This document shows positions 1-64,000 of a stretch of DNA of 64,000 nucleotides, one piece after another (the stretch's first letter is position 1; each line of letters opens with the position of its first letter). The DNA comes from Rhodothermales bacterium (GTDB lineage Bacteria > Bacteroidota > Rhodothermia > Rhodothermales > UBA10348): contig JAVJVN010000012.1 in assembly GCA_040221055.1 (NCBI GenBank), positions 174,890-238,889 of the forward strand, in the 5' to 3' direction. The translations under genes and the position numbers were made by a program. The notes beneath the pieces were generated by a model, which did not search any database, was not told where the DNA came from, and worked only from the letters and a program-made list of their open reading frames with translations.

Positions 1-3000
1 GTGAACGTGGCGTTGTTTGCGATGGAGCGGAGGTAGGGGCTGACCGTACCCGGCGTCATGCCCGGAACATTGTCTACGAGTCCGGCCAGCGGCTGAATGC
101 GCAATGTGTAGGTAGCCGGGGGAAGGCCTGGGATGGTGAACGTGCCGTCCGCGTCGGAATACGCATGAACGCGGGCGCCATCGGCGTTACGAGCGACGAC
201 GAGCGCGCCGGCGACGGGCGTGGGCGAGAGAGACTCGCCATCCATAATCGTACCCGACATGCTGCCGAATGTCCCGGCGGCGGAAGGAGAGGGGTAACGA
301 TGCGACACCCAAGCCACGTCGTCCACCTCCAGCGACCGGTACGATGTGCCGGACGGGATGGAGAAGAACATGGTGGCAGTCGATACGCCCGAGTGGCGAA
401 GACCCAGCGCGTGTCCGAACTCGTGCGTGGCTACCGCCTGCGCATCCCAGATTTCCTTCTGGAGATCGGTACCAATTCCACCCGGTTGACCGATCAAGTC
501 GGCGTTGAAGATGATGTCGGCCTCAATGATCTCGGCTTCCTGTCCGTTCTGTGGGGCAGCGAGCAACTTCGAGGCCACGGCCAACGTGTTGCTGGACAGC
601 GGAAACTGGGGTGTGGACTTGGTGACCACATTCTGCAGGTCATTGATGGTCGGGGGGAGCACAGACGTGCTCGCGCCCCCGAAGGCAATCTTGGCCGTCG
701 TATTGGCCGTCGGAACGTCGTTCCATGCCTGGATGGCGGCTGCAATCGCGTCAGTCATGCCCGGAATGGCGGCCAGATCGCTGCTGAGCAGGAATGAGAG
801 TTGCGCATCGGCATCCACGATCTGGTCGGGAATGAACTGCAGTTCGGAACCCAGTGCAACCGACTGCGCCAGCGAGAACTCCGAGGTACCCTCGGGCCCG
901 GTGACGGTCGCCGTAATCAGATCCGTCGCTTGAACGCTGCCCGCCGGAACGGTCATCAACAAGCGGTTGCTGGCCGTGGCCGTCGCCGTGCCCAGGTACG
1001 TCTGTCCTTCCGCACCATCGGCGTCGGCCGCGAAGACCTCGACCGTGGCCGGCAGGGCAGTATCCAGGAAGACCTCCAGATCGATGTTCGTGCCGTTGAG
1101 CGTCGCCCAGTTGAATACCGGCGCGTTGGTCAGGCCGTTCGGTCCGGAGTCGGCGTCGCCCGCATCGTTGTCGTTGCGGCCGTCACCTTGATCATCGTCT
1201 GCGGTATCCGGATCGTCAAGCAGCAGGTCAATGCCCAGGCCGCCGTTGGAGAATATGCTGTTCTGGGTGATCACTGCAGCCGGCGCCGCATCGCCCGGGG
1301 AATCCTCCTTCACGAACACCCCGTTGTATCCGTTATGGGCGATGATGTTGTTTTCAATGAGGGTTTCGCCATAGCCACCCGTCAGGATTCCGTGCCCGAC
1401 GTTGCCGAAGGCGCCAGTGCCCGCAGGACCCGTGCCAATGAAGTTGCCACGCAGCACGTTGTCGTTACCCGAAGCCCATAGCACAACGCCGTCGAGCATG
1501 TTGCCCGAGAGAATATTGCCCTCAGCCCGGTTGCCCCACGCGTTGTCGGTGATGGCGAGGCCCTGACGCACGTTGCCAATGGCGGCCGTCTTCGGCACAT
1601 TGAGGCCCACGTTGTTGTCCGTGACAACGTTCAGGTTGGCACCGGAGGTGAGCACAATACCCGTGTCCACGTTGCCCGACACTACGTTGTCTGAAATGGT
1701 GTTGGCGGACGAACCGCGTTCCACCCAGATTCCGGCATACCCATTCGCGAGGGCCGCCGTGCCATTGAGATTCAGGCCAATCACATTGTGGGATACAGTG
1801 TTGCGCTCATTGACGAGTGATGTCGTGATCTGGTTTTCGGCCGCGATGGCGACGCCGTGCGTACCGTTGCCGGAGATGTAATTCCGTCCGTCAAGCGAGC
1901 CACCGACCACGTTGTCGGTAGCGCCGAACGTGATCCGGACGCCGTCAGAGCCGTTGCCCACGCTGTTGAAGCCTGACACGTCCGTTCCGATCAGGTTGCC
2001 CTGGATCGTGTTGCCCGTCGAGCCGGTGCCTTCCAGCACGATGCCTGCATCGACGTTTCCGGAGATCACGTTGGGGTCATTTCCGTTTACGCCAATCCGA
2101 TTGTCCACGGACTCCAAAATGAGCACGCCGTGGATGCCGTTCGCGGCTGCTGCATCGCCGGACTGCGTAAGACCGATGGTGTTGCCCCACAACTGGACGA
2201 GATCGGATCCGTCCCGGATTTCCACTCCCATATCGGTATTGCCCGAAATGGTGTTCTGGGAGACGGTGATGTCGCCCGAATTCGAGATGGAGATGCCGCT
2301 GCGTCCGTTTTCTACGGCGACATCGCCGGTGGCGTCTACACCTATGCGGTTACCCGAAATGGTGATGAAACGCGCCACATCCTGCAGGCGGATACCATGA
2401 CCGCCATTGCCCGAAATGGTGTTCAACCGGTACGTACCCGAGTCGGCGTTACTCACAAGAATGCCGTCGCCGGAGTTGTCGGAAATAGTGTTCAGCTCAA
2501 CCAGGGCCGCATTGCCATATAACGCGAACTGGAGGCCGGTGCCGTTGCTGGAGATATCGTTGGAGCGGATAATGCTGTTCTTTGCATCCGTCATTTGCAG
2601 GCCAATACCATTGAACCGGATGGTATTTCCGTCCACGAGCTCCGTCCCGATGCCAGCACCGAACAGGGACACGCCGCTGTTGTTTGCCAGGTTCGTTGTA
2701 CCATCGCGAGCCACGCCAATATGGTTGGCAAGAAGCTGGTTTGTGCCGCCCCAATTCCGGTTGCCATCATTCTGGCTGACCAGCTGGATACCTTCGTTGA
2801 ATCCACCGACCACGTTCTCGCGGATGATATTGCTGGCTCCCTGGTTGTTTCCAATGCCGACTGCGTTGGAAAAATTGTCCAGGTCCGGCGTGCTGAAATA
2901 ACCGCCCGGCGCCTGGAGCACGGACGTGCCGGTGGATTCGGTTCCAATCAGGTTGTGCTGGACGGTATTTGCGTCTGCGCCAGGCTCGAAATGGATTTCA

Positions 3001-6000
3001 TCGCCCGCATTGGCGGTAATGAGGTTGCCATCCGTGGCGTTCGGACCACCGATCATGTTGCCCGATGAAACGGCACTGTAACCAACCACGAAGACGCCGG
3101 AACCGAAATTGCCCTTCGCTACCGTACCGGTCTCGTCCGTACCGATATAGTTGCATCGGATGACGCTGTCGGCATTGCCTTCATCGATCCGGATACCACC
3201 ACCAGGGAAGGAGTGAATGACCAAGCCCTGAATGGTTACGTCGTTTGTGTTCGGAGCAATATCGAGACCGAACGGATTGATGAACGTCTGGTCGTCGTAC
3301 GCCAGGTTCGATCCGTCGAGCACGATCTTAAGCGCCCGGTCCGTGAAGTCGGTCGTGCCACACGTGGCGTTTGCCTGGCTGAGGCCGTTGATGACGAGCG
3401 GCGACGTAATGGTCGGCAGCCCACTCAGCGGCGCGATGGTATACACATCCGTTGTGCCACCCGAAAGGTCGAAGGTGATGGTTGGGGTTCCACCGGCACC
3501 ATTCGCCGCAATGATGGCGTTGCGCAGCGAGCCAACGCCGGAATCGTCCGTGTTGGTGACGATCAACGGATCCGCAAATTCGGTCGTAACCGTTGCCGCC
3601 GGCGAAAATTCTGATGTATTGCCATCGGCATCGATCGCGATAGCCACGATTTTGTCGCCATCGGCAACACCCAGGTTCACGGCGAAGTCCATGAAGAGCG
3701 TCGTACTGGCAAAAGGTCCGATTTGCGACGTAGCGACAAACCGATCTCCTTCCTGACCGTCCGCGTCGGCTTCATAGAATTCGAGCGTGATGGGGCCGTT
3801 GGCCGCCATCTCGGTCGAATAATCGAATTCCAGGTTACCGGACGGACTAATGCGCGCGACCAGGCCGTCGGGATAATTCAGGAGGTTGTTGGGGCCGGAA
3901 TCGACATCCGCAGCGTCGTTGCCCGTGAATCCGTCGCCCGCGAGGTCCACGCCCAGGCCGCCGTTATTACGGATCGCATTGTCCGTGATCTTGACGCGCT
4001 GAGCCGACCCGATGACGTTGATACCATTGCCGAGGTTGTTGGCAATGACGTTGTTTGAGACCTCAGAGTTGACGGTTCCATCGAGGGAAATCCCGTGCGT
4101 GCCGTTCGGCGCAGCCGTGCCGTTGCCAAGCAGACCAATCCGGTTGTTCGAAATCGTAGCGCCTGTCGTGGCATTCGCACGCGCCGTAATGCCTTCATTT
4201 ACCGAATTGACGACGACGTTTCCGTCGACAATCGCCCCGCTGGAGACGTTCGTGGCACCATTGTACGACAGCTGAATGCCGGAACGGTTCGGAACGGCAG
4301 TAGTCCCATCCGCACCCGCACCAATGATGTTGTTGCGGACCTCATTCTCAAAGCCGCCCACATTGATGGCCGGACCGCTCAGCACACCGGACGCGACGTT
4401 GTTCCGGAAAATATTGCCGGTTGTCGTCGCGTCCATACTGATCGCGGCTCCGGCATTTCCTCCGACAACAGAGGTCGTCGGGGCAATGGAGGTCACGCCG
4501 TCCGCATCGACACCGATGTAGTTGTACTCAATGATGTTACCGGTCAGGTTCGATCCCTGAATGGTAATCTGGTTGCCACTGTATCCGCCAATCACGTTGA
4601 GGTCGGCTGCAGCCGGCGAGCCGATCCTGTTGTTGGACGAACTCATCCAGATACCCCAGCTATCGGCGCTGGATGCGGGGGTGACGATGTAGTTGCCCAT
4701 GACCTGGTGTCCGCCATTGCCACGTAGATTCACGGTGCGGGTCAAGAATCCGGTGATGCTCAAGCCACGGATGGTTGATGGCGTCGCCGTTGACACGTCA
4801 AAGCCGTTGTTCACCGCATGCTGTCCGTTGACAACAACCGCATGCACGGCATTCGATCCCTGATCGAACGTGCTCGTGTTCGGCGACGAGCCTTCCTGCG
4901 TGAAACCGTCAATGATAACGGGTTGAGAAATGGTGGGCAGATCCCCACTTGTTACCAGGATCTCATGAGGGCCGGTTCCCGGGATTGCGAACGTGATCGT
5001 GTTCACATCCGCGTTTGCGTTGGCGTTCAGGATGGCCTGACGCAGCGAGCCGGGACCACTGTCGTTGGCGTTGTTGACCGTATAGGGACCAATGACCGTG
5101 AACACAGGCGAGAATTCCGATGTGTTGCCGTCCGGGAATATTTCCGAGTGGCTGGCCACCAGTCTGTCGCCCACAGCAATGCCTTGTGCGGCCGCCGACG
5201 CATAGGTCCTGGAAGGTGTAGCCGTCGACTGTCCAGAGTCGTTCAGAATCCGGGTCTGGGCTCCCGTTCCGTTATTATCCACAAAGAAGAACTCTGTCGC
5301 ATAGGGGCCATTGACCGGGGTTCCTGGCGTCCATTGCGTTTCAAGCTGACCACTCACACCAACCTGGAAAACGATGTTTTCAGGGTGGTTGAGCAGGCTG
5401 TTGGGACCCGAGTCAACATCTCCGGCATCGTTCGGGGTCACTCCGTCGGCGCCAAGGTCTATGGCGAGCCCACCATTCAAATAAATACTGTTGTTCATCA
5501 GGTTGTTGCGCACCGAGGCAGTGCCGACAACCTCAATCGCGTTCCCGGTGCTGCCGGTGACGTCGTTGAGCAGGATGGTTGCGTCGGTGGTACCTATCGG
5601 GGGATTGACCGTGTCATTGATCTCGACCAGGCGGATTCCCGTACCGTTTGGATACGTCCCGCTCCGGTTGACATTTGTGCCGATGAAATTGAAGCTGATG
5701 TTCGGCGAAGCACTACCCTCCGCCTGAACCGCCACACCTGTGAACCCGCCGATCTCGTTACTCACGATCGAGGTGTTCGGGCTTTGAACAATGTTGATAC
5801 CGGTCGCGCCGCCGTTGTTGGGGGGAAGTGCAGCCGTGGCCGTCTTGTTCAGACCAATGATGTTGTGCTCGACAGTCGTGCCGGAACCCCCTGAAATCCA
5901 GAGTGCGGCGTCGACAGCGCCCGTTATCACGTTGCCATCGGCATTGGATACGCCACCGATCATGTTGCCGGTTGCAGCCGAAATCTGAAGCCCGACATCG

Positions 6001-8867
6001 CGGATTTCGGCCAGCGTCGTGCCATTGGCCTCCGTTCCGATGAAGTTACAGGCTACCGTCGTGCTGCCGGCGCCGTCCAGGATGAGCCCGAATCCAAGTG
6101 ACCGTCCGAAGACCAGTCCACGAATCGTGGAACCGCTCGCTGTCGGCATCAGCCGCATGGTTGACGTTCCATTCGGAGCAGCCGGTGCGGATTCCAGCAC
6201 GATGCGCAACACGCGATCCGCCGGACTGGTGCCACAGGTCGCATCGCCTTGAGTAATGCCGTCCAGGACCACAGGATCGGAGATGGTGAGTTCGGTCAGG
6301 AGAGCGATCGTGTGGGGTCCGTTTCCGGGAATGTCAAAGACGATGGTCTCTGGTTCAATTCCGTTTGAGGAAGCGTTGGCGTATTCAATCGCTGCACGCA
6401 GCGAACCTTGACCGCTGTCGGCCACATTGGTCACAAGCAACGGATTGACGACTTCGAGAGGAGCCGAGAATTCTGAGGTATTGTTGTTTCCGTCCGTGAT
6501 GGTCCCCACCACAAAATCACCGATGGACATGGACAAGCCAGCAGCATTTCCCAATACCGTGGACATTGTTCCAGGAGCCGTGTAGTTGACAGCACCGGCG
6601 ATCTCCACCTGCCCCTCACCACTGGCCCCTGAATCGGCCTTGTGGAACGTGACCGTACCGGATGCCGGGGCTGAAAAGGACACGGCGAGGTTTCCACTGG
6701 CGTCGATCACGGCCGAGGTGAATGTTGGTGCAACGACACCGTCGTTTGCTCCCGGCTCAAGTAAAATGCCCTTGGCTCCGTTTCCGAAAATGCTGTTTCC
6801 GAAAATACTGTTGCCCGAATTGGCCGTTTGGATGTAGATCCCCGTACCGTTGTTGCTGATGGTGTTGTTTTGTCCGATCTGCGTGTCGTTTCCAAAGGAG
6901 TACAGACCATACGTATTGGGTATGGACTGCGCCGATGGGCCAATGCCGACCAGATTGTCCCGGATGATGTTCGAGGACCCGAACGCAATGCCCTGAAAAA
7001 AGCCACCGATAACATTCCCCGACACACCATCATTGGTGCCGGTCGTGATCCCGATGCGTTCGCGGTTACCTGGATTGATTGCAGTGTCTGTGGACGGCAG
7101 GAGGTCAGCGTTGCGATTGATGCCGACGAAGTTGTCCGTAACCTGATTGAATCCGCCCGATTCGGTCCGGATTTCATCGTATGTGTTTGCAGCGACCACG
7201 TTGGACGTGACCGTCGTGGATCCAGCCTGGATAAAAACGCCAGCACCCGTAGCCAAACGGCCGTTGCCGGCTGCAGTCAACCCGTCCGCATCCGTACCGA
7301 TATAGTTGCAACGAATCGTGTTGCCGTTGGACGTCACGTTGATGGCGTGCTGCGGCATGCGCTGAATCACAAAGCCCTGGATCGTCGAATTTCCGTCAGC
7401 CAGAGTGAATCCGACGTCCGACGGGGTTGTCATGAGACTGCCATCGAGGACGATACGCAGGAGCCTGTCGTTGAATCCTGGGCTTCCACACGTGGCGTCA
7501 CCCTGCGTCGTGGCATCAAGAATGACGGGATCGCTCAGGGACGGAAGGGCTGAAAGCAGCTGGATGGTATGAACGTCCGACGGTTGCCCCGGAATATCGA
7601 ATACTATGGTATCGGAGCCCGGAGTGGCATTGGCGTATTCAACGGCAGCCCTCAAGGACCCAGCACCAGAGTCGTTGGTGTTTATCACATCGAGGGGGCC
7701 AACATATTGATTCTCGAGGACCCGTCCGTTGAGCGAATAGATAATATCCAGGTCGGAATCGCCATCCATATCAGCAAATTCGATGGCAAATTGTGATCCT
7801 GAAAGTGGCTCGATCGAAAACAGTCCATCACCGTTCCCTGTATACAGATAGGTGAAGGGAGGGACGCCAGAACTGGAATAACCGGCTACGCCAATATCGA
7901 GGAAGCCGTCCTTGTTGACATCTCCAATTGCCGTGTCAAAACGGATGTCATCGGGAGTCGAGACCGCGGCAGTGGCGGTAAACGCACCTGTACCATCGTT
8001 GAGGAACGACTGCAAATTGCCCCTGTTCGAGATGAAAACGATGTCCTGGTAGGTGTCGTTGTTCAAGTCTCCGCTTTCAATGTTGCCATTTCCACCAGCC
8101 AGAACAGTCGTCGAGCGAACAAATCCTGGAGTAAAACCAGGCCCGGGGCCGGGATTTGAAAAGATGATATCGCCAGATTCAAATGCGATATCGTCAATGG
8201 CATCGTCATTGAATTTGCCGACCGTTACGCCATCTGTTCGGATATGCGAAATAAGCGGGTTGGCGGAAGGCAACAGGTAGGCGGTAAAACTGACTGATCC
8301 TTCAGGCAAGCCGTCATTGATAAATACTTTGGCCCCACCTGGATTATCGTTTGCGACTACAAAGTCAATCCAGCCGTCACCGTTGAAATCGCCAACAGCG
8401 ACATCAATGCTTCCATCGGCCAACCCGTCGCTCCAACTTGCTGTAGCGGCAAAGTCGGTACCACTGTCTGTAGCCAGGAACACCTGATTGGGATCACAAA
8501 CAACCGTTCCGCAACTATCATTATTCGGGTAAGCATTGGCAAAAACGACATCCAGATAGCCATCTTTATCAAAGTCAGCGAGCGCAGCGTCCATGGTTGC
8601 GTGATTATACGCGGGCCACGAACCGCCAAAGGACAGATTCCCATTCCCGTCGTTGGTATACCACGTGTTTACTCCTTCCGCTCCACTATCTGTCCGTCGA
8701 CTTGAATAAATCAGGTCATTATCTCCGTCCTTGTCAAAGTCACCGGCTACCATGCCGTAACTGACGGCAGTGCTGAAATCGCTACCCAATTGGGTGAACT
8801 GTGCGTGAGCCACCACCGGCAACAGCGAGAAAGAAAGAATGAATGCGAAAAAAGTAAAGCGCTTCAT
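1..8867 (-). CDS. Giant exported FG-GAP / CSLREL beta-helix / matrixin-like metallopeptidase (3' end outside window)
   Basis: An uninterrupted frame of 2955 codons starts at the ATG at 8867 and is still open at base 1. Residues 1-23 are a signal peptide ending AHA/Q. Residues about 25-385 hold FG-GAP/VCBS repeats of the type GDFDKDGDNDL. Four CSLREL modules begin near residues 394, 812, 1264 and 1770, each opening with an NDSGxGSLR-type motif and continuing as N-rich beta-helix repeats. A matrixin (M10-like) zinc peptidase domain spans about 2670-2857, with HEFGHALGLRH at 2815-2825 (bases 393-425) followed by a Met-turn (TATMFF) and a DDVAWVSHRYP end typical of M10 domains. A carboxypeptidase-regulatory-like Ig domain follows from about 2865. 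I infer a secreted or surface protein that binds glycan or protein through its repeats and cleaves protein. A type IX sorting domain would be expected near the unseen C-terminus, but this is not shown. It is the last visible gene of the minus-strand cassette from 13664, 90 bases after its neighbour. Confidence 0.9.
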   Translation of the reverse strand, partial: MKRFTFFAFILSFSLLPVVAHAQFTQLGSDFSTAVSYGMVAGDFDKDGDNDLIYSSRRTDSGAEGVNTWYTNDGNGNLSFGGSWPAYNHATMDAALADFDKDGYLDVVFANAYPNNDSCGTVVCDPNQVFLATDSGTDFAATASWSDGLADGSIDVAVGDFNGDGWIDFVVANDNPGGAKVFINDGLPEGSVSFTAYLLPSANPLISHIRTDGVTVGKFNDDAIDDIAFESGDIIFSNPGPGPGFTPGFVRSTTVLAGGNGNIESGDLNNDTYQDIVFISNRGNLQSFLNDGTGAFTATAAVSTPDDIRFDTAIGDVNKDGFLDIGVAGYSSSGVPPFTYLYTGNGDGLFSIEPLSGSQFAIEFADMDGDSDLDIIYSLNGRVLENQYVGPLDVINTNDSGAGSLRAAVEYANATPGSDTIVFDIPGQPSDVHTIQLLSALPSLSDPVILDATTQGDATCGSPGFNDRLLRIVLDGSLMTTPSDVGFTLADGNSTIQGFVIQRMPQHAINVTSNGNTIRCNYIGTDADGLTAAGNGRLATGAGVFIQAGSTTVTSNVVAANTYDEIRTESGGFNQVTDNFVGINRNADLLPSTDTAINPGNRERIGITTGTNDGVSGNVIGGFFQGIAFGSSNIIRDNLVGIGPSAQSIPNTYGLYSFGNDTQIGQNNTISNNGTGIYIQTANSGNSIFGNSIFGNGAKGILLEPGANDGVVAPTFTSAVIDASGNLAVSFSAPASGTVTFHKADSGASGEGQVEIAGAVNYTAPGTMSTVLGNAAGLSMSIGDFVVGTITDGNNNTSEFSAPLEVVNPLLVTNVADSGQGSLRAAIEYANASSNGIEPETIVFDIPGNGPHTIALLTELTISDPVVLDGITQGDATCGTSPADRVLRIVLESAPAAPNGTSTMRLMPTASGSTIRGLVFGRSLGFGLILDGAGSTTVACNFIGTEANGTTLAEIRDVGLQISAATGNMIGGVSNADGNVITGAVDAALWISGGSGTTVEHNIIGLNKTATAALPPNNGGATGINIVQSPNTSIVSNEIGGFTGVAVQAEGSASPNISFNFIGTNVNRSGTYPNGTGIRLVEINDTVNPPIGTTDATILLNDVTGSTGNAIEVVGTASVRNNLMNNSIYLNGGLAIDLGADGVTPNDAGDVDSGPNSLLNHPENIVFQVGVSGQLETQWTPGTPVNGPYATEFFFVDNNGTGAQTRILNDSGQSTATPSRTYASAAAQGIAVGDRLVASHSEIFPDGNTSEFSPVFTVIGPYTVNNANDSGPGSLRQAILNANANADVNTITFAIPGTGPHEILVTSGDLPTISQPVIIDGFTQEGSSPNTSTFDQGSNAVHAVVVNGQHAVNNGFDVSTATPSTIRGLSITGFLTRTVNLRGNGGHQVMGNYIVTPASSADSWGIWMSSSNNRIGSPAAADLNVIGGYSGNQITIQGSNLTGNIIEYNYIGVDADGVTSIAPTTSVVGGNAGAAISMDATTTGNIFRNNVASGVLSGPAINVGGFENEVRNNIIGAGADGTTAVPNRSGIQLSYNGATNVSSGAIVDGNVVVNSVNEGITARANATTGATISNNRIGLLGNGTAAPNGTHGISLDGTVNSEVSNNVIANNLGNGINVIGSAQRVKITDNAIRNNGGLGVDLAGDGFTGNDAADVDSGPNNLLNYPDGLVARISPSGNLEFDYSTEMAANGPITLEFYEADADGQEGDRFVATSQIGPFASTTLFMDFAVNLGVADGDKIVAIAIDADGNTSEFSPAATVTTEFADPLIVTNTDDSGVGSLRNAIIAANGAGGTPTITFDLSGGTTDVYTIAPLSGLPTITSPLVINGLSQANATCGTTDFTDRALKIVLDGSNLAYDDQTFINPFGLDIAPNTNDVTIQGLVIHSFPGGGIRIDEGNADSVIRCNYIGTDETGTVAKGNFGSGVFVVGYSAVSSGNMIGGPNATDGNLITANAGDEIHFEPGADANTVQHNLIGTESTGTSVLQAPGGYFSTPDLDNFSNAVGIGNNQGASNIIRENVVGGFNEGIQLVSQNDGNRNWGGTNQLLANHIGVARDGTTNLANNSGVSLFGAGIGTELVDGNTIRFNGIGLQMTDAKNSIIRSNDISSNGTGLQFALYGNAALVELNTISDNSGDGILVSNADSGTYRLNTISGNGGHGIRLQDVARFITISGNRIGVDATGDVAVENGRSGISISNSGDITVSQNTISGNTDMGVEIRDGSDLVQLWGNTIGLTQSGDAAAANGIHGVLILESVDNRIGVNGNDPNVISGNVDAGIVLEGTGSTGNTIQGNLIGTDVSGFNSVGNGSDGVRITFGATDNVVGGSLDGRNYISGNGTHGVAIAAENQITTSLVNERNTVSHNVIGLNLNGTAALANGYAGIWVERGSSANTISDNVVSGNVDTGIVLTSGANLNVVTDNNVGLNVPKTAAIGNVRQGLAITDNAWGNRAEGNILSGNMLDGVVLWASGNDNVLRGNFIGTGPAGTGAFGNVGHGILTGGYGETLIENNIIAHNGYNGVFVKEDSPGDAAPAAVITQNSIFSNGGLGIDLLLDDPDTADDDQGDGRNDNDAGDADSGPNGLTNAPVFNWATLNGTNIDLEVFLDTALPATVEVFAADADGAEGQTYLGTATATASNRLLMTVPAGSVQATDLITATVTGPEGTSEFSLAQSVALGSELQFIPDQIVDADAQLSFLLSSDLAAIPGMTDAIAAAIQAWNDVPTANTTAKIAFGGASTSVLPPTINDLQNVVTKSTPQFPLSSNTLAVASKLLAAPQNGQEAEIIEADIIFNADLIGQPGGIGTDLQKEIWDAQAVATHEFGHALGLRHSGVSTATMFFSIPSGTSYRSLEVDDVAWVSHRYPSPSAAGTFGSMSGTIMDGESLSPTPVAGALVVARNADGARVHAYSDADGTFTIPGLPPATYTLRIQPLAGLVDNVPGMTPGTVSPYLRSIANNATF
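870..7688 (-). repeat. Four protein-level CSLREL/beta-helix modules in the giant gene
   Basis: The modules start at about 7688, 6434, 5078 and 3560. Each opens with (N/V)xxDSGxGSLRxAI. The second to fourth are each preceded by a short sequence ending in NTSEFS. Three blocks end with a D(V/A)DSGPN-(S/N/G)-L motif near 5410, 3900 and 1160. Module lengths are about 418, 452, 506 and 890 residues, so the last is about twice as long. DNA identity between modules is low, which indicates old, diverged duplication and not a recent expansion. Confidence 0.8.
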
Positions 8868-8957
8868 AACTGGGTGCGGACTGAGAGAGAGGAAGAGGAG
8901 GGGTAGGGTGGCCACAAAGGGGCCGGGGCGGCCGTCAGGGGAGTTGGGCGTCGAAAC

Positions 8958-9530
8958 CTATCGCTGCAACAGGCGCCGTTTGAACTCGTCCAGCGACAGG
9001 GACTTGGCGGACCGGACCGGTCCTTCGACGTGCGTATCGGCTTCTGAGGCGTCCGTCTCGCTGGCTTCGAGTTGATCGAACAGCGCGGCTCCACCGACAA
9101 CCTCCCGGGCGCGGGACACGGCATCGGTTTTGACCTCCAGTTTGCCGCGTGCGCCACCGTTCACGACGGTCAGGCCACTCGAGTGCCGTTCCAGGAATAC
9201 AACGGCATCTTCTCCCGTCACGAATTCCGGCATGTCCGATACTTCGTGGATGTACGGCCCGATCTGTCCGCCCGGCACGATGACCACCGTTTCTCCGGCG
9301 GCACTTCCCGACAGGGATTCCTCAACCTGCAGGGTGACGCGGGTCAGGATGGCCGATCGGTCATCATTCCAGAAGGATTCCGTTTTCACGGTCCGGGCCA
9401 GGACGACCGATTCGGATGTGTCCTTGAGTTGCTTGACGGATAGTCGGATGTCGCTCGACTGCGCCTGTGCGTCCAGAGGGAGCAACACGACCAGGCAAAG
9501 GCCGAGGGCCCGGAAGAGGTTGCGGTACAT
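8958..9530 (-). CDS. Exported protein of 190 residues, matrixin-associated type (unnamed)
   Basis: I place the start at the ATG at 9530 because it is followed directly by a signal peptide (MYRNLFRALGLCLVVLLPLD, cleavage after AQA). The frame stays open further upstream, but that part has no signal sequence and runs into the next gene. The mature part has a beta-rich pattern: VVLARTVKTESFWNDD, then a TLQVEESLSG block, PGGQIG, and FVTGEDAVVFLE. From memory, similar small exported proteins occur beside bacterial matrixin genes; I cannot assign a reaction. The gene ends 90 bases before the giant metallopeptidase gene and lies 68 bases after the CHAT gene, all on the same strand. A role in folding, inhibiting or delivering the peptidase is inference from position only. 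Confidence 0.75.
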   Translation of the reverse strand: MYRNLFRALGLCLVVLLPLDAQAQSSDIRLSVKQLKDTSESVVLARTVKTESFWNDDRSAILTRVTLQVEESLSGSAAGETVVIVPGGQIGPYIHEVSDMPEFVTGEDAVVFLERHSSGLTVVNGGARGKLEVKTDAVSRAREVVGGAALFDQLEASETDASEADTHVEGPVRSAKSLSLDEFKRRLLQR

Positions 9531-9598
9531 GTGCTTGCTTGAGAGGTGGTACAAGAAATAATACGTGAAAAAAGCCGGATATGTCGTTGTGTGAAGCG

Positions 9599-12500
9599 TT
9601 ATTCGTGCGCACCGAAGTGCACGAATGGCGCCCAGTAGAAGGGGTGGGCCGTGGTCTCGTCGGCCAACATGGTACGTTTCGATGCACGAAGCGCGTCGGC
9701 CACAGGCTCGCCGTCCGTGATCATGCCCGCATAAAGATGCGTCATGAGCTCGGCGGTGGTGGCATCGGCCACACTCCAGAGACTGGCGACGACCGATGCG
9801 GCACCGGCGTACATGAACGCCCGCGTCAAGCCCACCATGCCTTCGCCCTGGATGAGTTGTCCGAGGCCCGTCTCGCACGCCGACAGGACGACCACGTCGG
9901 ATGGAATCCGCAGATTGAATATTTCGGATGCCTGCAGCAGGCCCTCGCCCCTCGATGCGCCGCGGGTAAGCGCGAGCGCCGAGAAATCCGGGCGGTCATC
10001 ATCTATCAGCCCGTGCGTGGCAAAATGGACGAATCGGTAGGAATCGCCGGCCACGCGCTCCCGGACGGCGGCTTCCGTAGCGTCATCGCCCGTCAGGACA
10101 TCCACGCTGCCGACATCGAATACGCCGGAAATGGCACGCACTTCATCGCCCGTGAAGGGCAGGGGCGCCAGGGATGCCCCACGCAGCGCGGCGAACGTAT
10201 TCGTACCGCCGAAATCAGGGTTTCCGATGGCCAGCAACTGTTTGGAAGGGGCTCGGGCCACGCGCCCGGAAAGCTGCTGAAGCACACTGGCCGACTGCAC
10301 GTACGACACGGCTGCGTCATTCACGAGGTAGCGGTGCGTCGCCCAGGACGTTCCGGGTTCCACCACGAGCGCATCGAACGGCACATAGTGCAGTGCATCA
10401 TCCGCAATGATCGTGACGTGGGAAGCCGCCGCGACCAGGTCGGAAGCCGGACCGATCAGGATGTCATGAAGCTGGCCGGCGGTCTCTGCGTACTGGGCGG
10501 GACTGACGCGGGCCGGATCCTGCAGCGCGAACCGCAGCACGTCAATCCGGGTGGAGAGGTCGCTGCGGACGGGCAGCAGGTGGATGTCCGCCTGGTCCGG
10601 GGAGATGGCCCACAGTGTGGAGCTTGAGTCGCCGACCGCATAGGCAAGCACGACTTGTCCGGGACGGAGCGTGCCCTGCAGACCCGCGAGGTCGATCGGA
10701 TCCGGGTAGCGCAGATCTGCATAAGCCGGATTCTGTTCACGGAGGGCCCGTTCCACGCGGTCGAATTCCTGTTCCTGTTCCCGGATCTGGGCCTTCAACG
10801 CGGCACGCGCAGCGGCATCGGGCGCGTCCAGCAGCTCCTGGCGCAAGTACACCAGATTGTCGGTCAGGATCTGCTGATCGGAGAGCAGTTCGGCGTCGAC
10901 GCCTACGTCAATCCGGGCAATGGACTCGGCCAGTTGATCCGAGAAGGCCCGCGCGCGCGCCATCTCCGATACGTTGAAGGCCGCTTCGGTCCAACGGGAA
11001 TCGCCCGTGTGAATGGCTTCCTGGGTCAGGAAGTCCACGACGTCCTCAAACAAGTAGCGACTCTGGGCCAACCAGCCCGCCTTGTCCTCGGAAGCCCGTA
11101 GCAACCCCCGGGTGGATTCCATGGCGCCAAAGCCCTGCTCGTACCAGGCGTAGGCCTGGTCGGCCTGTCCGGACTGTTCGGCCACATCGCCCAACCCGAA
11201 CAACGCTCCGATTTCCAACTCGGGAAGAGACCACTCGCGGGCAATATCCAGTGCCTCCATGTACTGTTCGGTGGCCGCGTCCGGGCGGCCCGAACGGAGG
11301 AGGGCGTTTCCGAGACCGGTATGGATGGTGCCCAGGGTCGGGACGCTGGAGAGCGTATCGGCCAGGGTCCGGGCCTGGTCCAGGAAGTCCAGGGATTGCT
11401 GGTATTCACGCGACTCGAAGTGAGCGCTGCCCAGATTGACCATGGCGTTCAATTCGCCCTCCGGATCGTCCTGCTCCCGGGACAACCCCAGCGAGCGCTC
11501 GAACCACGGCACCGCCCGATCCGGCCGGCCGGTCCAGATGAAGACCACGCCGATGTTGTTCTGGGCACTGGCCAGAAGGTCGGGCAGGTCATGCTCCTCG
11601 GCCAGGCGGATGACCTCCTGGTAGTGCTGGATGGCGGATTCGAAGTCCCCGAGGCGCCGGTAGACAATACCCATGGAGTTGGACACGAGGGCTTCTGCAC
11701 GTGCATCGTTGATGGCGCGCAGATCGGACTTCAGTCGGAGCAGCTCCACGAGCGCGTCCGAATGCATCTCCATGTAATCGGTCAGCAGTCCGATGGCATT
11801 GTTGCGCTGGCCGATGGACCGGGCCGTGTCACCCACGGCAATGTAGAGTTCGGCACCTTTCTGGAAGTATGTCGTCGCCGCATCGTAATCGCCGAGGGCC
11901 TCATAGGAGAGGGCAATGTTCGGGATCATCCGGCTCTGGGCAAGGGAATCGCCTATGTTCCACCGGATGCCCTCGGCCTCGAGGTAGTACGCCAGAGCCC
12001 GTTCCGGCTCACGTGAAATGACGCGATGGTACACCCCAAGGTCATTCAGGCTGTTGCCGACGAGTTGCAGGTCGCCAAGTTCGCGCCGCTTTTCAAGCGC
12101 CTGTTCGTTCCATGACCGGTATAGTGCCCGCTCGGGGTCCAGCCACCAGTTCACGTATCCGAGCTGACCGAGGGTCTCGGCTTCGCCAGCCAGGTCGCCG
12201 ATTCCGCGGTAGAGTTCCAGCGCCTGGAGGTACAGGGCGTGCGCTTCTCCCCGGGTTTCGGCGTCGCTCCGACGGGCAAACGCCTCGTCATACAGGCTGT
12301 CGGCGTGCAGTTTAACGGCCCGCTGCTCCGCGGACCAGGTTCGTGCCGCCTCCACCCGCACCATGAGGGAGGACTCGCCATAGGTATCCTGGAAGGCGCG
12401 GGCCAGGGCCCCGGCTCGGATCGTCCATGCGTCCCGCTCGGACGCAGTGCTCGCCCGCATGGCCTGTTCCAACCATGCTTCCACGACCGGCTTCACCGTC

Positions 12501-12619
12501 AATCGCTGCTCCAGATTCACCGAGTCCGGCAGCGCGGCAGCGTCTTGCGGCGCATCCTGTGCTCGGGCCACCCCGGGAATCAACATGGACAGGAGGATGA
12601 GGGTATGGAGGAGGCGCAT
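9599..12619 (-). CDS. Exported TPR-CHAT protein (caspase-like cysteine protease fold), 1006 residues
   Basis: A signal peptide (about 1-21, ending ARA/Q) is followed by about ten tetratricopeptide repeats between residues 115 and 530, a helical linker, and a C-terminal CHAT domain from about 690 to the end. The CHAT catalytic pair is intact: His869 in HFATHG (codon 10013-10015) and Cys915 in LSACETG (codon 9875-9877). CHAT domains are clan CD relatives of caspases and separases; TPR-CHAT proteins usually use the TPR array to sense a partner before cleaving a target. The signal peptide places this one in the periplasm or outside the cell, unlike cytoplasmic CHAT effectors of CRISPR or gasdermin defence. 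It follows the FecR-domain gene by 76 bases and precedes the 190-residue gene and the metallopeptidase. Its substrate is unknown, and no gasdermin gene is nearby. Confidence 0.93.
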   Translation of the reverse strand: MRLLHTLILLSMLIPGVARAQDAPQDAAALPDSVNLEQRLTVKPVVEAWLEQAMRASTASERDAWTIRAGALARAFQDTYGESSLMVRVEAARTWSAEQRAVKLHADSLYDEAFARRSDAETRGEAHALYLQALELYRGIGDLAGEAETLGQLGYVNWWLDPERALYRSWNEQALEKRRELGDLQLVGNSLNDLGVYHRVISREPERALAYYLEAEGIRWNIGDSLAQSRMIPNIALSYEALGDYDAATTYFQKGAELYIAVGDTARSIGQRNNAIGLLTDYMEMHSDALVELLRLKSDLRAINDARAEALVSNSMGIVYRRLGDFESAIQHYQEVIRLAEEHDLPDLLASAQNNIGVVFIWTGRPDRAVPWFERSLGLSREQDDPEGELNAMVNLGSAHFESREYQQSLDFLDQARTLADTLSSVPTLGTIHTGLGNALLRSGRPDAATEQYMEALDIAREWSLPELEIGALFGLGDVAEQSGQADQAYAWYEQGFGAMESTRGLLRASEDKAGWLAQSRYLFEDVVDFLTQEAIHTGDSRWTEAAFNVSEMARARAFSDQLAESIARIDVGVDAELLSDQQILTDNLVYLRQELLDAPDAAARAALKAQIREQEQEFDRVERALREQNPAYADLRYPDPIDLAGLQGTLRPGQVVLAYAVGDSSSTLWAISPDQADIHLLPVRSDLSTRIDVLRFALQDPARVSPAQYAETAGQLHDILIGPASDLVAAASHVTIIADDALHYVPFDALVVEPGTSWATHRYLVNDAAVSYVQSASVLQQLSGRVARAPSKQLLAIGNPDFGGTNTFAALRGASLAPLPFTGDEVRAISGVFDVGSVDVLTGDDATEAAVRERVAGDSYRFVHFATHGLIDDDRPDFSALALTRGASRGEGLLQASEIFNLRIPSDVVVLSACETGLGQLIQGEGMVGLTRAFMYAGAASVVASLWSVADATTAELMTHLYAGMITDGEPVADALRASKRTMLADETTAHPFYWAPFVHFGAHE

Positions 12620-12695
12620 GGTAATCAGGTCCAGGTCAGGTCAACGCAGGTGGTCGACCAATGTCGGGTCAATACAAAACAGAACGGGCCGGCCG

Positions 12696-13664
12696 TCAGT
12701 CTTTCTGCGAAAGACTTACGGCTTTCTGGAGAGCCTGGATTGCGGCGTCTTTCTGGCCCGTCTGGCTGTACAGACGGCCGAGGATCCGGTGAACGGAAGC
12801 AGACTGGGGATGCTGCGTGGCGATCCGGTTGAACGCGATGACGGCATCGCCGAGGAGGTCCTGTCCCGCGTAATACGTCCCGAGCACGTACCAGAATTCG
12901 CTGGACTCGGTCTGTCCGTGAAACATGGACTGGATGCGGGCCCGGTTGGCCTCGACAGACGCGGCCGTTTCGTCATCCGCCACTTCAAACGAGTAGAGTG
13001 GAGAAGAGACCACGTCGAGCATGTCCTCGGCTTCGACCTGCCAGTAGTAGCTCACGCCGGAAACCAGCGCAGGGGCCGTGGCAGGGTACTGGAGTTCCGA
13101 GGCATCCGTTGCTCCGGACCAGATGGTGGTACCTGCGGATTGCACCTTGATGGTGTACAGGTCGAAACCGTCCACGGCCGTCCATGAAAACGTGGGTACC
13201 GCGTTCGGTATGAGCGTATTCACGGGGTAGGCTGCTTGCAAGGCCTCCGAAGAGGGCGCGTTCCTGAGGCCGCCCAGGACGGCAATCTCACCTTCCCCGG
13301 CCCGGTGCAACATGACGTCGGACGCTACGGCCAGCAGCTCGCCATCGAGTTCGCGGACGGGTCCCGACAAGGCCGGGGATGCTATGGAAGATGCGCTGAC
13401 CGTCATGCTGGCATTCCCCTCGAGGGACAGCATGTTGCCGTTGGCGAAGAGGAGGGCGGTCCGGGCGTTCTCGGCCGTGCGGATTCGATCGCCTTCGAAG
13501 AGTTGGGTGCCCCATTCGGCAGGAGCGAAGGATTGCGAGCCCGCGCGGGCCACTTCGACGGTACCGTTGATGTCCGTCAGGAGGGCGACACGGTTCTGGG
13601 CACTGGAGGACGCAGGTAATGCGAGGAGGACCACCAGAAAGGTGGCAAAGAGGAAGTGTCGCAT
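12696..13664 (-). CDS. Exported FecR-domain protein with FN3-like and TPR segments
   Basis: The protein has 322 residues. A signal peptide (about 1-22, ending SSAQ) is followed by a FecR-type beta domain at about 25-110, with the pattern NGTVEVARAG...LFEGDRIRTAENARTAL. A FN3-like segment (SWTAVDGFDLYTIKVQSAG, about 160-225) follows, and the C-terminal 90 residues resemble a TPR pair (IATQHPQSASVHRILGRLYS). True FecR sensors have an N-terminal anti-sigma region and a membrane helix; both are absent, so this is not a classical iron-dicitrate regulator. FecR-like domains are often found next to TPR-CHAT genes and may act as surface or peptidoglycan-proximal adaptors. It is the first gene of the cassette running to base 1. 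Confidence 0.85.
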   Translation of the reverse strand: MRHFLFATFLVVLLALPASSSAQNRVALLTDINGTVEVARAGSQSFAPAEWGTQLFEGDRIRTAENARTALLFANGNMLSLEGNASMTVSASSIASPALSGPVRELDGELLAVASDVMLHRAGEGEIAVLGGLRNAPSSEALQAAYPVNTLIPNAVPTFSWTAVDGFDLYTIKVQSAGTTIWSGATDASELQYPATAPALVSGVSYYWQVEAEDMLDVVSSPLYSFEVADDETAASVEANRARIQSMFHGQTESSEFWYVLGTYYAGQDLLGDAVIAFNRIATQHPQSASVHRILGRLYSQTGQKDAAIQALQKAVSLSQKD

Positions 13665-13732
13665 GGAGGTAGTGGGTTGTAAAAGGACAATTTACCCCAA
13701 CTACTCCCGGATGCAAACGGGGTTGGAAAAGG

Positions 13733-14173
13733 TTACAGGAAACCGAGTTCCAATTTGGCTTCGTCGGACATCATGTCCGGCGTGAACGGGGGATCGAACG
13801 TGATTTCGACACGGGCATCCCGGACGTGCCGCAAGTGCCGCACGCGCTGCTCCACCTGACCTGGAAGGAACCCGGCAGCCGGGCAGTTCGGGGTGGTCAG
13901 CGTCATGGTGATCAGCACCGTCCGGTCGGGATTGATGTCGACCCCGTAAATGAGGCCCAGATCGTATACGTTGACCGGGATCTCGGGGTCATACACCGTC
14001 TTGATGGCCTCGACGATCTTGGCCTCGAGCTCCTCATCGGTGGGCTCGTCCGAGAGATCGATTTCGACCGATGCGTCATCGCTCTTCGGCGCATTCAATG
14101 CGGAACTGGCATCCACGACATGTCCCGAAGGCGTCTTGCCGTCTTTGGTCGTTTCGGGCTTGGGATCGGTCAT
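13733..14173 (-). CDS. sufT: SufT-like MIP18/DUF59 iron-sulfur assembly protein
   Basis: The protein has 146 residues. About 40 residues of acidic, low-complexity N-terminus precede a MIP18 (DUF59) domain with the family signatures VYDPEIPVNVYDLGLIYGVD and TTPNCPAAGFLPGQVE. The conserved Cys in the second motif is present. SufT proteins help mature Fe-S proteins under high demand. The start overlaps the sufE stop by 4 bases (14170-14173), so it is the last gene of the SUF operon. The usual domain is about 100 residues, so the N-terminal extension is the odd part. Confidence 0.9.
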   Translation of the reverse strand: MTDPKPETTKDGKTPSGHVVDASSALNAPKSDDASVEIDLSDEPTDEELEAKIVEAIKTVYDPEIPVNVYDLGLIYGVDINPDRTVLITMTLTTPNCPAAGFLPGQVEQRVRHLRHVRDARVEITFDPPFTPDMMSDEAKLELGFL

Positions 14174-14598
14174 TCGGATTGGGAGGCTGCAATCGCGGCT
14201 GCATAGAGCCGGATCTGTTTGATCATGCTGTCGAGTCCGTTCTTCCGCGTCGGCGAAAGGTGCTCCTTCATTCCGATCTCATCCAGGAAGGACAGGTCGG
14301 CCGCAGCAACGGATTCTGCGGGCTGGTCATTGAGGACGCGGAGCAGGGCGGCAATGAGGCCGCGGGTAATCTGGGCGTCGGAATCGGCTGTGAAATGGAT
14401 GCGTTGGCCGTGGGGCTCGGCGTGCAACCACACCTGGGCCTGACATCCCTGGATCCGGTAGGTGTCTGTCCGGAAGGCGTCTTCGATGGCCGGTACTGAC
14501 GCCCCCAGGTCTATCAGGTACTGGTATTTGTCCATCCAGTCATCAAACATCGCAAATTCGTCCACGAGCGCACGTGCACGGTCCTGGATCTCGGTCAT
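14170..14598 (-). CDS. sufE: SufE, sulfur acceptor for SufS
   Basis: The protein has 142 residues, full length for the family. The acceptor Cys52 lies in IQGCQAQVWL (codon 14443-14445), and the N-terminal FAMFDDWMDKYQYLIDLG is the usual SufE opening. SufE takes the persulfide sulfur from SufS and passes it to the SufBCD scaffold. The gene overlaps sufS by 4 bases at one end and sufT by 4 bases at the other, which fits translational coupling. Confidence 0.96.
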   Translation of the reverse strand: MTEIQDRARALVDEFAMFDDWMDKYQYLIDLGASVPAIEDAFRTDTYRIQGCQAQVWLHAEPHGQRIHFTADSDAQITRGLIAALLRVLNDQPAESVAAADLSFLDEIGMKEHLSPTRKNGLDSMIKQIRLYAAAIAASQSE

Positions 14599-15818
14599 GA
14601 CAGCATCTTGTGGGCCTTGCGGAGGCCATCGACCAATCGGTCGATTTCGTCCGTCGTATTGTAGAACGCGAAGGATGCTCGGACCGTCCCGGGAATGCCG
14701 AAGCGCTTCATGAGGGGTTGGGTGCAGTGGTGGCCCGTACGGACCGCAATGCCCAGCCGGTCCAGGATGGTGCCGACATCATACGGATGGGCATCACCCA
14801 GAAGGAATGAGACCACCGACACTTTGTCGCGGGCTGTTCCCACAATCCTGAGTCCCGGCAACTCGGTCAGAGCGCGGGTGGCCCGGGCCAGGAGATCCTG
14901 TTCCTGGGTCCGGATCCAGGCATGACCCACGGATTCCACGTAGTCCAGGGCGGCGGCGAATCCGATGGCGCCTGCAATATGGGGCGTGCCCGCCTCGAAC
15001 TTGTGGGGCAGTTCATTGAACGTCGTCCCGCTGAAATCCACCTCTTCGATCATGTCACCGCCACCTTGGTACGGGGGCATGTCGTCCAGCAGGGCCTCCT
15101 TGCCGTACAGTACGCCGAAGCCGGTGGGTCCGAACGCCTTGTGGCTGGAGAAGCAGTAGAAATCGCAGTCCAGGTCCTGGACGTTGACGGGACCATGCGG
15201 CAGGGCCTGGGCACCGTCCAGGAGTACCGGTACCCCGAAGGCGTGTGCATCCGCAATCATCCGCTTCACGGGATTCACGGTACCCAACGTGTTCGATGCG
15301 TGCACCACACCTACGATGGCGACATCGTCTTCCATGAGTGCGCGCTGGTAGTCTTCGTAATCCAACTCCCCGTTCTCCAGTACGTGCACGGCGCGGACGC
15401 GGGCGCCGGTTTCGGCACAGATGAGTTGCCAGGGGACAATGTTGGAGTGGTGCTCCATGGCCGTGAGCAGCACCGTCTTTCCGGGACCCAGATTCGTGCG
15501 ACCCCACGATGATGCCACCAGGTTGATGGCGTCCGTCGTCCCCCGGGTGAATACGATTTCCGAACGGTTGGCGGCCCCGATGTACGACTGGATGCGATCC
15601 CGGGCGGCTTCGAACGCCGTCGTGGCCAACTGACTGAGGGTATGCACACCCCGGTGTACGTTGGCATTCTCCTCCCGGTAATAGTGCGCCATCCGGTCCA
15701 GGACGGCCTGGGGCTTCTGGGCCGTCGCCGCATTGTCCAGGTAGGCCACGGGGTAGCCGTGAACGTGGGTGGCGAGTGCTGGAAAGTCCCGGCGGATATC
15801 GGGAGGGGATGCGATCAC
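14595..15818 (-). CDS. sufS: SufS cysteine desulfurase
   Basis: The protein has 407 residues and is a PLP-dependent class V aminotransferase-fold enzyme that releases sulfur from L-cysteine as an enzyme persulfide. The PLP lysine is K227 in SSHKAFGPTGFG, and the catalytic Cys365 lies in RTGHHCTQP, matching the group II (SufS) type. The start is GTG at 15818, overlapping the sufD stop (GTGA). The position between sufD and sufE is standard for the operon. Confidence 0.97.
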   Translation of the reverse strand: MIASPPDIRRDFPALATHVHGYPVAYLDNAATAQKPQAVLDRMAHYYREENANVHRGVHTLSQLATTAFEAARDRIQSYIGAANRSEIVFTRGTTDAINLVASSWGRTNLGPGKTVLLTAMEHHSNIVPWQLICAETGARVRAVHVLENGELDYEDYQRALMEDDVAIVGVVHASNTLGTVNPVKRMIADAHAFGVPVLLDGAQALPHGPVNVQDLDCDFYCFSSHKAFGPTGFGVLYGKEALLDDMPPYQGGGDMIEEVDFSGTTFNELPHKFEAGTPHIAGAIGFAAALDYVESVGHAWIRTQEQDLLARATRALTELPGLRIVGTARDKVSVVSFLLGDAHPYDVGTILDRLGIAVRTGHHCTQPLMKRFGIPGTVRASFAFYNTTDEIDRLVDGLRKAHKMLS

Positions 15819-17107
15819 AAGGACAGCTGTTCTGTTATGCGTGTGTTCAGGTAGTCGCGCAAGGGCTCGATGGTGACGAGTTCAATCACGTCACGGGCAA
15901 AGGCTTCAATGAGCATGGTGCGGGCGCGCTTCGCCGGAATTCCGCGGCTTTGCAGGTAAAAGAGGGCTTCTTTGTCCAGTTCGCCCGTGGTCGCTCCGTG
16001 ACTGCACTTCACATCGTCCGCGTAGATTTCCAATTCCGGCTTCGCGAAAATCCGGGCGGACCGGTCCAGGAGGATGCTCTTGGAAGACTGGTAGGCATTG
16101 ATCTTCTGGGCATCCTGTCGAACCAGGACCTTGCCGTTGAAAACACCGGTGGAGCCGTCGGCAATGATGCCCTTGAACAACTCGTTCGAGAAGCAATTGG
16201 GCTTGGCGTGATCCACCATCGTGTGATTGTCGATATGGGAACCGTTCCGCGCAATGTAGAGACCGTTCAAATGGGTCTCGCAGTGCTCGGCGTCCGGAAG
16301 GAAATGCAGGTTGTGCCGGACGAGATCGCCACCGAGCGTAATGTGATTGGTGGAGAATACGCTGGACTCGGCCTGATGCACATGCAACGTGTTGACGAAA
16401 CGGGCTTGCGGCTCCCGTTCGAAAATGACCAGGTGCCGGACATTGGCTTCTGCACCCACGAACATCTCCACGACGCGATTTTCGAACGACGTACCGGCAC
16501 CGGCCGGACCGAAGTGCTCAACCACGTGGGCATGCGCGTTGCGGGCGGCCACCAGCAGCACGCGTGGCTGGATGAACCCGTTGGTCGATAGCCGGGAGTG
16601 GTGTATGTACAGCGGTTTGTCCAGGTGCACGCCTTCGGCAACATGGATGAACACGCCATCGTCCGCAAAAGCCGTGGCAAGCGATGCGAATGGATCGGCA
16701 TTCCCGGCTACTGCCTTCGACAGGTACTCCTGGACGAGGGCGGTGTGCGTTTCATACGCCTCCCGGAGGCTCGAGACCGTGACCCCGTCGGGCAGCCCTT
16801 GGAGGTTCGCGTTCATCGGGCGCCCATCCAGCGTGTGGATGTGCCATCCTTCGAAATCCTGAAGGGGGGACGTCGGAGACGTTTCCGGACGATTCAGTTC
16901 GAGGGATGACCCATCGCCGAGCCACTTGGAGACGGGTGTGTACTTGTACGCTTCCGACTTGGCCGCGGGGAAACCGGCCTCGGCGAACTGCTTGATGGCG
17001 CGTCGCCGGTCTACCAGCCAAGGGTCGGTCGTACCGTTTCCGAGCAGTCCGACTTTCTGATCGAAGGACTCGATCAGCGTCGTTTCCAATGATTTTTCCG
17101 TGGTCAT
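15815..17107 (-). CDS. sufD: SufD, Fe-S scaffold complex subunit
   Basis: The protein has 430 residues and is a beta-helix paralogue of SufB. It pairs with SufB and SufC in the SufBC2D scaffold. The C-terminal motif KCSHGATTGELDKEALFYL carries the conserved histidine implicated in cluster assembly, and GIPAKRARTMLIEAFA is typical of the family. The gene lies 2 bases downstream of sufC. Confidence 0.96.
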   Translation of the reverse strand: MTTEKSLETTLIESFDQKVGLLGNGTTDPWLVDRRRAIKQFAEAGFPAAKSEAYKYTPVSKWLGDGSSLELNRPETSPTSPLQDFEGWHIHTLDGRPMNANLQGLPDGVTVSSLREAYETHTALVQEYLSKAVAGNADPFASLATAFADDGVFIHVAEGVHLDKPLYIHHSRLSTNGFIQPRVLLVAARNAHAHVVEHFGPAGAGTSFENRVVEMFVGAEANVRHLVIFEREPQARFVNTLHVHQAESSVFSTNHITLGGDLVRHNLHFLPDAEHCETHLNGLYIARNGSHIDNHTMVDHAKPNCFSNELFKGIIADGSTGVFNGKVLVRQDAQKINAYQSSKSILLDRSARIFAKPELEIYADDVKCSHGATTGELDKEALFYLQSRGIPAKRARTMLIEAFARDVIELVTIEPLRDYLNTRITEQLSL

Positions 17108-17109
17108 GA

Positions 17110-17877
17110 TTATTGAGCGATCATTCCGGTTTCTTCACGGATCCAGTCGTAGCCCCGTTCTTCGAGCTCCAGTGCCAATTCCTTGCCACCCGAGCGCACA
17201 ATGCGGCCACCCACCAGGACGTGGACATGGTCGGGTACGATGTAGTCGAGCAGGCGCTGGTAGTGGGTAATGACCACGAACGAGCGGTTGGCATTGCGCA
17301 ACGAGTTGACGCCATCGGCAACGACACGCAGGGCGTCGATGTCCAGTCCCGAATCCGTTTCATCCAGCACGGCCAACGAGGGATCCAGCATGGCCAACTG
17401 GAAGATCTCGTTGCGCTTCTTTTCACCGCCCGAGAACCCTTCGTTGACTGCACGGGCCTTGAGGGACGGATCCAAGTTGACCAATGCGGCCTTTTCACGC
17501 ATGAGCGCGAGGAACTCGCTGGCCGACAGATCGGGCAGACCACGGTATTCGCGGACCGAAGAAACGGCCTGTTTCAGGAAGTTGGACATCGAGACACCCG
17601 GCAGTTCAACCGGATACTGGAACGCCAGGAAAAGCCCCTTGCGCGCCCGCTCGTCCGCTTCCAACTCCAGGAGGTCGTCCCCCTGGAATGAAATGGTACC
17701 CTCTGTGACTTCGTAGCCGTCACGGCCGGCAAGCACCGATGCGAGCGTACTCTTGCCCGATCCGTTCGGGCCCATGATGGCATGTACTTCACCGGGGCCC
17801 ACCTTCAGGTCCAGGCCTTTCAGGATTTCCGTACCGTCTTCCTCTATGGAGACGTGGAGGTTTTTGATATCCAGCAT
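17110..17877 (-). CDS. sufC: SufC, ABC-type ATPase of the SUF scaffold
   Basis: The start chosen is the ATG at 17877 (MLDIKNLHVSIEEDG), giving 255 residues; a TTG two codons upstream is possible. Walker A is GPNGSGKST, the ABC signature is FSGGEKKR, and Walker B is LAVLDETDSGLDID, which are exact SufC-type motifs. ATP hydrolysis by SufC drives the conformational change in SufB and SufD during cluster assembly. The spacer to sufB (17878-17935) holds an unusual poly-G and CAGGG repeat, annotated separately. Confidence 0.97.
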   Translation of the reverse strand: MLDIKNLHVSIEEDGTEILKGLDLKVGPGEVHAIMGPNGSGKSTLASVLAGRDGYEVTEGTISFQGDDLLELEADERARKGLFLAFQYPVELPGVSMSNFLKQAVSSVREYRGLPDLSASEFLALMREKAALVNLDPSLKARAVNEGFSGGEKKRNEIFQLAMLDPSLAVLDETDSGLDIDALRVVADGVNSLRNANRSFVVITHYQRLLDYIVPDHVHVLVGGRIVRSGGKELALELEERGYDWIREETGMIAQ

Positions 17878-17899
17878 CGTCAACTGATTTGGTTCGAAT

Positions 17900-17934
17900 G
17901 GGGGGGGGGACAGGTCAGGGCAGGGCAGGGCAGG
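17900..17934. repeat. Poly-G tract and CAGGG repeats in the sufB-sufC spacer (G-quadruplex-like)
   Basis: The plus strand has ten consecutive G (17900-17909), then ACAGGTCA, then three GGG runs separated by CA (17918-17930) and a final CAGG. This meets a simple four-run G-quadruplex pattern on the strand that is the template for sufBC, and it is also prone to slippage. The spacer lies between the sufB stop (17936) and the sufC start. Confidence 0.8.
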
Positions 17935-17935
17935 C

Positions 17936-19387
17936 TCAGCCTACACTGCCTTCGAGTTCAATGGCCAACAGATTGCGCGCTTCGACAGCAAATTCCATGG
18001 GCAACTTGGCCAGGATTTCCTTGCAGAATCCGTTCACGATGAGCTTTATGGCATCCGTCTCCGAGATGCCGCGCTGCTGGCAGTAGAAAATCTGGTCTTC
18101 TCCGACCTTCGACGTCGTGGCCTCGTGTTCGACCTTGGCCGTAGGGTTGTTGATTTCCAGATACGGGAAGGTGTGTGCGCCACAACGGTCGCCCAGCAAC
18201 ATCGAGTCGCACTGGGAGAAGTTGCGGGCATTCTCGGCACCCCGGTTGATCTTGACCAGTCCCCGGTAGGAGTTCTGGCTCTGTCCGCCTGAGATGCCCT
18301 TTGAAATGATGGTGGACGTGGTGTTCTTGCCGATGTGGATCATCTTGGTCCCCGTATCGGCCTGTTGATGTCCCTTCGTGAAGGCCACGCTGTAGAATTC
18401 GCCCACGGAGTTGTCACCCTTCAGGATGACCGACGGATACTTCCACGTGATGGCGCTGCCGGTTTCGAGCTGGGTCCAGGAAATCTTCGACCCGCTGCCT
18501 TCGCAGATGCCGCGCTTGGTCACGAAGTTGTATACACCACCTTTGCCCTCCTTGCTGCCGGGATACCAGTTCTGGATGGTCGAGTACTTCACTTCGGCGT
18601 CCTTGTGGGCAATGATCTCCACAACCGCGGCATGCAACTGGTTTTCGTCCCGGGACGGTGCCGTGCACCCCTCCAGATAACTCACATAGGAACCTTCGTC
18701 GGCCACGATGAGCGTGCGCTCGAATTGTCCCGTTCCCGCCTCATTTATCCGGAAGTACGTGGACAATTCCATGGGGCAACGGACGCCCTTCGGGATATAG
18801 CAGAACGATCCGTCGGAGAATACCGCGGAGTTGAGGGCGGCATACAGGTTGTCGGTTCGGGGAACGACGCTTCCCAGGTACTTGCGGACGAGTTCGGGAT
18901 GCTCCTGGACGGCTTCGCCGAATGAGCAGAAAATGACACCTTTCTCCGCCAGTTCCTTCTTGAAGGTCGTCGTCACGGATACGGAGTCCATGACCACGTC
19001 AACCGCGACCCCGGCCAAACGCTTCTGCTCCATCAACGGAATGCCCAGCCGATTGAAGGTGTCAATGAGCTGTGGATCAACCTCGTCCAGGCTGGAGAGG
19101 GTGGGCTTCTTCTTCGGAGACGACCAGTAGGAAATGGACTGGAAGTCGATTTCAGCGATCTTGAGGTGCGCCCAGGTCGGAATCTTGTTGTCCTCGAGCA
19201 GGGACATGAAATGGTCCAACGCCTTGAGCCGCCATTCCAGCAACCACTCCGGTTCGTTTTTCCGGGCGGAGATGTACCGGACCGTTTCTTCGCTCAGCCC
19301 ATTGGCGGCCTTGTCCGACTCGATGTCGGTTACGAATCCGTATTTGTACTCGGAATCTGCAACTTCTTGAAGGAACTCTGTGCTCAT
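17936..19387 (-). CDS. sufB: SufB, Fe-S scaffold protein
   Basis: The protein has 483 residues, full length, and is the site where Fe-S clusters are built in the SufBC2D complex. Family blocks are clear: [40 protein letters not shown], and the C-terminal [11 protein letters not shown] with its conserved Cys. It is the first gene of the minus-strand operon sufB-C-D-S-E-T. No Rrf2-family (IscR/SufR) regulator gene is adjacent. Upstream is a 115-base divergent spacer shared with the A-type carrier gene at 19503. Confidence 0.97.
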
Positions 19388-19456
19388 CTGCTGATTGATA
19401 TGGTGGACGGCGCACTTTGGAACGGGTCTAAATAAACAGTGCAGCCGGCTTTAGTT

Positions 19457-19469
19457 TCCCCGCAGGGGA
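19457..19469. promoter_or_regulatory. Short inverted repeat in the sufB / A-type carrier divergent promoter region
   Basis: TCCCC-gca-GGGGA lies midway between two divergent iron-sulfur genes. It could be an operator or a chance small hairpin. No known IscR or Fur consensus is evident. Confidence 0.25.
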
Positions 19470-19502
19470 GAACTTTCGCACTCTTCACAGGATGTAAACG
19501 TC

Positions 19503-19850
19503 ATGACGCACACAGAAACGATCATTGAACTGAGTGGTCCGGCAAAAGCCAAGATCCTGCAGACCGCGGCGGCGGAAAATGTGGATATGGATGCGTCTCG
19601 GTTGCGGATTGCCGTCGTCCCCGGCGGATGTTCCGGCCTGACCTACGACCTGGGATGGGATACCACCGTGACGGAGAAAGACACGACGGATGTGATCGAC
19701 GGAATCCCCGTGGTGATCGATGCCCGCAGCGCAGCGTACCTCAACGGATCCCGTCTCGATTTCTCGGATGGCCTGGAGGGCAAGGGGTTCCATTTCCACA
19801 ACCCACAGGCGGTCCGGAACTGTGCCTGCGGCGAGAGCTTCGGTCTTTGA
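19503..19850 (+). CDS. A-type Fe-S carrier protein (SufA/ErpA family)
   Basis: The protein has 115 residues. The three carrier cysteines are present: one in VPGGCSGLTY and two in NCACGESFG at the C-terminus. A-type carriers receive clusters from the SUF scaffold and hand them to apo-enzymes. The gene is divergent from sufB, which supports a role as the SUF-associated carrier. A second, diverged copy lies at 28754-29101. SufA and ErpA cannot be told apart by eye. Confidence 0.93.
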   Translation: MTHTETIIELSGPAKAKILQTAAAENVDMDASRLRIAVVPGGCSGLTYDLGWDTTVTEKDTTDVIDGIPVVIDARSAAYLNGSRLDFSDGLEGKGFHFHNPQAVRNCACGESFGL

Positions 19851-19872
19851 GAGCCTTTTAAAGCCATTTGAG

Positions 19873-19888
19873 CCAGGGCCTGCCCTGG
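19873..19888. terminator. Hairpin between convergent genes
   Basis: CCAGGG-cctg-CCCTGG is a perfect 6-bp stem with a 4-base loop between the stop of the carrier gene and the stop of the DUF192 gene. There is no clear T-tract on either strand, so its strength as an intrinsic terminator is uncertain. Confidence 0.35.
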
Positions 19889-19889
19889 A

Positions 19890-20399
19890 TCAGGGGTTGC
19901 GCTCCCAGCGCAGACGGTCTCCTTCAATCACGCCGATGGTATCGCTGTAACCAGCCGGGACTTCGAGCACGAACCGGGCCGGTCCGTTCGATGTCACGGG
20001 GTCGGGCGACATGGGCTGAACGTACTTCGCAATCCGCAGCACGGTTGAATCGGCGCGGATGAAGATGAGGTCGAGGGCCAGTGGCGTGTTGGCCATCCAG
20101 AAGGATTGCTCTTCCTCCCGGTCGAACAGGAACAACATGCCCGAATCGGTCGGGAGGGAGGTCCGCTGCATGAGACCGCGGGTCCGCGTGGAGTCGGTAT
20201 CGGCAATCTCAATCCGGATATCCTTGAAGACCTCTCCGTCGCGAATGAACGAGAGCGACCCGTCATCCCGGAACGGGATGGACACGGTGGATTCTGCGGA
20301 GGGCTTGTTATCGGAGCCGGAATCCGAATCCGGGGAGCCACATGCGGCCAGGGATGCGGAAAGCGAAAAGGAAACGGCCAGTATCAGGACAAATCGCAT
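19890..20399 (-). CDS. DUF192-family lipoprotein, copy 1
   Basis: The start at 20399 (MRFVLILAVSF) gives a lipoprotein signal with lipobox LAAC at Cys20; an ATG further upstream would bury it. Mature length is about 150 residues. The DUF192 core has RTRGLMQRTSLPTDSGMLF, FWMANTPLALDLIFI and a C-terminal VLEVPAG block. Family members are small exported beta proteins of unknown biochemical role. The downstream end faces the A-type carrier gene. It is a tandem paralogue of the gene at 20417, 17 bases away. Confidence 0.88.
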   Translation of the reverse strand: MRFVLILAVSFSLSASLAACGSPDSDSGSDNKPSAESTVSIPFRDDGSLSFIRDGEVFKDIRIEIADTDSTRTRGLMQRTSLPTDSGMLFLFDREEEQSFWMANTPLALDLIFIRADSTVLRIAKYVQPMSPDPVTSNGPARFVLEVPAGYSDTIGVIEGDRLRWERNP

Positions 20400-20416
20400 A
20401 GTTGACGTGGGTCGAT

Positions 20417-20944
20417 TCAGGGATTCGCGGTACTGAAGTCCCGCCGCTCCCAGGTGACGTAGGCCGTGCTGTCGACGCCCCATCGGTCACTCATGCCGGC
20501 GCGGACCTCCAGTACGTATTGGGCTGGCGCCGTGGACAGAATGTGTTCTTCCGAATAGGGGGTCGTTCGTTTGACGATGTTGACGACACGAAGCGAATCG
20601 TCAAGGAAAATGATGTCGAGAGGCAGGGGCGTATTTCGCATCCAGAAGGACCGCATGGACGGTTCGGGGCTGACGAACAACATCCCGCCGCGTTCCGGAA
20701 GGGACCGCCGGTACATCAATCCCTGGGCCTGCTCCTGATCGCTCTCCGCCAGCTCGATCACCAGACGCGTCACCAGCGAACTGTCCGCCCGCCAGATGTC
20801 CAGGACGCCTTCGGGCGTGAACGGGATTTCGCGATTCACGTCGGACGCTTCGTCGGCCTTGCCGCCACATCCGCTGGTCACCAGCGCGGCCGCGAAAAGG
20901 ATGTTCAGGAATCGGGCAGCAACGTGGCCGTCACGGAGTCGCAT
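20417..20944 (-). CDS. DUF192-family exported protein, copy 2
   Basis: The protein has 175 residues, with the same core as its neighbour: QAQGLMYRRSLPERGGMLF, FWMRNTPLPLDIIFLDD and YVLEVRAG. The N-terminus ends in ALVTSGC (Cys26), a weak lipobox, so lipidation is likely but less certain than for copy 1. The start overlaps the hemW stop by 40 bases; a GTG at codon 8 would shorten the overlap. The two copies are well diverged in sequence, so the duplication is not recent. Confidence 0.85.
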   Translation of the reverse strand: MRLRDGHVAARFLNILFAAALVTSGCGGKADEASDVNREIPFTPEGVLDIWRADSSLVTRLVIELAESDQEQAQGLMYRRSLPERGGMLFVSPEPSMRSFWMRNTPLPLDIIFLDDSLRVVNIVKRTTPYSEEHILSTAPAQYVLEVRAGMSDRWGVDSTAYVTWERRDFSTANP

Positions 20945-22056
20945 ACGGTTTTGCCAAGATCAGTAAGACGGACGCGGTTGTTTCGGATGGGCAGGATGAG
21001 ACCCGATCCTTCAAGATCGGCAAGCTCCTGTACTTTTTCGACGAGCAGATCAACGCCATACCGGGATTCGAGTTCGCCGAGGTCCAGACCGTCGCCCGTT
21101 CGCAGCCGGAGCATGACGTGTTCGTCCGCGAGGGCGTCGAGGCCGAGCTGTTCCCTCTGGTCGAGCGGGGCGACATGTTGCATGAGCAGGGCTTCATATT
21201 GCTTCACGTTCCGCACATTCGACCACCGCAGGGCCGGTAACCCTTTCCACCAGAAGGAGTGGGCAGAGGGGCCGCACCCTATGTAATTGGCGTGATCCCA
21301 ATAGCGGTGGTTGTGGACGGCCCGATGGCCGTCCCGGGCGAAGGACGATATCTCATAGTGTTCATATCCACGATCCTTGAGGAATTCCATCGCGAACAGG
21401 TACCGGTCGTTGTATACCGCTTCCGGACTTTCACTCACCAGTCCACGGGCCATCTGTTTGTGGAGGGGCGTGCCCTTCTCGATCGTAAGACTGTACGTGG
21501 ACAGGTGGGGGATGTCCAGGCCGGCAGCGATCTCGAGGTTGGCTGACCAGTATTCCACCGGCTGATCCGGCAGTCCGAATATCAGATCGGCGCTGAAGGT
21601 GCCGAATCCCGCTTTTTGGACGCTGTGGATGACCTCCTTGGCGGCCGCGGCATTGTGCGCACGGTTCATGAACGTGAGATCCGCATCGAAAAAGGATTGG
21701 ACCCCGATGGACAACCGGTTGACCCCCGCCGAAAGGATGCCCTCCAGGTACTCCGGGGTGCCATCTTCCGGGTTCAGTTCGAGCGTGATTTCCTGAACGT
21801 TGGACGTGTCGAATGACGCATGGATGGTCTTGAGGATCCGCACGATATCGTCCACCGGGAGCAACGATGGCGTGCCGCCCCCGAAATAGATGGTTTCAAG
21901 GGGTTCCTGGTCGGCATACTGGTGGCCATACAGCCGGATCTCCTGCTCAAGTGCGCGGACGAACGGTGCGGTCGATCGCGCCGTGGTGACGAAATAGAAA
22001 TCGCAGTACACGCATCGTTGCGTGCAGAATGGGATATGCAGGTAGAGTCCGGCCAA
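20905..22056 (-). CDS. hemW: HemW, radical SAM haem chaperone (coproporphyrinogen oxidase-like)
   Basis: The protein has 383 residues. The N-terminal motif LHIPFCTQRCVYCDFYF carries the CxxxCxxC radical-SAM cluster site, and YFGGGTPSLL is the next family block. HemW binds haem and SAM and inserts haem into respiratory enzymes; it lacks the extra cysteine expected of true HemN. The start is TTG at 22056, directly abutting the TGA of the upstream gene with no spacer, which suggests coupled translation. Confidence 0.93.
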   Translation of the reverse strand: MAGLYLHIPFCTQRCVYCDFYFVTTARSTAPFVRALEQEIRLYGHQYADQEPLETIYFGGGTPSLLPVDDIVRILKTIHASFDTSNVQEITLELNPEDGTPEYLEGILSAGVNRLSIGVQSFFDADLTFMNRAHNAAAAKEVIHSVQKAGFGTFSADLIFGLPDQPVEYWSANLEIAAGLDIPHLSTYSLTIEKGTPLHKQMARGLVSESPEAVYNDRYLFAMEFLKDRGYEHYEISSFARDGHRAVHNHRYWDHANYIGCGPSAHSFWWKGLPALRWSNVRNVKQYEALLMQHVAPLDQREQLGLDALADEHVMLRLRTGDGLDLGELESRYGVDLLVEKVQELADLEGSGLILPIRNNRVRLTDLGKTVCDSVTATLLPDS

Positions 22057-22611
22057 TCAGAAAATGATTCCGATCCGGAACGGGATGGACACCGACACAC
22101 TGCTTTCACCGACGACGAGGGCCGGGATGATCTCGTAGAACAGGGTGCTTTCGCGAAGCAGTTTCACCCAACCGACCCCGGCGTGGATAGCGGGACCGCC
22201 TTCGGTTCCGTTGTCTTCACCGACTGGAATGTAGCCGCCAACACCCGTCAGCAGGTACGGTGCTTTTTCCTGGCCTTCGAGCGTGACGATCAGCGAAACC
22301 TGGGGGTCGATGATCCACGTGGCATTGCGTCGACCGTCGAACACGAATCCGGTCAGGCCGGCATCGAAGGCGAAAGACAAGTCCGAATTGATGGGCGCCG
22401 CCATCCGTCCGCGAAACCCTATCCCCAATCCATCATCGCTGCTGAGCATGGTGTTCAAGCCGATGCCCAGGCGGGCGTTGGCCAGTTGGGCATGGGTCGG
22501 GTCGAGCACGACCAGTCCCCAGATCAAGCAGGATAGCAACAGCAACGCGGGCGGGCGCAGCGGATGTGCCGCCTGCTTGAAGACGCGTCGGAAAGAAGCG
22601 TGAAGGGTCAT
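22057..22611 (-). CDS. Predicted outer-membrane beta-barrel protein, function unknown
   Basis: The protein has 184 residues with a long signal sequence (about 1-41, cleavage after THA/Q). The remainder alternates polar and hydrophobic residues with Gly-rich turns (GIGLNTMLSSDDGLGIGFRG) and ends in SIPFRIGIIF, a terminal aromatic as in outer-membrane barrels. It may be an 8-strand barrel. The stop codon directly abuts the TTG start of hemW. It is divergent from the fixABCX operon. Confidence 0.7.
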   Translation of the reverse strand: MTLHASFRRVFKQAAHPLRPPALLLLSCLIWGLVVLDPTHAQLANARLGIGLNTMLSSDDGLGIGFRGRMAAPINSDLSFAFDAGLTGFVFDGRRNATWIIDPQVSLIVTLEGQEKAPYLLTGVGGYIPVGEDNGTEGGPAIHAGVGWVKLLRESTLFYEIIPALVVGESSVSVSIPFRIGIIF

Positions 22612-22639
22612 TCGGGCAGGTTCGAAGGTTGGTTGGCCG

Positions 22640-22667
22640 TTGGTCGTGTTGTACCTTTCAGTATAGC
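22640..22667 (+). promoter_or_regulatory. Candidate promoter of the fixABCX operon
   Basis: TTGGTC (22640-22645) and TATAGC (22662-22667) are separated by 16 bases and lie just upstream of the operon start at 22686. The match to a housekeeping promoter is partial. Start-site mapping would be needed. Confidence 0.3.
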
Positions 22668-22685
22668 AAAAAAGTCGCTCGCTAC

Positions 22686-23408
22686 ATGAAATTTTGTGTT
22701 TGCATCAAACAGGTCCCGGACGTGCAGGCGAACGTCCAGACCGGCCGGATGGTCCTGAATGCGTATGACGCATCGGCGGTCGAAGCGGCCCTCGTCCTGA
22801 CGGAAAAATACGGAGGCGAGGTGGACGTGGTGCTCATAGGGCCGGACAGTGCGAAGGAAACCATCCGCAAGGCGTTGGCCATGGGCGCAGCGTCCGCCAC
22901 GCACTATGTCACGTCAGAGAACCTGGACTCCTGGGCGCTGTCTGCTCTGTTGGCCGACCACGTCCGGTCCGGCAGCTGGGATGTGGTTCTTGCAGGAAAG
23001 CAGTCCCAGGACACGGACTCCGGGTTGACGGGTTCCATGCTGGCCGAACGGCTCGGTTGGGTGTATGCCACCAACGCCGTTGGACTGGACATGGAGGACA
23101 CCCATCTTCTGGTCACCCGGCAGGGGGATTCAGGCCAGGAAATCCTGTCCATGCCCAGCCCGTGCCTGGTTACGTGCTCGAACGACATGAACAACCCGCG
23201 GATACCTTCACTCAAAGGGATCATGGCGGCCAAGAAGAAAAGCATTCACGAGCGTGTGCCCGCGTCCCTTCCGGAGTCCCGCGTCAAGACGGGCGCGGTC
23301 CGTCCGCCGGAACCCCGGGAACCCGGACGCCTGTTGGAAGGGGAACCCGCCGACATGGTCGCGGAACTGGTGACGCGTCTGCGGAACGAAGCCGGTGTGC
23401 TGCAATAA
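22686..23408 (+). CDS. fixA: FixA / electron transfer flavoprotein beta subunit
   Basis: The start at 22686 (MKFCVCIKQVPDVQ) matches the usual EtfB opening and gives 240 residues. The body has LNAYDASAVEAALVLTEKYG, the AGKQSQDTDSGLTGSMLAE nucleotide-binding block and the C-terminal RIPSLKGIMAAKKK. The beta subunit binds a nucleotide or FAD at the interface with the alpha subunit. It is first in a four-gene operon with alpha subunit, FixC and FixX, which marks it as part of a FixABCX complex and not a simple beta-oxidation ETF. Confidence 0.93.
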   Translation: MKFCVCIKQVPDVQANVQTGRMVLNAYDASAVEAALVLTEKYGGEVDVVLIGPDSAKETIRKALAMGAASATHYVTSENLDSWALSALLADHVRSGSWDVVLAGKQSQDTDSGLTGSMLAERLGWVYATNAVGLDMEDTHLLVTRQGDSGQEILSMPSPCLVTCSNDMNNPRIPSLKGIMAAKKKSIHERVPASLPESRVKTGAVRPPEPREPGRLLEGEPADMVAELVTRLRNEAGVLQ

Positions 23409-23426
23409 TCTCAACGAGTAGGATCC

Positions 23427-24404
23427 ATGAACGGTATTCTGGTGGTGGCCGCGGTGCAGGACGGCCGAATCAAACGGTCCAGTCTGGAAGTCCTGTCGCG
23501 AGCCCGTGTGGTGGCCGCTGACTTGGGCGTAGCCTGCGACGCGGTCGTGTTGCATCCGGATGCAGCCGGTTTTGCCGCTGAATTGCACGAGTATGGTGCG
23601 TCCACGGTATTTGCCGTGTCGAACCCGATATTCTCGACCCATGTCAATACGCCCGTATTGGCGGGACTTGAGGCCGCAATTGCCCGGGTATCCCCTCGTG
23701 TCGTGGCCGCAGCCAGTACAGAGGCGGTGAAAGATGTCCTGGGGGCGCTCGCCGTCCGTGTGGACGCCGCGGTCCTGCCCGACGTGGCGTCCTTCTCCGC
23801 TTCGGCCGACGCTGTCACGGGCGAGCGCCCCGTAATGGCCGCAAAGATGATGGCAGAAACGTCCACTACGCATCCGCGGGTCCTCGTGACCGTGCGATCC
23901 GGATCGTACGAGGCCACCAAGGCCCCCGTGCAAGGCACCGTGCAGGAGGTGGACTTCGCGTTCAATGACGACAGTCTGGTCCAGACGCTGAAGGAGGTGG
24001 TTCGCTCGGCGACCGATACGGTCGACCTGTCGGAGGCCTCCGTCGTGGTGGCCGCCGGACGGGGCGTGCGTGACGAGACCGGTCGGCAGTTGGTCCAGGA
24101 TCTGGCATCTACGCTGGGTGCCGCCATCGGCGCATCGCGTGCCGTGGTGGAGACCGGGCTGTTCCCGGCGACGGCACAGATCGGTCAAACGGGCAAAGTC
24201 GTATCTCCCGATCTGTATTTTGCCATCGGAATATCCGGCGCCATCCAGCACGCGGCCGGCATGCTGAACAGCCGGGTGATCGTGGCCGTCAACAAGGATC
24301 CCGATGCCGCCATCTTCCAGTATGCCGCGTACGGTCTGGTGGGAGACCTGTTCAAGATCCTGCCGCTGCTTGATGCCGAGCTCAAGTCCGTCGTGGGATC
24401 GTGA
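23427..24404 (+). CDS. fixB: FixB / electron transfer flavoprotein alpha subunit
   Basis: The protein has 325 residues. The C-terminal FAD-binding half is intact: AAGRGVRD, QIGQTGKVVSPDLYFAIGIS, GAIQHAAGMLNS and VAVNKDPDAAIF. It forms the heterodimer with the product of the preceding gene. Spacing to fixA is 18 bases. The TGA stop overlaps the ATG of fixC (TGATG). Confidence 0.95.
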   Translation: MNGILVVAAVQDGRIKRSSLEVLSRARVVAADLGVACDAVVLHPDAAGFAAELHEYGASTVFAVSNPIFSTHVNTPVLAGLEAAIARVSPRVVAAASTEAVKDVLGALAVRVDAAVLPDVASFSASADAVTGERPVMAAKMMAETSTTHPRVLVTVRSGSYEATKAPVQGTVQEVDFAFNDDSLVQTLKEVVRSATDTVDLSEASVVVAAGRGVRDETGRQLVQDLASTLGAAIGASRAVVETGLFPATAQIGQTGKVVSPDLYFAIGISGAIQHAAGMLNSRVIVAVNKDPDAAIFQYAAYGLVGDLFKILPLLDAELKSVVGS

Positions 24405-25729
24405 TGGACGAGAAATTCGACTGCATCATTGTTGGAGGAGGTATTGCGGGCCTCAGCGCCGCCATGACCCTGGCTCGGGGCGGGGCCAAATTCCTGCTCA
24501 TCGAGCGGGGGGCATTCTGTGGCTCAAAGAACGTATCCGGGGGCGTACTATGGGGGACGGACCTCGCACGGCTGGTCCCTGATTACTGGGAAGAGGAAGA
24601 TGCCGGATTCGAGCGGTTCGTGAATCACCGCCGACTGTCCTTCCTTGACCAGACGTCGGCGTTCAGCCTGGATTTCAAGTCGACCGCCTTCAACGCCGCG
24701 CCCTATGGCGGGGTGACCGTCCTCCGTGCGGTGTTCGATGCGTGGCTCGCCGGCAAGGTCCAGGAGGCCATTGACGCCGGGCCGCATCCGGATGAGTGCA
24801 TCCTGGCCACGGACGTATTGGTGGAGGAGGTGATCATGGAGGAGGGGAGAGCGGTGGGCATCCGGGCTGGCGGCGAAGCCTTCCATGCGGATTGTGTCAT
24901 CCTGGCCGAAGGCGTCAACAACCTGTTGACACGGCAGATCGGGTTGGATGCGGAATACGTTCCGGCCGACTACATGGCCGTGGGGGTCAAGGAAGTATTG
25001 AAGCTGGACGAGAAGCGCTTGGCGGACCGGTTCCAGCTGGACGGGAGAAGCGGCCTCACGAACGAATTCGTGGGTGCCGGGACGGACGGCGTGGAAGGCG
25101 GGGGTTTCCTGTACACGAACAGGGATTCCCTGTCGGTCGGTTTGGTGGTCGGTATGAAGGATCTCCGGGAGAAGAAGCGTACGCCGTACGACCTCCTGAA
25201 CCACTTCAAGGCGCATCCAGCGGTCGCCGACATGATCCGCGATGCCGAGCCTGTGGAATATTCAGCCCATGTGGTATCGACCGGCGACATCCGGGCGTTG
25301 CCCCGTGAGGTATACGCAGACGGCGTACTCATTGCTGGCGAAGCGGCGCATTTGCTCCTGAATGCCGGCAAGGCCATCCAGGGCATGGACTATGCCATGC
25401 GCAGCGGCATGCTGGCGGCGGAGACCGTGCTCGAGGCCCGTGCGGCCGGCGATTGGTCGAGTGCCATGATGTCCAATTACCGGAAAGCACTGGATGCCAG
25501 TTACATCATGCAGGACATGAAGTCGTTCCAGGACGCCGTGCACTTGCTGCACGGCGAACAGATGTTCACGGACGTTCCCAATCTGGTCTGTGATTTCGGG
25601 CGGCAGTTCTTCAGCGTGACCAATGACACGACACCGAAGGCTTCGGCCATGCTGCGGGCCGCCATCAAGCGGCATTCGTCCTATTGGGATCTCGTAAAAC
25701 TCGGATTGAAAGCAGGGAGGGCGTTGTGA
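24404..25729 (+). CDS. fixC: FixC-type flavoprotein:quinone oxidoreductase
   Basis: I choose the ATG at 24404 (MDEKFDC), giving 441 residues; the GTG one codon earlier is an alternative. The N-terminal FAD motif is CIIVGGGIAGLSAAMTLARG, followed by FCGSKNVSGGVLWG. A C-terminal GEAAHLLLNAGKAIQGMDYA block contacts FAD and the quinone site. The length fits FixC, which lacks the C-terminal 4Fe-4S domain of full ETF:quinone oxidoreductases; that domain is supplied by the separate FixX. FixC passes one branch of bifurcated electrons to the quinone pool. Confidence 0.93.
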   Translation: MDEKFDCIIVGGGIAGLSAAMTLARGGAKFLLIERGAFCGSKNVSGGVLWGTDLARLVPDYWEEEDAGFERFVNHRRLSFLDQTSAFSLDFKSTAFNAAPYGGVTVLRAVFDAWLAGKVQEAIDAGPHPDECILATDVLVEEVIMEEGRAVGIRAGGEAFHADCVILAEGVNNLLTRQIGLDAEYVPADYMAVGVKEVLKLDEKRLADRFQLDGRSGLTNEFVGAGTDGVEGGGFLYTNRDSLSVGLVVGMKDLREKKRTPYDLLNHFKAHPAVADMIRDAEPVEYSAHVVSTGDIRALPREVYADGVLIAGEAAHLLLNAGKAIQGMDYAMRSGMLAAETVLEARAAGDWSSAMMSNYRKALDASYIMQDMKSFQDAVHLLHGEQMFTDVPNLVCDFGRQFFSVTNDTTPKASAMLRAAIKRHSSYWDLVKLGLKAGRAL

Positions 25730-25730
25730 T

Positions 25731-26075
25731 ATGAGTGCTTCAAACGACGCGAACGGCAAGCCCAAGGGGACACCTGCCGGTCTGTCCGTAGCGCAACGGC
25801 TGGGTCTGGTGGCCTACCGGAACCAGGGACGGACGGAGGCGCGGGCCCACATCGATGTGGACACGTCCATCTGCAACACGACGTGTCCACACAAGTGCAC
25901 GACCTATGTCTGCCCGGCCAAGTGTTACACGCTGGACGAAATCGGCGACGTGCACTTCCAGTTCGAGGACTGCATTGAGTGCGGCACGTGCATGTATGCC
26001 TGCGACCAGGGCGCGGTCACGTGGCGATACCCGGACCCGGAAGAGGGTCGCGGCGTGGACTGGGTACTCGGCTAG
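25731..26075 (+). CDS. fixX: FixX-type ferredoxin-like subunit
   Basis: The protein has 114 residues. Cysteine motifs are CNTTCPHKCTTYVCPAKC and CIECGTCMYAC; the second is the typical FixX cluster site. It begins 1 base after the fixC stop and is the last gene of the operon. Its role is electron transfer between FixAB and FixC. The 20-odd residue polar N-terminus is longer than in many relatives. Confidence 0.92.
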   Translation: MSASNDANGKPKGTPAGLSVAQRLGLVAYRNQGRTEARAHIDVDTSICNTTCPHKCTTYVCPAKCYTLDEIGDVHFQFEDCIECGTCMYACDQGAVTWRYPDPEEGRGVDWVLG

Positions 26076-26094
26076 GGCCTCAGCCTCAGGTCCT
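26074..26094. terminator. Hairpin shared by the convergent fixX and clpC stops
   Basis: AGGGCCT-cagcctc-AGGTCCT forms a 7-bp stem with one G-U pair and overlaps both stop codons (17-base gap). There is no strong T-tract. A bidirectional terminator is plausible. Confidence 0.4.
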
Positions 26095-28732
26095 AATTGC
26101 CTTTCGCGTCGGCTCCGGTTTCTTCCTTTGGTGCGTCTGGCGTAGCATCGTCGTCCGGCGGCGTATCCGCTTCTTCCGCGTCTTTTGCCTTGGCCTTCGC
26201 CGCCTTTTTCTTTTTGGTCGCTTTCTTGCGGAAGCTCAGTTCGCCGGTGTCTTTCTTCTCGTCGTAGGTAATGACAAGCGTATCGTCCTCGCCCAGGTCG
26301 TGTCCCAGGATGGCCTCGGCCATCGGATCTTCCACGTACTTCTGGATGGCACGCCGGAGCGGACGGGCGCCGAACTTCGGATCGTAGCCCTTTTCCACGA
26401 GGAATGCCTTGGCCGACTCCTCGAGTTCCACGGAAATACCCACTTCGAACGCGCGGCCAAAGAGCTCGGCCGCCATCAGTTCGATGATGTCGTGGATGTG
26501 CTTCTTCTCGAGCGGATGGAACACGATGACGTCGTCAATCCGGTTCAGGAATTCCGGGTTGAAGACGCGCTTGAGCGCATCCTCGACCGTGGACTTCATG
26601 GTCTGGTAATTGAAATCCTGTTCGGACTGCGAGAAACCGATACCCTTTCCGAGGTTCTTGATGTCCCGGGCACCGATGTTGGAGGTCATGATGATGATGG
26701 TGTTCCGGAAATCCACACGCCGGCCCAGACCGTCGGTCAACAAGCCGTCATCAAGGACCTGCAGCAGGATGTTGAACACGTCCGGATGCGCCTTCTCGAT
26801 CTCGTCCAGCAATACGACCGAATAGGGCTTGCGACGAACCTTCTCGGTCAGCTGGCCACCCTCTTCGTATCCCACATAGCCGGGAGGTGCACCCACCAAC
26901 CGGGACACGGAGAACTTCTCCATGTACTCGCTCATGTCAATGCGGATGAGCGCATCCTGTGAGTCGAACAGGTACTGGGTGAGGCGCTTGGCCAACTCGG
27001 TCTTGCCGACGCCCGTCGGACCCAGGAAAATGAACGATCCGATGGGACGCTTCGGATCCTTGAGTCCCGCGCGCGTGCGCCGGATGCTCTTCGAAAGCTT
27101 CTTGATGGCCTCTTCCTGGCCAATCACGGAGCCCTGCAGTTCCTCCTCCATATGGAGCAGACGACGCGTTTCGGGCTCGGAAATCTTGTCGACCGGCACG
27201 CCGGTCATCATGGCTACGACTTCTGAAATGTCGTCCACGGTGACGTCGTAGACCTCGGACTCGGCCTTTTCTTCCCACTGGGACTTCGCTTCCTCGAGCT
27301 CGTCCTGGAGCTTTTTCTCGGAATCCCGCAGCCGGGCGGCTTCCTCGAATTTCTGGCTCTTCACGACGCGCGTTTTTTCCTCACGTACGTCTTCAATGGC
27401 CTTCTCGAGCTTCAGGATGTTCTCGGGTACCTTGATGTTCTTCAGGTGGACGCGGGCACCGGCCTCGTCCAGGACATCAATGGCCTTGTCGGGCAGGAAT
27501 CGGTCGGTGATGTACCGCTCCGACAATTTGACCGTCAGGTCTATGGCCTCATCGGAGTACAGGACATTGTGATGGTCCTCGTACCGGTCCTTTATGTTCT
27601 TGAGGATTTCGCGGGTTTCCTCCGGCGTCGCCGGGTCGACCATGATCTTCTGGAAACGACGGTCGAGTGCGCCGTCCTTCTCGATATGCTGACGATACTC
27701 GTCGAGGGTGGTCGCGCCAATGCACTGGATTTCACCCCGGGCGAGGGCCGGCTTGAACATGTTCGATGCGTCGAGCGAACCCGATGCGCCCCCGGCGCCC
27801 ACAATGGTGTGCAGCTCGTCGATGAACAGGATGACATCCGGGCTCTTTTCGAGCTCGTTCATGACGGCCTTCATGCGCTCCTCGAACTGGCCCCGGTACT
27901 TGGTGCCGGCCACGAGGGCGGCAAGGTCGAGCGTAACGACACGCTTGTCGAACAGCACCCGGCTGACCTTGCGCTGGATGATGCGCATGGCCAAACCTTC
28001 GGCAATGGCCGTCTTGCCTACACCGGGTTCGCCGATCAATACCGGATTGTTCTTCTTGCGGCGGGAAAGGACCTGGGCTACGCGTTCTATTTCGGATTCC
28101 CGACCGACCACCGGGTCAAGCTTGTCTTCTTCGGCGAGGGTCGTCAGGTCCCGGCCGAAATTGTCCAGAACAGGGGTTTTGCTCTTTTCCATTTTTCCTC
28201 GCTCTTTCGGACTCTGGCTCCGGCTCCCGCTCGGGCCCTTGGCCGAACCGACCATTCCGGTCGACGGGCTGCTGGATCGTTCCGATGGGGGTTTGCCGGA
28301 AATAATGGTATCCAATTCAGCGCGTACGGAGTCATAGGTGATCGAGAAGCCCTGCTGCAGGATCTGGGCAGCCAGGTTCTCATCATCCCGGAGCAGGCTC
28401 AACAGCAGGTGTTCGGTCCCGATGACATCGCTCTTGTAGAGCTTGGCTTCGAGATAGGTGATCTTGAGCACCTTTTCGGCCTGCTTCGTCAGCGGAATGT
28501 TTCCGACGGTGAGTGTGCCCCCGGTACTGCGGACCGTATCCTCGATGGACTTCTTGAGCTTGAACAGATCACAGCCCAGGTTGCGGAGGATTTTAACCGC
28601 TATGCCTTCGCCCTCGCGGATGATGCCGAGGAGCAGATGCTCGGTTCCGATGTAGTCGTGGCCCAGCCGGATGGCTTCCTCACGACTGTAGGAGATGACG
28701 TCGCGAACGCGATTTGAAAAATTTCCTTCCAT
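26093..28732 (-). CDS. clpC: ClpC-type AAA+ unfoldase
   Basis: The protein has 879 residues. Two Clp_N repeats lie at about 1-140, AAA-1 with Walker [10 protein letters not shown] near 235, a UVR-type coiled coil ([20 protein letters not shown]) near 447-480, and AAA-2 with Walker [10 protein letters not shown] near 568. This order is ClpC, not ClpB (no long M-domain) or ClpA (no UVR). It unfolds proteins for ClpP or acts with adaptors. The last 50 residues are a Lys/Ala tract and then an acidic tail, a low-complexity extension beyond the conserved core. No clpP or mcs adaptor genes are adjacent. Confidence 0.95.
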
Positions 28733-28753
28733 GATGGGGAGGTCGTGGCCGGT

Positions 28754-29101
28754 TCAGGCCGAGAAACTGGAACCGCAGCCGCAGGTGGCGGAGGCGTTGG
28801 GATTGTCGAACGTGAATCCACGGGCGCTCAGCCCGTCCTGGTAATCGACCCGGGTACCCATGAGGTACAAGCCGTGTCGTTTGTCCATGAATACCTTGAT
28901 GCCGTCGACTTCGAATTCGATATCGTGATCGCGCATGCGATCGAAGCCCAGGATATAGCTCATTCCCGAACAGCCGCCCCCTTTGACACCCACACGGAGG
29001 CTGTAGCCCTCCGGGATGTTCTTGGTCTCCATGATCGTGCGGATTTCGGTCGATGCACGTTCCGTCAGGACGATGGGCGCGGTCAACGTTTCTGTGGACA
29101 T
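28754..29101 (-). CDS. A-type Fe-S carrier protein, second copy (IscA/ErpA family)
   Basis: The protein has 115 residues with the three conserved cysteines in VKGGGCSGMSY and ATCGCGSSFSA. It is clearly diverged from the copy beside sufB (19503). The KNIPEGYSLRVGVKGGGCSG stretch is more typical of the ErpA/IscA branch. It lies 21 bases upstream of clpC on the same strand, so the two may be cotranscribed. Two carriers with different targets are common. Confidence 0.92.
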   Translation of the reverse strand: MSTETLTAPIVLTERASTEIRTIMETKNIPEGYSLRVGVKGGGCSGMSYILGFDRMRDHDIEFEVDGIKVFMDKRHGLYLMGTRVDYQDGLSARGFTFDNPNASATCGCGSSFSA

Positions 29102-29172
29102 GGCTCGTTTCGGGCTTCAAAATTGATGTGCCTTCTGCAACGATGCGCCATGGGGGCTGTTCCGTGCTGCCG

Positions 29173-31425
29173 TCAGCGGCGAAGAACCGCGACTGGCAAT
29201 GGCTGACGCCACGTGGGGGCGTCCAAGAGGCTGACGAGAACGAAGTGGATGCCCGCCGGGACGATGGTCCCCCGGTCGTCCAGGCCATCCCATCGGATGG
29301 CTGTGGTTCCGGACAGGGGGCGGGCCGCCGTGACGTGCCGAACCGGGTGCCCGTACGCATTGTAAACCGTGATTGTGGCCATTCTCGGGCCCATGTCCTC
29401 GGGGATCCGGACCACGATGTGCGTGGATGCACCCAGGTCAGGATGATCAGGATAGAACGACCGGGGCTCCAGGTGGGCGCTTATGCCACCGTCGGGCACC
29501 GCCGGGGCGGCTCCAGTCGGAGGGAGCCCCGCCACACGGCCGGGTGTGGCGCCGTCCACGTGGGTGCTGGTCTCCAGCTGGCTCCATCCGGATTGCAGGC
29601 GGCGCCGTTCGAGGGACCGCCCCAGCGTGACCGCCACCATCGGGTGGTGGTCTTCCGGTCCATAACGGTCGCTGGACAGAACACGACCGTCCCTGTCCAC
29701 CAGGATCAATGCCCGACCGTCATTCCGGAGACCCAGGGATGCACGGACCGGAACGAGGAAGTCCGTGGCCGGCGTTTCCGGCCAGATCCGCGCCAGATAA
29801 TCACGGACGTTCCCGTGGTTGACGATCTCTTGGTCGGTCACGTGTCCGGGGATTCCGACAATGAGCAGGGTGCTGTCCGGAGGCAACCGGAGGGGTTGGT
29901 ACCCGAGCCGCACCGAATCCCGATCGCCCCGTTCGTCGGGGGCATCCAGCAGCACCATGCCGAGTATATCCACCGGCTCCCGGCTTTGGTTGACCCACTC
30001 CAGGAAGGCGGTCTGATCCGTCCGGTTGTCATGGGCGTCAATGAGGGGGTGGTACATCACTTCGGTCAGCACCAACGGGGGCGGGTCGGTGCTTGGCGTG
30101 GGGGGCGCGGCGCGGCGTCTCAGGTCCCGGTCCGCATCCGTGCCGGGCGTGGCGGGTGGCACCAGCGAGGAGGCCCAGTCCCGCGCCGCGCCCCCCACGC
30201 GTCGGAGCGAACGGTCGGTGTGGCTCCGGAAACGCCCATCTTCCAGATCGGGATGGATCACCACGGAGTCGATGACGATCGTGGCATCCCGGAGCACCAG
30301 GGTTTCCCCGGTTGCCAGCAGATCCACATCCACAACGTGCACCGCTCCCGGCGGAAGCAGGAGGGGGGCCTCTTCCGATGCCAGCCGCGTGTCCGATCGT
30401 ACCGTCGACAATGCGGTCTGTCGCAATGTGAGGGGCCATTCCGCATCCACGACCAACTCCACGAACTCCACCGCTCCCCTGGACTGGACCTCGGAGATCA
30501 TGAGGTCACCCGGCGAGGGAGGAATGTGCATTGGGGCGCGGACGGTGCCGGCACGGTTTCCGGACAGGTCCACCAAGCCGGTGATGTCCACCTGGTCTGG
30601 CGCCCGGTTGGGTGCGGGTTGTTGTCCCGGCCACCATCCGGATGGAGCCAGGGCCACCAGCGTGGAGCAGACGGTCTCATCGGGCACCGCGCAGGACAGC
30701 GGCAAAGGGTCCACTGCCGGGATGTCCGGAACGGGGGTGAGGGCGGGGGGCTCCGGGGCCGACGGGGCAATCGGCTCATCCACGTGGACCAGGATGCGAT
30801 CGGGCGGCACCCACTCCACACCCAGGATGCGGGGAGCCGTACGGTCGTCAACATAGGTCGCATTGCGAAGGCCGGGCGTACCCGGCGGAGCGGTGGATGT
30901 GGCCCAGGAAGATGCGAGCGTTCCCGGCAGGACCGGGGAAATCCGCTCCCGACTCGTACCCCGTACGACATCGGCTGCCGTCCATCCGGCGCGATCCACG
31001 ACATGGCCGTCGACCGCGACGAACAGGGAGTCTCCTCCATTGTTGAGTGTCGGCCACGGCCGGAGTTGAATCAACAGCGCCTGGGCAGGCAGGGGACCGT
31101 GGCGTCGCACGAAGGCCAGCGTATCGGGCGTCACCACGACATATTGCCCCGGTATCATGTAGCCCGCTTCGTCCGGAAACACGCGCCAGGCGGCGGTCCC
31201 GTCGCGGATGGCCAACCGGTTTCCAACCAGCGGGGCCGATCCCCCCACGAGCAGTTCAATGAATTCCACGCCGTCCGTATCCGGAATGGCCAGGTATTCA
31301 TTCAGCGTGACGCGAGCGACGGGTGGAGAAGCTGGATGGAGCGCCGTCAGCCACCCGCCGATATGCACGGCGAGCACGATCGCCAGCAGGGTGGGCATGA
31401 TCGACAGGGACGGGAGCAGCGACAT
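29173..31425 (-). CDS. Exported lamin-tail-domain protein with FlgD-like Ig C-terminus
   Basis: The protein has 750 residues. A hydrophobic N-terminus (LLPSLSIMPTLLAIVLAVHI) is a signal or anchor. Lamin-tail-like openings occur three times: VTLNEYLAIPDTDGVEFIEL near 40, DLMISEVQSRGAVEFVELVV near 310, and PLVLTEVMYHP near 455. The last 82 residues are a FlgD-like Ig domain (ITVYNAYGHPVRHV, then IRWDGLDDRGTIVPAGIHFV), which in this phylum often serves as a secretion or surface-attachment end. The function is unknown; an envelope or extracellular role is inferred. Confidence 0.8.
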   Translation of the reverse strand: MSLLPSLSIMPTLLAIVLAVHIGGWLTALHPASPPVARVTLNEYLAIPDTDGVEFIELLVGGSAPLVGNRLAIRDGTAAWRVFPDEAGYMIPGQYVVVTPDTLAFVRRHGPLPAQALLIQLRPWPTLNNGGDSLFVAVDGHVVDRAGWTAADVVRGTSRERISPVLPGTLASSWATSTAPPGTPGLRNATYVDDRTAPRILGVEWVPPDRILVHVDEPIAPSAPEPPALTPVPDIPAVDPLPLSCAVPDETVCSTLVALAPSGWWPGQQPAPNRAPDQVDITGLVDLSGNRAGTVRAPMHIPPSPGDLMISEVQSRGAVEFVELVVDAEWPLTLRQTALSTVRSDTRLASEEAPLLLPPGAVHVVDVDLLATGETLVLRDATIVIDSVVIHPDLEDGRFRSHTDRSLRRVGGAARDWASSLVPPATPGTDADRDLRRRAAPPTPSTDPPPLVLTEVMYHPLIDAHDNRTDQTAFLEWVNQSREPVDILGMVLLDAPDERGDRDSVRLGYQPLRLPPDSTLLIVGIPGHVTDQEIVNHGNVRDYLARIWPETPATDFLVPVRASLGLRNDGRALILVDRDGRVLSSDRYGPEDHHPMVAVTLGRSLERRRLQSGWSQLETSTHVDGATPGRVAGLPPTGAAPAVPDGGISAHLEPRSFYPDHPDLGASTHIVVRIPEDMGPRMATITVYNAYGHPVRHVTAARPLSGTTAIRWDGLDDRGTIVPAGIHFVLVSLLDAPTWRQPLPVAVLRR

Positions 31426-31475
31426 GGCAGGGCAGCGCCCGGTGATGTCCGGACGCGTTTACCCTAAGGAGTCAC

Positions 31476-32687
31476 TCAGGCGCCAACTGCAACCCGTTCC
31501 AGTACGGTTTTCAGTGTCCCTGCCAACATGTCGGCGGCCAGCGGCAGGGCCGCCTCATCCAGGTCGAATGCCGAATCATGCAACGGACGCGCCGTTGCCG
31601 GACCATTGCAGGTACCGACGCGGAGCAGCATGCAGGGTGCATGCTGCACATAATGGGCAAAATCCTCGCCACCCATGCTGGGTCGGGGAATCTCGAAAAT
31701 GGCGTCGGGCCCGAACCGGTCCAGGATGACAGTTCGGATGATGGAAACCAGGGCCGGATCGTTGATGACGGGCGGGGAGCCCATGTCGAAATCCACATCC
31801 ACGCGGGCCCCGTACGTTTCACCGATCGCGTGGGATATCTGCTCCATCCGTTCCCGGATGAGCGCCCGCTCCTCGTTCGAAATGCATCGGACCGTCCCAC
31901 CCATTTCGACCGATGCCGGGATGACATTGAAGGCCTCACCGCCGTGGATCCGACAGATAGAGATGACGGCTGTGTTGCGCGCATCGGAAAGGCGGCCAAC
32001 AAGTTGGTATAACGTGCTCATAATCTGCGTGAGGACCCATACCGTATCAACTGACTGATGCGGGCGAGCCGAGTGCCCCGTCGAACTGCCGCTGACCGTT
32101 ATACGGAAGCGATCGGCCGATGCCGTAGCCGGTCCCGTGATGAGGCCGAAGACGCCGGTGGACAAGGTCGGGTCCACGTGGCTGGCAAAGACCGCCCGCA
32201 CGCCGTCCATGATGCCGTCCCGGATCATCATGGGGGCGCCACTTGGAATGCCTTCCTCGTTGGGCTGGAAGAACACGCGAACGGTTCCGTGGAGTTCTTC
32301 CCGACACTCGTTCAGGAGCAGGATGAGACCGATGGCAATGGCTGTATGGCCGTCATGTCCGCAAAGATGGGCAACGCCATCCACCTGACTGCGGTAGGGG
32401 GCGGATTTGTCATCGGTGGTGGGTAGCGCATCGATATCGGCCCTGTACGCGACGATGGGACCGTCGGGTTGACCCACGATGTCAACGTAGAGTCCCGTCC
32501 CGGCCACCGGACCCTTCACCTCGAGGCCGTGGGATTCCAGGACATTCCGGATGTAGGCGGACGTCTCGAACTCCTGGAGTCCGATTTCAGGATGCTGGTG
32601 GAGATGCCGGCGGATGCCGGTAAGGAGCGTGGCCAGATCTTCTTTTATGACGACCGTGCCGTTCGTTGACGTGTTCTGTTGGGACAT
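31476..32687 (-). CDS. M20-family metal-dependent amidohydrolase
   Basis: The protein has 403 residues. Metal ligands are recognisable in HLCGHDGHTAIAIG, FQPNEEGIPSG and GGEDFAHYVQ. The lid (dimerisation) domain includes the GSSTGHSARPHQSVD motif. These are features of the M20D branch (hippurate, N-acetyl-amino-acid or indole-acetyl-amino-acid hydrolases); the substrate cannot be set from sequence. No signal peptide is seen, so it is probably cytoplasmic. It lies just upstream, on the same strand, of the lamin-tail gene. Confidence 0.92.
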   Translation of the reverse strand: MSQQNTSTNGTVVIKEDLATLLTGIRRHLHQHPEIGLQEFETSAYIRNVLESHGLEVKGPVAGTGLYVDIVGQPDGPIVAYRADIDALPTTDDKSAPYRSQVDGVAHLCGHDGHTAIAIGLILLLNECREELHGTVRVFFQPNEEGIPSGAPMMIRDGIMDGVRAVFASHVDPTLSTGVFGLITGPATASADRFRITVSGSSTGHSARPHQSVDTVWVLTQIMSTLYQLVGRLSDARNTAVISICRIHGGEAFNVIPASVEMGGTVRCISNEERALIRERMEQISHAIGETYGARVDVDFDMGSPPVINDPALVSIIRTVILDRFGPDAIFEIPRPSMGGEDFAHYVQHAPCMLLRVGTCNGPATARPLHDSAFDLDEAALPLAADMLAGTLKTVLERVAVGA

Positions 32688-32699
32688 CCAGTTAGTACC

Positions 32700-34841
32700 T
32701 TACACCAATCCAAATCGTTTCCTGAAAAACCACTCCACGGTAAGCAGCAGCACAACGAGAATCAAAAACGGAATGCGTTGCCAGAGTCGGATCTGCGCCG
32801 TTTGCACGCGCTCGCTGAGCTGCCACGATGCCAATTCCGAAAGGACCGATCCAATGGATGCCGTCTGGTCCGACGTCAGGAATTGTCCGCCCGACCGTGC
32901 GGCCACTTGCCGCATGAGCGTATGGTCGGCACGAGTCTGCCGGAACTCGATCGACCGGTCACCCACCACGAACTCGCCCTCATCCGAACCCATGAGAGCG
33001 CCGTTGAATTCGGCCTCCGCGGAATACGTATAGCTTCCGGCAGGCAGGACACCGAAGTCCCCCTCATACCGGCCATTGCCGAGGGGCCGCATCCCTACCG
33101 GCAGCTCCGTTCCGTCCGGGGCGCGCAAGCGGACGGTTACGCGCGCATCGTCAAGGGGAGCCAGTGTTTCATCATAGACTTCGCCCCGCAACTGGACCGG
33201 CTCATCCTCCGAGAACACCATCCGCGACGGTTCCACACGGACCAGGCGCTGATCGTCGGCCGTGTACAGCCACTGGAGCAGGTTGGAGCGAACCTCGCTC
33301 CAGGCCGATGCCTCGTCGGCCAGGTCTTCGGGCACATTCTTCCATCGCCAGAACCCATGGGCCAGGAGTACAGCCGCACGAGCCCTTCCCGTGCGACCGG
33401 TAACGAACAGGGGATCCTCCAGGACGACCGATCGGATACGGCTGCTTGCCAGGAGATCGGCTCCTGGACGCGTGGCCCATGTGGTCGCGCTCGTCCGCAA
33501 TGGGGGCAATCGCTGCCATATTCCGGCATCCCGCGTGCTTCCGGTCTCGAAAATGGCATGACTCAGCGCCAGCGGAGTCGGAGCGAATGCCACCTGTTGC
33601 CAGGTGGACCGGATGGTTTCGGGAACGGCTGGAAGGATGTTTGCCCAGTCCCGTTGCAGCATCCGGAAATCCGTCGCATGATCCAGGGCAAAAAGTACGG
33701 GCAGTCCGTCCTGCACGGCATCCACCAGGGTGCGGGAGTCGACCGGATCCGTTGCCGTGCCCGGGAAGCCGACCAGGATGAGCAAGTCGAACGCGTTGAC
33801 CGTATCCGGAAGCGCACCGCCGAAATACCGCCCGGGGCCGGACTGCACCCGGACTACCAGATCCACGTCGGGGTCGGCATCCAGGACCTGGGTCCAGGCA
33901 GACACGTCCGGGGAGGGCGCGCTGGCCACGAGCAGGACCTGCTTCCGCTGATCGAGCACCTGGACGGCCATGGATTCCGTGTTGTTTCTCCAGGTGGCCT
34001 CGCCGTCCAATCGGGTGATATCCACCTGGAGCCGCGCCAATCCGGGAGTGTCCGCACGGAAACGCAAGTCTACCACGACTTCTCCCGAACCCTCAGGGAT
34101 CCGGACCGATGTGCGGTCCACGCTCGCGCCGCCTGTACTCAGTGAGATTTCCACCGTCTGTTCGGAAAAGCCGTCATTCCGCAACCGGACCCGGACGGGC
34201 ACTTCCGTTCCTGCATACGCCAATTCGTTGGTCACGAGTTGGACAATCCGGAGGTCCCGCCGGATGGTGGAATCGCCGTGGGCCACGGCAATGATGGGCA
34301 CGCGATACCGTTCCGCGACCCGGGCGGGGTTGGCCCCGGCATTGTGGATGCCGTCGGACAGCAACACGATGGCTCCCAGCGGCTCACCATCAAGCGCATC
34401 CTCCATTTCCTGAAGGGCATCGGCCAGGTTGGATGCACGGCCCTCGAAGGAGACCGCATCCAGTGAATCGGTGGCGGCAATTTGCTCATCGAACACGAAC
34501 ACCCGGCGTTGTCGTCCCTGCGTGTCGGCATCGAGGGCACGGAGCGCATCTGAAGCAGAAAGGTGACCGTCCAGGGAGTCGGCAAACGTCATGCTCTGCG
34601 AGCGGTCCACCAGGAGGCCCAGGACCGGTTCTTCAACCACGCTCGATTCAGACGTGAACAGGGGCTCGAACAGCAGGAACAGCACCAGTGCAAGTGCGAG
34701 GAAGCGGAGCGAACCGAGGCTGGTCCGACGGGCCACGGACAGGGCGGGCGTGGTTGTCCGGTAGGTCCACCATCCAAACGCACCGGCCAGCAGGACGCAG
34801 GCCAGCAGCAACCACGGGGACGAACTGAAGGACAAGTGCAT
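32700..34841 (-). CDS. Membrane protein with VWA-like domain
   Basis: I choose the ATG at 34841, giving 713 residues; a GTG two codons upstream overlaps the preceding stop. Two N-terminal membrane helices (about 8-25 and 46-63) are followed by a VWA-like domain with a MIDAS-type motif GLLVDRSQSM near 78 and LLSDGIHNAG near 160. Ig-like and glutamine-amidotransferase-like segments follow, and a final membrane helix (FLILVVLLLTVEWFFRKRF) ends the protein. This layout resembles large Bacteroidota membrane proteins near Bat aerotolerance genes, but no batABD or MoxR gene is here. Confidence 0.8.
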   Translation of the reverse strand: MHLSFSSSPWLLLACVLLAGAFGWWTYRTTTPALSVARRTSLGSLRFLALALVLFLLFEPLFTSESSVVEEPVLGLLVDRSQSMTFADSLDGHLSASDALRALDADTQGRQRRVFVFDEQIAATDSLDAVSFEGRASNLADALQEMEDALDGEPLGAIVLLSDGIHNAGANPARVAERYRVPIIAVAHGDSTIRRDLRIVQLVTNELAYAGTEVPVRVRLRNDGFSEQTVEISLSTGGASVDRTSVRIPEGSGEVVVDLRFRADTPGLARLQVDITRLDGEATWRNNTESMAVQVLDQRKQVLLVASAPSPDVSAWTQVLDADPDVDLVVRVQSGPGRYFGGALPDTVNAFDLLILVGFPGTATDPVDSRTLVDAVQDGLPVLFALDHATDFRMLQRDWANILPAVPETIRSTWQQVAFAPTPLALSHAIFETGSTRDAGIWQRLPPLRTSATTWATRPGADLLASSRIRSVVLEDPLFVTGRTGRARAAVLLAHGFWRWKNVPEDLADEASAWSEVRSNLLQWLYTADDQRLVRVEPSRMVFSEDEPVQLRGEVYDETLAPLDDARVTVRLRAPDGTELPVGMRPLGNGRYEGDFGVLPAGSYTYSAEAEFNGALMGSDEGEFVVGDRSIEFRQTRADHTLMRQVAARSGGQFLTSDQTASIGSVLSELASWQLSERVQTAQIRLWQRIPFLILVVLLLTVEWFFRKRFGLV

Positions 34842-34843
34842 AT

Positions 34844-35800
34844 TCACTGGATGTAGGGATGAATCAGGTAGCCCATGTAGGCCAGGAAGGCTGTCAGCAG
34901 CAGAACGCCGCCGGCCCGTGACAACACGTACCCGGAACGGGCAAGAGGATACAGCAGCAGGCTGACCCCCAACATGACCGGGAAGTGGATCCGGACCGAC
35001 GACGATTCAACCTCGACCGGTTGGACCAGGCTGACGACGCCCACTACGAACAGGATGTTCAGCATGTTGCTTCCCACGATGTTGCCCACCGACATCTCGG
35101 ACTCCTTCTTGAAGGCACAGACCATGGATGCCGCCAGCTCAGGGAGACTTGTTCCAATGGCCACGATGGTCAATCCGATCACGACGGGTTGGATTTCCAG
35201 GAGATGCGCAATGGACACGGCCGCGTCGACCATGAGCCGGGCGCCTACAGCCAGGGCCGCGATTCCACCGGTCAACAGGAGGATGCGCGCTGCAGGGCCC
35301 GTGCGTGCAGGGGCATCGGCCGAAGGCACATCCACGCCGGGGGTGTCCGACGATCCCCGGGCGCTGCGGATCATCCAGAAGAAGAACAGGATCAATCCCG
35401 CAACCAGGACGAGCCCGTCCACGCGGCTCATCCGACCGTCGGCCGCCATGGCCCAGAACAGGAACGAGACGGCAATCATGACCGGATATTCCCGTCTCAG
35501 CACACCCCGGGAAACCGCAATAGGCAGGACGATCGCGCTCAGCCCCAGGATGAGTGCGATGTTCGAGATGTTCGATCCAATGATATTGCCGATGGCCAGG
35601 GCGTCCTCGCCATCCATGAGGGCGAATGCGTTCAGCAGGAATTCGGGCATGGACGTACCCAGCGCCACGATGGTCAGTCCGACGACGAGCGGACGGATTC
35701 CGAAGCGGATGGCCACGGACGTGGCACCCCGGACAAGCCACTCTGCACCCAGGGCCAGCACTCCGAGCCCCGACACGAAAAGGAGGACATTCAGGAGCAT
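34844..35800 (-). CDS. CaCA-family cation/calcium exchanger (YrbG-like)
   Basis: The start at 35800 (MLLNVLLFVSGLGVLALGAE) gives 318 residues, as in YrbG; a longer upstream frame antisense to other signals was rejected. Two alpha-repeats are clear: VVGLTIVALGTSMPEFLLN with GNIIGSNISNIALILG, and VIGLTIVAIGTSLPELAAS with GNIVGSNMLNILFVVG. These are the ion-binding repeats of Na+/Ca2+ exchangers. About ten membrane helices are expected. It overlaps the cytidine deaminase gene by 10 bases. Confidence 0.94.
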   Translation of the reverse strand: MLLNVLLFVSGLGVLALGAEWLVRGATSVAIRFGIRPLVVGLTIVALGTSMPEFLLNAFALMDGEDALAIGNIIGSNISNIALILGLSAIVLPIAVSRGVLRREYPVMIAVSFLFWAMAADGRMSRVDGLVLVAGLILFFFWMIRSARGSSDTPGVDVPSADAPARTGPAARILLLTGGIAALAVGARLMVDAAVSIAHLLEIQPVVIGLTIVAIGTSLPELAASMVCAFKKESEMSVGNIVGSNMLNILFVVGVVSLVQPVEVESSSVRIHFPVMLGVSLLLYPLARSGYVLSRAGGVLLLTAFLAYMGYLIHPYIQ

Positions 35801-36570
35801 GCCAGGCTGGAACCGGTAAAGAAATTCGGAAGCAGGGAGGCCGCGGTAACACGCTCTGCGGGGCGATTTCCGCGGTCCATCCAAACCGAGGCTTCGGGGG
35901 CAAGTTCCGCCAGGACCTGGCGGCATGCACCGCACGGCGTGGCATCCTCCTCCTTCGGACACGACAGGGCCAGGATGGCCGGCACGGGGCGTCCGTAGGA
36001 AACGAGCGTCCCGAGTACATTGCGCTCGGCGCACAGGATGCGCCCCCAATCCGGGTGTTCCACATTCACGCCGGGTACGACGCCCTCATCCGGAGAGGGT
36101 ACGACACACCCCACGGGGAATCGGGATTCCGGGATCCAGGCCCGAGCTGAGATCTTCCGGGCCGCATGGACAAGGTCCTCCTCGCTGTTGCCCGACAATG
36201 GGATGAACGGAGACAGTTCATGCAGATGTTCTGGCAGGGCACCCGCGTGGGCCGTCAACAGGGCAGGCGTCCGGGATTCCAGCACGTGCCCGTCCGGCAC
36301 CGCGTGCCGGACGTAGAGGACGTCGTGGTCCATGAGGGGTTGGCTGGAAACGATGCCTACCACATCCGTCCGGTCCAACGCGTAGGAGGTCGTGATGGCA
36401 TTCAGGACGGCACCGATGGTCAAGCCGAACGATGCACTTTCCACACGGACACCGGGTACGAAGGCCCCGTCCGAAAGCACGGCGAGTACGGCGTGCGGCT
36501 GTCGGGAATACGGCGCCGGGGAGCGGGCCACGTACGGGGTCAATAAGGAGAGAGCCGCGTCGTCATGCAT
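35791..36570 (-). CDS. cdd: Two-domain cytidine deaminase with active C-terminal half
   Basis: The ATG at 36570 gives 259 residues; a GTG at 36621 would add 17. Two deaminase folds are present. In the C-terminal half, VNVEHPDWGRILCAERN and TPCGACRQ supply the zinc-binding and proton-shuttle residues. In the N-terminal half the matching place reads RVESASFGLTIGAVLNAI, with the CAE triad replaced by GAV and no second PCxxC, so this half is probably non-catalytic. In the E. coli enzyme the N-terminal half is the active one, so the arrangement here is the reverse. The reaction is cytidine to uridine. Confidence 0.88.
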   Translation of the reverse strand: MHDDAALSLLTPYVARSPAPYSRQPHAVLAVLSDGAFVPGVRVESASFGLTIGAVLNAITTSYALDRTDVVGIVSSQPLMDHDVLYVRHAVPDGHVLESRTPALLTAHAGALPEHLHELSPFIPLSGNSEEDLVHAARKISARAWIPESRFPVGCVVPSPDEGVVPGVNVEHPDWGRILCAERNVLGTLVSYGRPVPAILALSCPKEEDATPCGACRQVLAELAPEASVWMDRGNRPAERVTAASLLPNFFTGSSLACS

Positions 36571-36613
36571 GCCGGCGAGGGACCTGGCCTGAGTTGGGGC
36601 GTTGGGAACATTG

Positions 36614-36639
36614 TTTGGCACGCTACGACTCGGTAGTTT
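36614..36639 (+). promoter_or_regulatory. Candidate tRNA-Leu promoter
   Basis: TTTG (36614-36617) and TAGTTT (36634-36639) are 16 bases apart, a partial match to the Bacteroidota-type TTTG / TAnnTTTG promoter, just upstream of the tRNA. The evidence is weak. Confidence 0.3.
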
Positions 36640-36650
36640 CTACGTTCCAA

Positions 36651-36739
36651 GCCGGGATGGCGAAACAGGTAGACGCAACGGACTTAAAATCCGTTGAACC
36701 GCAAGGTTCGTGCGGGTTCGAATCCCGCTCCCGGTACCA
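36651..36739 (+). tRNA. tRNA-Leu (anticodon UAA)
   Basis: A class II tRNA of 89 bases with an encoded CCA end. The acceptor arms GCCGGGA and TCCCGGT pair (first pair G-U), and the anticodon stem ACGGA/TCCGT encloses loop CTTAAAA with anticodon TAA. A long variable arm (about 36698-36709) and the T-arm GCGGG-TTCGAAT-CCCGC are present. It decodes UUA and UUG. The next gene begins 28 bases after the CCA with no terminator between. Confidence 0.97.
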
Positions 36740-36767
36740 TCAGCCACCATTTCACGTACCCCGCTCC

Positions 36768-38888
36768 ATGCCCAATCTCAAGTCCGGAGATCGTCTGAGC
36801 AAGGAACTGGGCCTCTTCGACGTGTTCTCCGTGAGTACCGGGGCCATGTTCAGCTCAGGCTTTTTCCTCCTGCCCGGGCTGGCTGCGGCCAAGGCGGGAC
36901 CCTCGGTCTTCCTCGCGTACCTGTTTGCCGGCATCTTCATCCTGCCGGCATTGTTCTCCACGGCGGAACTGAGTACGGCGCTGCCGAGGGCGGGGGGCGC
37001 GTATTTCTTCCTGGATCGCAGCCTGGGTCCCATGATCGGGACCATCGGGGGGCTTGGGACCTTCCTCGCGCTTTCGCTGAAAACCTCTTTTGCCTTGATC
37101 GGCATTGGCGCGTATGCCTCATTCTTCGTGGAATTGCCCATAAAATGGGTGGCGATTGCGCTCACGGTGGTTTTCATGGTCATCAATGTTGTCGGGGCGA
37201 AGGAGACCACCCGCCTGCAGCGAATCCTGGTCACCGTCCTTATCGTCGTACTCACGCTGTTCGTGGTTCAGGGGCTCATGTTCATCGGAACCGACATGAC
37301 CATGGAGCAAACCCGTGACCAGATGACTCCGTTCATGCCGTTCGGGGTCTCCGGCCTGATGACCACCATAGGATTCGTGTTCGTGTCCTACGCGGGGCTC
37401 ACGAAAGTGGCCAGCATTGCCGAGGAGGTCAAGAATCCCGACCGCAATATCCCGTTGGGAATGATCCTGTCACTCGTGGTGGCCACGTTCGTTTACGTCG
37501 TGGGCGTGTTCATCATGGTGGCCGTACTCGACTCGGTGGAGCTGCAGTCCGACCTGACACCGGTCGCCACGGCCGCGGCGTCCTTTTTCGACTGGCTTCC
37601 CGGACGATGGGGGCTCCTGCTGATCGTCCTGGCGGCGTTCGCCGCCTTTGCGTCCACCGGAAATGCAGGACTCATGTCCGCCTCACGGTATCCCCTGGCC
37701 ATGGCCAGGGACCGGCTCATGCCCGCGTGGTTCGCAACCCTCGGCCGCTTCAAGACCCCCATCTGGTCCATTCTGGTGTCGGGGGGTGTCATGATCCTTT
37801 TCATCGTGGCCCTGAACGCCGAAGGGATTGCCAAACTGGCCAGTGCCTTCCAGCTGCTCATTTTCATCATGATCAATTTCGCCGTGATCGTCATGCGCGA
37901 AAGCCGGATACCGTCCTACGATCCGGGCTACAAATCGCCGTTTTATCCGTGGATGCAGGTGTTCGGTATCCTGTCGAGCTTCGTCCTCATCATCTACATC
38001 GGGTGGATGTCCATTTTCTTCACTGCCGGAATCGTGGTCCTGTGCCTGCTTTGGTTCAATTACTACGTGAAGGGAAACGTGGAACGCGATGGAGCCATTT
38101 ATCATTGGTTCCGTCGGCTGGGAGAACATCAGTTCGACGGCCTGGATACGGAATTCCGCAACATCATGAAGGAAAAAGGACTGCGCGGAGAAGATCCGTT
38201 CGAGGAAATCGTGGTTCGCAGTTTCGTGGTGGATGTGAAGGAGCAGATGACGTTCGACGAAGTCGTTACCCGGGCATCCCGGTTGCTGGCACAGCGGTTG
38301 CCCAAGTCGGCTGACGAGATTGCGAGTCGGTTCATGGACAGCACGAAGACGGGCGCGATCACGGTCACGCGCGGCGTGGCCTTGCCCCATTTCCGTACGG
38401 AGCTGGTCAACCAGGGGGAAATGGTGCTGGTCCGTTCCAGTCAGGATATCCTTGTGCCGTCGGACGACCCGCTGACCGGTTCCATCGAGCCGGAGAAAGG
38501 AGTGCGCACCATGTTCTTCCTGGTCAGTCCGGAACAGGATCCGGCCCAGCACCTCCGGATGCTGGCACAGATTGCCGGTCGCGTGGATGAGCCCCGTTTC
38601 GCCGATACCTGGCGGGAGGCCCGGGACGAGCAGGAACTCAGGGATGTCCTGTTGCGCAATGAACGCTCGCTCACACTCACCGTTCGGCAGGATGGTCCGA
38701 CAGCCCGCCTGGCCGGAGTTGCATTGAAAGACCTTGTACTGCCCGGCGACACGCTCATCGCCCTCATTCGCAGGGACGGAGAAGTCATTGTGCCCCATGG
38801 TCGTACCGTACTTGAACCATCCGATCGACTGACCATAATCGGAACGCCGAAACACATCGACGCGCTTCGCGAAGCCTACCAGAAATGA
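36768..38888 (+). CDS. APC-family permease fused to PTS EIIA-like and RCK_C domains
   Basis: The start at 36768 (MPNLKSGDRLSKELG) is the first ATG after the tRNA and gives 706 residues. Residues 1-440 form about 12 membrane helices of an amino-acid/polyamine (APC) permease, opening with GLFDVFSVSTGAMFSSGFFL. Residues about 485-630 are a PTS EIIA type-2 domain with the phospho-accepting motif GVALPHFRT (His541, codon 38388-38390). Residues about 640-705 are an RCK_C (TrkA-C) ligand-binding domain (VLPGDTLIALIRRDGEVIVP). Substrate is unknown. The intact His suggests control by a phosphorelay, and HPr and EI genes lie at 59332-61361. The stop overlaps the next start by 4 bases. Confidence 0.9.
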   Translation: MPNLKSGDRLSKELGLFDVFSVSTGAMFSSGFFLLPGLAAAKAGPSVFLAYLFAGIFILPALFSTAELSTALPRAGGAYFFLDRSLGPMIGTIGGLGTFLALSLKTSFALIGIGAYASFFVELPIKWVAIALTVVFMVINVVGAKETTRLQRILVTVLIVVLTLFVVQGLMFIGTDMTMEQTRDQMTPFMPFGVSGLMTTIGFVFVSYAGLTKVASIAEEVKNPDRNIPLGMILSLVVATFVYVVGVFIMVAVLDSVELQSDLTPVATAAASFFDWLPGRWGLLLIVLAAFAAFASTGNAGLMSASRYPLAMARDRLMPAWFATLGRFKTPIWSILVSGGVMILFIVALNAEGIAKLASAFQLLIFIMINFAVIVMRESRIPSYDPGYKSPFYPWMQVFGILSSFVLIIYIGWMSIFFTAGIVVLCLLWFNYYVKGNVERDGAIYHWFRRLGEHQFDGLDTEFRNIMKEKGLRGEDPFEEIVVRSFVVDVKEQMTFDEVVTRASRLLAQRLPKSADEIASRFMDSTKTGAITVTRGVALPHFRTELVNQGEMVLVRSSQDILVPSDDPLTGSIEPEKGVRTMFFLVSPEQDPAQHLRMLAQIAGRVDEPRFADTWREARDEQELRDVLLRNERSLTLTVRQDGPTARLAGVALKDLVLPGDTLIALIRRDGEVIVPHGRTVLEPSDRLTIIGTPKHIDALREAYQK

Positions 38889-41125
38889 ACCCCATGACCC
38901 GAATGATCGTCCCCACCGCCGCGAATACGTTTCCGCGCAATTCCCACCTGAATCTGGCACCGGTCCTTGTTGCCCTGATGGTGCTGATCGGTGCCTGTGC
39001 ACCGGCAGACGATCGATTTGCACCCGAGGAGGTAGCCGCGTGGCAAGCGCGGGCAGAAACGGTGACCATCCAACGCGATACCTGGGGTATTCCCCACGTC
39101 CATGGTCGAACCGACGCCGATGCCGTATTCGGCATGATCTACGCCCAGGCGGAAGATGATTTCAACCGGATTGAAGTCAATTTCCTGACGTCGCTGGGCC
39201 GTTCGGCCGAAGCCGAAGGGGAGGAGGCCCTCTGGCAGGATCTGCGGATGCGTCTCTTCATTGATGAAGCCGAACTCAAACAGTTGTACGCGGACAGTCC
39301 GGCCTGGCTACGCGACCTGATGGATGCGTGGGCCGATGGTTTGAACTGGTATCTCCATACACATCCAGAGGTCGAACCCCGCGTGCTGGATCGGTTTGAG
39401 CCCTGGATGGCCCTTTCGTTCAGCGAGGGAAGTATTGGCGGCGATATCGAGCGGGTGTCGTTGGGTAACCTTGAGCGTTTCTACGGTCAGGCTCCCCTCG
39501 AGACCCTGGCCACGACCGCATCCGCATCCGATGGCGAACCGGCGTTCCACGGAGAGCCCGCCTGGTTCCAGGCTGAACCCACGGGTTCGAACGGTTTCGC
39601 CATTGCGCCTTCCAATACGGCCAACGGGAACGCCTTGCTGCTTATCAATCCGCACACTTCATTCTACTTCCGGGCAGAAGTCCATGTGACGAGCGATGAG
39701 GGCCTGAATGCCTACGGTGCGGTTACCTGGGGACAGTTCTTCATCTACCAGGGATTCAATGAACGGGTCGGATGGATGCATACATCCAGTCGGGCCGACA
39801 ACATCGATGAGTATCTGCTGACCGTCGTGGAGCGGGGCGATTCCCTGTTCTACCGGTTCGACGGGGAGGACCGACACCTCCGGCAGAAGGAGGTCACCCT
39901 CAGGGTCAAGACCGACACGGGAATGACGGAGCGCACGTTCACCACGTGGCGGAGTCACCATGGGCCGGTCATCCGGGAAGAGGACGGCAAATGGGTGGCC
40001 TTCCGCATCATGGAGGAGCCCCTCAAAGCCCTGCAGCAGTCCTACTTGCGTACGAAGGCGGCGAGTTACGACGAATTCCGGGAAACCATGGAGTTCCACA
40101 CCAACTCGTCCAACAATACCGTCTATGCCGACGCGGACGGCACGATTGCCTATTTCCACTCCAACTTCATTCCGGTCCGGGACACCGCATTCGACTTCAC
40201 GCAGCCTGTGGATGGCTCCACCTCGGCCACCGATTGGAAAGGTGTGCATTCCATTGACGAATCCATCCACATCGTGAACCCGCCGAATGGATGGATCCAG
40301 AACACCAACAACTGGCCGTTCTCCGCCACCGGAGCGAACAGTCCGAAGAAGGCGGATTTCCCGACGTACATGTCGCAGAACACCGAGAACGCCCGCGGCC
40401 TGCACGCCCTCATGGTGCTCGACGGGGTCACGGACTTCACGCTTGAATCGCTGCGCGCGGCGGCCTACGATTCCTACTTGACCGCCTTCGATGAGCTGCT
40501 GCCTGACTTGTTCGCGGCGTATGATGCGGCGCCGGCCGACGACCCGGTGAAGATGGAGGTGGCCGAACAGGTGGAGCTCCTCCGGAACTGGGACCGCCGA
40601 TTCGGGGTGGACTCCGTCCCGACGTCCGTCGCCATTTTCTGGGGCACGGAATACATGCGGCGGGCCCGGTCGGCCGACGGGGAGGACGTGAGTCTGGAGA
40701 GCCTGGCCGCGGCGAAGCAGAAGCTCGTGGATGATTTCGGCCAATGGGATACGCCGTGGGGAGAAATCAACCGATTCCAGCGGTTGACGGGTGATATCGT
40801 CCAGCCGTTCGACGACACCCAGCCCAGCATTCCGGTCGGCTTCACGTCCGCCACCTGGGGTTCGTTGGCGGCCTACGGCCAACGAACGTTCAACGACACC
40901 AAGCGGATTTACGGTACCCGTGGCAATTCATTCGTGGCCGTGGTGGAATTCGGGGACTCCCTGAAGGCCATCGCCATCACGGCGGGTGGGCAGAGCGGTG
41001 ACCCGGCCAGCCCGCATTTCAATGACCAGGCGGAACTGTACGCGGCGGGTCAACTCCGGACCGTGTATTTCTATCCGGATGACATCGAGTCCGCCCTGGA
41101 ACGGAGTTATCGGCCTGGTCTCTGA
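38885..41125 (+). CDS. Penicillin-acylase-family lipoprotein (Ntn hydrolase)
   Basis: The protein has 746 residues. A signal segment ends in a lipobox (VLIGAC, Cys38), so it is probably anchored in a membrane. The precursor has an alpha chain, a spacer, and the nucleophile Ser235 in PTGSNGFAIAPS (codon 39587-39589), which becomes the N-terminus of the beta chain after self-cleavage. RDTWGIPHVHGRTDADAVFG is the usual family opening. Substrates in this family are penicillins, acyl-homoserine lactones or other N-acyl amides; the choice cannot be made here. It is coupled to the permease gene by a 4-base ATGA overlap. Confidence 0.93.
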   Translation: MNPMTRMIVPTAANTFPRNSHLNLAPVLVALMVLIGACAPADDRFAPEEVAAWQARAETVTIQRDTWGIPHVHGRTDADAVFGMIYAQAEDDFNRIEVNFLTSLGRSAEAEGEEALWQDLRMRLFIDEAELKQLYADSPAWLRDLMDAWADGLNWYLHTHPEVEPRVLDRFEPWMALSFSEGSIGGDIERVSLGNLERFYGQAPLETLATTASASDGEPAFHGEPAWFQAEPTGSNGFAIAPSNTANGNALLLINPHTSFYFRAEVHVTSDEGLNAYGAVTWGQFFIYQGFNERVGWMHTSSRADNIDEYLLTVVERGDSLFYRFDGEDRHLRQKEVTLRVKTDTGMTERTFTTWRSHHGPVIREEDGKWVAFRIMEEPLKALQQSYLRTKAASYDEFRETMEFHTNSSNNTVYADADGTIAYFHSNFIPVRDTAFDFTQPVDGSTSATDWKGVHSIDESIHIVNPPNGWIQNTNNWPFSATGANSPKKADFPTYMSQNTENARGLHALMVLDGVTDFTLESLRAAAYDSYLTAFDELLPDLFAAYDAAPADDPVKMEVAEQVELLRNWDRRFGVDSVPTSVAIFWGTEYMRRARSADGEDVSLESLAAAKQKLVDDFGQWDTPWGEINRFQRLTGDIVQPFDDTQPSIPVGFTSATWGSLAAYGQRTFNDTKRIYGTRGNSFVAVVEFGDSLKAIAITAGGQSGDPASPHFNDQAELYAAGQLRTVYFYPDDIESALERSYRPGL

Positions 41126-41132
41126 TTACGGC

Positions 41133-41333
41133 CTATTCCCACCCGGTATCGCTGATGGTTTTTCCTTGGGCGGGTGTTCCTGAATCCGTGTGTCCGCCCA
41201 TGGTGCGGACTTCGAGTTGGTGCACGGCTTCCTCAACCTGGTCCAGCCGCTTCAGGATGTAGCGCCCCCCGAAGAGCACGAAGAACGCCAGCAGGATGTT
41301 GACGACGGACAGCAGGAAGACAATAATTTCCAC
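41133..41333 (-). CDS. Small membrane protein of 66 residues, function unknown
   Basis: A single N-terminal membrane helix (EIIVFLLSVVNILLAFFVLF) is followed by a short coiled-coil-like segment (YILKRLDQVEEAVHQLE) and a polar tail. The start is GTG at 41333, 3 bases after the ggt stop, so the two genes are likely cotranscribed. I do not recognise a family. Confidence 0.6.
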   Translation of the reverse strand: MEIIVFLLSVVNILLAFFVLFGGRYILKRLDQVEEAVHQLEVRTMGGHTDSGTPAQGKTISDTGWE

Positions 41334-41336
41334 GGC

Positions 41337-43070
41337 TCAGTACCCCACGGCGCGGCTGTCGAATGAACGGCTGTCGGCGGATCCCCAGCGGATACCGGTC
41401 TCCCAGTCAATCCAGATCCCCATGGCCTGTCCCTGCACATTCCGGTCATAGACGGAATGCCCTTTCTGCTCGTACAGGCGCCGCGTATCGAGCGAGATTC
41501 CGGGTTCGAACGACGTGCGGTCCGGGAGCCACTGATGATGGATCCGGGGTGCTTCCACAGCCTCCGCAATGTTCATGTCGTGGTCAATCACATTCAGGAT
41601 GACCTGGAGTGTCGTGTTGATGATGGTTCGCCCTCCAGGACTCCCAATGGCCATGACGGGTCGCCCGTCCTTGGCGACGATGGTCGGCGTCATGGAGGAG
41701 ATCATCCGCTTCTGCGGTGCCACGAGGTTGGCGTCCGTGCCGATGTTGCCGCGCGAGTCCGTCAGGCCGGGAACGGGGTTGAAATCGCCCATCTCATTGT
41801 TCAGCAGGAATCCGGCACCTTCCACCACGATCCGCGCTCCGTAGCTGTACTCCAGCGTGTACGTGAGGGAAACCGTATTGCCCTCCGCATCCACCACGGA
41901 GAAATGCGTGGTCTCGTCGCTTTCGTACCACTGGATCCCGTTGAAATTGGCGGAGTCGCTGACGGAAGCCGATATCGGATCGATGGTTGATCGCAAGTCG
42001 CTGGCGTGCTCCTTGCTGATGAGCCGGTCCACGGGCATGTCCGGATTGAACTTGGGATCGCCCACGAACAAGGCTCGATCGGCATAGGCGCGGCGCATGG
42101 CCTCGGTCAGCAGGTGGAGGTACTGAGCGGTGTTGTGTCCCAGAGACTTGAGGTCATATCCCTCCAGGATGTTGAGCATGGTGACGGTTGCAATGCCACC
42201 CGACGAGGGAGGTGACATGCCGTAGATGTCATACCCGCGGTAGGTGCCGTGGATGGGCTCCTGCTCATCGGCTTCGTAGAGGGCAAGGTCTTCCTCGGTG
42301 ATGAGGCCGCCGTTCTTCCGCATGAACTCGGCCATGAGACGTGCAGTCTCGCCCTTGTAGAACCCGTCCGGGCCCTGATCACGGATGCGTTTCAAGGTCT
42401 CGGCCAGATCGGGTTGGCGCATGATTTCACCGACGGCATAGTCGCCGGCATCGCCTTTGGTGAACGCCCGGACGCTGCTTTCGTAGATCGGGTCATCCGC
42501 TGCCATGTCCCGGAACCAGGTGCCCAGGTTCCGGAGATCCCAGGACCACGGAAACCCGTCTTCTGCGAGGCGGACGGCGGGTTCCACAAGATCACGCCAC
42601 GGCATGCTGCCGAACCGCTCATGCGCGAGCGCCAGCCCGGCAACCGTTCCGGGTACACCCACGGACGTAAGCGCGTGGTGGTGGGCGTGGTTGTCCGGCT
42701 GTCCATCGGGGCCCATGAACATGTCCACGGTCGCTGCGAGCGGGGCCTTCTCCCGGAAGTTGAACGCGGTAATGTCCTCGCCATCCGCACTATGGTACAC
42801 CAGGAAGCCACCACCACCGATATTTCCGGCGGACGGATGCACGACCGCCAAGGCAAAGGCCGTGGCGATGGCTGCATCCACCGCGTTACCACCGGCCATC
42901 AGGATGTCACGTCCGACCTCGCTCCCCAGGTACTGGGACGACGTGACCATGCCGTTCAGTGCGGGTACCGGTTCACGGCCATGTTGGGCCTCGGCGGGCC
43001 AGACGAAGAGAATGACAAGCAGGAACGCGACCGCCGCCCGGACGACGGCTCGGAATGGGGAACGGATCAT
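41337..43070 (-). CDS. ggt: Gamma-glutamyltransferase
   Basis: The protein has 577 residues with an N-terminal signal peptide (AVAFLLVILFVWPAEAQ). Autocleavage and catalytic Thr387 lies in DETTHFSVVDAEG, and PGGRTIINTTLQVILNV and the SPPSSGG block are family motifs. The enzyme transfers or hydrolyses the gamma-glutamyl group of glutathione and related amides in the periplasm. The glutamyl-amide role parallels the nearby acylase (38885), which is convergent and 7 bases from the small gene at its 3' end. Confidence 0.96.
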   Translation of the reverse strand: MIRSPFRAVVRAAVAFLLVILFVWPAEAQHGREPVPALNGMVTSSQYLGSEVGRDILMAGGNAVDAAIATAFALAVVHPSAGNIGGGGFLVYHSADGEDITAFNFREKAPLAATVDMFMGPDGQPDNHAHHHALTSVGVPGTVAGLALAHERFGSMPWRDLVEPAVRLAEDGFPWSWDLRNLGTWFRDMAADDPIYESSVRAFTKGDAGDYAVGEIMRQPDLAETLKRIRDQGPDGFYKGETARLMAEFMRKNGGLITEEDLALYEADEQEPIHGTYRGYDIYGMSPPSSGGIATVTMLNILEGYDLKSLGHNTAQYLHLLTEAMRRAYADRALFVGDPKFNPDMPVDRLISKEHASDLRSTIDPISASVSDSANFNGIQWYESDETTHFSVVDAEGNTVSLTYTLEYSYGARIVVEGAGFLLNNEMGDFNPVPGLTDSRGNIGTDANLVAPQKRMISSMTPTIVAKDGRPVMAIGSPGGRTIINTTLQVILNVIDHDMNIAEAVEAPRIHHQWLPDRTSFEPGISLDTRRLYEQKGHSVYDRNVQGQAMGIWIDWETGIRWGSADSRSFDSRAVGY

Positions 43071-43153
43071 GGACGATCAACTGCAAGGGTGAAAAAGAAC
43101 CCCTCAAGGTAGCACGCAGCAGCCGCCTGCGGCAACCCGTCTTCAACAGCCTT

Positions 43154-44146
43154 CTAGCGGGGCCAGGAGCCCAGGACCTTCATGTAGTTGGCCCGCTCCC
43201 AGCGCTCGGTGTCGGCAACCTTCAACTGGCTCATGCTGCCCTGCATCTGTTCCACGGATTCATACTCATTTTCCGTCATCCAGATGCGCATGGCTGTCAA
43301 AACTTCTTCGATGCGGATGAGTCCTTGGGCCAGCAATTCCGAGGCCATCATGGTGATGGAGGCCCCGGCCATGAGTCCCTTGAGCACATCCTGATGGGTA
43401 TGGATACCGGTCGTAATGGCCAGATCGGCGGGAATCCTTCCATACAGGAGCGCGATCCACCGCAGGGGCAAACGCGACTCCCACGAAGAAGACAAGGTGA
43501 GCGTGGTACGGGTTTCCAGGCTGTCGATGTCGATGTCGGGTTGATAGAACCGGTTGAACAGGACGATCCCGGAGGCGCCCGCCTTGCACAGCTCCTGCGC
43601 AAAATGAGCCGTGGAGGTCAGGTACGGGGAGATCTTTACCGCCACCGGTATGGAAACCGCGCTTCGAACCAACCGGACGACCGCCAGGTAGCGCTCCTCC
43701 ACGACATTCGACGGTGTATCCATGTCGGTTGGCAGATGGTACAGGTTCAATTCGATGGCCGACGCGCCGGCTTGCTGCAACAGGCGGGCATGGTCGGTCC
43801 ACCCGCCCGGCGTGGCGCCGTTCAGGCTGGCGATCACGGGCATGTCGACGGATCGGGCTGCGGCCGATACATGCTCCAGATACGTCTCGGCCGTGCTCCG
43901 GAAATCATGCGTTGCGGGAAGGTAGTCCAACGATTCGGCGAAGCTCTCCGTCCCCAATTCGAGATAATGATGCAGTTGCCGACTTTCGGCTTCAATTTGC
44001 TCCTCGAACAGCGAATGCAGGACGACGGCACCGGCCCCATGATCCTCCATGGTCCGGATGGCATCCAGCGATTCCGAGAGTGGGGATGCGGAGGGGACGA
44101 TCGGGGAGCGCAAGTCCAGCCCGAGCCAACTGGTGTTCATCTTCAT
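43154..44146 (-). CDS. Dihydroorotate-dehydrogenase-like flavoprotein
   Basis: The protein has 330 residues with a TIM-barrel fold of the DHOD type. FMN-contact blocks are PVIASLNGATPGGWTDHARL, VAVKISPY and AITTGIHTHQDVLKGLMAGA. The catalytic position, ELNLSCPN in class 1 enzymes, reads ELNLYHLPTD here, so the catalytic Cys or Ser is missing and orotate synthesis is doubtful. It overlaps the nifJ stop by 4 bases, and DHOD-like genes are known beside nifJ, so a link to pyruvate or ferredoxin metabolism is more likely. The gap to ggt is 83 bases. Confidence 0.88.
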   Translation of the reverse strand: MKMNTSWLGLDLRSPIVPSASPLSESLDAIRTMEDHGAGAVVLHSLFEEQIEAESRQLHHYLELGTESFAESLDYLPATHDFRSTAETYLEHVSAAARSVDMPVIASLNGATPGGWTDHARLLQQAGASAIELNLYHLPTDMDTPSNVVEERYLAVVRLVRSAVSIPVAVKISPYLTSTAHFAQELCKAGASGIVLFNRFYQPDIDIDSLETRTTLTLSSSWESRLPLRWIALLYGRIPADLAITTGIHTHQDVLKGLMAGASITMMASELLAQGLIRIEEVLTAMRIWMTENEYESVEQMQGSMSQLKVADTERWERANYMKVLGSWPR

Positions 44147-47100
44147 GGTGTGCGTCCGGGTTTGGGTGGGAGGGTGGCAGTGGGCGGGAGGCCGGGTTTG
44201 GACGGTGGGCCGGCCGCAGGAGGGAGGCCGGTTTTGCCGGGTTCTTCGGGCGACATCTCCGCGCGCTTGGCCAGCGATTCATAGCGCTTCCACTTTTCGT
44301 TCACATTCGTCTGGGCGTGCCGGGCAAACCGGGCCGCCTGATCCGGATTGATCTTGGTCAGGATGCGGTAACGGTTTTCGTTGTACAGGTACTCCGTGAG
44401 CGGGATGGACGGCTTCTTCGAGTCGAGCTGGAATGGATTTCGTCTCTCTTCCTGCAACCGGGGGTCGAAGCGGTAGAGCGGCCAGTGGCCCGACCGTGTG
44501 GCCAGGTCCTGTTGCTCAAGCCCCTTCGTCATGTCTATGCCATGTGCAATGCAATGGCTGTAGGCTATGATCAGGGAAGGCCCGTCGTAGGCTTCGGCTT
44601 CCCGGAACGCCTTGATGGTCTGGTTGTCATTGGCGCCCATGGCGACTTGGGCCACATAGACATACCCGTAGTTCACGGCAATCAGGCCGAGGTCTTTCTT
44701 GGGCATGGCCTTGCCTCCGGCGGCAAACTTGGCCACGGCCCCGAGTCCGGTCGCCTTCGAGGCTTGTCCACCCGTGTTGGAATAGACCTCGGTATCCAGC
44801 ACGAGTACGTTCACATTCCGTCCGCTGGCCAGCACGTGATCCAGCCCGCCGAAACCGATGTCATACGCCCAGCCGTCCCCGCCGATAATCCACACACTGC
44901 GGGGTACGAGCGCATCGGCCACCGACATCAGATCCCGAGCCGCGGCGGTGCCGATCGGGCTCAACCGGGTTTTCAGGTCCCGGATCCGATCCCGTTGGGC
45001 GGCAATCTCTTCCTCTGAGATCGGCTGGGCGTCCAGGAGCGCCTGGACTACGCCCGAACCCAACGGCTCGCGCAACCGCCCCAGCAGCTCCCGGGCATAT
45101 TCGGCCTGTTTGTCGAGGGAAATCCGCATGCCCAGACCGAACTCCGCGTTGTCTTCGAACAGAGAGTTGTTCCACGCCGGACCCCGGCCATCCCGGTTCC
45201 TGGCCCATGGGGTCGTCGGCAGGTTGCCGCCATAAATGGAGGAGCAGCCCGTGGCGTTGGCTACGACCATGCGGTCCCCGAACAACTGGGTGGCCAGTTT
45301 CAGGTACGGGGTTTCGCCGCATCCGGAGCATGCGCTCGAGAACTCGAACAGGGGCTCCATGAGTTGCACATCCTTCACCTTCGAGAACGACAGCGGGGAC
45401 GTCCGGGAAATCGGGTCGAGGGTGGTGAAGAACTCCCAGTGCTCCGTGGATTGGTCGGTATTCGGAATCATGTTCAGGGCTTTGCGGCCCGCGTGGGATT
45501 TGTCCTTGGCCGGACAGACCTCGACGCACAGCTGGCATCCGGTACAATCCTCGGATGACACCTGCAGCGTATACGCATGGTCTTCGAGGCCGCGCCAGGA
45601 GGCCTCCAGGGACTGGAATCCCTCCGGAGAACCGGCCAACAATGCGTTCGGGACCACATTGGCCCGTATGACCGCATGCGGACAGACCAGGACACACTTT
45701 CCGCATTGGATGCACAGATCCGGATCCCACTCCGGGATTTCCATTGCGATGTTCCGTTTCTCCCACTGGGTGGTCCCGCTGGGATACGTTCCGTCCACCG
45801 GCAAGGTGCTGACCGGGAGGTCGTCTCCACGACCCGCAATCATCTCGGCCGTGACGGATTGCACAAAAGAGGGAGCACGGCTCGGCACCGGGGGGCGTAG
45901 TCCGGCCATCGACGTGGCGGTTCCGGGAACGGTCACTTCGAACAGGTGGCTGATGGCGGCATCCACGGCCTCGTTGTTCTGGCGGACAATGGCTTCTCCG
46001 CGCTTGCCGTAGGTCTTGCGGATGTAGGCCTTGATCTGGGCGATGGCCTCGTCGGGTGGGAGAATGCCGGCAAGGTGGAAGAAGGCCGCCTGCATGATGG
46101 TATTTATCCGGACGCCGAGGTTCAACTCCGCAGCCAATGCATAGGCATCCACCACGAAGAAGCGGAGTCGACGCTGGATGATCTGTTCCTGCACGGGACG
46201 GGGCAGGTGACTCCAGACCGTTTCGGGACCATGCGGACTGTTCAGTAGGAACGTACCACCCTCAGCCGCCATTTCCAGCGTGTTGTACCGCTCCAGGAAG
46301 CCGAACTGGTGAACCGCCACGAACTGGGCCCGGTCAATCAACCATGGGGCATTGATGGGATCCGGTCCGAACCGGAGGTGGGAGATGGTACGGGCGCCTG
46401 CCTTTTTCGAGTCATAGACGAAGTATCCCTGGGCATGGAACGGGGTCTGTTCACCGATGATCTTGATGGAGTTCTTGTTCGCACCCACCGTGCCGTCCGA
46501 CCCGAGTCCCCAGAACACCGCCTGCGTGACCGAAGCGCCCAGGATGTCAAACGACGGATCCCATGAAAGACTGTTGTTCGATACGTCGTCGTGGATGCCG
46601 ACGACGAATGGATGTGGGGGTTTTTCCTCCCGGAGGGCTTCGAACACGGCTTTCACCATGGCCGGCGTGAATTCCTTGGAGGACAGGCCATACCGACCGC
46701 CGATCATCCGGGGCATGGGCGTGCCTCGGGAGGCCAGCGCCGTGACGATGTCCTGGAACAGCGGTTCGCCGTTGGAGCCGGGCTCCTTGGTGCGGTCCAG
46801 AACCGCCATATCCGTGACTGATTCCGGCAGGACGTCCAGGAAGTGGGAGGTCGAGAAGGGACGGTACAGCCGGACGGTCACAACGCCCACGTCTTCACCG
46901 TGCGCATGCAGCCAGGTGGCCGTCTCCCGGGCCGTTTCCGCCCCAGAACCCATGATGACCACCACGCGCGTGGCGGTCGGCGAACCGGTGTATTCGAAGG
47001 GCCGATAAGTCCGACCCGTAAGTGCGGCAAACCGGTCCATCTGTTCACAGACAGCGGAAATGCACTGGGTATAGAACGGGTTCACGGATTCCCGCGCCTG

Positions 47101-47778
47101 GAAATAGACGTCCGGGTTCTGTGCGGTTCCACGGATGAAGGGATTGTCCGGCGACATGCCTCGGCTGCGATGGGCCTCCACCCATTCCGGTCGGATCATC
47201 TCCCGGATGACGTCATCCGGGAACACATCGATCTTCTTCAGTTCGTGGGATGTCCGGAATCCGTCGAAGATGTGCAGGAACGGAATCCGCGACTGGAGGG
47301 TGGCGGCTTGGGAGATCAGCGCCAGGTCCAGGACTTCCTGGACATTCCCCGAGAACAACATGGCCCACCCTGCACCCCGTGCGGCCATCACATCGCTGTG
47401 GTCCCCGAAAATGGACAAGGCCTGCGCCGCCAGGCTGCGGGCCGCGATGTGGAAGACCGTCCCCGTCAGCTCGCCGGCAATTTTGTACATGTTGGGAATC
47501 ATGAGCAGCAGCCCCTGACTCGCCGTGAACGTGGTAGTCAATGCGCCCGATTGCAGGGCACCATGGACGGCACCCGCAGCTCCGCCTTCCGCCTGCATTT
47601 CAATGACCCGAGGGGTGGTACCCCAGATATTCGCCTGGTCCTGCGAACTCCACAAGTCCGACCATTCACCCATGGGGGAGGCCGGTGTAATGGGGTAAAT
47701 GGCAATGACTTCATTGGTGCGGTAGGCTACGTGGGCCGCCGCCTCGTTGCCATCCATCGTGACGAAATGCTCGGACAT
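44143..47778 (-). CDS. nifJ: Pyruvate:ferredoxin (flavodoxin) oxidoreductase
   Basis: The start at 47778 (MSEHFVTMDGNEAAAHVAYR) fits the family and gives 1211 residues. It is the single-chain form: domain I, domain II, two 4Fe-4S sites near residues 689 and 744 (CIQCGKCVLVCP and CTGCQLCVEVCP), and a TPP domain from about 830 with GDGWAYDIGFGGLDH and SNTGGQASKAT. An additional cluster site is ACSGCGE with a later ATGC. It converts pyruvate and CoA to acetyl-CoA, CO2 and reduced ferredoxin or flavodoxin. The last 35 residues are a Pro/Gly-rich tail (KPGLPPTATLPPKPG), which is unusual. It is divergent from the nagB fusion. Confidence 0.95.
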   Translation of the reverse strand: MSEHFVTMDGNEAAAHVAYRTNEVIAIYPITPASPMGEWSDLWSSQDQANIWGTTPRVIEMQAEGGAAGAVHGALQSGALTTTFTASQGLLLMIPNMYKIAGELTGTVFHIAARSLAAQALSIFGDHSDVMAARGAGWAMLFSGNVQEVLDLALISQAATLQSRIPFLHIFDGFRTSHELKKIDVFPDDVIREMIRPEWVEAHRSRGMSPDNPFIRGTAQNPDVYFQARESVNPFYTQCISAVCEQMDRFAALTGRTYRPFEYTGSPTATRVVVIMGSGAETARETATWLHAHGEDVGVVTVRLYRPFSTSHFLDVLPESVTDMAVLDRTKEPGSNGEPLFQDIVTALASRGTPMPRMIGGRYGLSSKEFTPAMVKAVFEALREEKPPHPFVVGIHDDVSNNSLSWDPSFDILGASVTQAVFWGLGSDGTVGANKNSIKIIGEQTPFHAQGYFVYDSKKAGARTISHLRFGPDPINAPWLIDRAQFVAVHQFGFLERYNTLEMAAEGGTFLLNSPHGPETVWSHLPRPVQEQIIQRRLRFFVVDAYALAAELNLGVRINTIMQAAFFHLAGILPPDEAIAQIKAYIRKTYGKRGEAIVRQNNEAVDAAISHLFEVTVPGTATSMAGLRPPVPSRAPSFVQSVTAEMIAGRGDDLPVSTLPVDGTYPSGTTQWEKRNIAMEIPEWDPDLCIQCGKCVLVCPHAVIRANVVPNALLAGSPEGFQSLEASWRGLEDHAYTLQVSSEDCTGCQLCVEVCPAKDKSHAGRKALNMIPNTDQSTEHWEFFTTLDPISRTSPLSFSKVKDVQLMEPLFEFSSACSGCGETPYLKLATQLFGDRMVVANATGCSSIYGGNLPTTPWARNRDGRGPAWNNSLFEDNAEFGLGMRISLDKQAEYARELLGRLREPLGSGVVQALLDAQPISEEEIAAQRDRIRDLKTRLSPIGTAAARDLMSVADALVPRSVWIIGGDGWAYDIGFGGLDHVLASGRNVNVLVLDTEVYSNTGGQASKATGLGAVAKFAAGGKAMPKKDLGLIAVNYGYVYVAQVAMGANDNQTIKAFREAEAYDGPSLIIAYSHCIAHGIDMTKGLEQQDLATRSGHWPLYRFDPRLQEERRNPFQLDSKKPSIPLTEYLYNENRYRILTKINPDQAARFARHAQTNVNEKWKRYESLAKRAEMSPEEPGKTGLPPAAGPPSKPGLPPTATLPPKPGRTP

Positions 47779-47886
47779 GCTGTCTACCTCTCTGTTGAAA
47801 CCGCGGAATTGATCCTGCGGGGTGGAATTCGGGACAGCATGAAAATGCACTGTCAGCGGCATCCTGCTTGCGGGTAATCATCCAAA

Positions 47887-47915
47887 CCGCGTGTAGGACA
47901 GGTCCCTACACACGG
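47887..47915. promoter_or_regulatory. Inverted repeat in the nifJ / nagB divergent region
   Basis: CCG-c-GTGTAGG-acaggtc-CCTACAC-a-CGG: arms of 7 perfect pairs, one mismatch, and 3 more pairs, with a 7-base loop. It lies 109 bases upstream of nifJ and 136 bases upstream of the fusion gene. It could be an operator for a dimeric regulator or an mRNA hairpin. It matches no consensus that I recognise. Confidence 0.5.
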
Positions 47916-48050
47916 TCCAACCCTCATGGGCGTCCCCATCGACACGCGTGAAACGATTCCGAAAACGCTGCCCCGGCATGGATGTGCGCCAGGCGAAGCC
48001 GTACTTTGATGATTCGGCCATCCTTCGCAAGCCGCCACACCGTTCCAGCC

Positions 48051-49979
48051 ATGTCCACCATGTCCTCTTCGTCCTCTGGACTCCCCGCTGTCATCCACCC
48101 GTCCGAACATCCCAACGCAGAAGGCACCCAGCTCGAAAAAATCCCGGTCCTCATCTACGACGAACCGGCTCAGCTGTCGCTGCAGGTGGCGAAACGAGTG
48201 GCCAATCTCATTGAGGAACGTTCGGCCGCAGGCAAGAAAGTAGTCCTGGGCCTGCCGACCGGTTCAACGCCCATTGGCGCGTATCAGCATCTCATCCGGA
48301 TGCACCGTGAAAACGGACTGGACTTCTCGAACGTCGTCACGTTCAACCTGGACGAATACTATCCCATGCAGCCGGACAGCCTCCAGAGCTATCACCGGTT
48401 CATGTTTGAGAACTTCTTTGATCACGTCAACATCCCGCGCGAGAACATCCACATTCCGCGGGGCGATCTGAAGCCCGAAGAAGTCGAGACCTATTGCCTG
48501 GCCTACGAGCACGCCATCCGCAAAGCCGGCGGCATAGACCTTATCCTGCTCGGCATCGGTCGAAGTGGCCACATCGGGTTCAACGAACCCGGTTCGGGCA
48601 TCGATACGCGCACCCGGGCCATCATCCTGGACGAGATCACGCGGAAAGATGCGGCATCGGACTTTTTCGGCGATGACAACGTTCCGCGCGAGGCCATCAC
48701 CATGGGGGTCGGCACCATATTGGATGCGCGCGAAATCATCCTCATGGCCACGGGAGAGCACAAGGCACCCATCGTTCGCCGGGCCGTCGAGGAGCCGCCC
48801 AACCGGGCCGTCACCGCCTCGTTCCTGCAGCATCATCGCGATGCCACCATCTACGTGGATGAGGCTGCTTCCCAGGAACTGACCCGCATAAAGACACCGT
48901 GGGTGGTCAAGCCGGTCACCTGGACAGAAGAGTTGTCCGTACGTGCCGTCATCTGGCTCAGCGAGCAAGTTGGCAAGGCCATTCTTCGCCTGGAATCCAG
49001 TGATTTCCACACACATCACCTCCATGGCCTGGCGTACCGGTATGCCAACACCGACGACCTGTGTCGTCGCGTGTTCGAATTGCTGCGCCGCAAGATCGTG
49101 TACTCCGAGCAGTTGATCTCCGAGAAACGGGTGGTGCTGTTCTCACCGCATCCCGATGATGATGTAATTTCAATGGGGGGGATGCTCGGCAAGCTCGTCT
49201 CCAACGGCAACGATGTCACCGTATCGTACATGACGAACGGATCGGTCGCGGTGTTCGATGCGGATGTGCGGCGTTACATCCGGTTCATGGAAATGGCATC
49301 TGACGTCTTCAAGACCGCTCCCGGATTCCTGGACCAATTGGCTGCGTTCCGACAGGCCATGGACGACAAGAAACCCGGGACGGTGGATTCCGCCGACGTG
49401 CAGCGTGTGAAGGCGTACATCCGGTATGCCGAAGCCATTGCCGGAATCGAGGTCATGGGACTGCGCCGCGAGCACGCCCGCTTCCTGGACATGCCGTTCT
49501 ACAAGACCGGTCGCGTTCGCAAGGACCCCATCGGACCGCAGGACGTGCAGATTGTCCTCGATCTGCTGGAGGAGTTGAATCCGGAACACATCTTCGTGGC
49601 GGGCGACCTGTCCGATCCCCACGGCACGCACCGCATGTGCTATTTCGCCATCCGTCAGGCGCTCGAGCGCTACAATGAGGGCAAGTCGGAAGATGAAATG
49701 CCAACGGTCTGGTTGTATCGCGGAGCCTGGCAGGAGTGGGAAATCCATCGTGCCGACGTGTTCATTCCCATGACGAAGAACGATCTGAACCGAAAGATCG
49801 AAGCCATTTTCAAGCACGAGAGCCAGAAAGACCGGGCCATGTACCCGGGCGCGTACGATGTGCGCGAGTTCTGGGAGCGGGCCCGGGACCGGAATGCGGA
49901 AACGGCAGCGCGGTTGAACAACCTGGGCCTGCCGGAATTCGATGCCGCCGAAGCGTTCGTGTGTTCGAAGGAGATGTAG
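48051..49979 (+). CDS. nagB: Glucosamine-6-phosphate deaminase fused to LmbE/PIG-L deacetylase
   Basis: The ATG at 48051 gives 642 residues; an ATG three codons later is equally possible. Residues about 25-285 are NagB: LGLPTGSTPIGAYQHLIRMH, FNLDEYYPM and GRSGHIGFNEPGSG carry the sugar-phosphate and catalytic residues. Residues about 355-600 are an LmbE/PIG-L domain with VLFSPHPDDDVISMGG and DLSDPHGTHR as zinc-binding motifs. The fusion could remove an acetyl group and then the amino group of GlcNAc-6-phosphate or a related sugar. Such fusions occur in Bacteroidota. Confidence 0.93.
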   Translation: MSTMSSSSSGLPAVIHPSEHPNAEGTQLEKIPVLIYDEPAQLSLQVAKRVANLIEERSAAGKKVVLGLPTGSTPIGAYQHLIRMHRENGLDFSNVVTFNLDEYYPMQPDSLQSYHRFMFENFFDHVNIPRENIHIPRGDLKPEEVETYCLAYEHAIRKAGGIDLILLGIGRSGHIGFNEPGSGIDTRTRAIILDEITRKDAASDFFGDDNVPREAITMGVGTILDAREIILMATGEHKAPIVRRAVEEPPNRAVTASFLQHHRDATIYVDEAASQELTRIKTPWVVKPVTWTEELSVRAVIWLSEQVGKAILRLESSDFHTHHLHGLAYRYANTDDLCRRVFELLRRKIVYSEQLISEKRVVLFSPHPDDDVISMGGMLGKLVSNGNDVTVSYMTNGSVAVFDADVRRYIRFMEMASDVFKTAPGFLDQLAAFRQAMDDKKPGTVDSADVQRVKAYIRYAEAIAGIEVMGLRREHARFLDMPFYKTGRVRKDPIGPQDVQIVLDLLEELNPEHIFVAGDLSDPHGTHRMCYFAIRQALERYNEGKSEDEMPTVWLYRGAWQEWEIHRADVFIPMTKNDLNRKIEAIFKHESQKDRAMYPGAYDVREFWERARDRNAETAARLNNLGLPEFDAAEAFVCSKEM

Positions 49980-49986
49980 CGTTCGG

Positions 49987-51009
49987 CTATTGGCCGGAAA
50001 GCACCTGCCCCAATACCTCCAGGGCCGTCTCGATCTCGGCGGCGCTGACATCCTTGTGTGTCGTGGCGCGGATGGTATGGGGCCCGAACGGTGACAAGGC
50101 AACGCCGCGTGCCCTGCAGGCCGTCACCAGCGCGACGGCGTCCTGGACCACATCGAACATGATGATGTTCGTCTCCACGCTGCCCAGGTCGAGCGAGACC
50201 CCGGGCAGTCCGGCCAGGCCCTCGGCCAGCCGGCGTGCGTTGGCATGATCCTGGCCCAAACGGTCCCGGTTGTGGGTCAGGGCATGGATACCGGCCGCTG
50301 CCAGGATACCCACTTGGCGCATGCCTCCACCGAACATCTTCCGGTAGCGATGGGCGCGCCCGATACGCTCTGCATCTCCAACCAGAAGGCTGCCGACCGG
50401 CGCCCCGAGCCCTTTTGACAGGCACACCGAAACGGTGTCGAACGGAGCCGCCCAATCGGCCTCGCTGATTCCACTGGCCACGGCCGCATTCCACAGGCGG
50501 GCGCCGTCCAGGTGACAGGTGAAGCCGGCTTCGCGTGCGGCCCCGACGGCGTCCTTCAGGCGATCCATGGGGTAGATGGTACCGCCGGCCTTGTTGTGGG
50601 TGTTTTCCAGGCAGAGCACCCGTTGCCGGGGCTCCCAGTAATAGTGGGAACGCACCGCAGTGCGGATATCATCGCCGGTCAGGACGCCCCGCCGACCCGG
50701 CAGGGTACGCAAGTTGGCTCCGGAAAGGGCGGCTGTCGCACCCGATTCGTAATTCACGATGTGGCATGCCGCTTCGCACACCACCTCGTCGCCCGGTTCC
50801 GTGTGGATCCGGACTGCCAACTGGTTCGACATGGTGCCCGACGGCACGAACAGTGCGGCCTCCTTGCCCAGGCGCTCGGCTACCATGTCCTGCAACCGAT
50901 TGACCGTAGGGTCCTCACCAAAAACATCATCCCCGACCTCGGCCGCCGCCATGGCGTTGCGCATGGCGGCATCGGGACGCGTAACCGTATCGCTACGGAG
51001 ATCAATCAT
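49987..51009 (-). CDS. ltaE: Low-specificity L-threonine aldolase
   Basis: The protein has 340 residues of the PLP fold-type I family. It opens [20 protein letters not shown], and the PLP lysine lies in [18 protein letters not shown]. It cleaves threonine or allo-threonine to glycine and acetaldehyde. The start overlaps the greA stop (ATGA). It converges on the nagB fusion with a 7-base gap. Confidence 0.95.
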
Positions 51010-51488
51010 CCGCGGGAGATGTCGAGGATTTCCAGGGTCACGGTACCGGCAGGCACGGTGATGTCCGCCGTTTCGCCGACCGACTTGCCCAGAAGTCCCG
51101 CGCCGATGGGGCTCTTGATGGAAATGCGACCGGCCGACAAGTCAGCCTCTTCCGGCGCGACGAGCGTGTAGGTCTGCTCGGCACCATTGGCCCGGTTCTT
51201 CACCGTAACGGTGGACAGGATGAACGCCTTGCTGCTGTCAATCTGGCTTTCATCCACCACACGGGCGTTCGAAATGGTGGTTTCGAGCTTGGCGATCTTG
51301 GTTTCCAGGTGTCCCTGCTCTTCCTTCGCCGCATCGTATTCCGCGTTCTCAGACAGGTCACCTTGCGCCCGCGCATCCGCAATGGCTTCCGCAATCCGGG
51401 CACGTTCCTTGGTTCGGAGGAATTGCAATTCGTCCTTGAGTTTTGCGAGGCCCTCTTTCGTCAAGTAGGTAATCTGGGGCGTTTCCAT
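51006..51488 (-). CDS. greA: Transcript cleavage factor GreA
   Basis: The protein has 160 residues. An N-terminal coiled coil ([20 protein letters not shown], then [20 protein letters not shown]) precedes a C-terminal FKBP-like domain ([18 protein letters not shown]). The acidic tip residues D and E that stimulate RNA polymerase cleavage are present in SENAEYD. Gene order with ltaE is coupled by a 4-base overlap. Confidence 0.96.
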
Positions 51489-51520
51489 GGGGGAATCCTG
51501 TTACTGAAATTCTAAAATGC

Positions 51521-51548
51521 AAAAACGCTGCCGCACGGGGCGACAGCG
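51521..51548 (-). terminator. Rho-independent terminator downstream of the NlpC/P60 gene
   Basis: On the minus strand, CGCTGTCGC-cccgt-GCGGCAGCG (9-bp stem with one G-U pair) is followed by TTTTT. It lies 67 bases past the NlpC stop and before greA, so it ends the lipoprotein transcript and separates it from greA. Confidence 0.75.
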
Positions 51549-51614
51549 CATGCTCGCAACCGGATGGACCGGTACGTGCTCGACTTGAACCGCATGAAAC
51601 GCGCCCGTGGCCGG

Positions 51615-52229
51615 TCAGTTTCCGGAGGAATCGGCCAAACGCTCCAGGGGACTCCATCGGTCGTCCACGACACGACGTCCGGTATGGTACCACTGTCGCC
51701 AATAGGGCTCGTCCAGATGCGAAATCATGACGCCCTGACTGGTCGATGCGTGCAGGAATTCCCGATCCGAAAGAACGATGCCGGCATGTCGGCCGCGCCC
51801 GTCCGGACGGAAGAAGACCAGGTCGCCGACATCCAGCTGGTTGCGCCGCACCCGCGATCCCAATCGGATTTGCTCTTCGGTCGTCCGCGGCAGACCCAAC
51901 TGGAGTGCCGAAGCGAAAATGGTCTGTATGAGCGCACTGCAGTCAATGCCGGACGAGGAAAGACCACCGAACAGATACGGGGTACCGATCCATGTGGTGG
52001 CGGCTTCCCGTAGCAGGTTGTCCAACAGGGCCAGTGGCTCCGATCCGAGCGACATCAGGGAATCGGCCGTCGGGGACGATTCTGTCGCATCGGTTTCACC
52101 GGGATATGGAGTCTCTGTCACAGCCACAGGCTTCGACGCCGACGCCGGCTCGGCGTATCGGCTCGTCTTGAGCGCGGAGCATCCACTCAGCATCAATACT
52201 GTCATTGCGAACAGGATCGGACGGATCAT
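51615..52229 (-). CDS. NlpC/P60 cell-wall peptidase lipoprotein
   Basis: The protein has 204 residues. Lipobox LSGC at Cys17 follows a short signal (MIRPILFAMTVLML). A Ser/Thr/Pro-rich linker leads to an NlpC/P60 domain with the catalytic Cys in GIDCSALIQTIF, His in GRHAGIVLSD and a third polar residue in FLHASTSQGV. Such enzymes cut peptide stems of peptidoglycan. It is divergent from the bacilliredoxin gene across 174 bases. Confidence 0.93.
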   Translation of the reverse strand: MIRPILFAMTVLMLSGCSALKTSRYAEPASASKPVAVTETPYPGETDATESSPTADSLMSLGSEPLALLDNLLREAATTWIGTPYLFGGLSSSGIDCSALIQTIFASALQLGLPRTTEEQIRLGSRVRRNQLDVGDLVFFRPDGRGRHAGIVLSDREFLHASTSQGVMISHLDEPYWRQWYHTGRRVVDDRWSPLERLADSSGN

Positions 52230-52403
52230 GGGACAGGAAAGGGGGATTCAGTGGGCAATATTCAACCGGCCATATGTTTTGTATCGGTCCATGGGCGAAA
52301 AGCTGAACTTTGAATAAACGGAGAGGCTGACCGGGCGGCGGATCAATCACAGAACCGTTGCCGTTGTCCGAATCTCGTCAAAAAGCACTGAACAACGTAC
52401 ACC

Positions 52404-52919
52404 ATGCCTTATCCGGAACCCCTCGTCGCGCCCATGCGGGCTGAACTCTCCCGAGTTGGTGTTGTTGAACTGAAAACGCCAGAAATGGTTGACGATGCGT
52501 TCGACAAGGCGCAATCGGGTACCATGCTGCTCGTGGTCAACAGCGTTTGCGGATGCGCCGCAGCCAACGCACGGCCCGCTGTCACGCTGGCCATGCAGGC
52601 ACCCGTACAGCCGGACCGGTATACCACGGTTTTTGCCGGCCAGGATCTGGAAGCCACGGCACGCGCCCGTGATTTCCTGGCAGGCATCCCGCCATCGTCC
52701 CCGTTCATCGCGCTCATCAAGAACGGCGAGCCCGCATTCGTTCTTGAGCGTCGTAATATTGAAGGACGGTCCGCATCGGCCATCGCCATGGATCTGGTGG
52801 GCGCCTTCAATACCTATTGCGGGGAAAAGAGCGCAGCCGCGCCGTCGGTTGGGACTGCAGACGCGGAGCAGCCGGAGCGCGGCGACGACCTGCCCGGGAC
52901 ATTCCGCTCCATCCTCTGA
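52404..52919 (+). CDS. BrxA/BrxB-family bacilliredoxin
   Basis: The protein has 171 residues. The redox motif is VCGCAAANARP, typical of YphP/YqiW proteins, which reduce mixed disulfides with low-molecular-weight thiols such as bacillithiol. The usual length is about 145; the extra 25 residues are at the C-terminus (EKSAAAPSVGTADAEQPERG), low in complexity. Presence hints that the cell makes bacillithiol, but no bsh genes are in the window. Confidence 0.92.
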   Translation: MPYPEPLVAPMRAELSRVGVVELKTPEMVDDAFDKAQSGTMLLVVNSVCGCAAANARPAVTLAMQAPVQPDRYTTVFAGQDLEATARARDFLAGIPPSSPFIALIKNGEPAFVLERRNIEGRSASAIAMDLVGAFNTYCGEKSAAAPSVGTADAEQPERGDDLPGTFRSIL

Positions 52920-52979
52920 GGCGGATTAAAGAATGCTGACCGGTGGTCGATATTGGCAGTACGCCAAACAGAGACCATC

Positions 52980-53252
52980 GTGACCGCACCGGAATACAAG
53001 CCCATTGCTTCCTTCGGCATAGCCAGCCCGTACACCCAGCCGTCCCTGGACGAACTCGTCCAGCTGTGCATGGATTTCGGCTTGGTGAACGATGTACGGC
53101 ATGAGTCCAACGGCCGGCTGAGCATAAAGTGCAAGGAGGAAACCTTCCGGGCCACGTTGCCCGAGGCCCAACTGCTCATTCGCGGACTGCTCATCGGGTA
53201 TTTTGCCATGCATACGCGCGACGATCTGTCGCTGGCCAACTGGGAGAACTAG
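52980..53252 (+). CDS. Small conserved-looking protein of about 90 residues, function unknown
   Basis: I place the start at GTG 52980 (TAPEYKPIASFGIASPYTQP); a TTG at 52953 would add nine residues. The protein is compact, with a central LVQLCMDFGLVNDVRHESNG stretch and an amphipathic ending (LLIRGLLIGYFAMHTRDDLS). It has no signal peptide or membrane helix. It lies 60 bases after the bacilliredoxin gene and 63 bases before the thiolase gene. I do not recognise the family. Confidence 0.6.
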   Translation: MTAPEYKPIASFGIASPYTQPSLDELVQLCMDFGLVNDVRHESNGRLSIKCKEETFRATLPEAQLLIRGLLIGYFAMHTRDDLSLANWEN

Positions 53253-53315
53253 ACCCGCGCTGCATCGTAAGGAAACCGCTTTCAACACCAAGCGTGATCA
53301 CCAAGCGGAATTCCC

Positions 53316-54506
53316 ATGCGCGAAGTCTTTGTTGTGGACGCGGTCCGCACGCCCATCGGCACCTTCGGCGGTGCCCTTTCGAGTCATACCCCGGTTGACC
53401 TTGCCGCCCATGTGATGGGTGCCTCGCTCGAACGTTCCGGGGTTGCCGGAGCCGACCTCGATCTGTACATCTTCGGCAATGTGCTGAGGGGAGGACACGG
53501 CCAACTCATTCCCCGTCAAGCCGCGTTCAAAGCCGGGATACCCGATCATGTGGACGGTTTTGCCGTCGACATGGTGTGTTCCTCCGGTATGCTCGCCCTC
53601 ATGCAGGGCGCAACGATGATCAAGGCAGGAGAGGCCGATCTCGTCCTGACCGGCGGCACGGAGTCCATGTCCGGAACGGGGTTCTATCTGTCGTCCCGTG
53701 CCCGCTGGGGGTACAAATTCCTGATGGGCAACCCGGAAGGCCTCACAGATCTGTTGCTGCATGATGGCCTTACGGATCCCATGTCCGGAGAGGCCATGGG
53801 TGTGCAGACCGAGCGCCTGGCCGCCGAGAAAGGCATTACCCGGGACGAACTGGACGCCGTGGCGGAAGCATCGCATCGACGCGCGCATGAGGCCACGGAG
53901 GCTGGAGCCTTCCGTTCCGAAATGGCACCCATCGCGTACCGCGTCAAGCGCGACATGGTCACCCTCGACCGGGACGAAGGTATCCGTCCGGCGACGACCC
54001 TCGAATCCCTGGCGGCACTCCGCACGGCATTCCAGAAGGATGGCGTACTGACAGCCGGCAACGCGAGCCAGATTTCGGATGGCGCCAGCGCCATCATGCT
54101 GGCCAGCGGGGAGGCGGTCAAGAAGTACGGGCTCAAACCATTGGCCCGGTACATGGCGTCCGGCATTTCCGCCGGCCCCGCATGGCGATTCCCCGAAGCG
54201 CCCATCCCGGCCGTAAAGAAAGCATTGGACAAGGCGGGTCTTGGCATCGGCGATTTCGACCTGCACGAAAACAACGAAGCGTTCGCCATCAACAACGTAC
54301 TGTACAGCCGGATGCTGGACGTGGACATGGACCGGTTGAACGTGCATGGCGGCGCCGTGGCCCTCGGGCACCCCATCGGATGCAGCGGGTCGCGCATTGT
54401 GACCACGCTCATCCATGCCCTTCACCGCCATGACAAGGCGCGGGGGATGGCGGCCATCTGTCATGGCACGGGCGGTGGCACGGCCGTGGCCATCGAGCGC
54501 GTGTGA
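53316..54506 (+). CDS. Thiolase (acetyl-CoA acetyltransferase type)
   Basis: The protein has 396 residues. It opens REVFVVDAVRTPIGTFGGAL. The nucleophilic Cys is in DMVCSSGMLAL, His in DLHENNEAFAI, and the second Cys in ICHGTGGGTAVA; GGAVALGHPIGCSGSRI is the family signature. It condenses or cleaves acyl-CoAs; direction cannot be set from sequence. It is coupled to crcB by a 4-base overlap and is in a cluster with an acyl-CoA reductase. Confidence 0.95.
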   Translation: MREVFVVDAVRTPIGTFGGALSSHTPVDLAAHVMGASLERSGVAGADLDLYIFGNVLRGGHGQLIPRQAAFKAGIPDHVDGFAVDMVCSSGMLALMQGATMIKAGEADLVLTGGTESMSGTGFYLSSRARWGYKFLMGNPEGLTDLLLHDGLTDPMSGEAMGVQTERLAAEKGITRDELDAVAEASHRRAHEATEAGAFRSEMAPIAYRVKRDMVTLDRDEGIRPATTLESLAALRTAFQKDGVLTAGNASQISDGASAIMLASGEAVKKYGLKPLARYMASGISAGPAWRFPEAPIPAVKKALDKAGLGIGDFDLHENNEAFAINNVLYSRMLDVDMDRLNVHGGAVALGHPIGCSGSRIVTTLIHALHRHDKARGMAAICHGTGGGTAVAIERV

Positions 54507-54880
54507 CCCAGCTGCTCTACATAGCCCTCGGGGGAGCCCTGGGTGCCTTGGGGCGATTCGGGGTTTCCCTGGCCGTCCTCCGGTATGCGGGGGGAGGCTT
54601 TCCCTGGGGCACGTTGGCGGTGAATGTCATCGGGTCGTTCCTGGCTGGCGTATTCTGGGCCATCCTGGGTCAGACACACGGACCACAGCGCATGCATGCG
54701 CTGTTCATGATCGGCATGCTCGGAGCGTTCACGACGTTTTCCGCCTTCAGTGTCGAGAGTCTGCGCCTGTATGAGGATGGCCAGTCCCTGATGGCCCTGG
54801 TCAACGTGTTTGCGAACAATCTGGGCGCATTGGCGGCGGTCGTGGCCGGCGTCTGGGTGGGACGGTCACTTTCGGCATGA
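54503..54880 (+). CDS. crcB: CrcB/Fluc fluoride channel
   Basis: The protein has 125 residues with four membrane helices. Motifs GGALGALGRFG, WGTLAVNVIGSFLAG and MLGAFTTFSAFSVE are the fluoride-pore signatures, including the conserved Asn and Phe residues. It exports fluoride as a dual-topology dimer. The start is GTG at 54503. It lies between the thiolase and acyl-CoA reductase genes, overlapping each by 4 bases, with no obvious functional link. No fluoride riboswitch is apparent, since the gene has no leader. Confidence 0.94.
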   Translation: MTQLLYIALGGALGALGRFGVSLAVLRYAGGGFPWGTLAVNVIGSFLAGVFWAILGQTHGPQRMHALFMIGMLGAFTTFSAFSVESLRLYEDGQSLMALVNVFANNLGALAAVVAGVWVGRSLSA

Positions 54881-55971
54881 GTACGCTGGTCGATGTGCTG
54901 GCAACGGCGGCGTTGCGGTGGTCCGATCCGGATCATCCGGCGCGGGTCCGAGCCGTCAAGGCCACCCTGGAGATGGACAACCGGTTCACCGAGGAGGCCA
55001 TCATCTTCGCCGTGAATCAGCAGATGTCCCTGCTGACACCCGAAGCCCTGGAACGATGGCAGAAAAAGCTCGCCGGGGTGGCGACCGGCGCCGAACACCA
55101 TTCGGCACAGCGGGTCGTCGGGGTCTTGAACCCCGGCAACATCCCGATGGTCGAATTACAGGACCTGGTGGCCGTGTTGCTTGCGGGTTTTGCCTGGAGA
55201 GGCACCGTGTCCTCCCGTTCATCTGCGCTTTTGCCGGCATTCCTGGATGAACTCCGGACCGTTGCCGACGGCCGCGTTCCGGTGGATGCGCAGGTGACCA
55301 CCCTTCAGGAGGTCCTTGACGAGGCGTGGGGCCTCATGGCCTCGGGTTCGGACGATACGTTGGCCGAGGTGACGTCCCTGGCATTGGAGGCGGGAATCCC
55401 GGCCTCGCGCCAGTGGATGCGTGGCCACCGGTTTTCGATCGCCATCCTGGATGGCGGGGAGGATGAAGAGGAACGTCTGGATCTGGCAGAGGATGCGCTC
55501 CTGCATGAAGGCCAGGGATGCCGCAGCGCAGCGCTGATCTTCGCAACGGCCACGCAGGGACCGGACGAAATCCTGGATGCGTTTGCGACGTTCCGCGGTA
55601 CGTTCCCGGCGCATCCGGCAACCAGCGGATCCCTGAAAATGCAGCAGGCGTTCCTGGAAGCACTGGACGCTCCACACGCCTGGGCAGACGGAATGGCGTT
55701 CCTGATTTCCAGAGGCGAAGCCGAGTTGCAGCAGCCCGGTCACATCCGTTGGGTTCCCTACGAATCGCCGGACATCGTTACGGCATGGGTGGGCGAGCAC
55801 CGGAATGCATTGCAGGCCGTCTATACCCGTCGCGAGCGAGCGGGCGTATGGAGCGAGCGTCTGAGCGTGGTGGTCGAGCCGTTGGGAACCGCCCAACGAC
55901 CGGAATTGGACTGGAATCCAGACGGACGGTCCCACGCCGACTTCTTCAACAACCTTCTGGGGCGTGTTTAA
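54877..55971 (+). CDS. LuxC-like acyl-CoA reductase
   Basis: The protein has 364 residues. Diagnostic blocks are VVGVLNPGNIPMVELQDLVA and LHEGQGCRSAALIFA, the second with the Cys expected to form the acyl-enzyme. LuxC-type enzymes reduce acyl-CoA or acyl thioester to aldehyde with NADPH. A role beside the thiolase in acyl-chain metabolism is inferred. The C-terminus is close to the DoxX gene, with a hairpin between. Confidence 0.8.
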   Translation: MSTLVDVLATAALRWSDPDHPARVRAVKATLEMDNRFTEEAIIFAVNQQMSLLTPEALERWQKKLAGVATGAEHHSAQRVVGVLNPGNIPMVELQDLVAVLLAGFAWRGTVSSRSSALLPAFLDELRTVADGRVPVDAQVTTLQEVLDEAWGLMASGSDDTLAEVTSLALEAGIPASRQWMRGHRFSIAILDGGEDEEERLDLAEDALLHEGQGCRSAALIFATATQGPDEILDAFATFRGTFPAHPATSGSLKMQQAFLEALDAPHAWADGMAFLISRGEAELQQPGHIRWVPYESPDIVTAWVGEHRNALQAVYTRRERAGVWSERLSVVVEPLGTAQRPELDWNPDGRSHADFFNNLLGRV

Positions 55972-55973
55972 AT

Positions 55974-55990
55974 GTAACCTGGCAGGTTAC
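55974..55990. terminator. Palindrome between convergent acyl-CoA reductase and DoxX genes
   Basis: GTAACCTG-g-CAGGTTAC is a perfect 8-bp inverted repeat that covers the DoxX stop codon and the 15-base gap to the other gene. No strong T-tract follows. It may be a bidirectional terminator or a protein-binding site. Confidence 0.45.
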
Positions 55991-56439
55991 GAATTCATTT
56001 CGCCTACAACGGCGTTTGCCTGGTCGGAGCGGGTCATGCGGTCGCGTAGCCAGGCGTCCACGGAGTACCTCCCGGGGCCCGACAGCGCGATTCCGATCAG
56101 AACAACCATGTTCTTGAAGGCATGTCCGGGCGTTCCCTGTCCCGATGCAATGTGTCCCGTCCACGCAACGAACATGCCGATGGCGAGGATCCAGGACATG
56201 GGTGCCGTCAGGAATCCGACGGCAATCAGGAGCGCGCCAACGGACTCGGCAAAACTGATCATGAATCCCCAGAAGGGTGCGCCGAAGTCAATCCCGAAGC
56301 GCTGCATGGATTCGCCGAGTCCGGTCCAGCGTTCCACACCGCCCATGAGCTTGCCCCATCCGTGGTAGTACAGGAATCCCAGGCCCATGCCGAGCCGGAT
56401 GACGAGCAGGCCAAGATCGAAATTTCGGGAAGACAACAT
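55987..56439 (-). CDS. DoxX-family membrane protein
   Basis: The protein has 150 residues with four membrane helices. LLVIRLGMGLGFLYYHGWGK and the MSWILAIGMFVAWTGHI helix are typical. DoxX proteins act in membrane redox or oxidative-stress functions; the exact role here is unknown. It stands alone on the minus strand between plus-strand genes. Confidence 0.88.
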   Translation of the reverse strand: MLSSRNFDLGLLVIRLGMGLGFLYYHGWGKLMGGVERWTGLGESMQRFGIDFGAPFWGFMISFAESVGALLIAVGFLTAPMSWILAIGMFVAWTGHIASGQGTPGHAFKNMVVLIGIALSGPGRYSVDAWLRDRMTRSDQANAVVGEMNS

Positions 56440-56588
56440 GGTGGATTCTCGTCTGGACAGTGGTCAGTGTGTGTAAGAAAAGCGGTACCTGTGTGGGATA
56501 ACGGACATGAGGCCCCTCAAGGTTCCGCTGGAATGCTCCAACTCCCCGCAGCGCAAACACTTCCGTGTTTACGGCGTACGCAGTAGAG

Positions 56589-57083
56589 ATGGAAGATCTG
56601 CACACAAATACCGACAGAAAGGCCGAAGACAGGAACGGCACCGGTGGAGACGGCCCGTTGACCCGTCTCGCCCATGAAATCCGGTCGCTGGTCGACGATG
56701 TCAAGGAGTGGATTGAACTCCGCCTTGAATTGTTCCAGCTGGATGTGGAGGACCGCATCCAGGCGGTGGCCAACGATATCCTGCTCATCGTACTCGTCCT
56801 GGTCCTCTTTGCCGTCGCATTCCTGTTCCTTTCGCTGGCTGCGGCGTTTGCCCTCGGGCAGTGGCTGGGATCCAATGCGCTCGGCTTCCTGATTGTCGCC
56901 GTCGTATTCGTTTTGCTTGGCGCATCCATCCGGCGGTCCCGCGTGGATCTCGCATCCAAGGTAGGCCGCACCTTGACGCGCCCCGGATCCGGAGTCACCG
57001 CCGAGCCCTCCACGAATTCCCCTGCCAAACCCACGGTACCGGCCCTGTCCGAAAAAAGCGAGGATCGCCATGGCGCAGCATAG
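56589..57083 (+). CDS. YqjE-like membrane protein (DUF1469/holin-like superfamily)
   Basis: The ATG at 56589 (MEDLHTNTDRK) gives 164 residues; a GTG at 56565 is possible. An acidic start, a charged amphipathic segment (LVDDVKEWIELRLELFQLDV), then two membrane helices (LLIVLVLVLFAVAFLFLSLA and ALGFLIVAVVFVLLGASI). Relatives are often labelled phage holin, but the setting is chromosomal with no other phage genes. It overlaps the next gene by 14 bases, as in yqjDE-type operons. Confidence 0.75.
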   Translation: MEDLHTNTDRKAEDRNGTGGDGPLTRLAHEIRSLVDDVKEWIELRLELFQLDVEDRIQAVANDILLIVLVLVLFAVAFLFLSLAAAFALGQWLGSNALGFLIVAVVFVLLGASIRRSRVDLASKVGRTLTRPGSGVTAEPSTNSPAKPTVPALSEKSEDRHGAA

Positions 57084-57570
57084 TCCGGTCAAATCAGGTG
57101 AGGATCGACGCAAGCAGGTGGAGGCCCGGCTTGCCGAGAAATCGCGCCGAATCTCGGATCGATTCGACGTTTTCGAAACGGGTGTCGGTCGGAGCCCGGT
57201 GGCCGTGGCCACTCGGTTGTTGTCGCGGAAGTCGGTTCGGATAGGCGTAGCCGTTGGTACGGGAGCGCTTGTGGGGTTGTGGTTCATGACCCGTTCCAGG
57301 AAGGCCACGTCTCCGTGGGACGACGGTGTGGACGAGTTGGCCGAACGCCTGTCGAAGTCGGTGTCCAAGCGGATGGACAAGGGGGATGATCTGAAGGATG
57401 CGGTTCGGAAGGCCGTCCATCAGAACCCGCCGGTACTGCATCTGGAAGAAAAACATGGCATTATTAAGGAGGCCGTCTCCCAGTTGTCGAGAGTCGTGTC
57501 CACGGCGCTCATCAAGGAAGTCACACGTCAGGTCTCGGCGTACCTGGACCGTCGTAAGGATCCAGACTGA
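57070..57570 (+). CDS. Membrane-associated protein of 166 residues, partner of the YqjE-like protein
   Basis: A charged N-terminus (EDRRKQVEARLAEKSRRISD) precedes one membrane helix (VRIGVAVGTGALVGLWFM) and a basic/amphipathic C-terminal part with LSKSVSKRMDKGDD. The layout resembles YqjD/YqjK-like envelope proteins. The 14-base overlap with the upstream gene suggests coupled expression. The function is unknown. Confidence 0.65.
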   Translation: MAQHSPVKSGEDRRKQVEARLAEKSRRISDRFDVFETGVGRSPVAVATRLLSRKSVRIGVAVGTGALVGLWFMTRSRKATSPWDDGVDELAERLSKSVSKRMDKGDDLKDAVRKAVHQNPPVLHLEEKHGIIKEAVSQLSRVVSTALIKEVTRQVSAYLDRRKDPD

Positions 57571-57641
57571 CGGAGTCCGGGATTGCCCGGCTACTGATTT
57601 CACCGATTCTGGATTTCTGTCGGAATCATTTGGCCCGCTTC

Positions 57642-57661
57642 AGGGTCGAATGCCCTCTTTT
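57642..57661 (+). terminator. Weak hairpin with T-tract upstream of the adenylate kinase gene
   Basis: AGGG-tcgaatg-CCCT is followed by cTTTT. The stem has only 4 pairs. It lies 72 bases past the previous stop and 31 bases before the next start. Confidence 0.3.
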
Positions 57662-57691
57662 GCAAAATTGATGCTGACCACCCCCTGATCT

Positions 57692-58327
57692 ATGCGCACC
57701 GTATTGTTCGGCCCACCCGGAGTAGGTAAAGGAAGCCAAGCATCCATGCTGGCTGAGCGCGAGGGTGTCACGCATATTTCCACCGGGATTCTTCTTCGCC
57801 GTGCCATTCGGGAGGAAACGCGGTTGGGCACGGAGGCCCGCCAGTATGTGGAGTCCGGGAAACTCGTGCCCGGTGCCTTGGTCCGCAGTCTCGCCGAGGA
57901 AGCCTTGCAAGCCTGTGGATATGATGGTTTCGTCCTGGACGGCTATCCCCGCACCATCCAGCAGGCCGAATGGCTGATGTACGACCTGAACCAGAAGGAA
58001 AAACCCCTCACGGCCGTTATCAGTCTGGTCGTCCGGGACGAGGTCATCGTGGATCGTCTCTCAAAGCGTCGCGTCAACCGGGTAACAGGGGAGAACTACC
58101 ACCTGGATTTCAAACCCGTGCCGGCCGATGTCAATCCGGATCATATCATTCAGCGCAAGGATGATCGCGCCGACGCCATCCTGAAACGCCTGGAAATCTA
58201 CCGGGAGGAGACCCATCCGGTTGAGGATTGGTTCCGCGGACGCGGCCTTCTGGTGGAGGTCAGTGGCGAGGGGTCCTTCGAGGAGGTTTACGCGCGCATT
58301 GTCCAGGCGGTCCAGACGGCAATCTGA
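57692..58327 (+). CDS. adk: Adenylate kinase
   Basis: The protein has 211 residues. P-loop GPPGVGKGSQASM, the AMP-binding GILLRRAIREETRLG, and DGYPRTIQQAEWL are standard. The lid (RRVNRVTGENYHLDFKPVPA) is of the long type but without zinc cysteines. It interconverts ATP, AMP and ADP. It is followed after 1 base by the polyprenyl synthase gene. Confidence 0.94.
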   Translation: MRTVLFGPPGVGKGSQASMLAEREGVTHISTGILLRRAIREETRLGTEARQYVESGKLVPGALVRSLAEEALQACGYDGFVLDGYPRTIQQAEWLMYDLNQKEKPLTAVISLVVRDEVIVDRLSKRRVNRVTGENYHLDFKPVPADVNPDHIIQRKDDRADAILKRLEIYREETHPVEDWFRGRGLLVEVSGEGSFEEVYARIVQAVQTAI

Positions 58328-58328
58328 C

Positions 58329-59309
58329 GTGTCCGACACCGCCAAGGCATATATCAGCGAGGCCCGGGCGCGCATAGATGCAGCACTTTCAACGATTGTC
58401 CGGCATTCCGACCCGGAACGGCTGTATGGCCCGGTGCGCCATGTGTTGGATGCGCCCGGCAAACGATTCCGTCCGCTCCTGGCCATGGCAGCAGGCGACG
58501 TGTTCAAGGCCCGACCTGAGGCGTCCCTCGCAGCCGGCCTTTCCGTGGAAATCTTCCACACCTTCACGCTCGTACACGATGACATCATGGATCGTTCGCC
58601 GGAGCGCCGTGGACGCACTACCGTGCACGAAAAATGGGATGAAGCGACGGCCATCCTGTGCGGAGACTACCTCGTAGGGTTGTCGCTGGAACAGCTGATG
58701 GGGTTGCCCGCCGAACGTCTGCCTGATGTCATGCGGACGTTTACAGGGACCATCCGCATACTGTGTGAGGGCCAGATCCGGGACATGGCGTTCGAGGAAC
58801 GGCACGATGTCGCGCTGGAGGAGTATCTGCGGATGATTGACCAGAAGACCGGTGCCCTGCTCCAGACATCGCTGGTTCTGGGCGGCCTTGCCGGAGAGGC
58901 ATCCGCTTCGGATTTCGACACGTTGCGGGATGTGGGATTCCAACTGGGAAGGGCATTCCAGATACAGGATGACTTGCTGGATTTGATTGCAGATGCCGAA
59001 GCCTGGGGGAAACCGGTGGGCGGTGATCTCGTGCACGGGAAGAAGACGTTCCTTCTGCTCACGGCGGTGGCCAATGCCGGCGGAAACGATCGGGCCTGGT
59101 TCGACGAAATCCTGCGTTCAGGGCTGTCGGAAGATCGGATACCTGAAGCCCGTCAACGAATGGAAGCAGCGGGCGTGCTGGATGCGGCGCGGGAAGCCGT
59201 TATATTCCACTCCGGTAATGCCCGTACCCGGATAGCACAACTTCCTTCCGGTACGGGTCGCGACGTGTTGTTGCATCTCGCAGATCGGATGCAGGAACGC
59301 GTACATTGA
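58329..59309 (+). CDS. Polyprenyl diphosphate synthase (trans-isoprenyl)
   Basis: The start is GTG at 58329 (SDTAKAYISEARARIDAALS), giving 326 residues; an ATG further upstream would overlap adk. The first aspartate-rich motif is HDDIMDRSPERRGR and the second is QIQDDLLDLIAD; GKRFRPLLAMAAG supplies diphosphate contacts. It makes a long-chain prenyl diphosphate, probably for quinone or lipid carrier. Chain length cannot be set reliably. Confidence 0.92.
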   Translation: MSDTAKAYISEARARIDAALSTIVRHSDPERLYGPVRHVLDAPGKRFRPLLAMAAGDVFKARPEASLAAGLSVEIFHTFTLVHDDIMDRSPERRGRTTVHEKWDEATAILCGDYLVGLSLEQLMGLPAERLPDVMRTFTGTIRILCEGQIRDMAFEERHDVALEEYLRMIDQKTGALLQTSLVLGGLAGEASASDFDTLRDVGFQLGRAFQIQDDLLDLIADAEAWGKPVGGDLVHGKKTFLLLTAVANAGGNDRAWFDEILRSGLSEDRIPEARQRMEAAGVLDAAREAVIFHSGNARTRIAQLPSGTGRDVLLHLADRMQERVH

Positions 59310-59331
59310 AGTTTACACCCTTGATTGAAAC

Positions 59332-59601
59332 ATGATTGAACGGGAAGTCACCGTAACCAACCGGGCAGGCCTTCACACGCGGCCGGCCTCCATGATTGTC
59401 CGGACGGCGGCCGGCTTCAAATCTGATTTCTTCATTCACAAGGATGGGTACGAAATCAATGGCAAGAGCATCATCGGCGTAATGACGTTGGCGGCCGAGC
59501 AGGGAGCTACGTTGACGCTTCATCTGGATGGACCGGATGAAGAGGACGCCTTTGCCGCACTTGCCCAGTTGTTTGAGGATGGATTCGGTGAGGTGAAATA
59601 G
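59332..59601 (+). CDS. ptsH: HPr phosphocarrier
   Basis: The protein has 89 residues. The phospho-His15 lies in TNRAGLHTRPASM, and Ser46 in NGKSIIGVMTLA matches the regulatory site phosphorylated by HPr kinase in some phyla. The TAG stop shares one base with the GTG start of ptsI. No hprK gene is seen in the window. Confidence 0.95.
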   Translation: MIEREVTVTNRAGLHTRPASMIVRTAAGFKSDFFIHKDGYEINGKSIIGVMTLAAEQGATLTLHLDGPDEEDAFAALAQLFEDGFGEVK

Positions 59602-61361
59602 TGCGAACGCTGAAAGGTATCGGCGTGGCACCGGGCATTGCCACGGGCCCCGTAGTCGTCTATGCACGCGTATCCTTTGACGTGGAGAAGCGGGTGCTGG
59701 CCGCGGAAGAACTTTCAGCAGAACTGAGCCGGTTTGAGCAGGCGGTCCAGCGGGCGGAGCGCGATCTCAAAAAAATCATTGCGCTCACCCGGGAGAAACT
59801 CGGGGAGGACAGTGCGTCCATTTTCGAGGCCCAGCAACTCATTCTCCGGGACGATGCCCTCTACAACGCCGTAGTAGAGTCCATCCGGCGCCACAATGTG
59901 AACGCCGAGTACGCCGTCAAGTCCGTGATGTCGAAGCACCGGCAGTCCATGGAGTCCAGCGACAGCGAGTACCTGCGTGAGCGGGCAAATGACTTGCTGG
60001 ACATCCAGGATCGCATTATCCGGCACCTGAGAAGGGGGGTCATCCTGTCGGACATTCCGGCCGAATCGATCGTCGTGGCCGAGAATCTGACGGCTGCCGA
60101 CATCATCCTGTTCTCACGGAAAGGCATCCTGGGCTGCGCCACCGACTTTGGCGGTCCGACATCCCATGTATCCATCATGGCGCGCGCCCTGGGCGTTCCG
60201 GCCATCGTGGGTATGCATGATGTGACCACACAGGTGACCGACGGTCAACTCGTGGTTGTGGATGGGCTGAAGGGGGAACTGACTGTTGAGCCCGACGAGG
60301 CGGCGGTGGAGTTCTACCGCCGCAAACAGGAACGCTACGCACGCCTGGTCCAGGAGGACATGGCCCTTGTACCGCTTCCGTCCGAAACGTTGGATGGTCA
60401 TCACATCAACCTGGAAGCAAACCTGGAGCTGCGCGACGAACTGCCACTCCTGAACGAGTACGGCGCAGAAGGAATCGGATTGTTCCGGACGGAAATCATC
60501 CTGTTGATGGAGAATCGGCTCATCGTGTCCGAGGCGGAGCAATTCGAGTTGTACAGGGATGTAGTCAAGGGGGCCTCTCCCGGACATACCACGTTCCGTA
60601 TGCTTGACCTGGGTGGTGACAAGTTGCTTCCAATGGGACACCGGGAGCAGAACCCGTTCCTGGGATGGCGTGGAATCCGGATCCTGCTCCAGAAGCCGGA
60701 CTTGTTGGTGCCCCAGTTGCGTGCCATCCTCCGTGCCAGTGCGTTCGGGCCGGTCCGCATCCTCCTTCCCATGATCACGACGATCGACGAAATTCGGTCG
60801 TTCCGCAGACACTATCAGGGGGTTCAGGCGGCGCTGGAGGGAGAGGGAGTCGCTTTCGATCCCCATGTGCCGGTGGGGATCATGATTGAAGTCCCTGCGG
60901 CGGCCTTGTCTGCGCGGGACCTGGCACAGGAAGTGGATTTCTTTTCCATCGGTACGAATGACCTGACGCAGTATGTCATGGCTGTGGATCGGGGCAATGA
61001 CCTGGTATCGGAGTTGTATGACGAATTGCATCCGGCCGTGCTGCGGCTCATCCACGAGACCACACAGGCGGCTCATGAAGCCGGTATCCCGGTCAGCCTC
61101 TGCGGTGAACTGGCGGCCAACCTGCGTGCGGTTCCGGTACTCATCGGACTGGGGATAACCGCACTGTCCGCATCGCCCGTCTACCTGCCCGGTATCAAAC
61201 GGGTGGTGCGGGCCATGCGCAAGAGTGAAGGTGTGGCTCTGGCCGAACGGGCCATGGCATCGTCCGATGCCGCCGAAACCCGGGCGTTCCTGGATCAGTG
61301 GCTTGAGGAGCACGCCTGTGGACTGAGTTTCTTCCTGGACGGTGCCCGGGCAACCGGCTGA
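59601..61361 (+). CDS. ptsI: PTS enzyme I
   Basis: The protein has 586 residues, starting at GTG 59601. The phospho-His189 lies in DFGGPTSHVSIMARALG, and the PEP-binding domain carries LFRTEIILLM and SIGTNDLTQYVMAVDRGND. It takes phosphate from PEP and passes it to HPr. The pair has no sugar EII genes in this window, so it may serve a regulatory PTS or EIIs encoded elsewhere. Confidence 0.96.
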   Translation: MRTLKGIGVAPGIATGPVVVYARVSFDVEKRVLAAEELSAELSRFEQAVQRAERDLKKIIALTREKLGEDSASIFEAQQLILRDDALYNAVVESIRRHNVNAEYAVKSVMSKHRQSMESSDSEYLRERANDLLDIQDRIIRHLRRGVILSDIPAESIVVAENLTAADIILFSRKGILGCATDFGGPTSHVSIMARALGVPAIVGMHDVTTQVTDGQLVVVDGLKGELTVEPDEAAVEFYRRKQERYARLVQEDMALVPLPSETLDGHHINLEANLELRDELPLLNEYGAEGIGLFRTEIILLMENRLIVSEAEQFELYRDVVKGASPGHTTFRMLDLGGDKLLPMGHREQNPFLGWRGIRILLQKPDLLVPQLRAILRASAFGPVRILLPMITTIDEIRSFRRHYQGVQAALEGEGVAFDPHVPVGIMIEVPAAALSARDLAQEVDFFSIGTNDLTQYVMAVDRGNDLVSELYDELHPAVLRLIHETTQAAHEAGIPVSLCGELAANLRAVPVLIGLGITALSASPVYLPGIKRVVRAMRKSEGVALAERAMASSDAAETRAFLDQWLEEHACGLSFFLDGARATG

Positions 61362-61484
61362 CCGGGAACGGTCCTCCGGCGCCGTTCGCAGGTGCTGACC
61401 GTTCACGGGGGATGGGGCTCCGTACGCCTGATTTATGGTACAAGTGGAGGAGACCGGCCGGTAACGGTTCCATCCGGAAAGTAT

Positions 61485-61500
61485 GTTGTGATGTCACAAC
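61485..61500. promoter_or_regulatory. Perfect inverted repeat just upstream of the surface metallopeptidase gene
   Basis: GTTGTGA-tg-TCACAAC, 7-bp arms with a 2-base spacer, ends 12 bases before the ATG at 61513. It includes TGTGA/TCACA half-sites, but the spacer is shorter than the 6 bases of CRP/FNR sites. A site overlapping the leader or ribosome binding site could block expression. Confidence 0.5.
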
Positions 61501-61512
61501 GTCGTGCACGGC

Positions 61513-64000
61513 ATGTCCCTTCTTCGAACGGTCATTTTGGTTGTCCTCCTGGGGTGGATCCCGGCTGCCCCCAGCCTGGCCCAGTACAACTACCATTTCG
61601 GGCGCAATAAAATCCAGTATGATGACTTCGACTGGAAGGTCATGCGGACCGAGCATTTCGACGTGTATTACTACCCGGAAATGCTGGAGCTGGCCGAGCA
61701 CGGCGCGTATTTCGCGGAGGAAGCCTATGAGGAAATGAGGCACCGGTTCAATTTTTCGTTGAACACGCGGGTGCCCATCATTTTCTATTCGTCCAACCTG
61801 CATTTCAAGCAGACGAACATCACACCCGGGTTCATTCCGGACGGTGTCGGTGGCTTCTTCGAGTTCCTCAAGGGGCGGGTGGTCATCCCTGCGAACGGCA
61901 ACCTGCAGCGTTTCAGGCGGGTGGTCCGACACGAGATGGTACACGTATTCACGTACAACAAACTCGTCCGGGTCATGCGGGACCATCGCAGACCCATGAC
62001 CACGTTCCTTCCGCTGTGGTTCACGGAAGGGTTGGCGGAATACTGGTCGGGACCACCGGACCAGCAGCATGAGATGGTCATCCGGGATGCGGTATTCACG
62101 AACTACCTGGTACCCCTGGAGTCCATGTTCCGGATTCGGGGGTCCTACGTGATGTACAAGCAGGGAGAGGCCATCATGCGGTTCATCTCCGAGGAATACG
62201 GCGAAGAAAAAATCCTGGGGCTCATAGAGGGATTCTGGAAGGACCGGAAGTTTGATGTGGTCCTCGAAGTCACGCTGCAGGAGCCGTTCGAGGACATCGC
62301 TGCCCGATGGCTTGCCTGGGTAAAGCGACAGTATTATCCGGAGATGTCCGACGTGGACGTTCCGTCGCTGATTGCATCCGGTCTGTCGACCGAAGGGTTC
62401 AATGCCAAGCCGTCCTTCCACCGGTTTCCGGATGGACGGCGGTTCGTCTATTTCGTGGGCAATCGTGGGGGATACAGCAACGTATTCTCGGTTCAGGTGG
62501 ATGCGGAGTACGAACCGTTGGACGACCCTGAAATCCTGATTGAAGGTGAACGGAGCGATGAATTCGAGGCGTTCCACCTGTTCGAATCGCGCATTGCGGT
62601 GTCGTCCGGTGGGAAATTGGCGTTCGTCACCAAGAGTGGAAACCGGGACGTCATCCATGTCTGGGACCTGTATGCGAACCGGCTGGAAGACACCTATCGT
62701 TTTGAACGGATCATCGCCGCCTATTCCCCGACATGGTCGCCCGATGGAACGGCGTTGGCGTTCACATCCATCGGGGAGAACGGGTTCTCCGACATTCACA
62801 TCCTGGATCGTACCTCGGGTCGTCTCCACCCGCTGACGGACGATGCATGGGATGATCGCGACCCCTCGTGGAGCCCCGATGGTCACCAGGTAGCGTTCTC
62901 ATCGGACCGGACCGGGGTGGGTCCCATCAGCGCCTACAACATTTTCACGTACGACCTGGAACGCGAACAGATTGACTACGTGACGTATGGGCATCGGGTG
63001 GATCTCTCGCCAACCTGGAGTCCGGACGGCCGGCACGTGGCTTTCATCAGTTCACAACCCGATTCAACGGGTCGGTTCAGCGGGCAGGACATCTGGGTGG
63101 CGGATATGACGGCTCAACCCGCGGGGCCGGACCTGGAACGTCCCCTGGTGCGGTTGACGCGGCTGGCATCTGCCGCGATGGACCCCGTCTGGACGGCCGA
63201 TGACCATCTCGTATTCACGTCGTTCGAGGGCCTGGAATTCTCCATCCGCCACTTGGCCGACGTGGATTCCTTGTTGGCCGACCCCAAGCGGATCCAACGG
63301 ATTGGCTTCACAGATGTGGGCGAACCCTGGACATTCGACCGGATTGAAATCGGAGAGGATGCGACGGCAGGATCGTACAAGACCCGCTATCAGCTGGACA
63401 TCGCGCAGGCCAGCGTCGGACAGAGCTCGGTGCTGGGTACGACCGGTGGAGCCCTGGTGGCGTTCTCGGACATGCTCGGGAACGATTACCTGAATTTCAC
63501 GCTGTTCAACACGGGCACGTCCCAACGGTCCTTCCTGGAAGATCTGTCCTTCCAGGTCGCCAAATACGACTTCGGAAAGCGGGCCAACACGGGCTTCGGG
63601 GCATACCGGTTCTCGGGACTGCGCTACGATGTCACCGATCCGGATGCACCGACCACCTTTCCCCGGTTCCACGAAACCATCTACGGCGGCTTCGGTGCGG
63701 TCAGTTATCCGATCTCCAAATTCCGGCGGCTCGAACTCGGGACGTCCCTGAACTGGAGTCGGAAGGAGATCGGTATCCGGAATATCGATCGGGATGCATG
63801 GTTGTTGTCAAACAGTCTGTCCATCACCCACGATGAGACCCTCTACTGGCTGAACGGTCCGGTAAGTGGTTGGCGGGGAAGGGCAACGCTCGCCTATACC
63901 ACCGACGTGGTGTACTCCAACGTGAGTTACTTCACGCTTTCAGCGGATGTCCGCACGTACATCCGCCTGCATGACCAGGTCACGTTCGCATCCTGGTTCA
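61513..64000 (+). CDS. Exported gluzincin peptidase / TolB-like propeller / beta-barrel protein (3' end outside window)
   Basis: 829 complete codons are visible and the frame runs off the window. A signal peptide (MSLLRTVILVVLLGWIPAAP, ending SLA/Q) is followed by a peptidase MA-like domain with HEMVH at residues 140-144 (from base 61930) and the downstream ligand region WFTEGLAEYW (Glu172 or Glu176). From about residue 290 there are TolB/WD-like propeller blades, with YSPTWSPDG, RDPSWSPDG and LSPTWSPDG. From about residue 615 (DIAQASVGQSSVLG) the sequence turns to alternating beta strands, suggesting an outer-membrane barrel. The expected picture is a surface-anchored protease. The 151-base upstream region holds an inverted repeat. 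Confidence 0.88.
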   Translation, partial: MSLLRTVILVVLLGWIPAAPSLAQYNYHFGRNKIQYDDFDWKVMRTEHFDVYYYPEMLELAEHGAYFAEEAYEEMRHRFNFSLNTRVPIIFYSSNLHFKQTNITPGFIPDGVGGFFEFLKGRVVIPANGNLQRFRRVVRHEMVHVFTYNKLVRVMRDHRRPMTTFLPLWFTEGLAEYWSGPPDQQHEMVIRDAVFTNYLVPLESMFRIRGSYVMYKQGEAIMRFISEEYGEEKILGLIEGFWKDRKFDVVLEVTLQEPFEDIAARWLAWVKRQYYPEMSDVDVPSLIASGLSTEGFNAKPSFHRFPDGRRFVYFVGNRGGYSNVFSVQVDAEYEPLDDPEILIEGERSDEFEAFHLFESRIAVSSGGKLAFVTKSGNRDVIHVWDLYANRLEDTYRFERIIAAYSPTWSPDGTALAFTSIGENGFSDIHILDRTSGRLHPLTDDAWDDRDPSWSPDGHQVAFSSDRTGVGPISAYNIFTYDLEREQIDYVTYGHRVDLSPTWSPDGRHVAFISSQPDSTGRFSGQDIWVADMTAQPAGPDLERPLVRLTRLASAAMDPVWTADDHLVFTSFEGLEFSIRHLADVDSLLADPKRIQRIGFTDVGEPWTFDRIEIGEDATAGSYKTRYQLDIAQASVGQSSVLGTTGGALVAFSDMLGNDYLNFTLFNTGTSQRSFLEDLSFQVAKYDFGKRANTGFGAYRFSGLRYDVTDPDAPTTFPRFHETIYGGFGAVSYPISKFRRLELGTSLNWSRKEIGIRNIDRDAWLLSNSLSITHDETLYWLNGPVSGWRGRATLAYTTDVVYSNVSYFTLSADVRTYIRLHDQVTFASWF

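What the first reader, a model, noticed from the sequence alone, without database searches (positions are those of the whole stretch)
1..8867. Giant protein with an unusual domain order: FG-GAP, four CSLREL beta-helices, then matrixin peptidase
The peptidase is at the far C-terminal side, after more than 2600 residues of repeats, and carries a full HExxHxxGxxH and Met-turn. FG-GAP beta-propellers and CSLREL beta-helices are usual in adhesins, so the protein could bind first and cut at the contact site. The fourth module is about twice as long as the others.
Basis: partly seen in the sequence, partly recalled or inferred. Interest (0 to 1): 0.6.

Follow-up and report, generated by a model that had tools for sequence, protein, structure and literature searches.

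The report
Giant secreted protease with TIMP-fold partner
The gene encodes a 4,133-residue exported bacterial protein that carries a matrixin (MMP-like) protease in its middle; the gene just in front of it makes a small protein predicted to fold like animal TIMPs, and relatives of that small protein sit beside or are fused to matrixin-type proteases in almost every genome of the phylum where they were found.

Summary
The whole gene (window 8867 to 1, continuing outside) encodes 4,133 aa in one open frame: signal peptide, FG-GAP repeats, four "DSGxGSLR" beta-helix modules, a matrixin (HEFGHALGLRH at 2815), CarboxypepD_reg, three Big_5, a YVTN propeller, TSP3 repeats and a T9SS type A sorting domain. 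So the peptidase is central, not C-terminal. SprA and the PorU sortase are in the genome. The architecture is conserved in relatives, so it is no artefact.

The more interesting part lies just upstream (8958-9530): a 190-aa exported protein in no Pfam or NCBIfam family. Its predicted structure is closest to NTR/TIMP domains. In a 395-genome phylum sample, 29 of 30 copies lie directly upstream of, or fused N-terminally to, a metzincin with an HExxH site. Within the family, both genes occur in the same 9 of 27 genomes.

Best reading: an operon for a surface matrixin with a dedicated TIMP-fold partner that probably keeps it latent until export. Inhibition is inferred, not shown. Precedents: potempin/KLIKK pairs of Tannerella and the Mtz-Tim pair of Listeria. 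The partner has no mature cysteines, so it is not a TIMP proper. New variant of a known kind.

The parts
1..8867 (-). 5' 8.87 kb of the giant gene (ATG at 8867); gene continues to G000:C12:171355, 4,133 aa in all
8802..8867 (-). Sec-type signal peptide MKRFTFFAFILSFSLLPVVAHA|Q (by inspection)
   Evidence: no signal-peptide predictor run
7713..8741 (-). FG-GAP repeats, residues about 43-385
   Evidence: FG-GAP_3, 5 stretches, E 7e-25
6468..7712 (-). Beta-helix module 1 (DSGAGSLR at residue 399)
5103..6452 (-). Beta-helix module 2 (GSLR motif at 817)
3588..5093 (-). Beta-helix module 3 (GSLR motif at 1269)
888..3578 (-). Beta-helix module 4, double length (GSLR motif at 1775); second half realigns to module 3
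282..845 (-). Matrixin (M10) catalytic domain, residues about 2675-2862
393..425 (-). Zinc motif HEFGHALGLRH
   Evidence: invariant residues
93..260 (-). CarboxypepD_reg domain, residues 2870-2925
8958..9530 (-). Partner gene: 190-aa exported protein with predicted NTR/TIMP-like OB fold, conserved upstream of the giant gene in relatives whose contigs cover the place
9599..12619 (-). TPR-CHAT (caspase-like) protein with signal peptide; HFATHG and SACETG motifs intact
   Evidence: CHAT E 4e-74; conserved in relatives
12696..13664 (-). Exported FecR-like/TPR protein, first gene of the cluster (FecR is my reading; Pfam gives sub-threshold DUF7354 and TPR repeats)

Best explanation
The locus is an operon-like cluster (FecR-like protein, TPR-CHAT protein, NTR/TIMP-fold partner, giant matrixin) in a T9SS-bearing bacterium. 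The giant is exported by Sec, then by the T9SS through SprA, and is processed by the PorU sortase. At the surface, FG-GAP and beta-helix modules hold it to its target and the matrixin cuts. The small partner has a signal peptide but no sorting domain, so it should stay in the periplasm, where it most likely binds the matrixin and keeps it latent or correctly folded until export, in place of a propeptide. In other lineages the same domain is fused N-terminally to the protease and would act in cis. Shown: gene order, domain content, sorting domain, T9SS core parts, the partner-metzincin linkage, predicted fold. Inferred: target binding, proteolytic activity, partner location, inhibition or latency.
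For: Full protein and domains; 72 sorting domains, PorU (954 bits) and SprA (1909 bits) in the genome. The zinc-site residues and Met-turn Met are invariant over 10 homologues; the profile matches MMP-20 (5e-9) and karilysin (3e-8) in the PDB. The partner is conserved beside the giant gene in relatives and found in the same 9 of 27 family genomes (Fisher p 2e-7). In the phylum sample, outside the family, 11 copies lie directly upstream of and 13 are fused to a metzincin, against 1 that is not. The partner model (pLDDT over 90 in the core) has agrin NtA, TIMP-1, TIMP-2 and PCOLCE NTR as its 8 best PDB matches; weak independent Pfam NtA match, E 0.018. Intergenic gaps are 68-90 bases on one strand.
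Against: Foldseek E-values are only 1e-3 to 1e-2 with TM about 0.5 on the target, so the fold call is good but function cannot be read from it. Mature partners have no conserved cysteine, so the TIMP zinc-chelating N-terminus is missing. Most Bacteroidota-type M10 proteins found have no such partner. One distant copy (G221, L090) has no metzincin beside it. In G095 (L050) the zinc motif carries a one-residue insertion (HELGHAALGLIH). The matrixin model is of low confidence (pLDDT 64), worst near the Met-turn.
Confidence: 0.5

Rival explanations
1. The small NTR-fold protein is a folding or export chaperone for the matrixin-bearing giant, not an inhibitor.
For: Near-obligate linkage and N-terminal fusions fit a folding helper as well; it lacks the TIMP cysteines.
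Against: Known proteins with this neighbourhood and fold class are inhibitors (potempins: PMC7296668 for gene order and inhibition; the OB fold is from my own knowledge).
Confidence: 0.25
2. The partner is a substrate or effector released by the protease, as proposed for Listeria Tim cut by Mtz.
For: Listeria precedent of a metzincin and TIMP-like pair where cleavage releases the TIMP-like part (PMC8235301).
Against: No lipobox in the window partner's signal peptide (by inspection); fused forms exist in which partner and protease are one chain.
Confidence: 0.12
3. The giant protein is a structural adhesin or surface-coat protein whose matrixin domain is vestigial or only self-processing.
For: Most of its length is binding-type repeats; one relative (G095) has an altered zinc motif.
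Against: Zinc ligands, catalytic Glu and Met-turn are kept in all 10 and in canonical spacing in 9; the dedicated partner is kept with it.
Confidence: 0.13
4. Domain order is an artefact (frameshift, misassembly).
For: None in the window genome; only the G100 relative shows a broken frame, in the repeat part.
Against: One open frame in the window genome and the same order in independent relatives.
Confidence: 0.01

Closest known systems
Potempin / KLIKK-protease pairs of Tannerella forsythia (potempin A with karilysin)
   Same: [quoted passage not shown] From my own knowledge, potempin A is an OB-fold inhibitor of karilysin, a matrixin.
   Different: Potempins are lipoproteins; this partner has no lipobox. 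No potempin was hit by the partner profile in the PDB or appears among the 50 best Foldseek matches. Here the protease is a 4,133-aa protein, and in other lineages partners are fused.
Mtz-Tim pair of Listeria (PMC8235301)
   Same: Metzincin gene next to a gene for a structurally TIMP-like exported protein.
   Different: Gram-positive, phage-linked, protease gene first, partner a lipoprotein cut by the protease; sequence relation to this family not tested.
Animal TIMPs and NTR domains (agrin NtA, PCOLCE)
   Same: Best fold matches of the partner model; the protease is of the MMP family that TIMPs inhibit.
   Different: No cysteines in the mature part, hence no Cys1 chelation and no disulfides; no significant sequence match.
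Karilysin and other bacterial matrixins (M10A)
   Same: HExxHxxGxxH with Met-turn; profile match E 3e-8; T9SS sorting domain.
   Different: Domain embedded after about 2,660 residues of repeats; no recognised propeptide.
T9SS surface proteins with FG-GAP and beta-helix modules
   Same: Same building blocks and sorting domain.
   Different: This combination with M10 in the middle was seen only in the window's family, among 114 genomes of the order.

Membership tests
Matrixin (M10) peptidase | HExxHxxGxxH zinc motif plus Met-turn | tested here: met
   Pfam M10 over cut-off
Matrixin (M10) peptidase | Matrixin catalytic fold | tested here: inconclusive
   MMP-13 match E 1.3e-3, TM 0.56 on target, but model pLDDT 64
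Matrixin (M10) peptidase | Peptidase activity | not testable with these tools
   needs protein
T9SS type A cargo | Signal peptide and C-terminal Por_Secre_tail | tested here: met
   signal peptide by inspection only
T9SS type A cargo | Secretion machinery in the genome | tested here: met
   PorU and SprA over cut-off; other components not searched
CSLREA/CSLREL domain | Match over the family cut-off with Cys motif | tested here: not met
   18.5 bits against a cut-off of 25; motif is GSLR
TIMP (partner) | NTR/OB fold | tested here: met
   8 best Foldseek hits of the predicted model are NTR/TIMP, E 1e-3 to 1e-2; weak Pfam NtA match
TIMP (partner) | N-terminal zinc-chelating Cys and disulfides | tested here: not met
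   no Cys in mature partner, nine relatives
TIMP (partner) | Inhibits a matrixin | not testable with these tools
   only genomic linkage is shown
Potempin (partner) | Small exported protein encoded directly upstream of a T9SS protease | tested here: met
Potempin (partner) | Lipoprotein (lipobox) | tested here: not met
   signal peptide ends LDAQAQ, no lipobox; by inspection
Potempin (partner) | Sequence homology to PotA-E | tested here: inconclusive
   no potempin among PDB profile hits; the paper with their structures is not held

The most novel reading that the evidence does not exclude
A so far unnamed, widespread bacterial family of TIMP/NTR-fold proteins acts as dedicated regulator of matrixin-type proteases, in trans from the upstream gene or in cis as an N-terminal fusion, so that the MMP-TIMP pairing known from animals has a bacterial counterpart across this phylum and allows T9SS bacteria to carry an active matrixin safely through the periplasm.
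Probability: 0.4. Interest if true: 0.8.

Novelty: new variant of a known kind. Interest (0 to 1): 0.6.

Why it matters
Bacterial counterparts of TIMPs are almost undescribed: the Listeria authors found no record of TIMP-like bacterial proteins in the literature (PMC8235301), and potempins are known, as far as I know, from one genus. A family tied to metzincins in 29 of 30 sampled occurrences, including fusions, would give a testable set of inhibitor-protease pairs, bear on where the NTR fold and matrixin control come from, and help explain how T9SS bacteria export proteases without damaging their own envelope.

Tried and rejected
Frameshift or assembly artefact: rejected, open frame and conserved order. 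'CSLREL' modules: rejected as a name, motif is GSLR and the CSLREA model is below cut-off. PDB sequence relatives of the partner: none meaningful. Partner on plasmids: none. Known family for the partner: none in Pfam or NCBIfam; DUF4131 and NtA are below cut-off only. Reverse linkage: most M10 loci in the phylum lack the partner (of the 30 fetched with 1.5 kb flanks, one more had it, fused: L141), so it belongs to a subset of matrixins. Promoters and terminators in the cluster: no more than in shuffles. Papers on CHAT with FecR and TPR, or on giant FG-GAP/beta-helix proteases: nothing relevant.

Full report
WHAT IS THERE. The window is G000:C12:174890-238889 of a 3.3 Mb, 22-contig genome. The finding is the 5' part of a minus-strand gene; I fetched the rest. 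The complete gene, C12:171355-183756, encodes 4,133 aa from the ATG at window 8867. Pfam and NCBIfam give, in order: FG-GAP repeats, beta-helix/NosD repeats, matrixin (2804-2858, E 2.3e-8), CarboxypepD_reg (2870-2925), three Big_5, a YVTN/lactonase-type propeller (about 3420-3720), TSP3 repeats and Por_Secre_tail (4055-4130). The peptidase is therefore about two thirds along the chain.

THE BETA-HELIX PART. Four DSGxGSLR caps start at 399, 817, 1269 and 1775. Modules 1-3 are 415-502 residues, the fourth about 897; the second half of the fourth realigns to module 3 (residues 469-875 on 63-468, 30% identity), so it looks like two modules, the second without a cap. Relatives differ in the number of capped modules, the usual behaviour of such repeats.

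THE PEPTIDASE. The whole domain is conserved in nine further sequences of the same family at 33-70% identity, and His2815, Glu2816, His2819, Gly2822, His2825 and the Met-turn Met are invariant. A profile of the domain finds MMP-20, MMP-1 and karilysin in the PDB. The predicted model is of modest quality but matches MMP-13. This is a canonical zinc site by sequence; activity is not shown. In one relative (L050) one residue is inserted before the Gly (HELGHAALGLIH); what that does is unknown.

IS THE DOMAIN ORDER REAL. Four relatives with complete frames, and the 3' part of a fifth, show the same order: FG-GAP, a variable number of beta-helix modules, M10, CarboxypepD_reg, three Big_5, propeller, sorting domain. 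Among 114 genomes of the order, full-length matches to the peptidase region were found only in the window's own family, in 9 of 27 genomes.

THE NEIGHBOURS. Upstream on the same strand, with gaps of 68-90 bases, lie a 190-aa exported protein (8958-9530), a TPR-CHAT protein with both catalytic motifs (9599-12619) and an exported FecR-like/TPR protein (12696-13664). In the relatives the partner lies directly upstream of the giant gene in eight loci and CHAT upstream of it again; FecR is seen in the four whose contigs reach far enough. In L052 (G090, giant cut at its start by the contig end) CHAT lies downstream; another contig of that genome (L120) has a partner followed by an FG-GAP start. In G026, of another family, CHAT and partner precede a different giant ORF with LRR-like repeats, cut by the contig end.

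THE PARTNER. It has no Pfam or NCBIfam match. Its alignment has invariant PGG, SDMPxF and GK positions. The AlphaFold2 model has pLDDT above 90 in the core. The eight best PDB matches are all NTR/TIMP structures: agrin NtA, TIMP-1 in complex with MT1-MMP, TIMP-2, PCOLCE NTR (E 1e-3 to 1e-2). Independently, one distant member matches the Pfam NtA model over nearly its whole length, below cut-off (E 0.018). I take the OB/NTR fold as likely, not proven.

THE LINKAGE. A partner profile run over 395 genomes of the phylum gave 30 places in 27 genomes. Five are in the window's family, all beside the giant. Of the other 25, 11 lie directly upstream of an ORF with a metzincin-type HExxH site, 13 are the N-terminal domain of such an ORF (eight read in full; the other five inferred from partner and M10 matches in one open frame or, for G106, read in L124), and one has none. 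Fused proteins that were scanned also carry T9SS tails. In the window's family, giant and partner are present or absent together (9 with both, 18 with neither; Fisher p 2e-7), and their pairwise distances correlate (Spearman 0.64, none of 2000 permutations as high), though shared ancestry of neighbouring genes would give that too. Genomes of one family are not independent, so the p value is only a guide. Fusion in some lineages and adjacency in others is the classic sign of a functional pair.

MECHANISM. Matrixins are usually kept latent. The giant has no recognised propeptide before its matrixin domain, and T9SS cargo crosses the periplasm before export (general knowledge). A periplasmic partner with a TIMP-like fold would do the work of a propeptide, and fused forms would do it in cis. 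The signal peptide without a sorting domain fits a periplasmic place. Every step about inhibition is inference. Against a literal TIMP mechanism, no cysteine is left in the mature protein.

COMPARISON. Two precedents exist. In Tannerella forsythia, KLIKK protease genes are directly preceded by genes for potempins, small lipoproteins that inhibit the co-expressed protease (PMC7296668); from my own knowledge potempin A has an OB fold and inhibits karilysin, a T9SS matrixin. In Listeria, a metzincin and a TIMP-like lipoprotein form a pair (PMC8235301). The present family matches the arrangement but not the lipoprotein nature, and no sequence relation to potempins was detected in the PDB copy. I therefore call it a new variant of a known kind.

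LIMITS. One low-confidence model for the protease; no complex prediction; fold similarity at borderline E-values; organism unnamed (T9SS and the sorting domains point to the Bacteroidota); no search outside the phylum for the partner except plasmids.

Noticed in passing
P0002 residues about 3430-3690 (L004); also L045-L050: Propeller region holds short 'ESSxRDVEVSPDGG' mini-repeats of about 20 residues, half the usual YVTN unit; L050 (G095) has more of them, degenerate.
   Followed up: partly
L050 10279-11244: Zinc motif of the G095 relative is HELGHAALGLIH, one residue longer than canonical; possibly inactive or altered.
   Followed up: partly
L045 14302-14323: The G100 relative's giant frame is split in the repeat region into 632 and 2868 aa ORFs; sequencing error or real break not resolved.
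   Followed up: no
L119 (G026): In another family, TPR-CHAT and partner genes precede a different giant ORF with LRR-like repeats, cut by the contig end; no metzincin seen.
   Followed up: partly
window 9599-13664: Exported TPR-CHAT protein with intact dyad plus FecR-like protein, conserved with the giant matrixin in the family; a second protease of unknown role at the same locus. The genome has only one other CHAT gene.
   Followed up: partly
window 4818-5894 (+); L050 9772-16008 (-): Long open frames antisense to the giant genes (358 aa; 2078 aa in L050), probably by-products of GC-rich codon usage.
   Followed up: no
window 14595-19387: Class V aminotransferase and two SufBD-type genes on the same strand: a SUF iron-sulfur cluster operon upstream of the cluster.
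   Followed up: no
L002 8654-10321 (-): A 555-aa ORF downstream of the giant gene without any Pfam match.
   Followed up: no

Follow-up and report, generated by a model that had tools for sequence, protein, structure and literature searches.

Organisation of the sufB-sufC junction

The sequence analysed was a 64-kb window (the whole stretch of DNA examined) of an assembly of 3.32 Mb in 22 contigs that is 99.5% complete. The gene order on the minus strand is sufB, a 58-nt spacer, sufC, 2 nt, sufD, and then overlapping sufS, sufE-like and sufT-like genes. sufB and sufC were identified by TIGR01980 and TIGR01978, both over their cut-offs. SufB, SufC, SufD and SufS each exceed the NCBIfam cut-off of their own family, and the SufE-like and SufT-like proteins score under their NCBIfam cut-offs. 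Among the closest named matches of SufC are one MAG from the Rhodothermales and one from an unclassified member of the Bacteroidetes. From sufB through the last suf gene, the sufB-sufC spacer is the only sizeable untranslated gap. The features are as follows.

17936-19387, minus strand: sufB, the upstream gene (TIGR01980, over cut-off)
17878-17935, minus strand: sufB-sufC spacer, 58 nt, rich in C and poor in G when read as mRNA (C 0.48, G 0.17)
17911-17935, plus strand: pentanucleotide array, CAGGG x4.8 by Tandem Repeats Finder (17911-17934), five NCCTG units in the mRNA sense
17900-17909, plus strand: G10 tract (C10 in the mRNA), read from the sequence
17924-17950, minus strand: predicted mRNA hairpin around the sufB stop codon, built with the array, -18.2 kcal/mol
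17110-17877, minus strand: sufC, the downstream gene, ATG start (NCBIfam profile over cut-off)
15815-17107, minus strand: sufD, 2 nt past sufC (NCBIfam profile over cut-off)
13733-15818, minus strand: sufS, sufE-like and sufT-like genes, each with a 4-nt overlap

The original prediction placed a ten-G tract and a CAGGG repeat in this spacer, and both are present there. On the plus strand the ten G are followed by ACAGGTCAGGGCAGGGCAGGGCAGG. The array was scored 41 by Tandem Repeats Finder, which reported 23 arrays in the window with scores from 30 to 59. Read in the mRNA sense, the spacer consists of the five NCCTG units, a T, the C10 run and another 22 nt, and then the sufC ATG. Its contig is 309,373 bp long, and the tract is at position 192,789.

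Positions 17700-18200 were scanned for promoters and terminators. No sigma-70-like promoter was found there, in the spacer or around it, by a scan that does not cover Bacteroidota-type or other promoter types. No terminator-like site was found on the operon strand; the two terminator-like matches in this region are on the plus strand and inside genes, so that a terminator between sufB and sufC was rejected.

Occurrence of the repeats in the genome and in relatives

Rarity was assessed against composition. Of 200 dinucleotide-shuffled versions of the window, 87 had a longest G/C run of at least 10, so that a run of this length could arise from composition alone. The real DNA contained 2 runs of at least 7 (20.3 expected from a first-order Markov count) and 1 of at least 8 (6.1 expected); long G/C runs are thus depleted here, and G10 stands out from its background. 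The longest perfect period-5 stretch was 19 bp, and none of 200 shuffles went beyond 17, in a test restricted to period 5, which was picked after the repeat had been seen. Length beyond what composition predicts, as expected of a simple sequence repeat, was therefore found for the 19-bp stretch, and G10 fell inside the shuffle range in DNA whose real runs are depleted.

Across the genome, CAGGGCAGGGCAGG was found in the sufB-sufC spacer only, as 2 overlapping matches; a genome-wide CAGGG family was rejected on this uniqueness. Exact-length G/C runs numbered 13 of length 8 and 4 of length 9, contig ends counted. All ten of the length-8 and length-9 runs that were inspected away from contig ends (C20:75867 and C22:23487 left out) sit in stop-free frames of at least 150 codons. 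Farther than 200 bp from contig ends, the 3.3-Mb assembly contains two runs of at least 10, the sufB-sufC G10 and one at C3:6942.

The latter is a C10 tract (L092:743-752, G000:C3:6942-6951) just inside the start of a signal-peptide-like gene. A Peptidase_S74 (chaperone of endosialidase) domain is encoded by the frame downstream of it (PF13884, E 5.7e-13), and in the assembled sequence the long frame is not in register with the start codon. The locus looks like a phase-variable surface gene. In the congener G002, a C10 run (G002:C57, L147:980-989) lies directly past ATGTCTGAAGA, a candidate gene start, and is another candidate slippage tract. Less than 100 bp from the ends of many contigs of this genome and of the congeners, long G and C runs face each other in noisy sequence (L089, L090, L091, L094, L095 and L096 in this genome, G000; L141, L149, L151 and L158 in congeners). 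Such pairs could be artefacts of sequencing, or strong hairpins that really exist and interrupt the assembly. At L097:720-763 (G000:C22, ~160 bp from the contig end) G7C7 precedes a C13 run, and the predicted start of a secreted protein lies downstream of them; this is possibly a hairpin of the same G-run/C-run kind that is not at the extreme end of its contig.

Spacers of relatives were taken from 110 loci, 80 from a genome collection and 30 from the 37 sufC matches in 41 genomes (this genome among the 41); the other seven matches were without a locus and were left out. Eight loci lacked a neighbouring sufB match at 50% identity or better and were excluded, as were 15 whose gap was 0 or less or more than 250 nt. 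The remaining 87 spacers (gap 1-250 nt) gave 84 distinct ones, identical spacers being counted once as some genomes were present in both collections. The rarity of the tract at this position, which had been proposed, was borne out: the longest G/C run was 10 here, and none of the other 83 exceeded 6. A period-5 stretch of at least 12 occurred in 0 of those 83.

The spacers of three congeners, G001, G002 and G003, measure 33, 34 and 32 nt (C 0.45, 0.38 and 0.41; G 0.06, 0.09 and 0.06), and none of the three contains a G10-like run or a pentanucleotide array. Close relatives thus differ in copy number, array and G10 both being absent from the congeners, in a comparison between species only. It fits the earlier suggestion that the tract is open to slippage. 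A conserved regulatory role was not supported, as none of the other 83 distinct spacers, the three congeners among them, has a similar tract; with no G/C run longer than 6 in any of the 83, a conserved regulatory element of the suf operon was rejected. A C-rich, G-poor sufB-sufC gap of more than 25 nt is a genus-wide trait.

Relative to the congeners the spacer is longer by 24 to 26 nt. The five-unit array is 25 nt, and 58 minus 25 is 33. This match of lengths is suggestive, and it could be a coincidence, because alignment within the spacer is unreliable.

Alternative readings of the spacer

An error of assembly or sequencing, in the length of G10 or in the tract itself, would be in keeping with the position of the other runs of at least 10, all of which, C3:6942 aside, are no more than 200 bp from a contig end; many of them form G-run/C-run pairs where the sequence is noisy. 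G10, however, is deep in its contig, is flanked by intact sufB and sufC, and is short enough to be spanned by a single read. No C run faces it, and it was therefore rejected as one of the contig-end pairs. An artefact is hardly to be expected, though the exact length could be off by a base or two. The spacer might instead act through its RNA. C excess is linked to Rho loading, and a C-rich, G-poor untranslated RNA could admit Rho and lower transcription into sufC. The genome encodes two matches over cut-off to the Rho RNA-binding domain, C minus G is 18 in the 60-nt segment at the spacer (a value attained by 181 of 63,941 minus-strand segments), and the excess is common to the congeners. On approximate scripted gene calls the 64-kb window has 16 spacers of 15-150 nt between same-strand genes, among which this one ranks second by C minus G. 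As the untranslated stretch is only 58 nt between translated genes (32-34 nt in congeners), such a polarity site is highly improbable. We also assign a very low probability to an insulating hairpin, in which the repeat would pair with the 3' end of sufB, cut reinitiation and make translation of sufC independent of sufB. Stable structures just past stop codons lower reinitiation in a synthetic E. coli operon, and such structures are enriched at gaps >25 nt (PMC7518266). The predicted hairpin is only 1.4 sd below mononucleotide shuffles (-14.0 kcal/mol, sd 2.9); its stem encloses the sufB stop codon, a position covered by the terminating ribosome, whereas the described structure sits past the stop; and it is absent in the three congeners. 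Neither the Rho site nor the hairpin is supported by conservation of the repeat.

At the level of DNA, a quadruplex formed by G10 and three GGG runs could slow RNA polymerase past sufB and reduce transcripts of sufC and downstream genes. Of the proposed template-strand quadruplex, the strand assignment held: the operon is on the minus strand and the G runs are on the plus strand, so the G-rich strand is the template at this spacer. The motif fared less well. It scores 2.24 by G4Hunter over 25 nt, the second highest locus in the window, and matches a G3-run motif with loops up to 12, but one loop of 8 nt takes it outside the canonical (G3+N1-7)x4 form. It has no equivalent in the other 83 distinct spacers, and G3 runs on the relatives' template strands are no more frequent than in shuffled spacers, so that an excess there was rejected. 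In E. coli a quadruplex repeat whose G-rich strand was the nontemplate one, the orientation in which transcription forms the quadruplex, mutated at a rate 354 times higher than when it was inverted (PMC7023247). The orientation here is that of low transcription-linked instability; by analogy it would remove the driver described there and would still allow a block to the polymerase. Attenuation by such a structure is considered very unlikely. Canonical motifs (loops 1-7), stronger than the one in the spacer, occur on the plus strand of the window at 30733-30767 and 44158-44196. The spacer might, lastly, be a length-variable tuner, slippage in C10 and in the array altering distance, stop-codon hairpin and template quadruplex and giving heritable, reversible variation of SufC dose within a population. 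A change of length would switch neither a frame nor the spacing of a sigma-70-like promoter, since the tract is between the sufB stop and the sufC start and no promoter of that type was found; a SufB-SufC fusion through slippage was rejected, the sufB stop being upstream of the tract. We hold a tuner of this kind to be most improbable.

Probable repeat growth in an untranslated gap

The repeats are most likely a species-level simple-sequence expansion, that is, ordinary repeat growth in the untranslated sufB-sufC gap with a small effect at most. Three observations count against this reading (the stop-codon hairpin, the G4Hunter score and the C excess), and any of them could give an effect. Apart from this expansion the genus has spacers of 32-34 nt, whose mRNA is already rich in C and poor in G. 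Here a pentanucleotide would have been repeated up to five copies (+25 nt) and the C run would have grown to ten, with replication slippage the most likely source of both. Such an expansion could persist in a spacer that carries neither a gene nor conserved sequence and in which no sigma-70-like promoter is detectable, its effect being probably near neutral. C-rich, G-poor RNA would also keep the sufC start accessible. Between -30 and +30 of sufC the predicted mRNA structure is moderate, at -6.6 kcal/mol (-3.5 to -6.2 in congeners).

The conserved feature is the gap itself, at >25 nt. In E. coli and Haloferax volcanii, with six gene pairs examined, reinitiation all but disappears at gaps of ~20 nt (PMC10666635), and independent downstream initiation is expected for gaps above ~20-25 nt (PMC10666635, PMC7518266). 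With a gap of more than 25 nt, sufC is thus probably initiated independently of sufB, in contrast to sufD and the later genes, which nearly touch or overlap. The sufC-sufD junction is tight (2 or -4 nt) here and in the congeners and wider in a number of other family members, which counts against a general rule. The E. coli complex has SufB:SufC:SufD at 1:2:1 (PMC6006206), and by analogy a ratio of the SufBC2D type would make independent initiation of sufC sensible.

If neutral, the tract is a small example of repeats being tolerated as they grow in an operon's untranslated gap. As a tuner of SufC dose it would be an unusual case, a contingency locus within a core operon for Fe-S assembly, and the present evidence does not lead in that direction.

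Three known systems were compared with the locus. The ribosome termination structure (PMC7518266) resembles it in that a stable mRNA hairpin is predicted at a stop codon and a gap >25 nt comes after it, and differs in that the hairpin here encloses the stop instead of following it, is weak against shuffles and is absent in the three congeners. An intramolecular DNA G-quadruplex motif is resembled in that, within 31 nt, a single strand carries at least four runs of three or more G, and in the high G4Hunter score, whereas the 8-nt loop departs from the usual rule of 1-7 and the motif is predicted only and not conserved. Intergenic slipped-strand mispairing loci differ in that here no promoter or frame was found for length to switch, in a locus known from one genome per species; the likeness to them is a homopolymer of 10 and a short noncoding tandem array, both of species-specific length.
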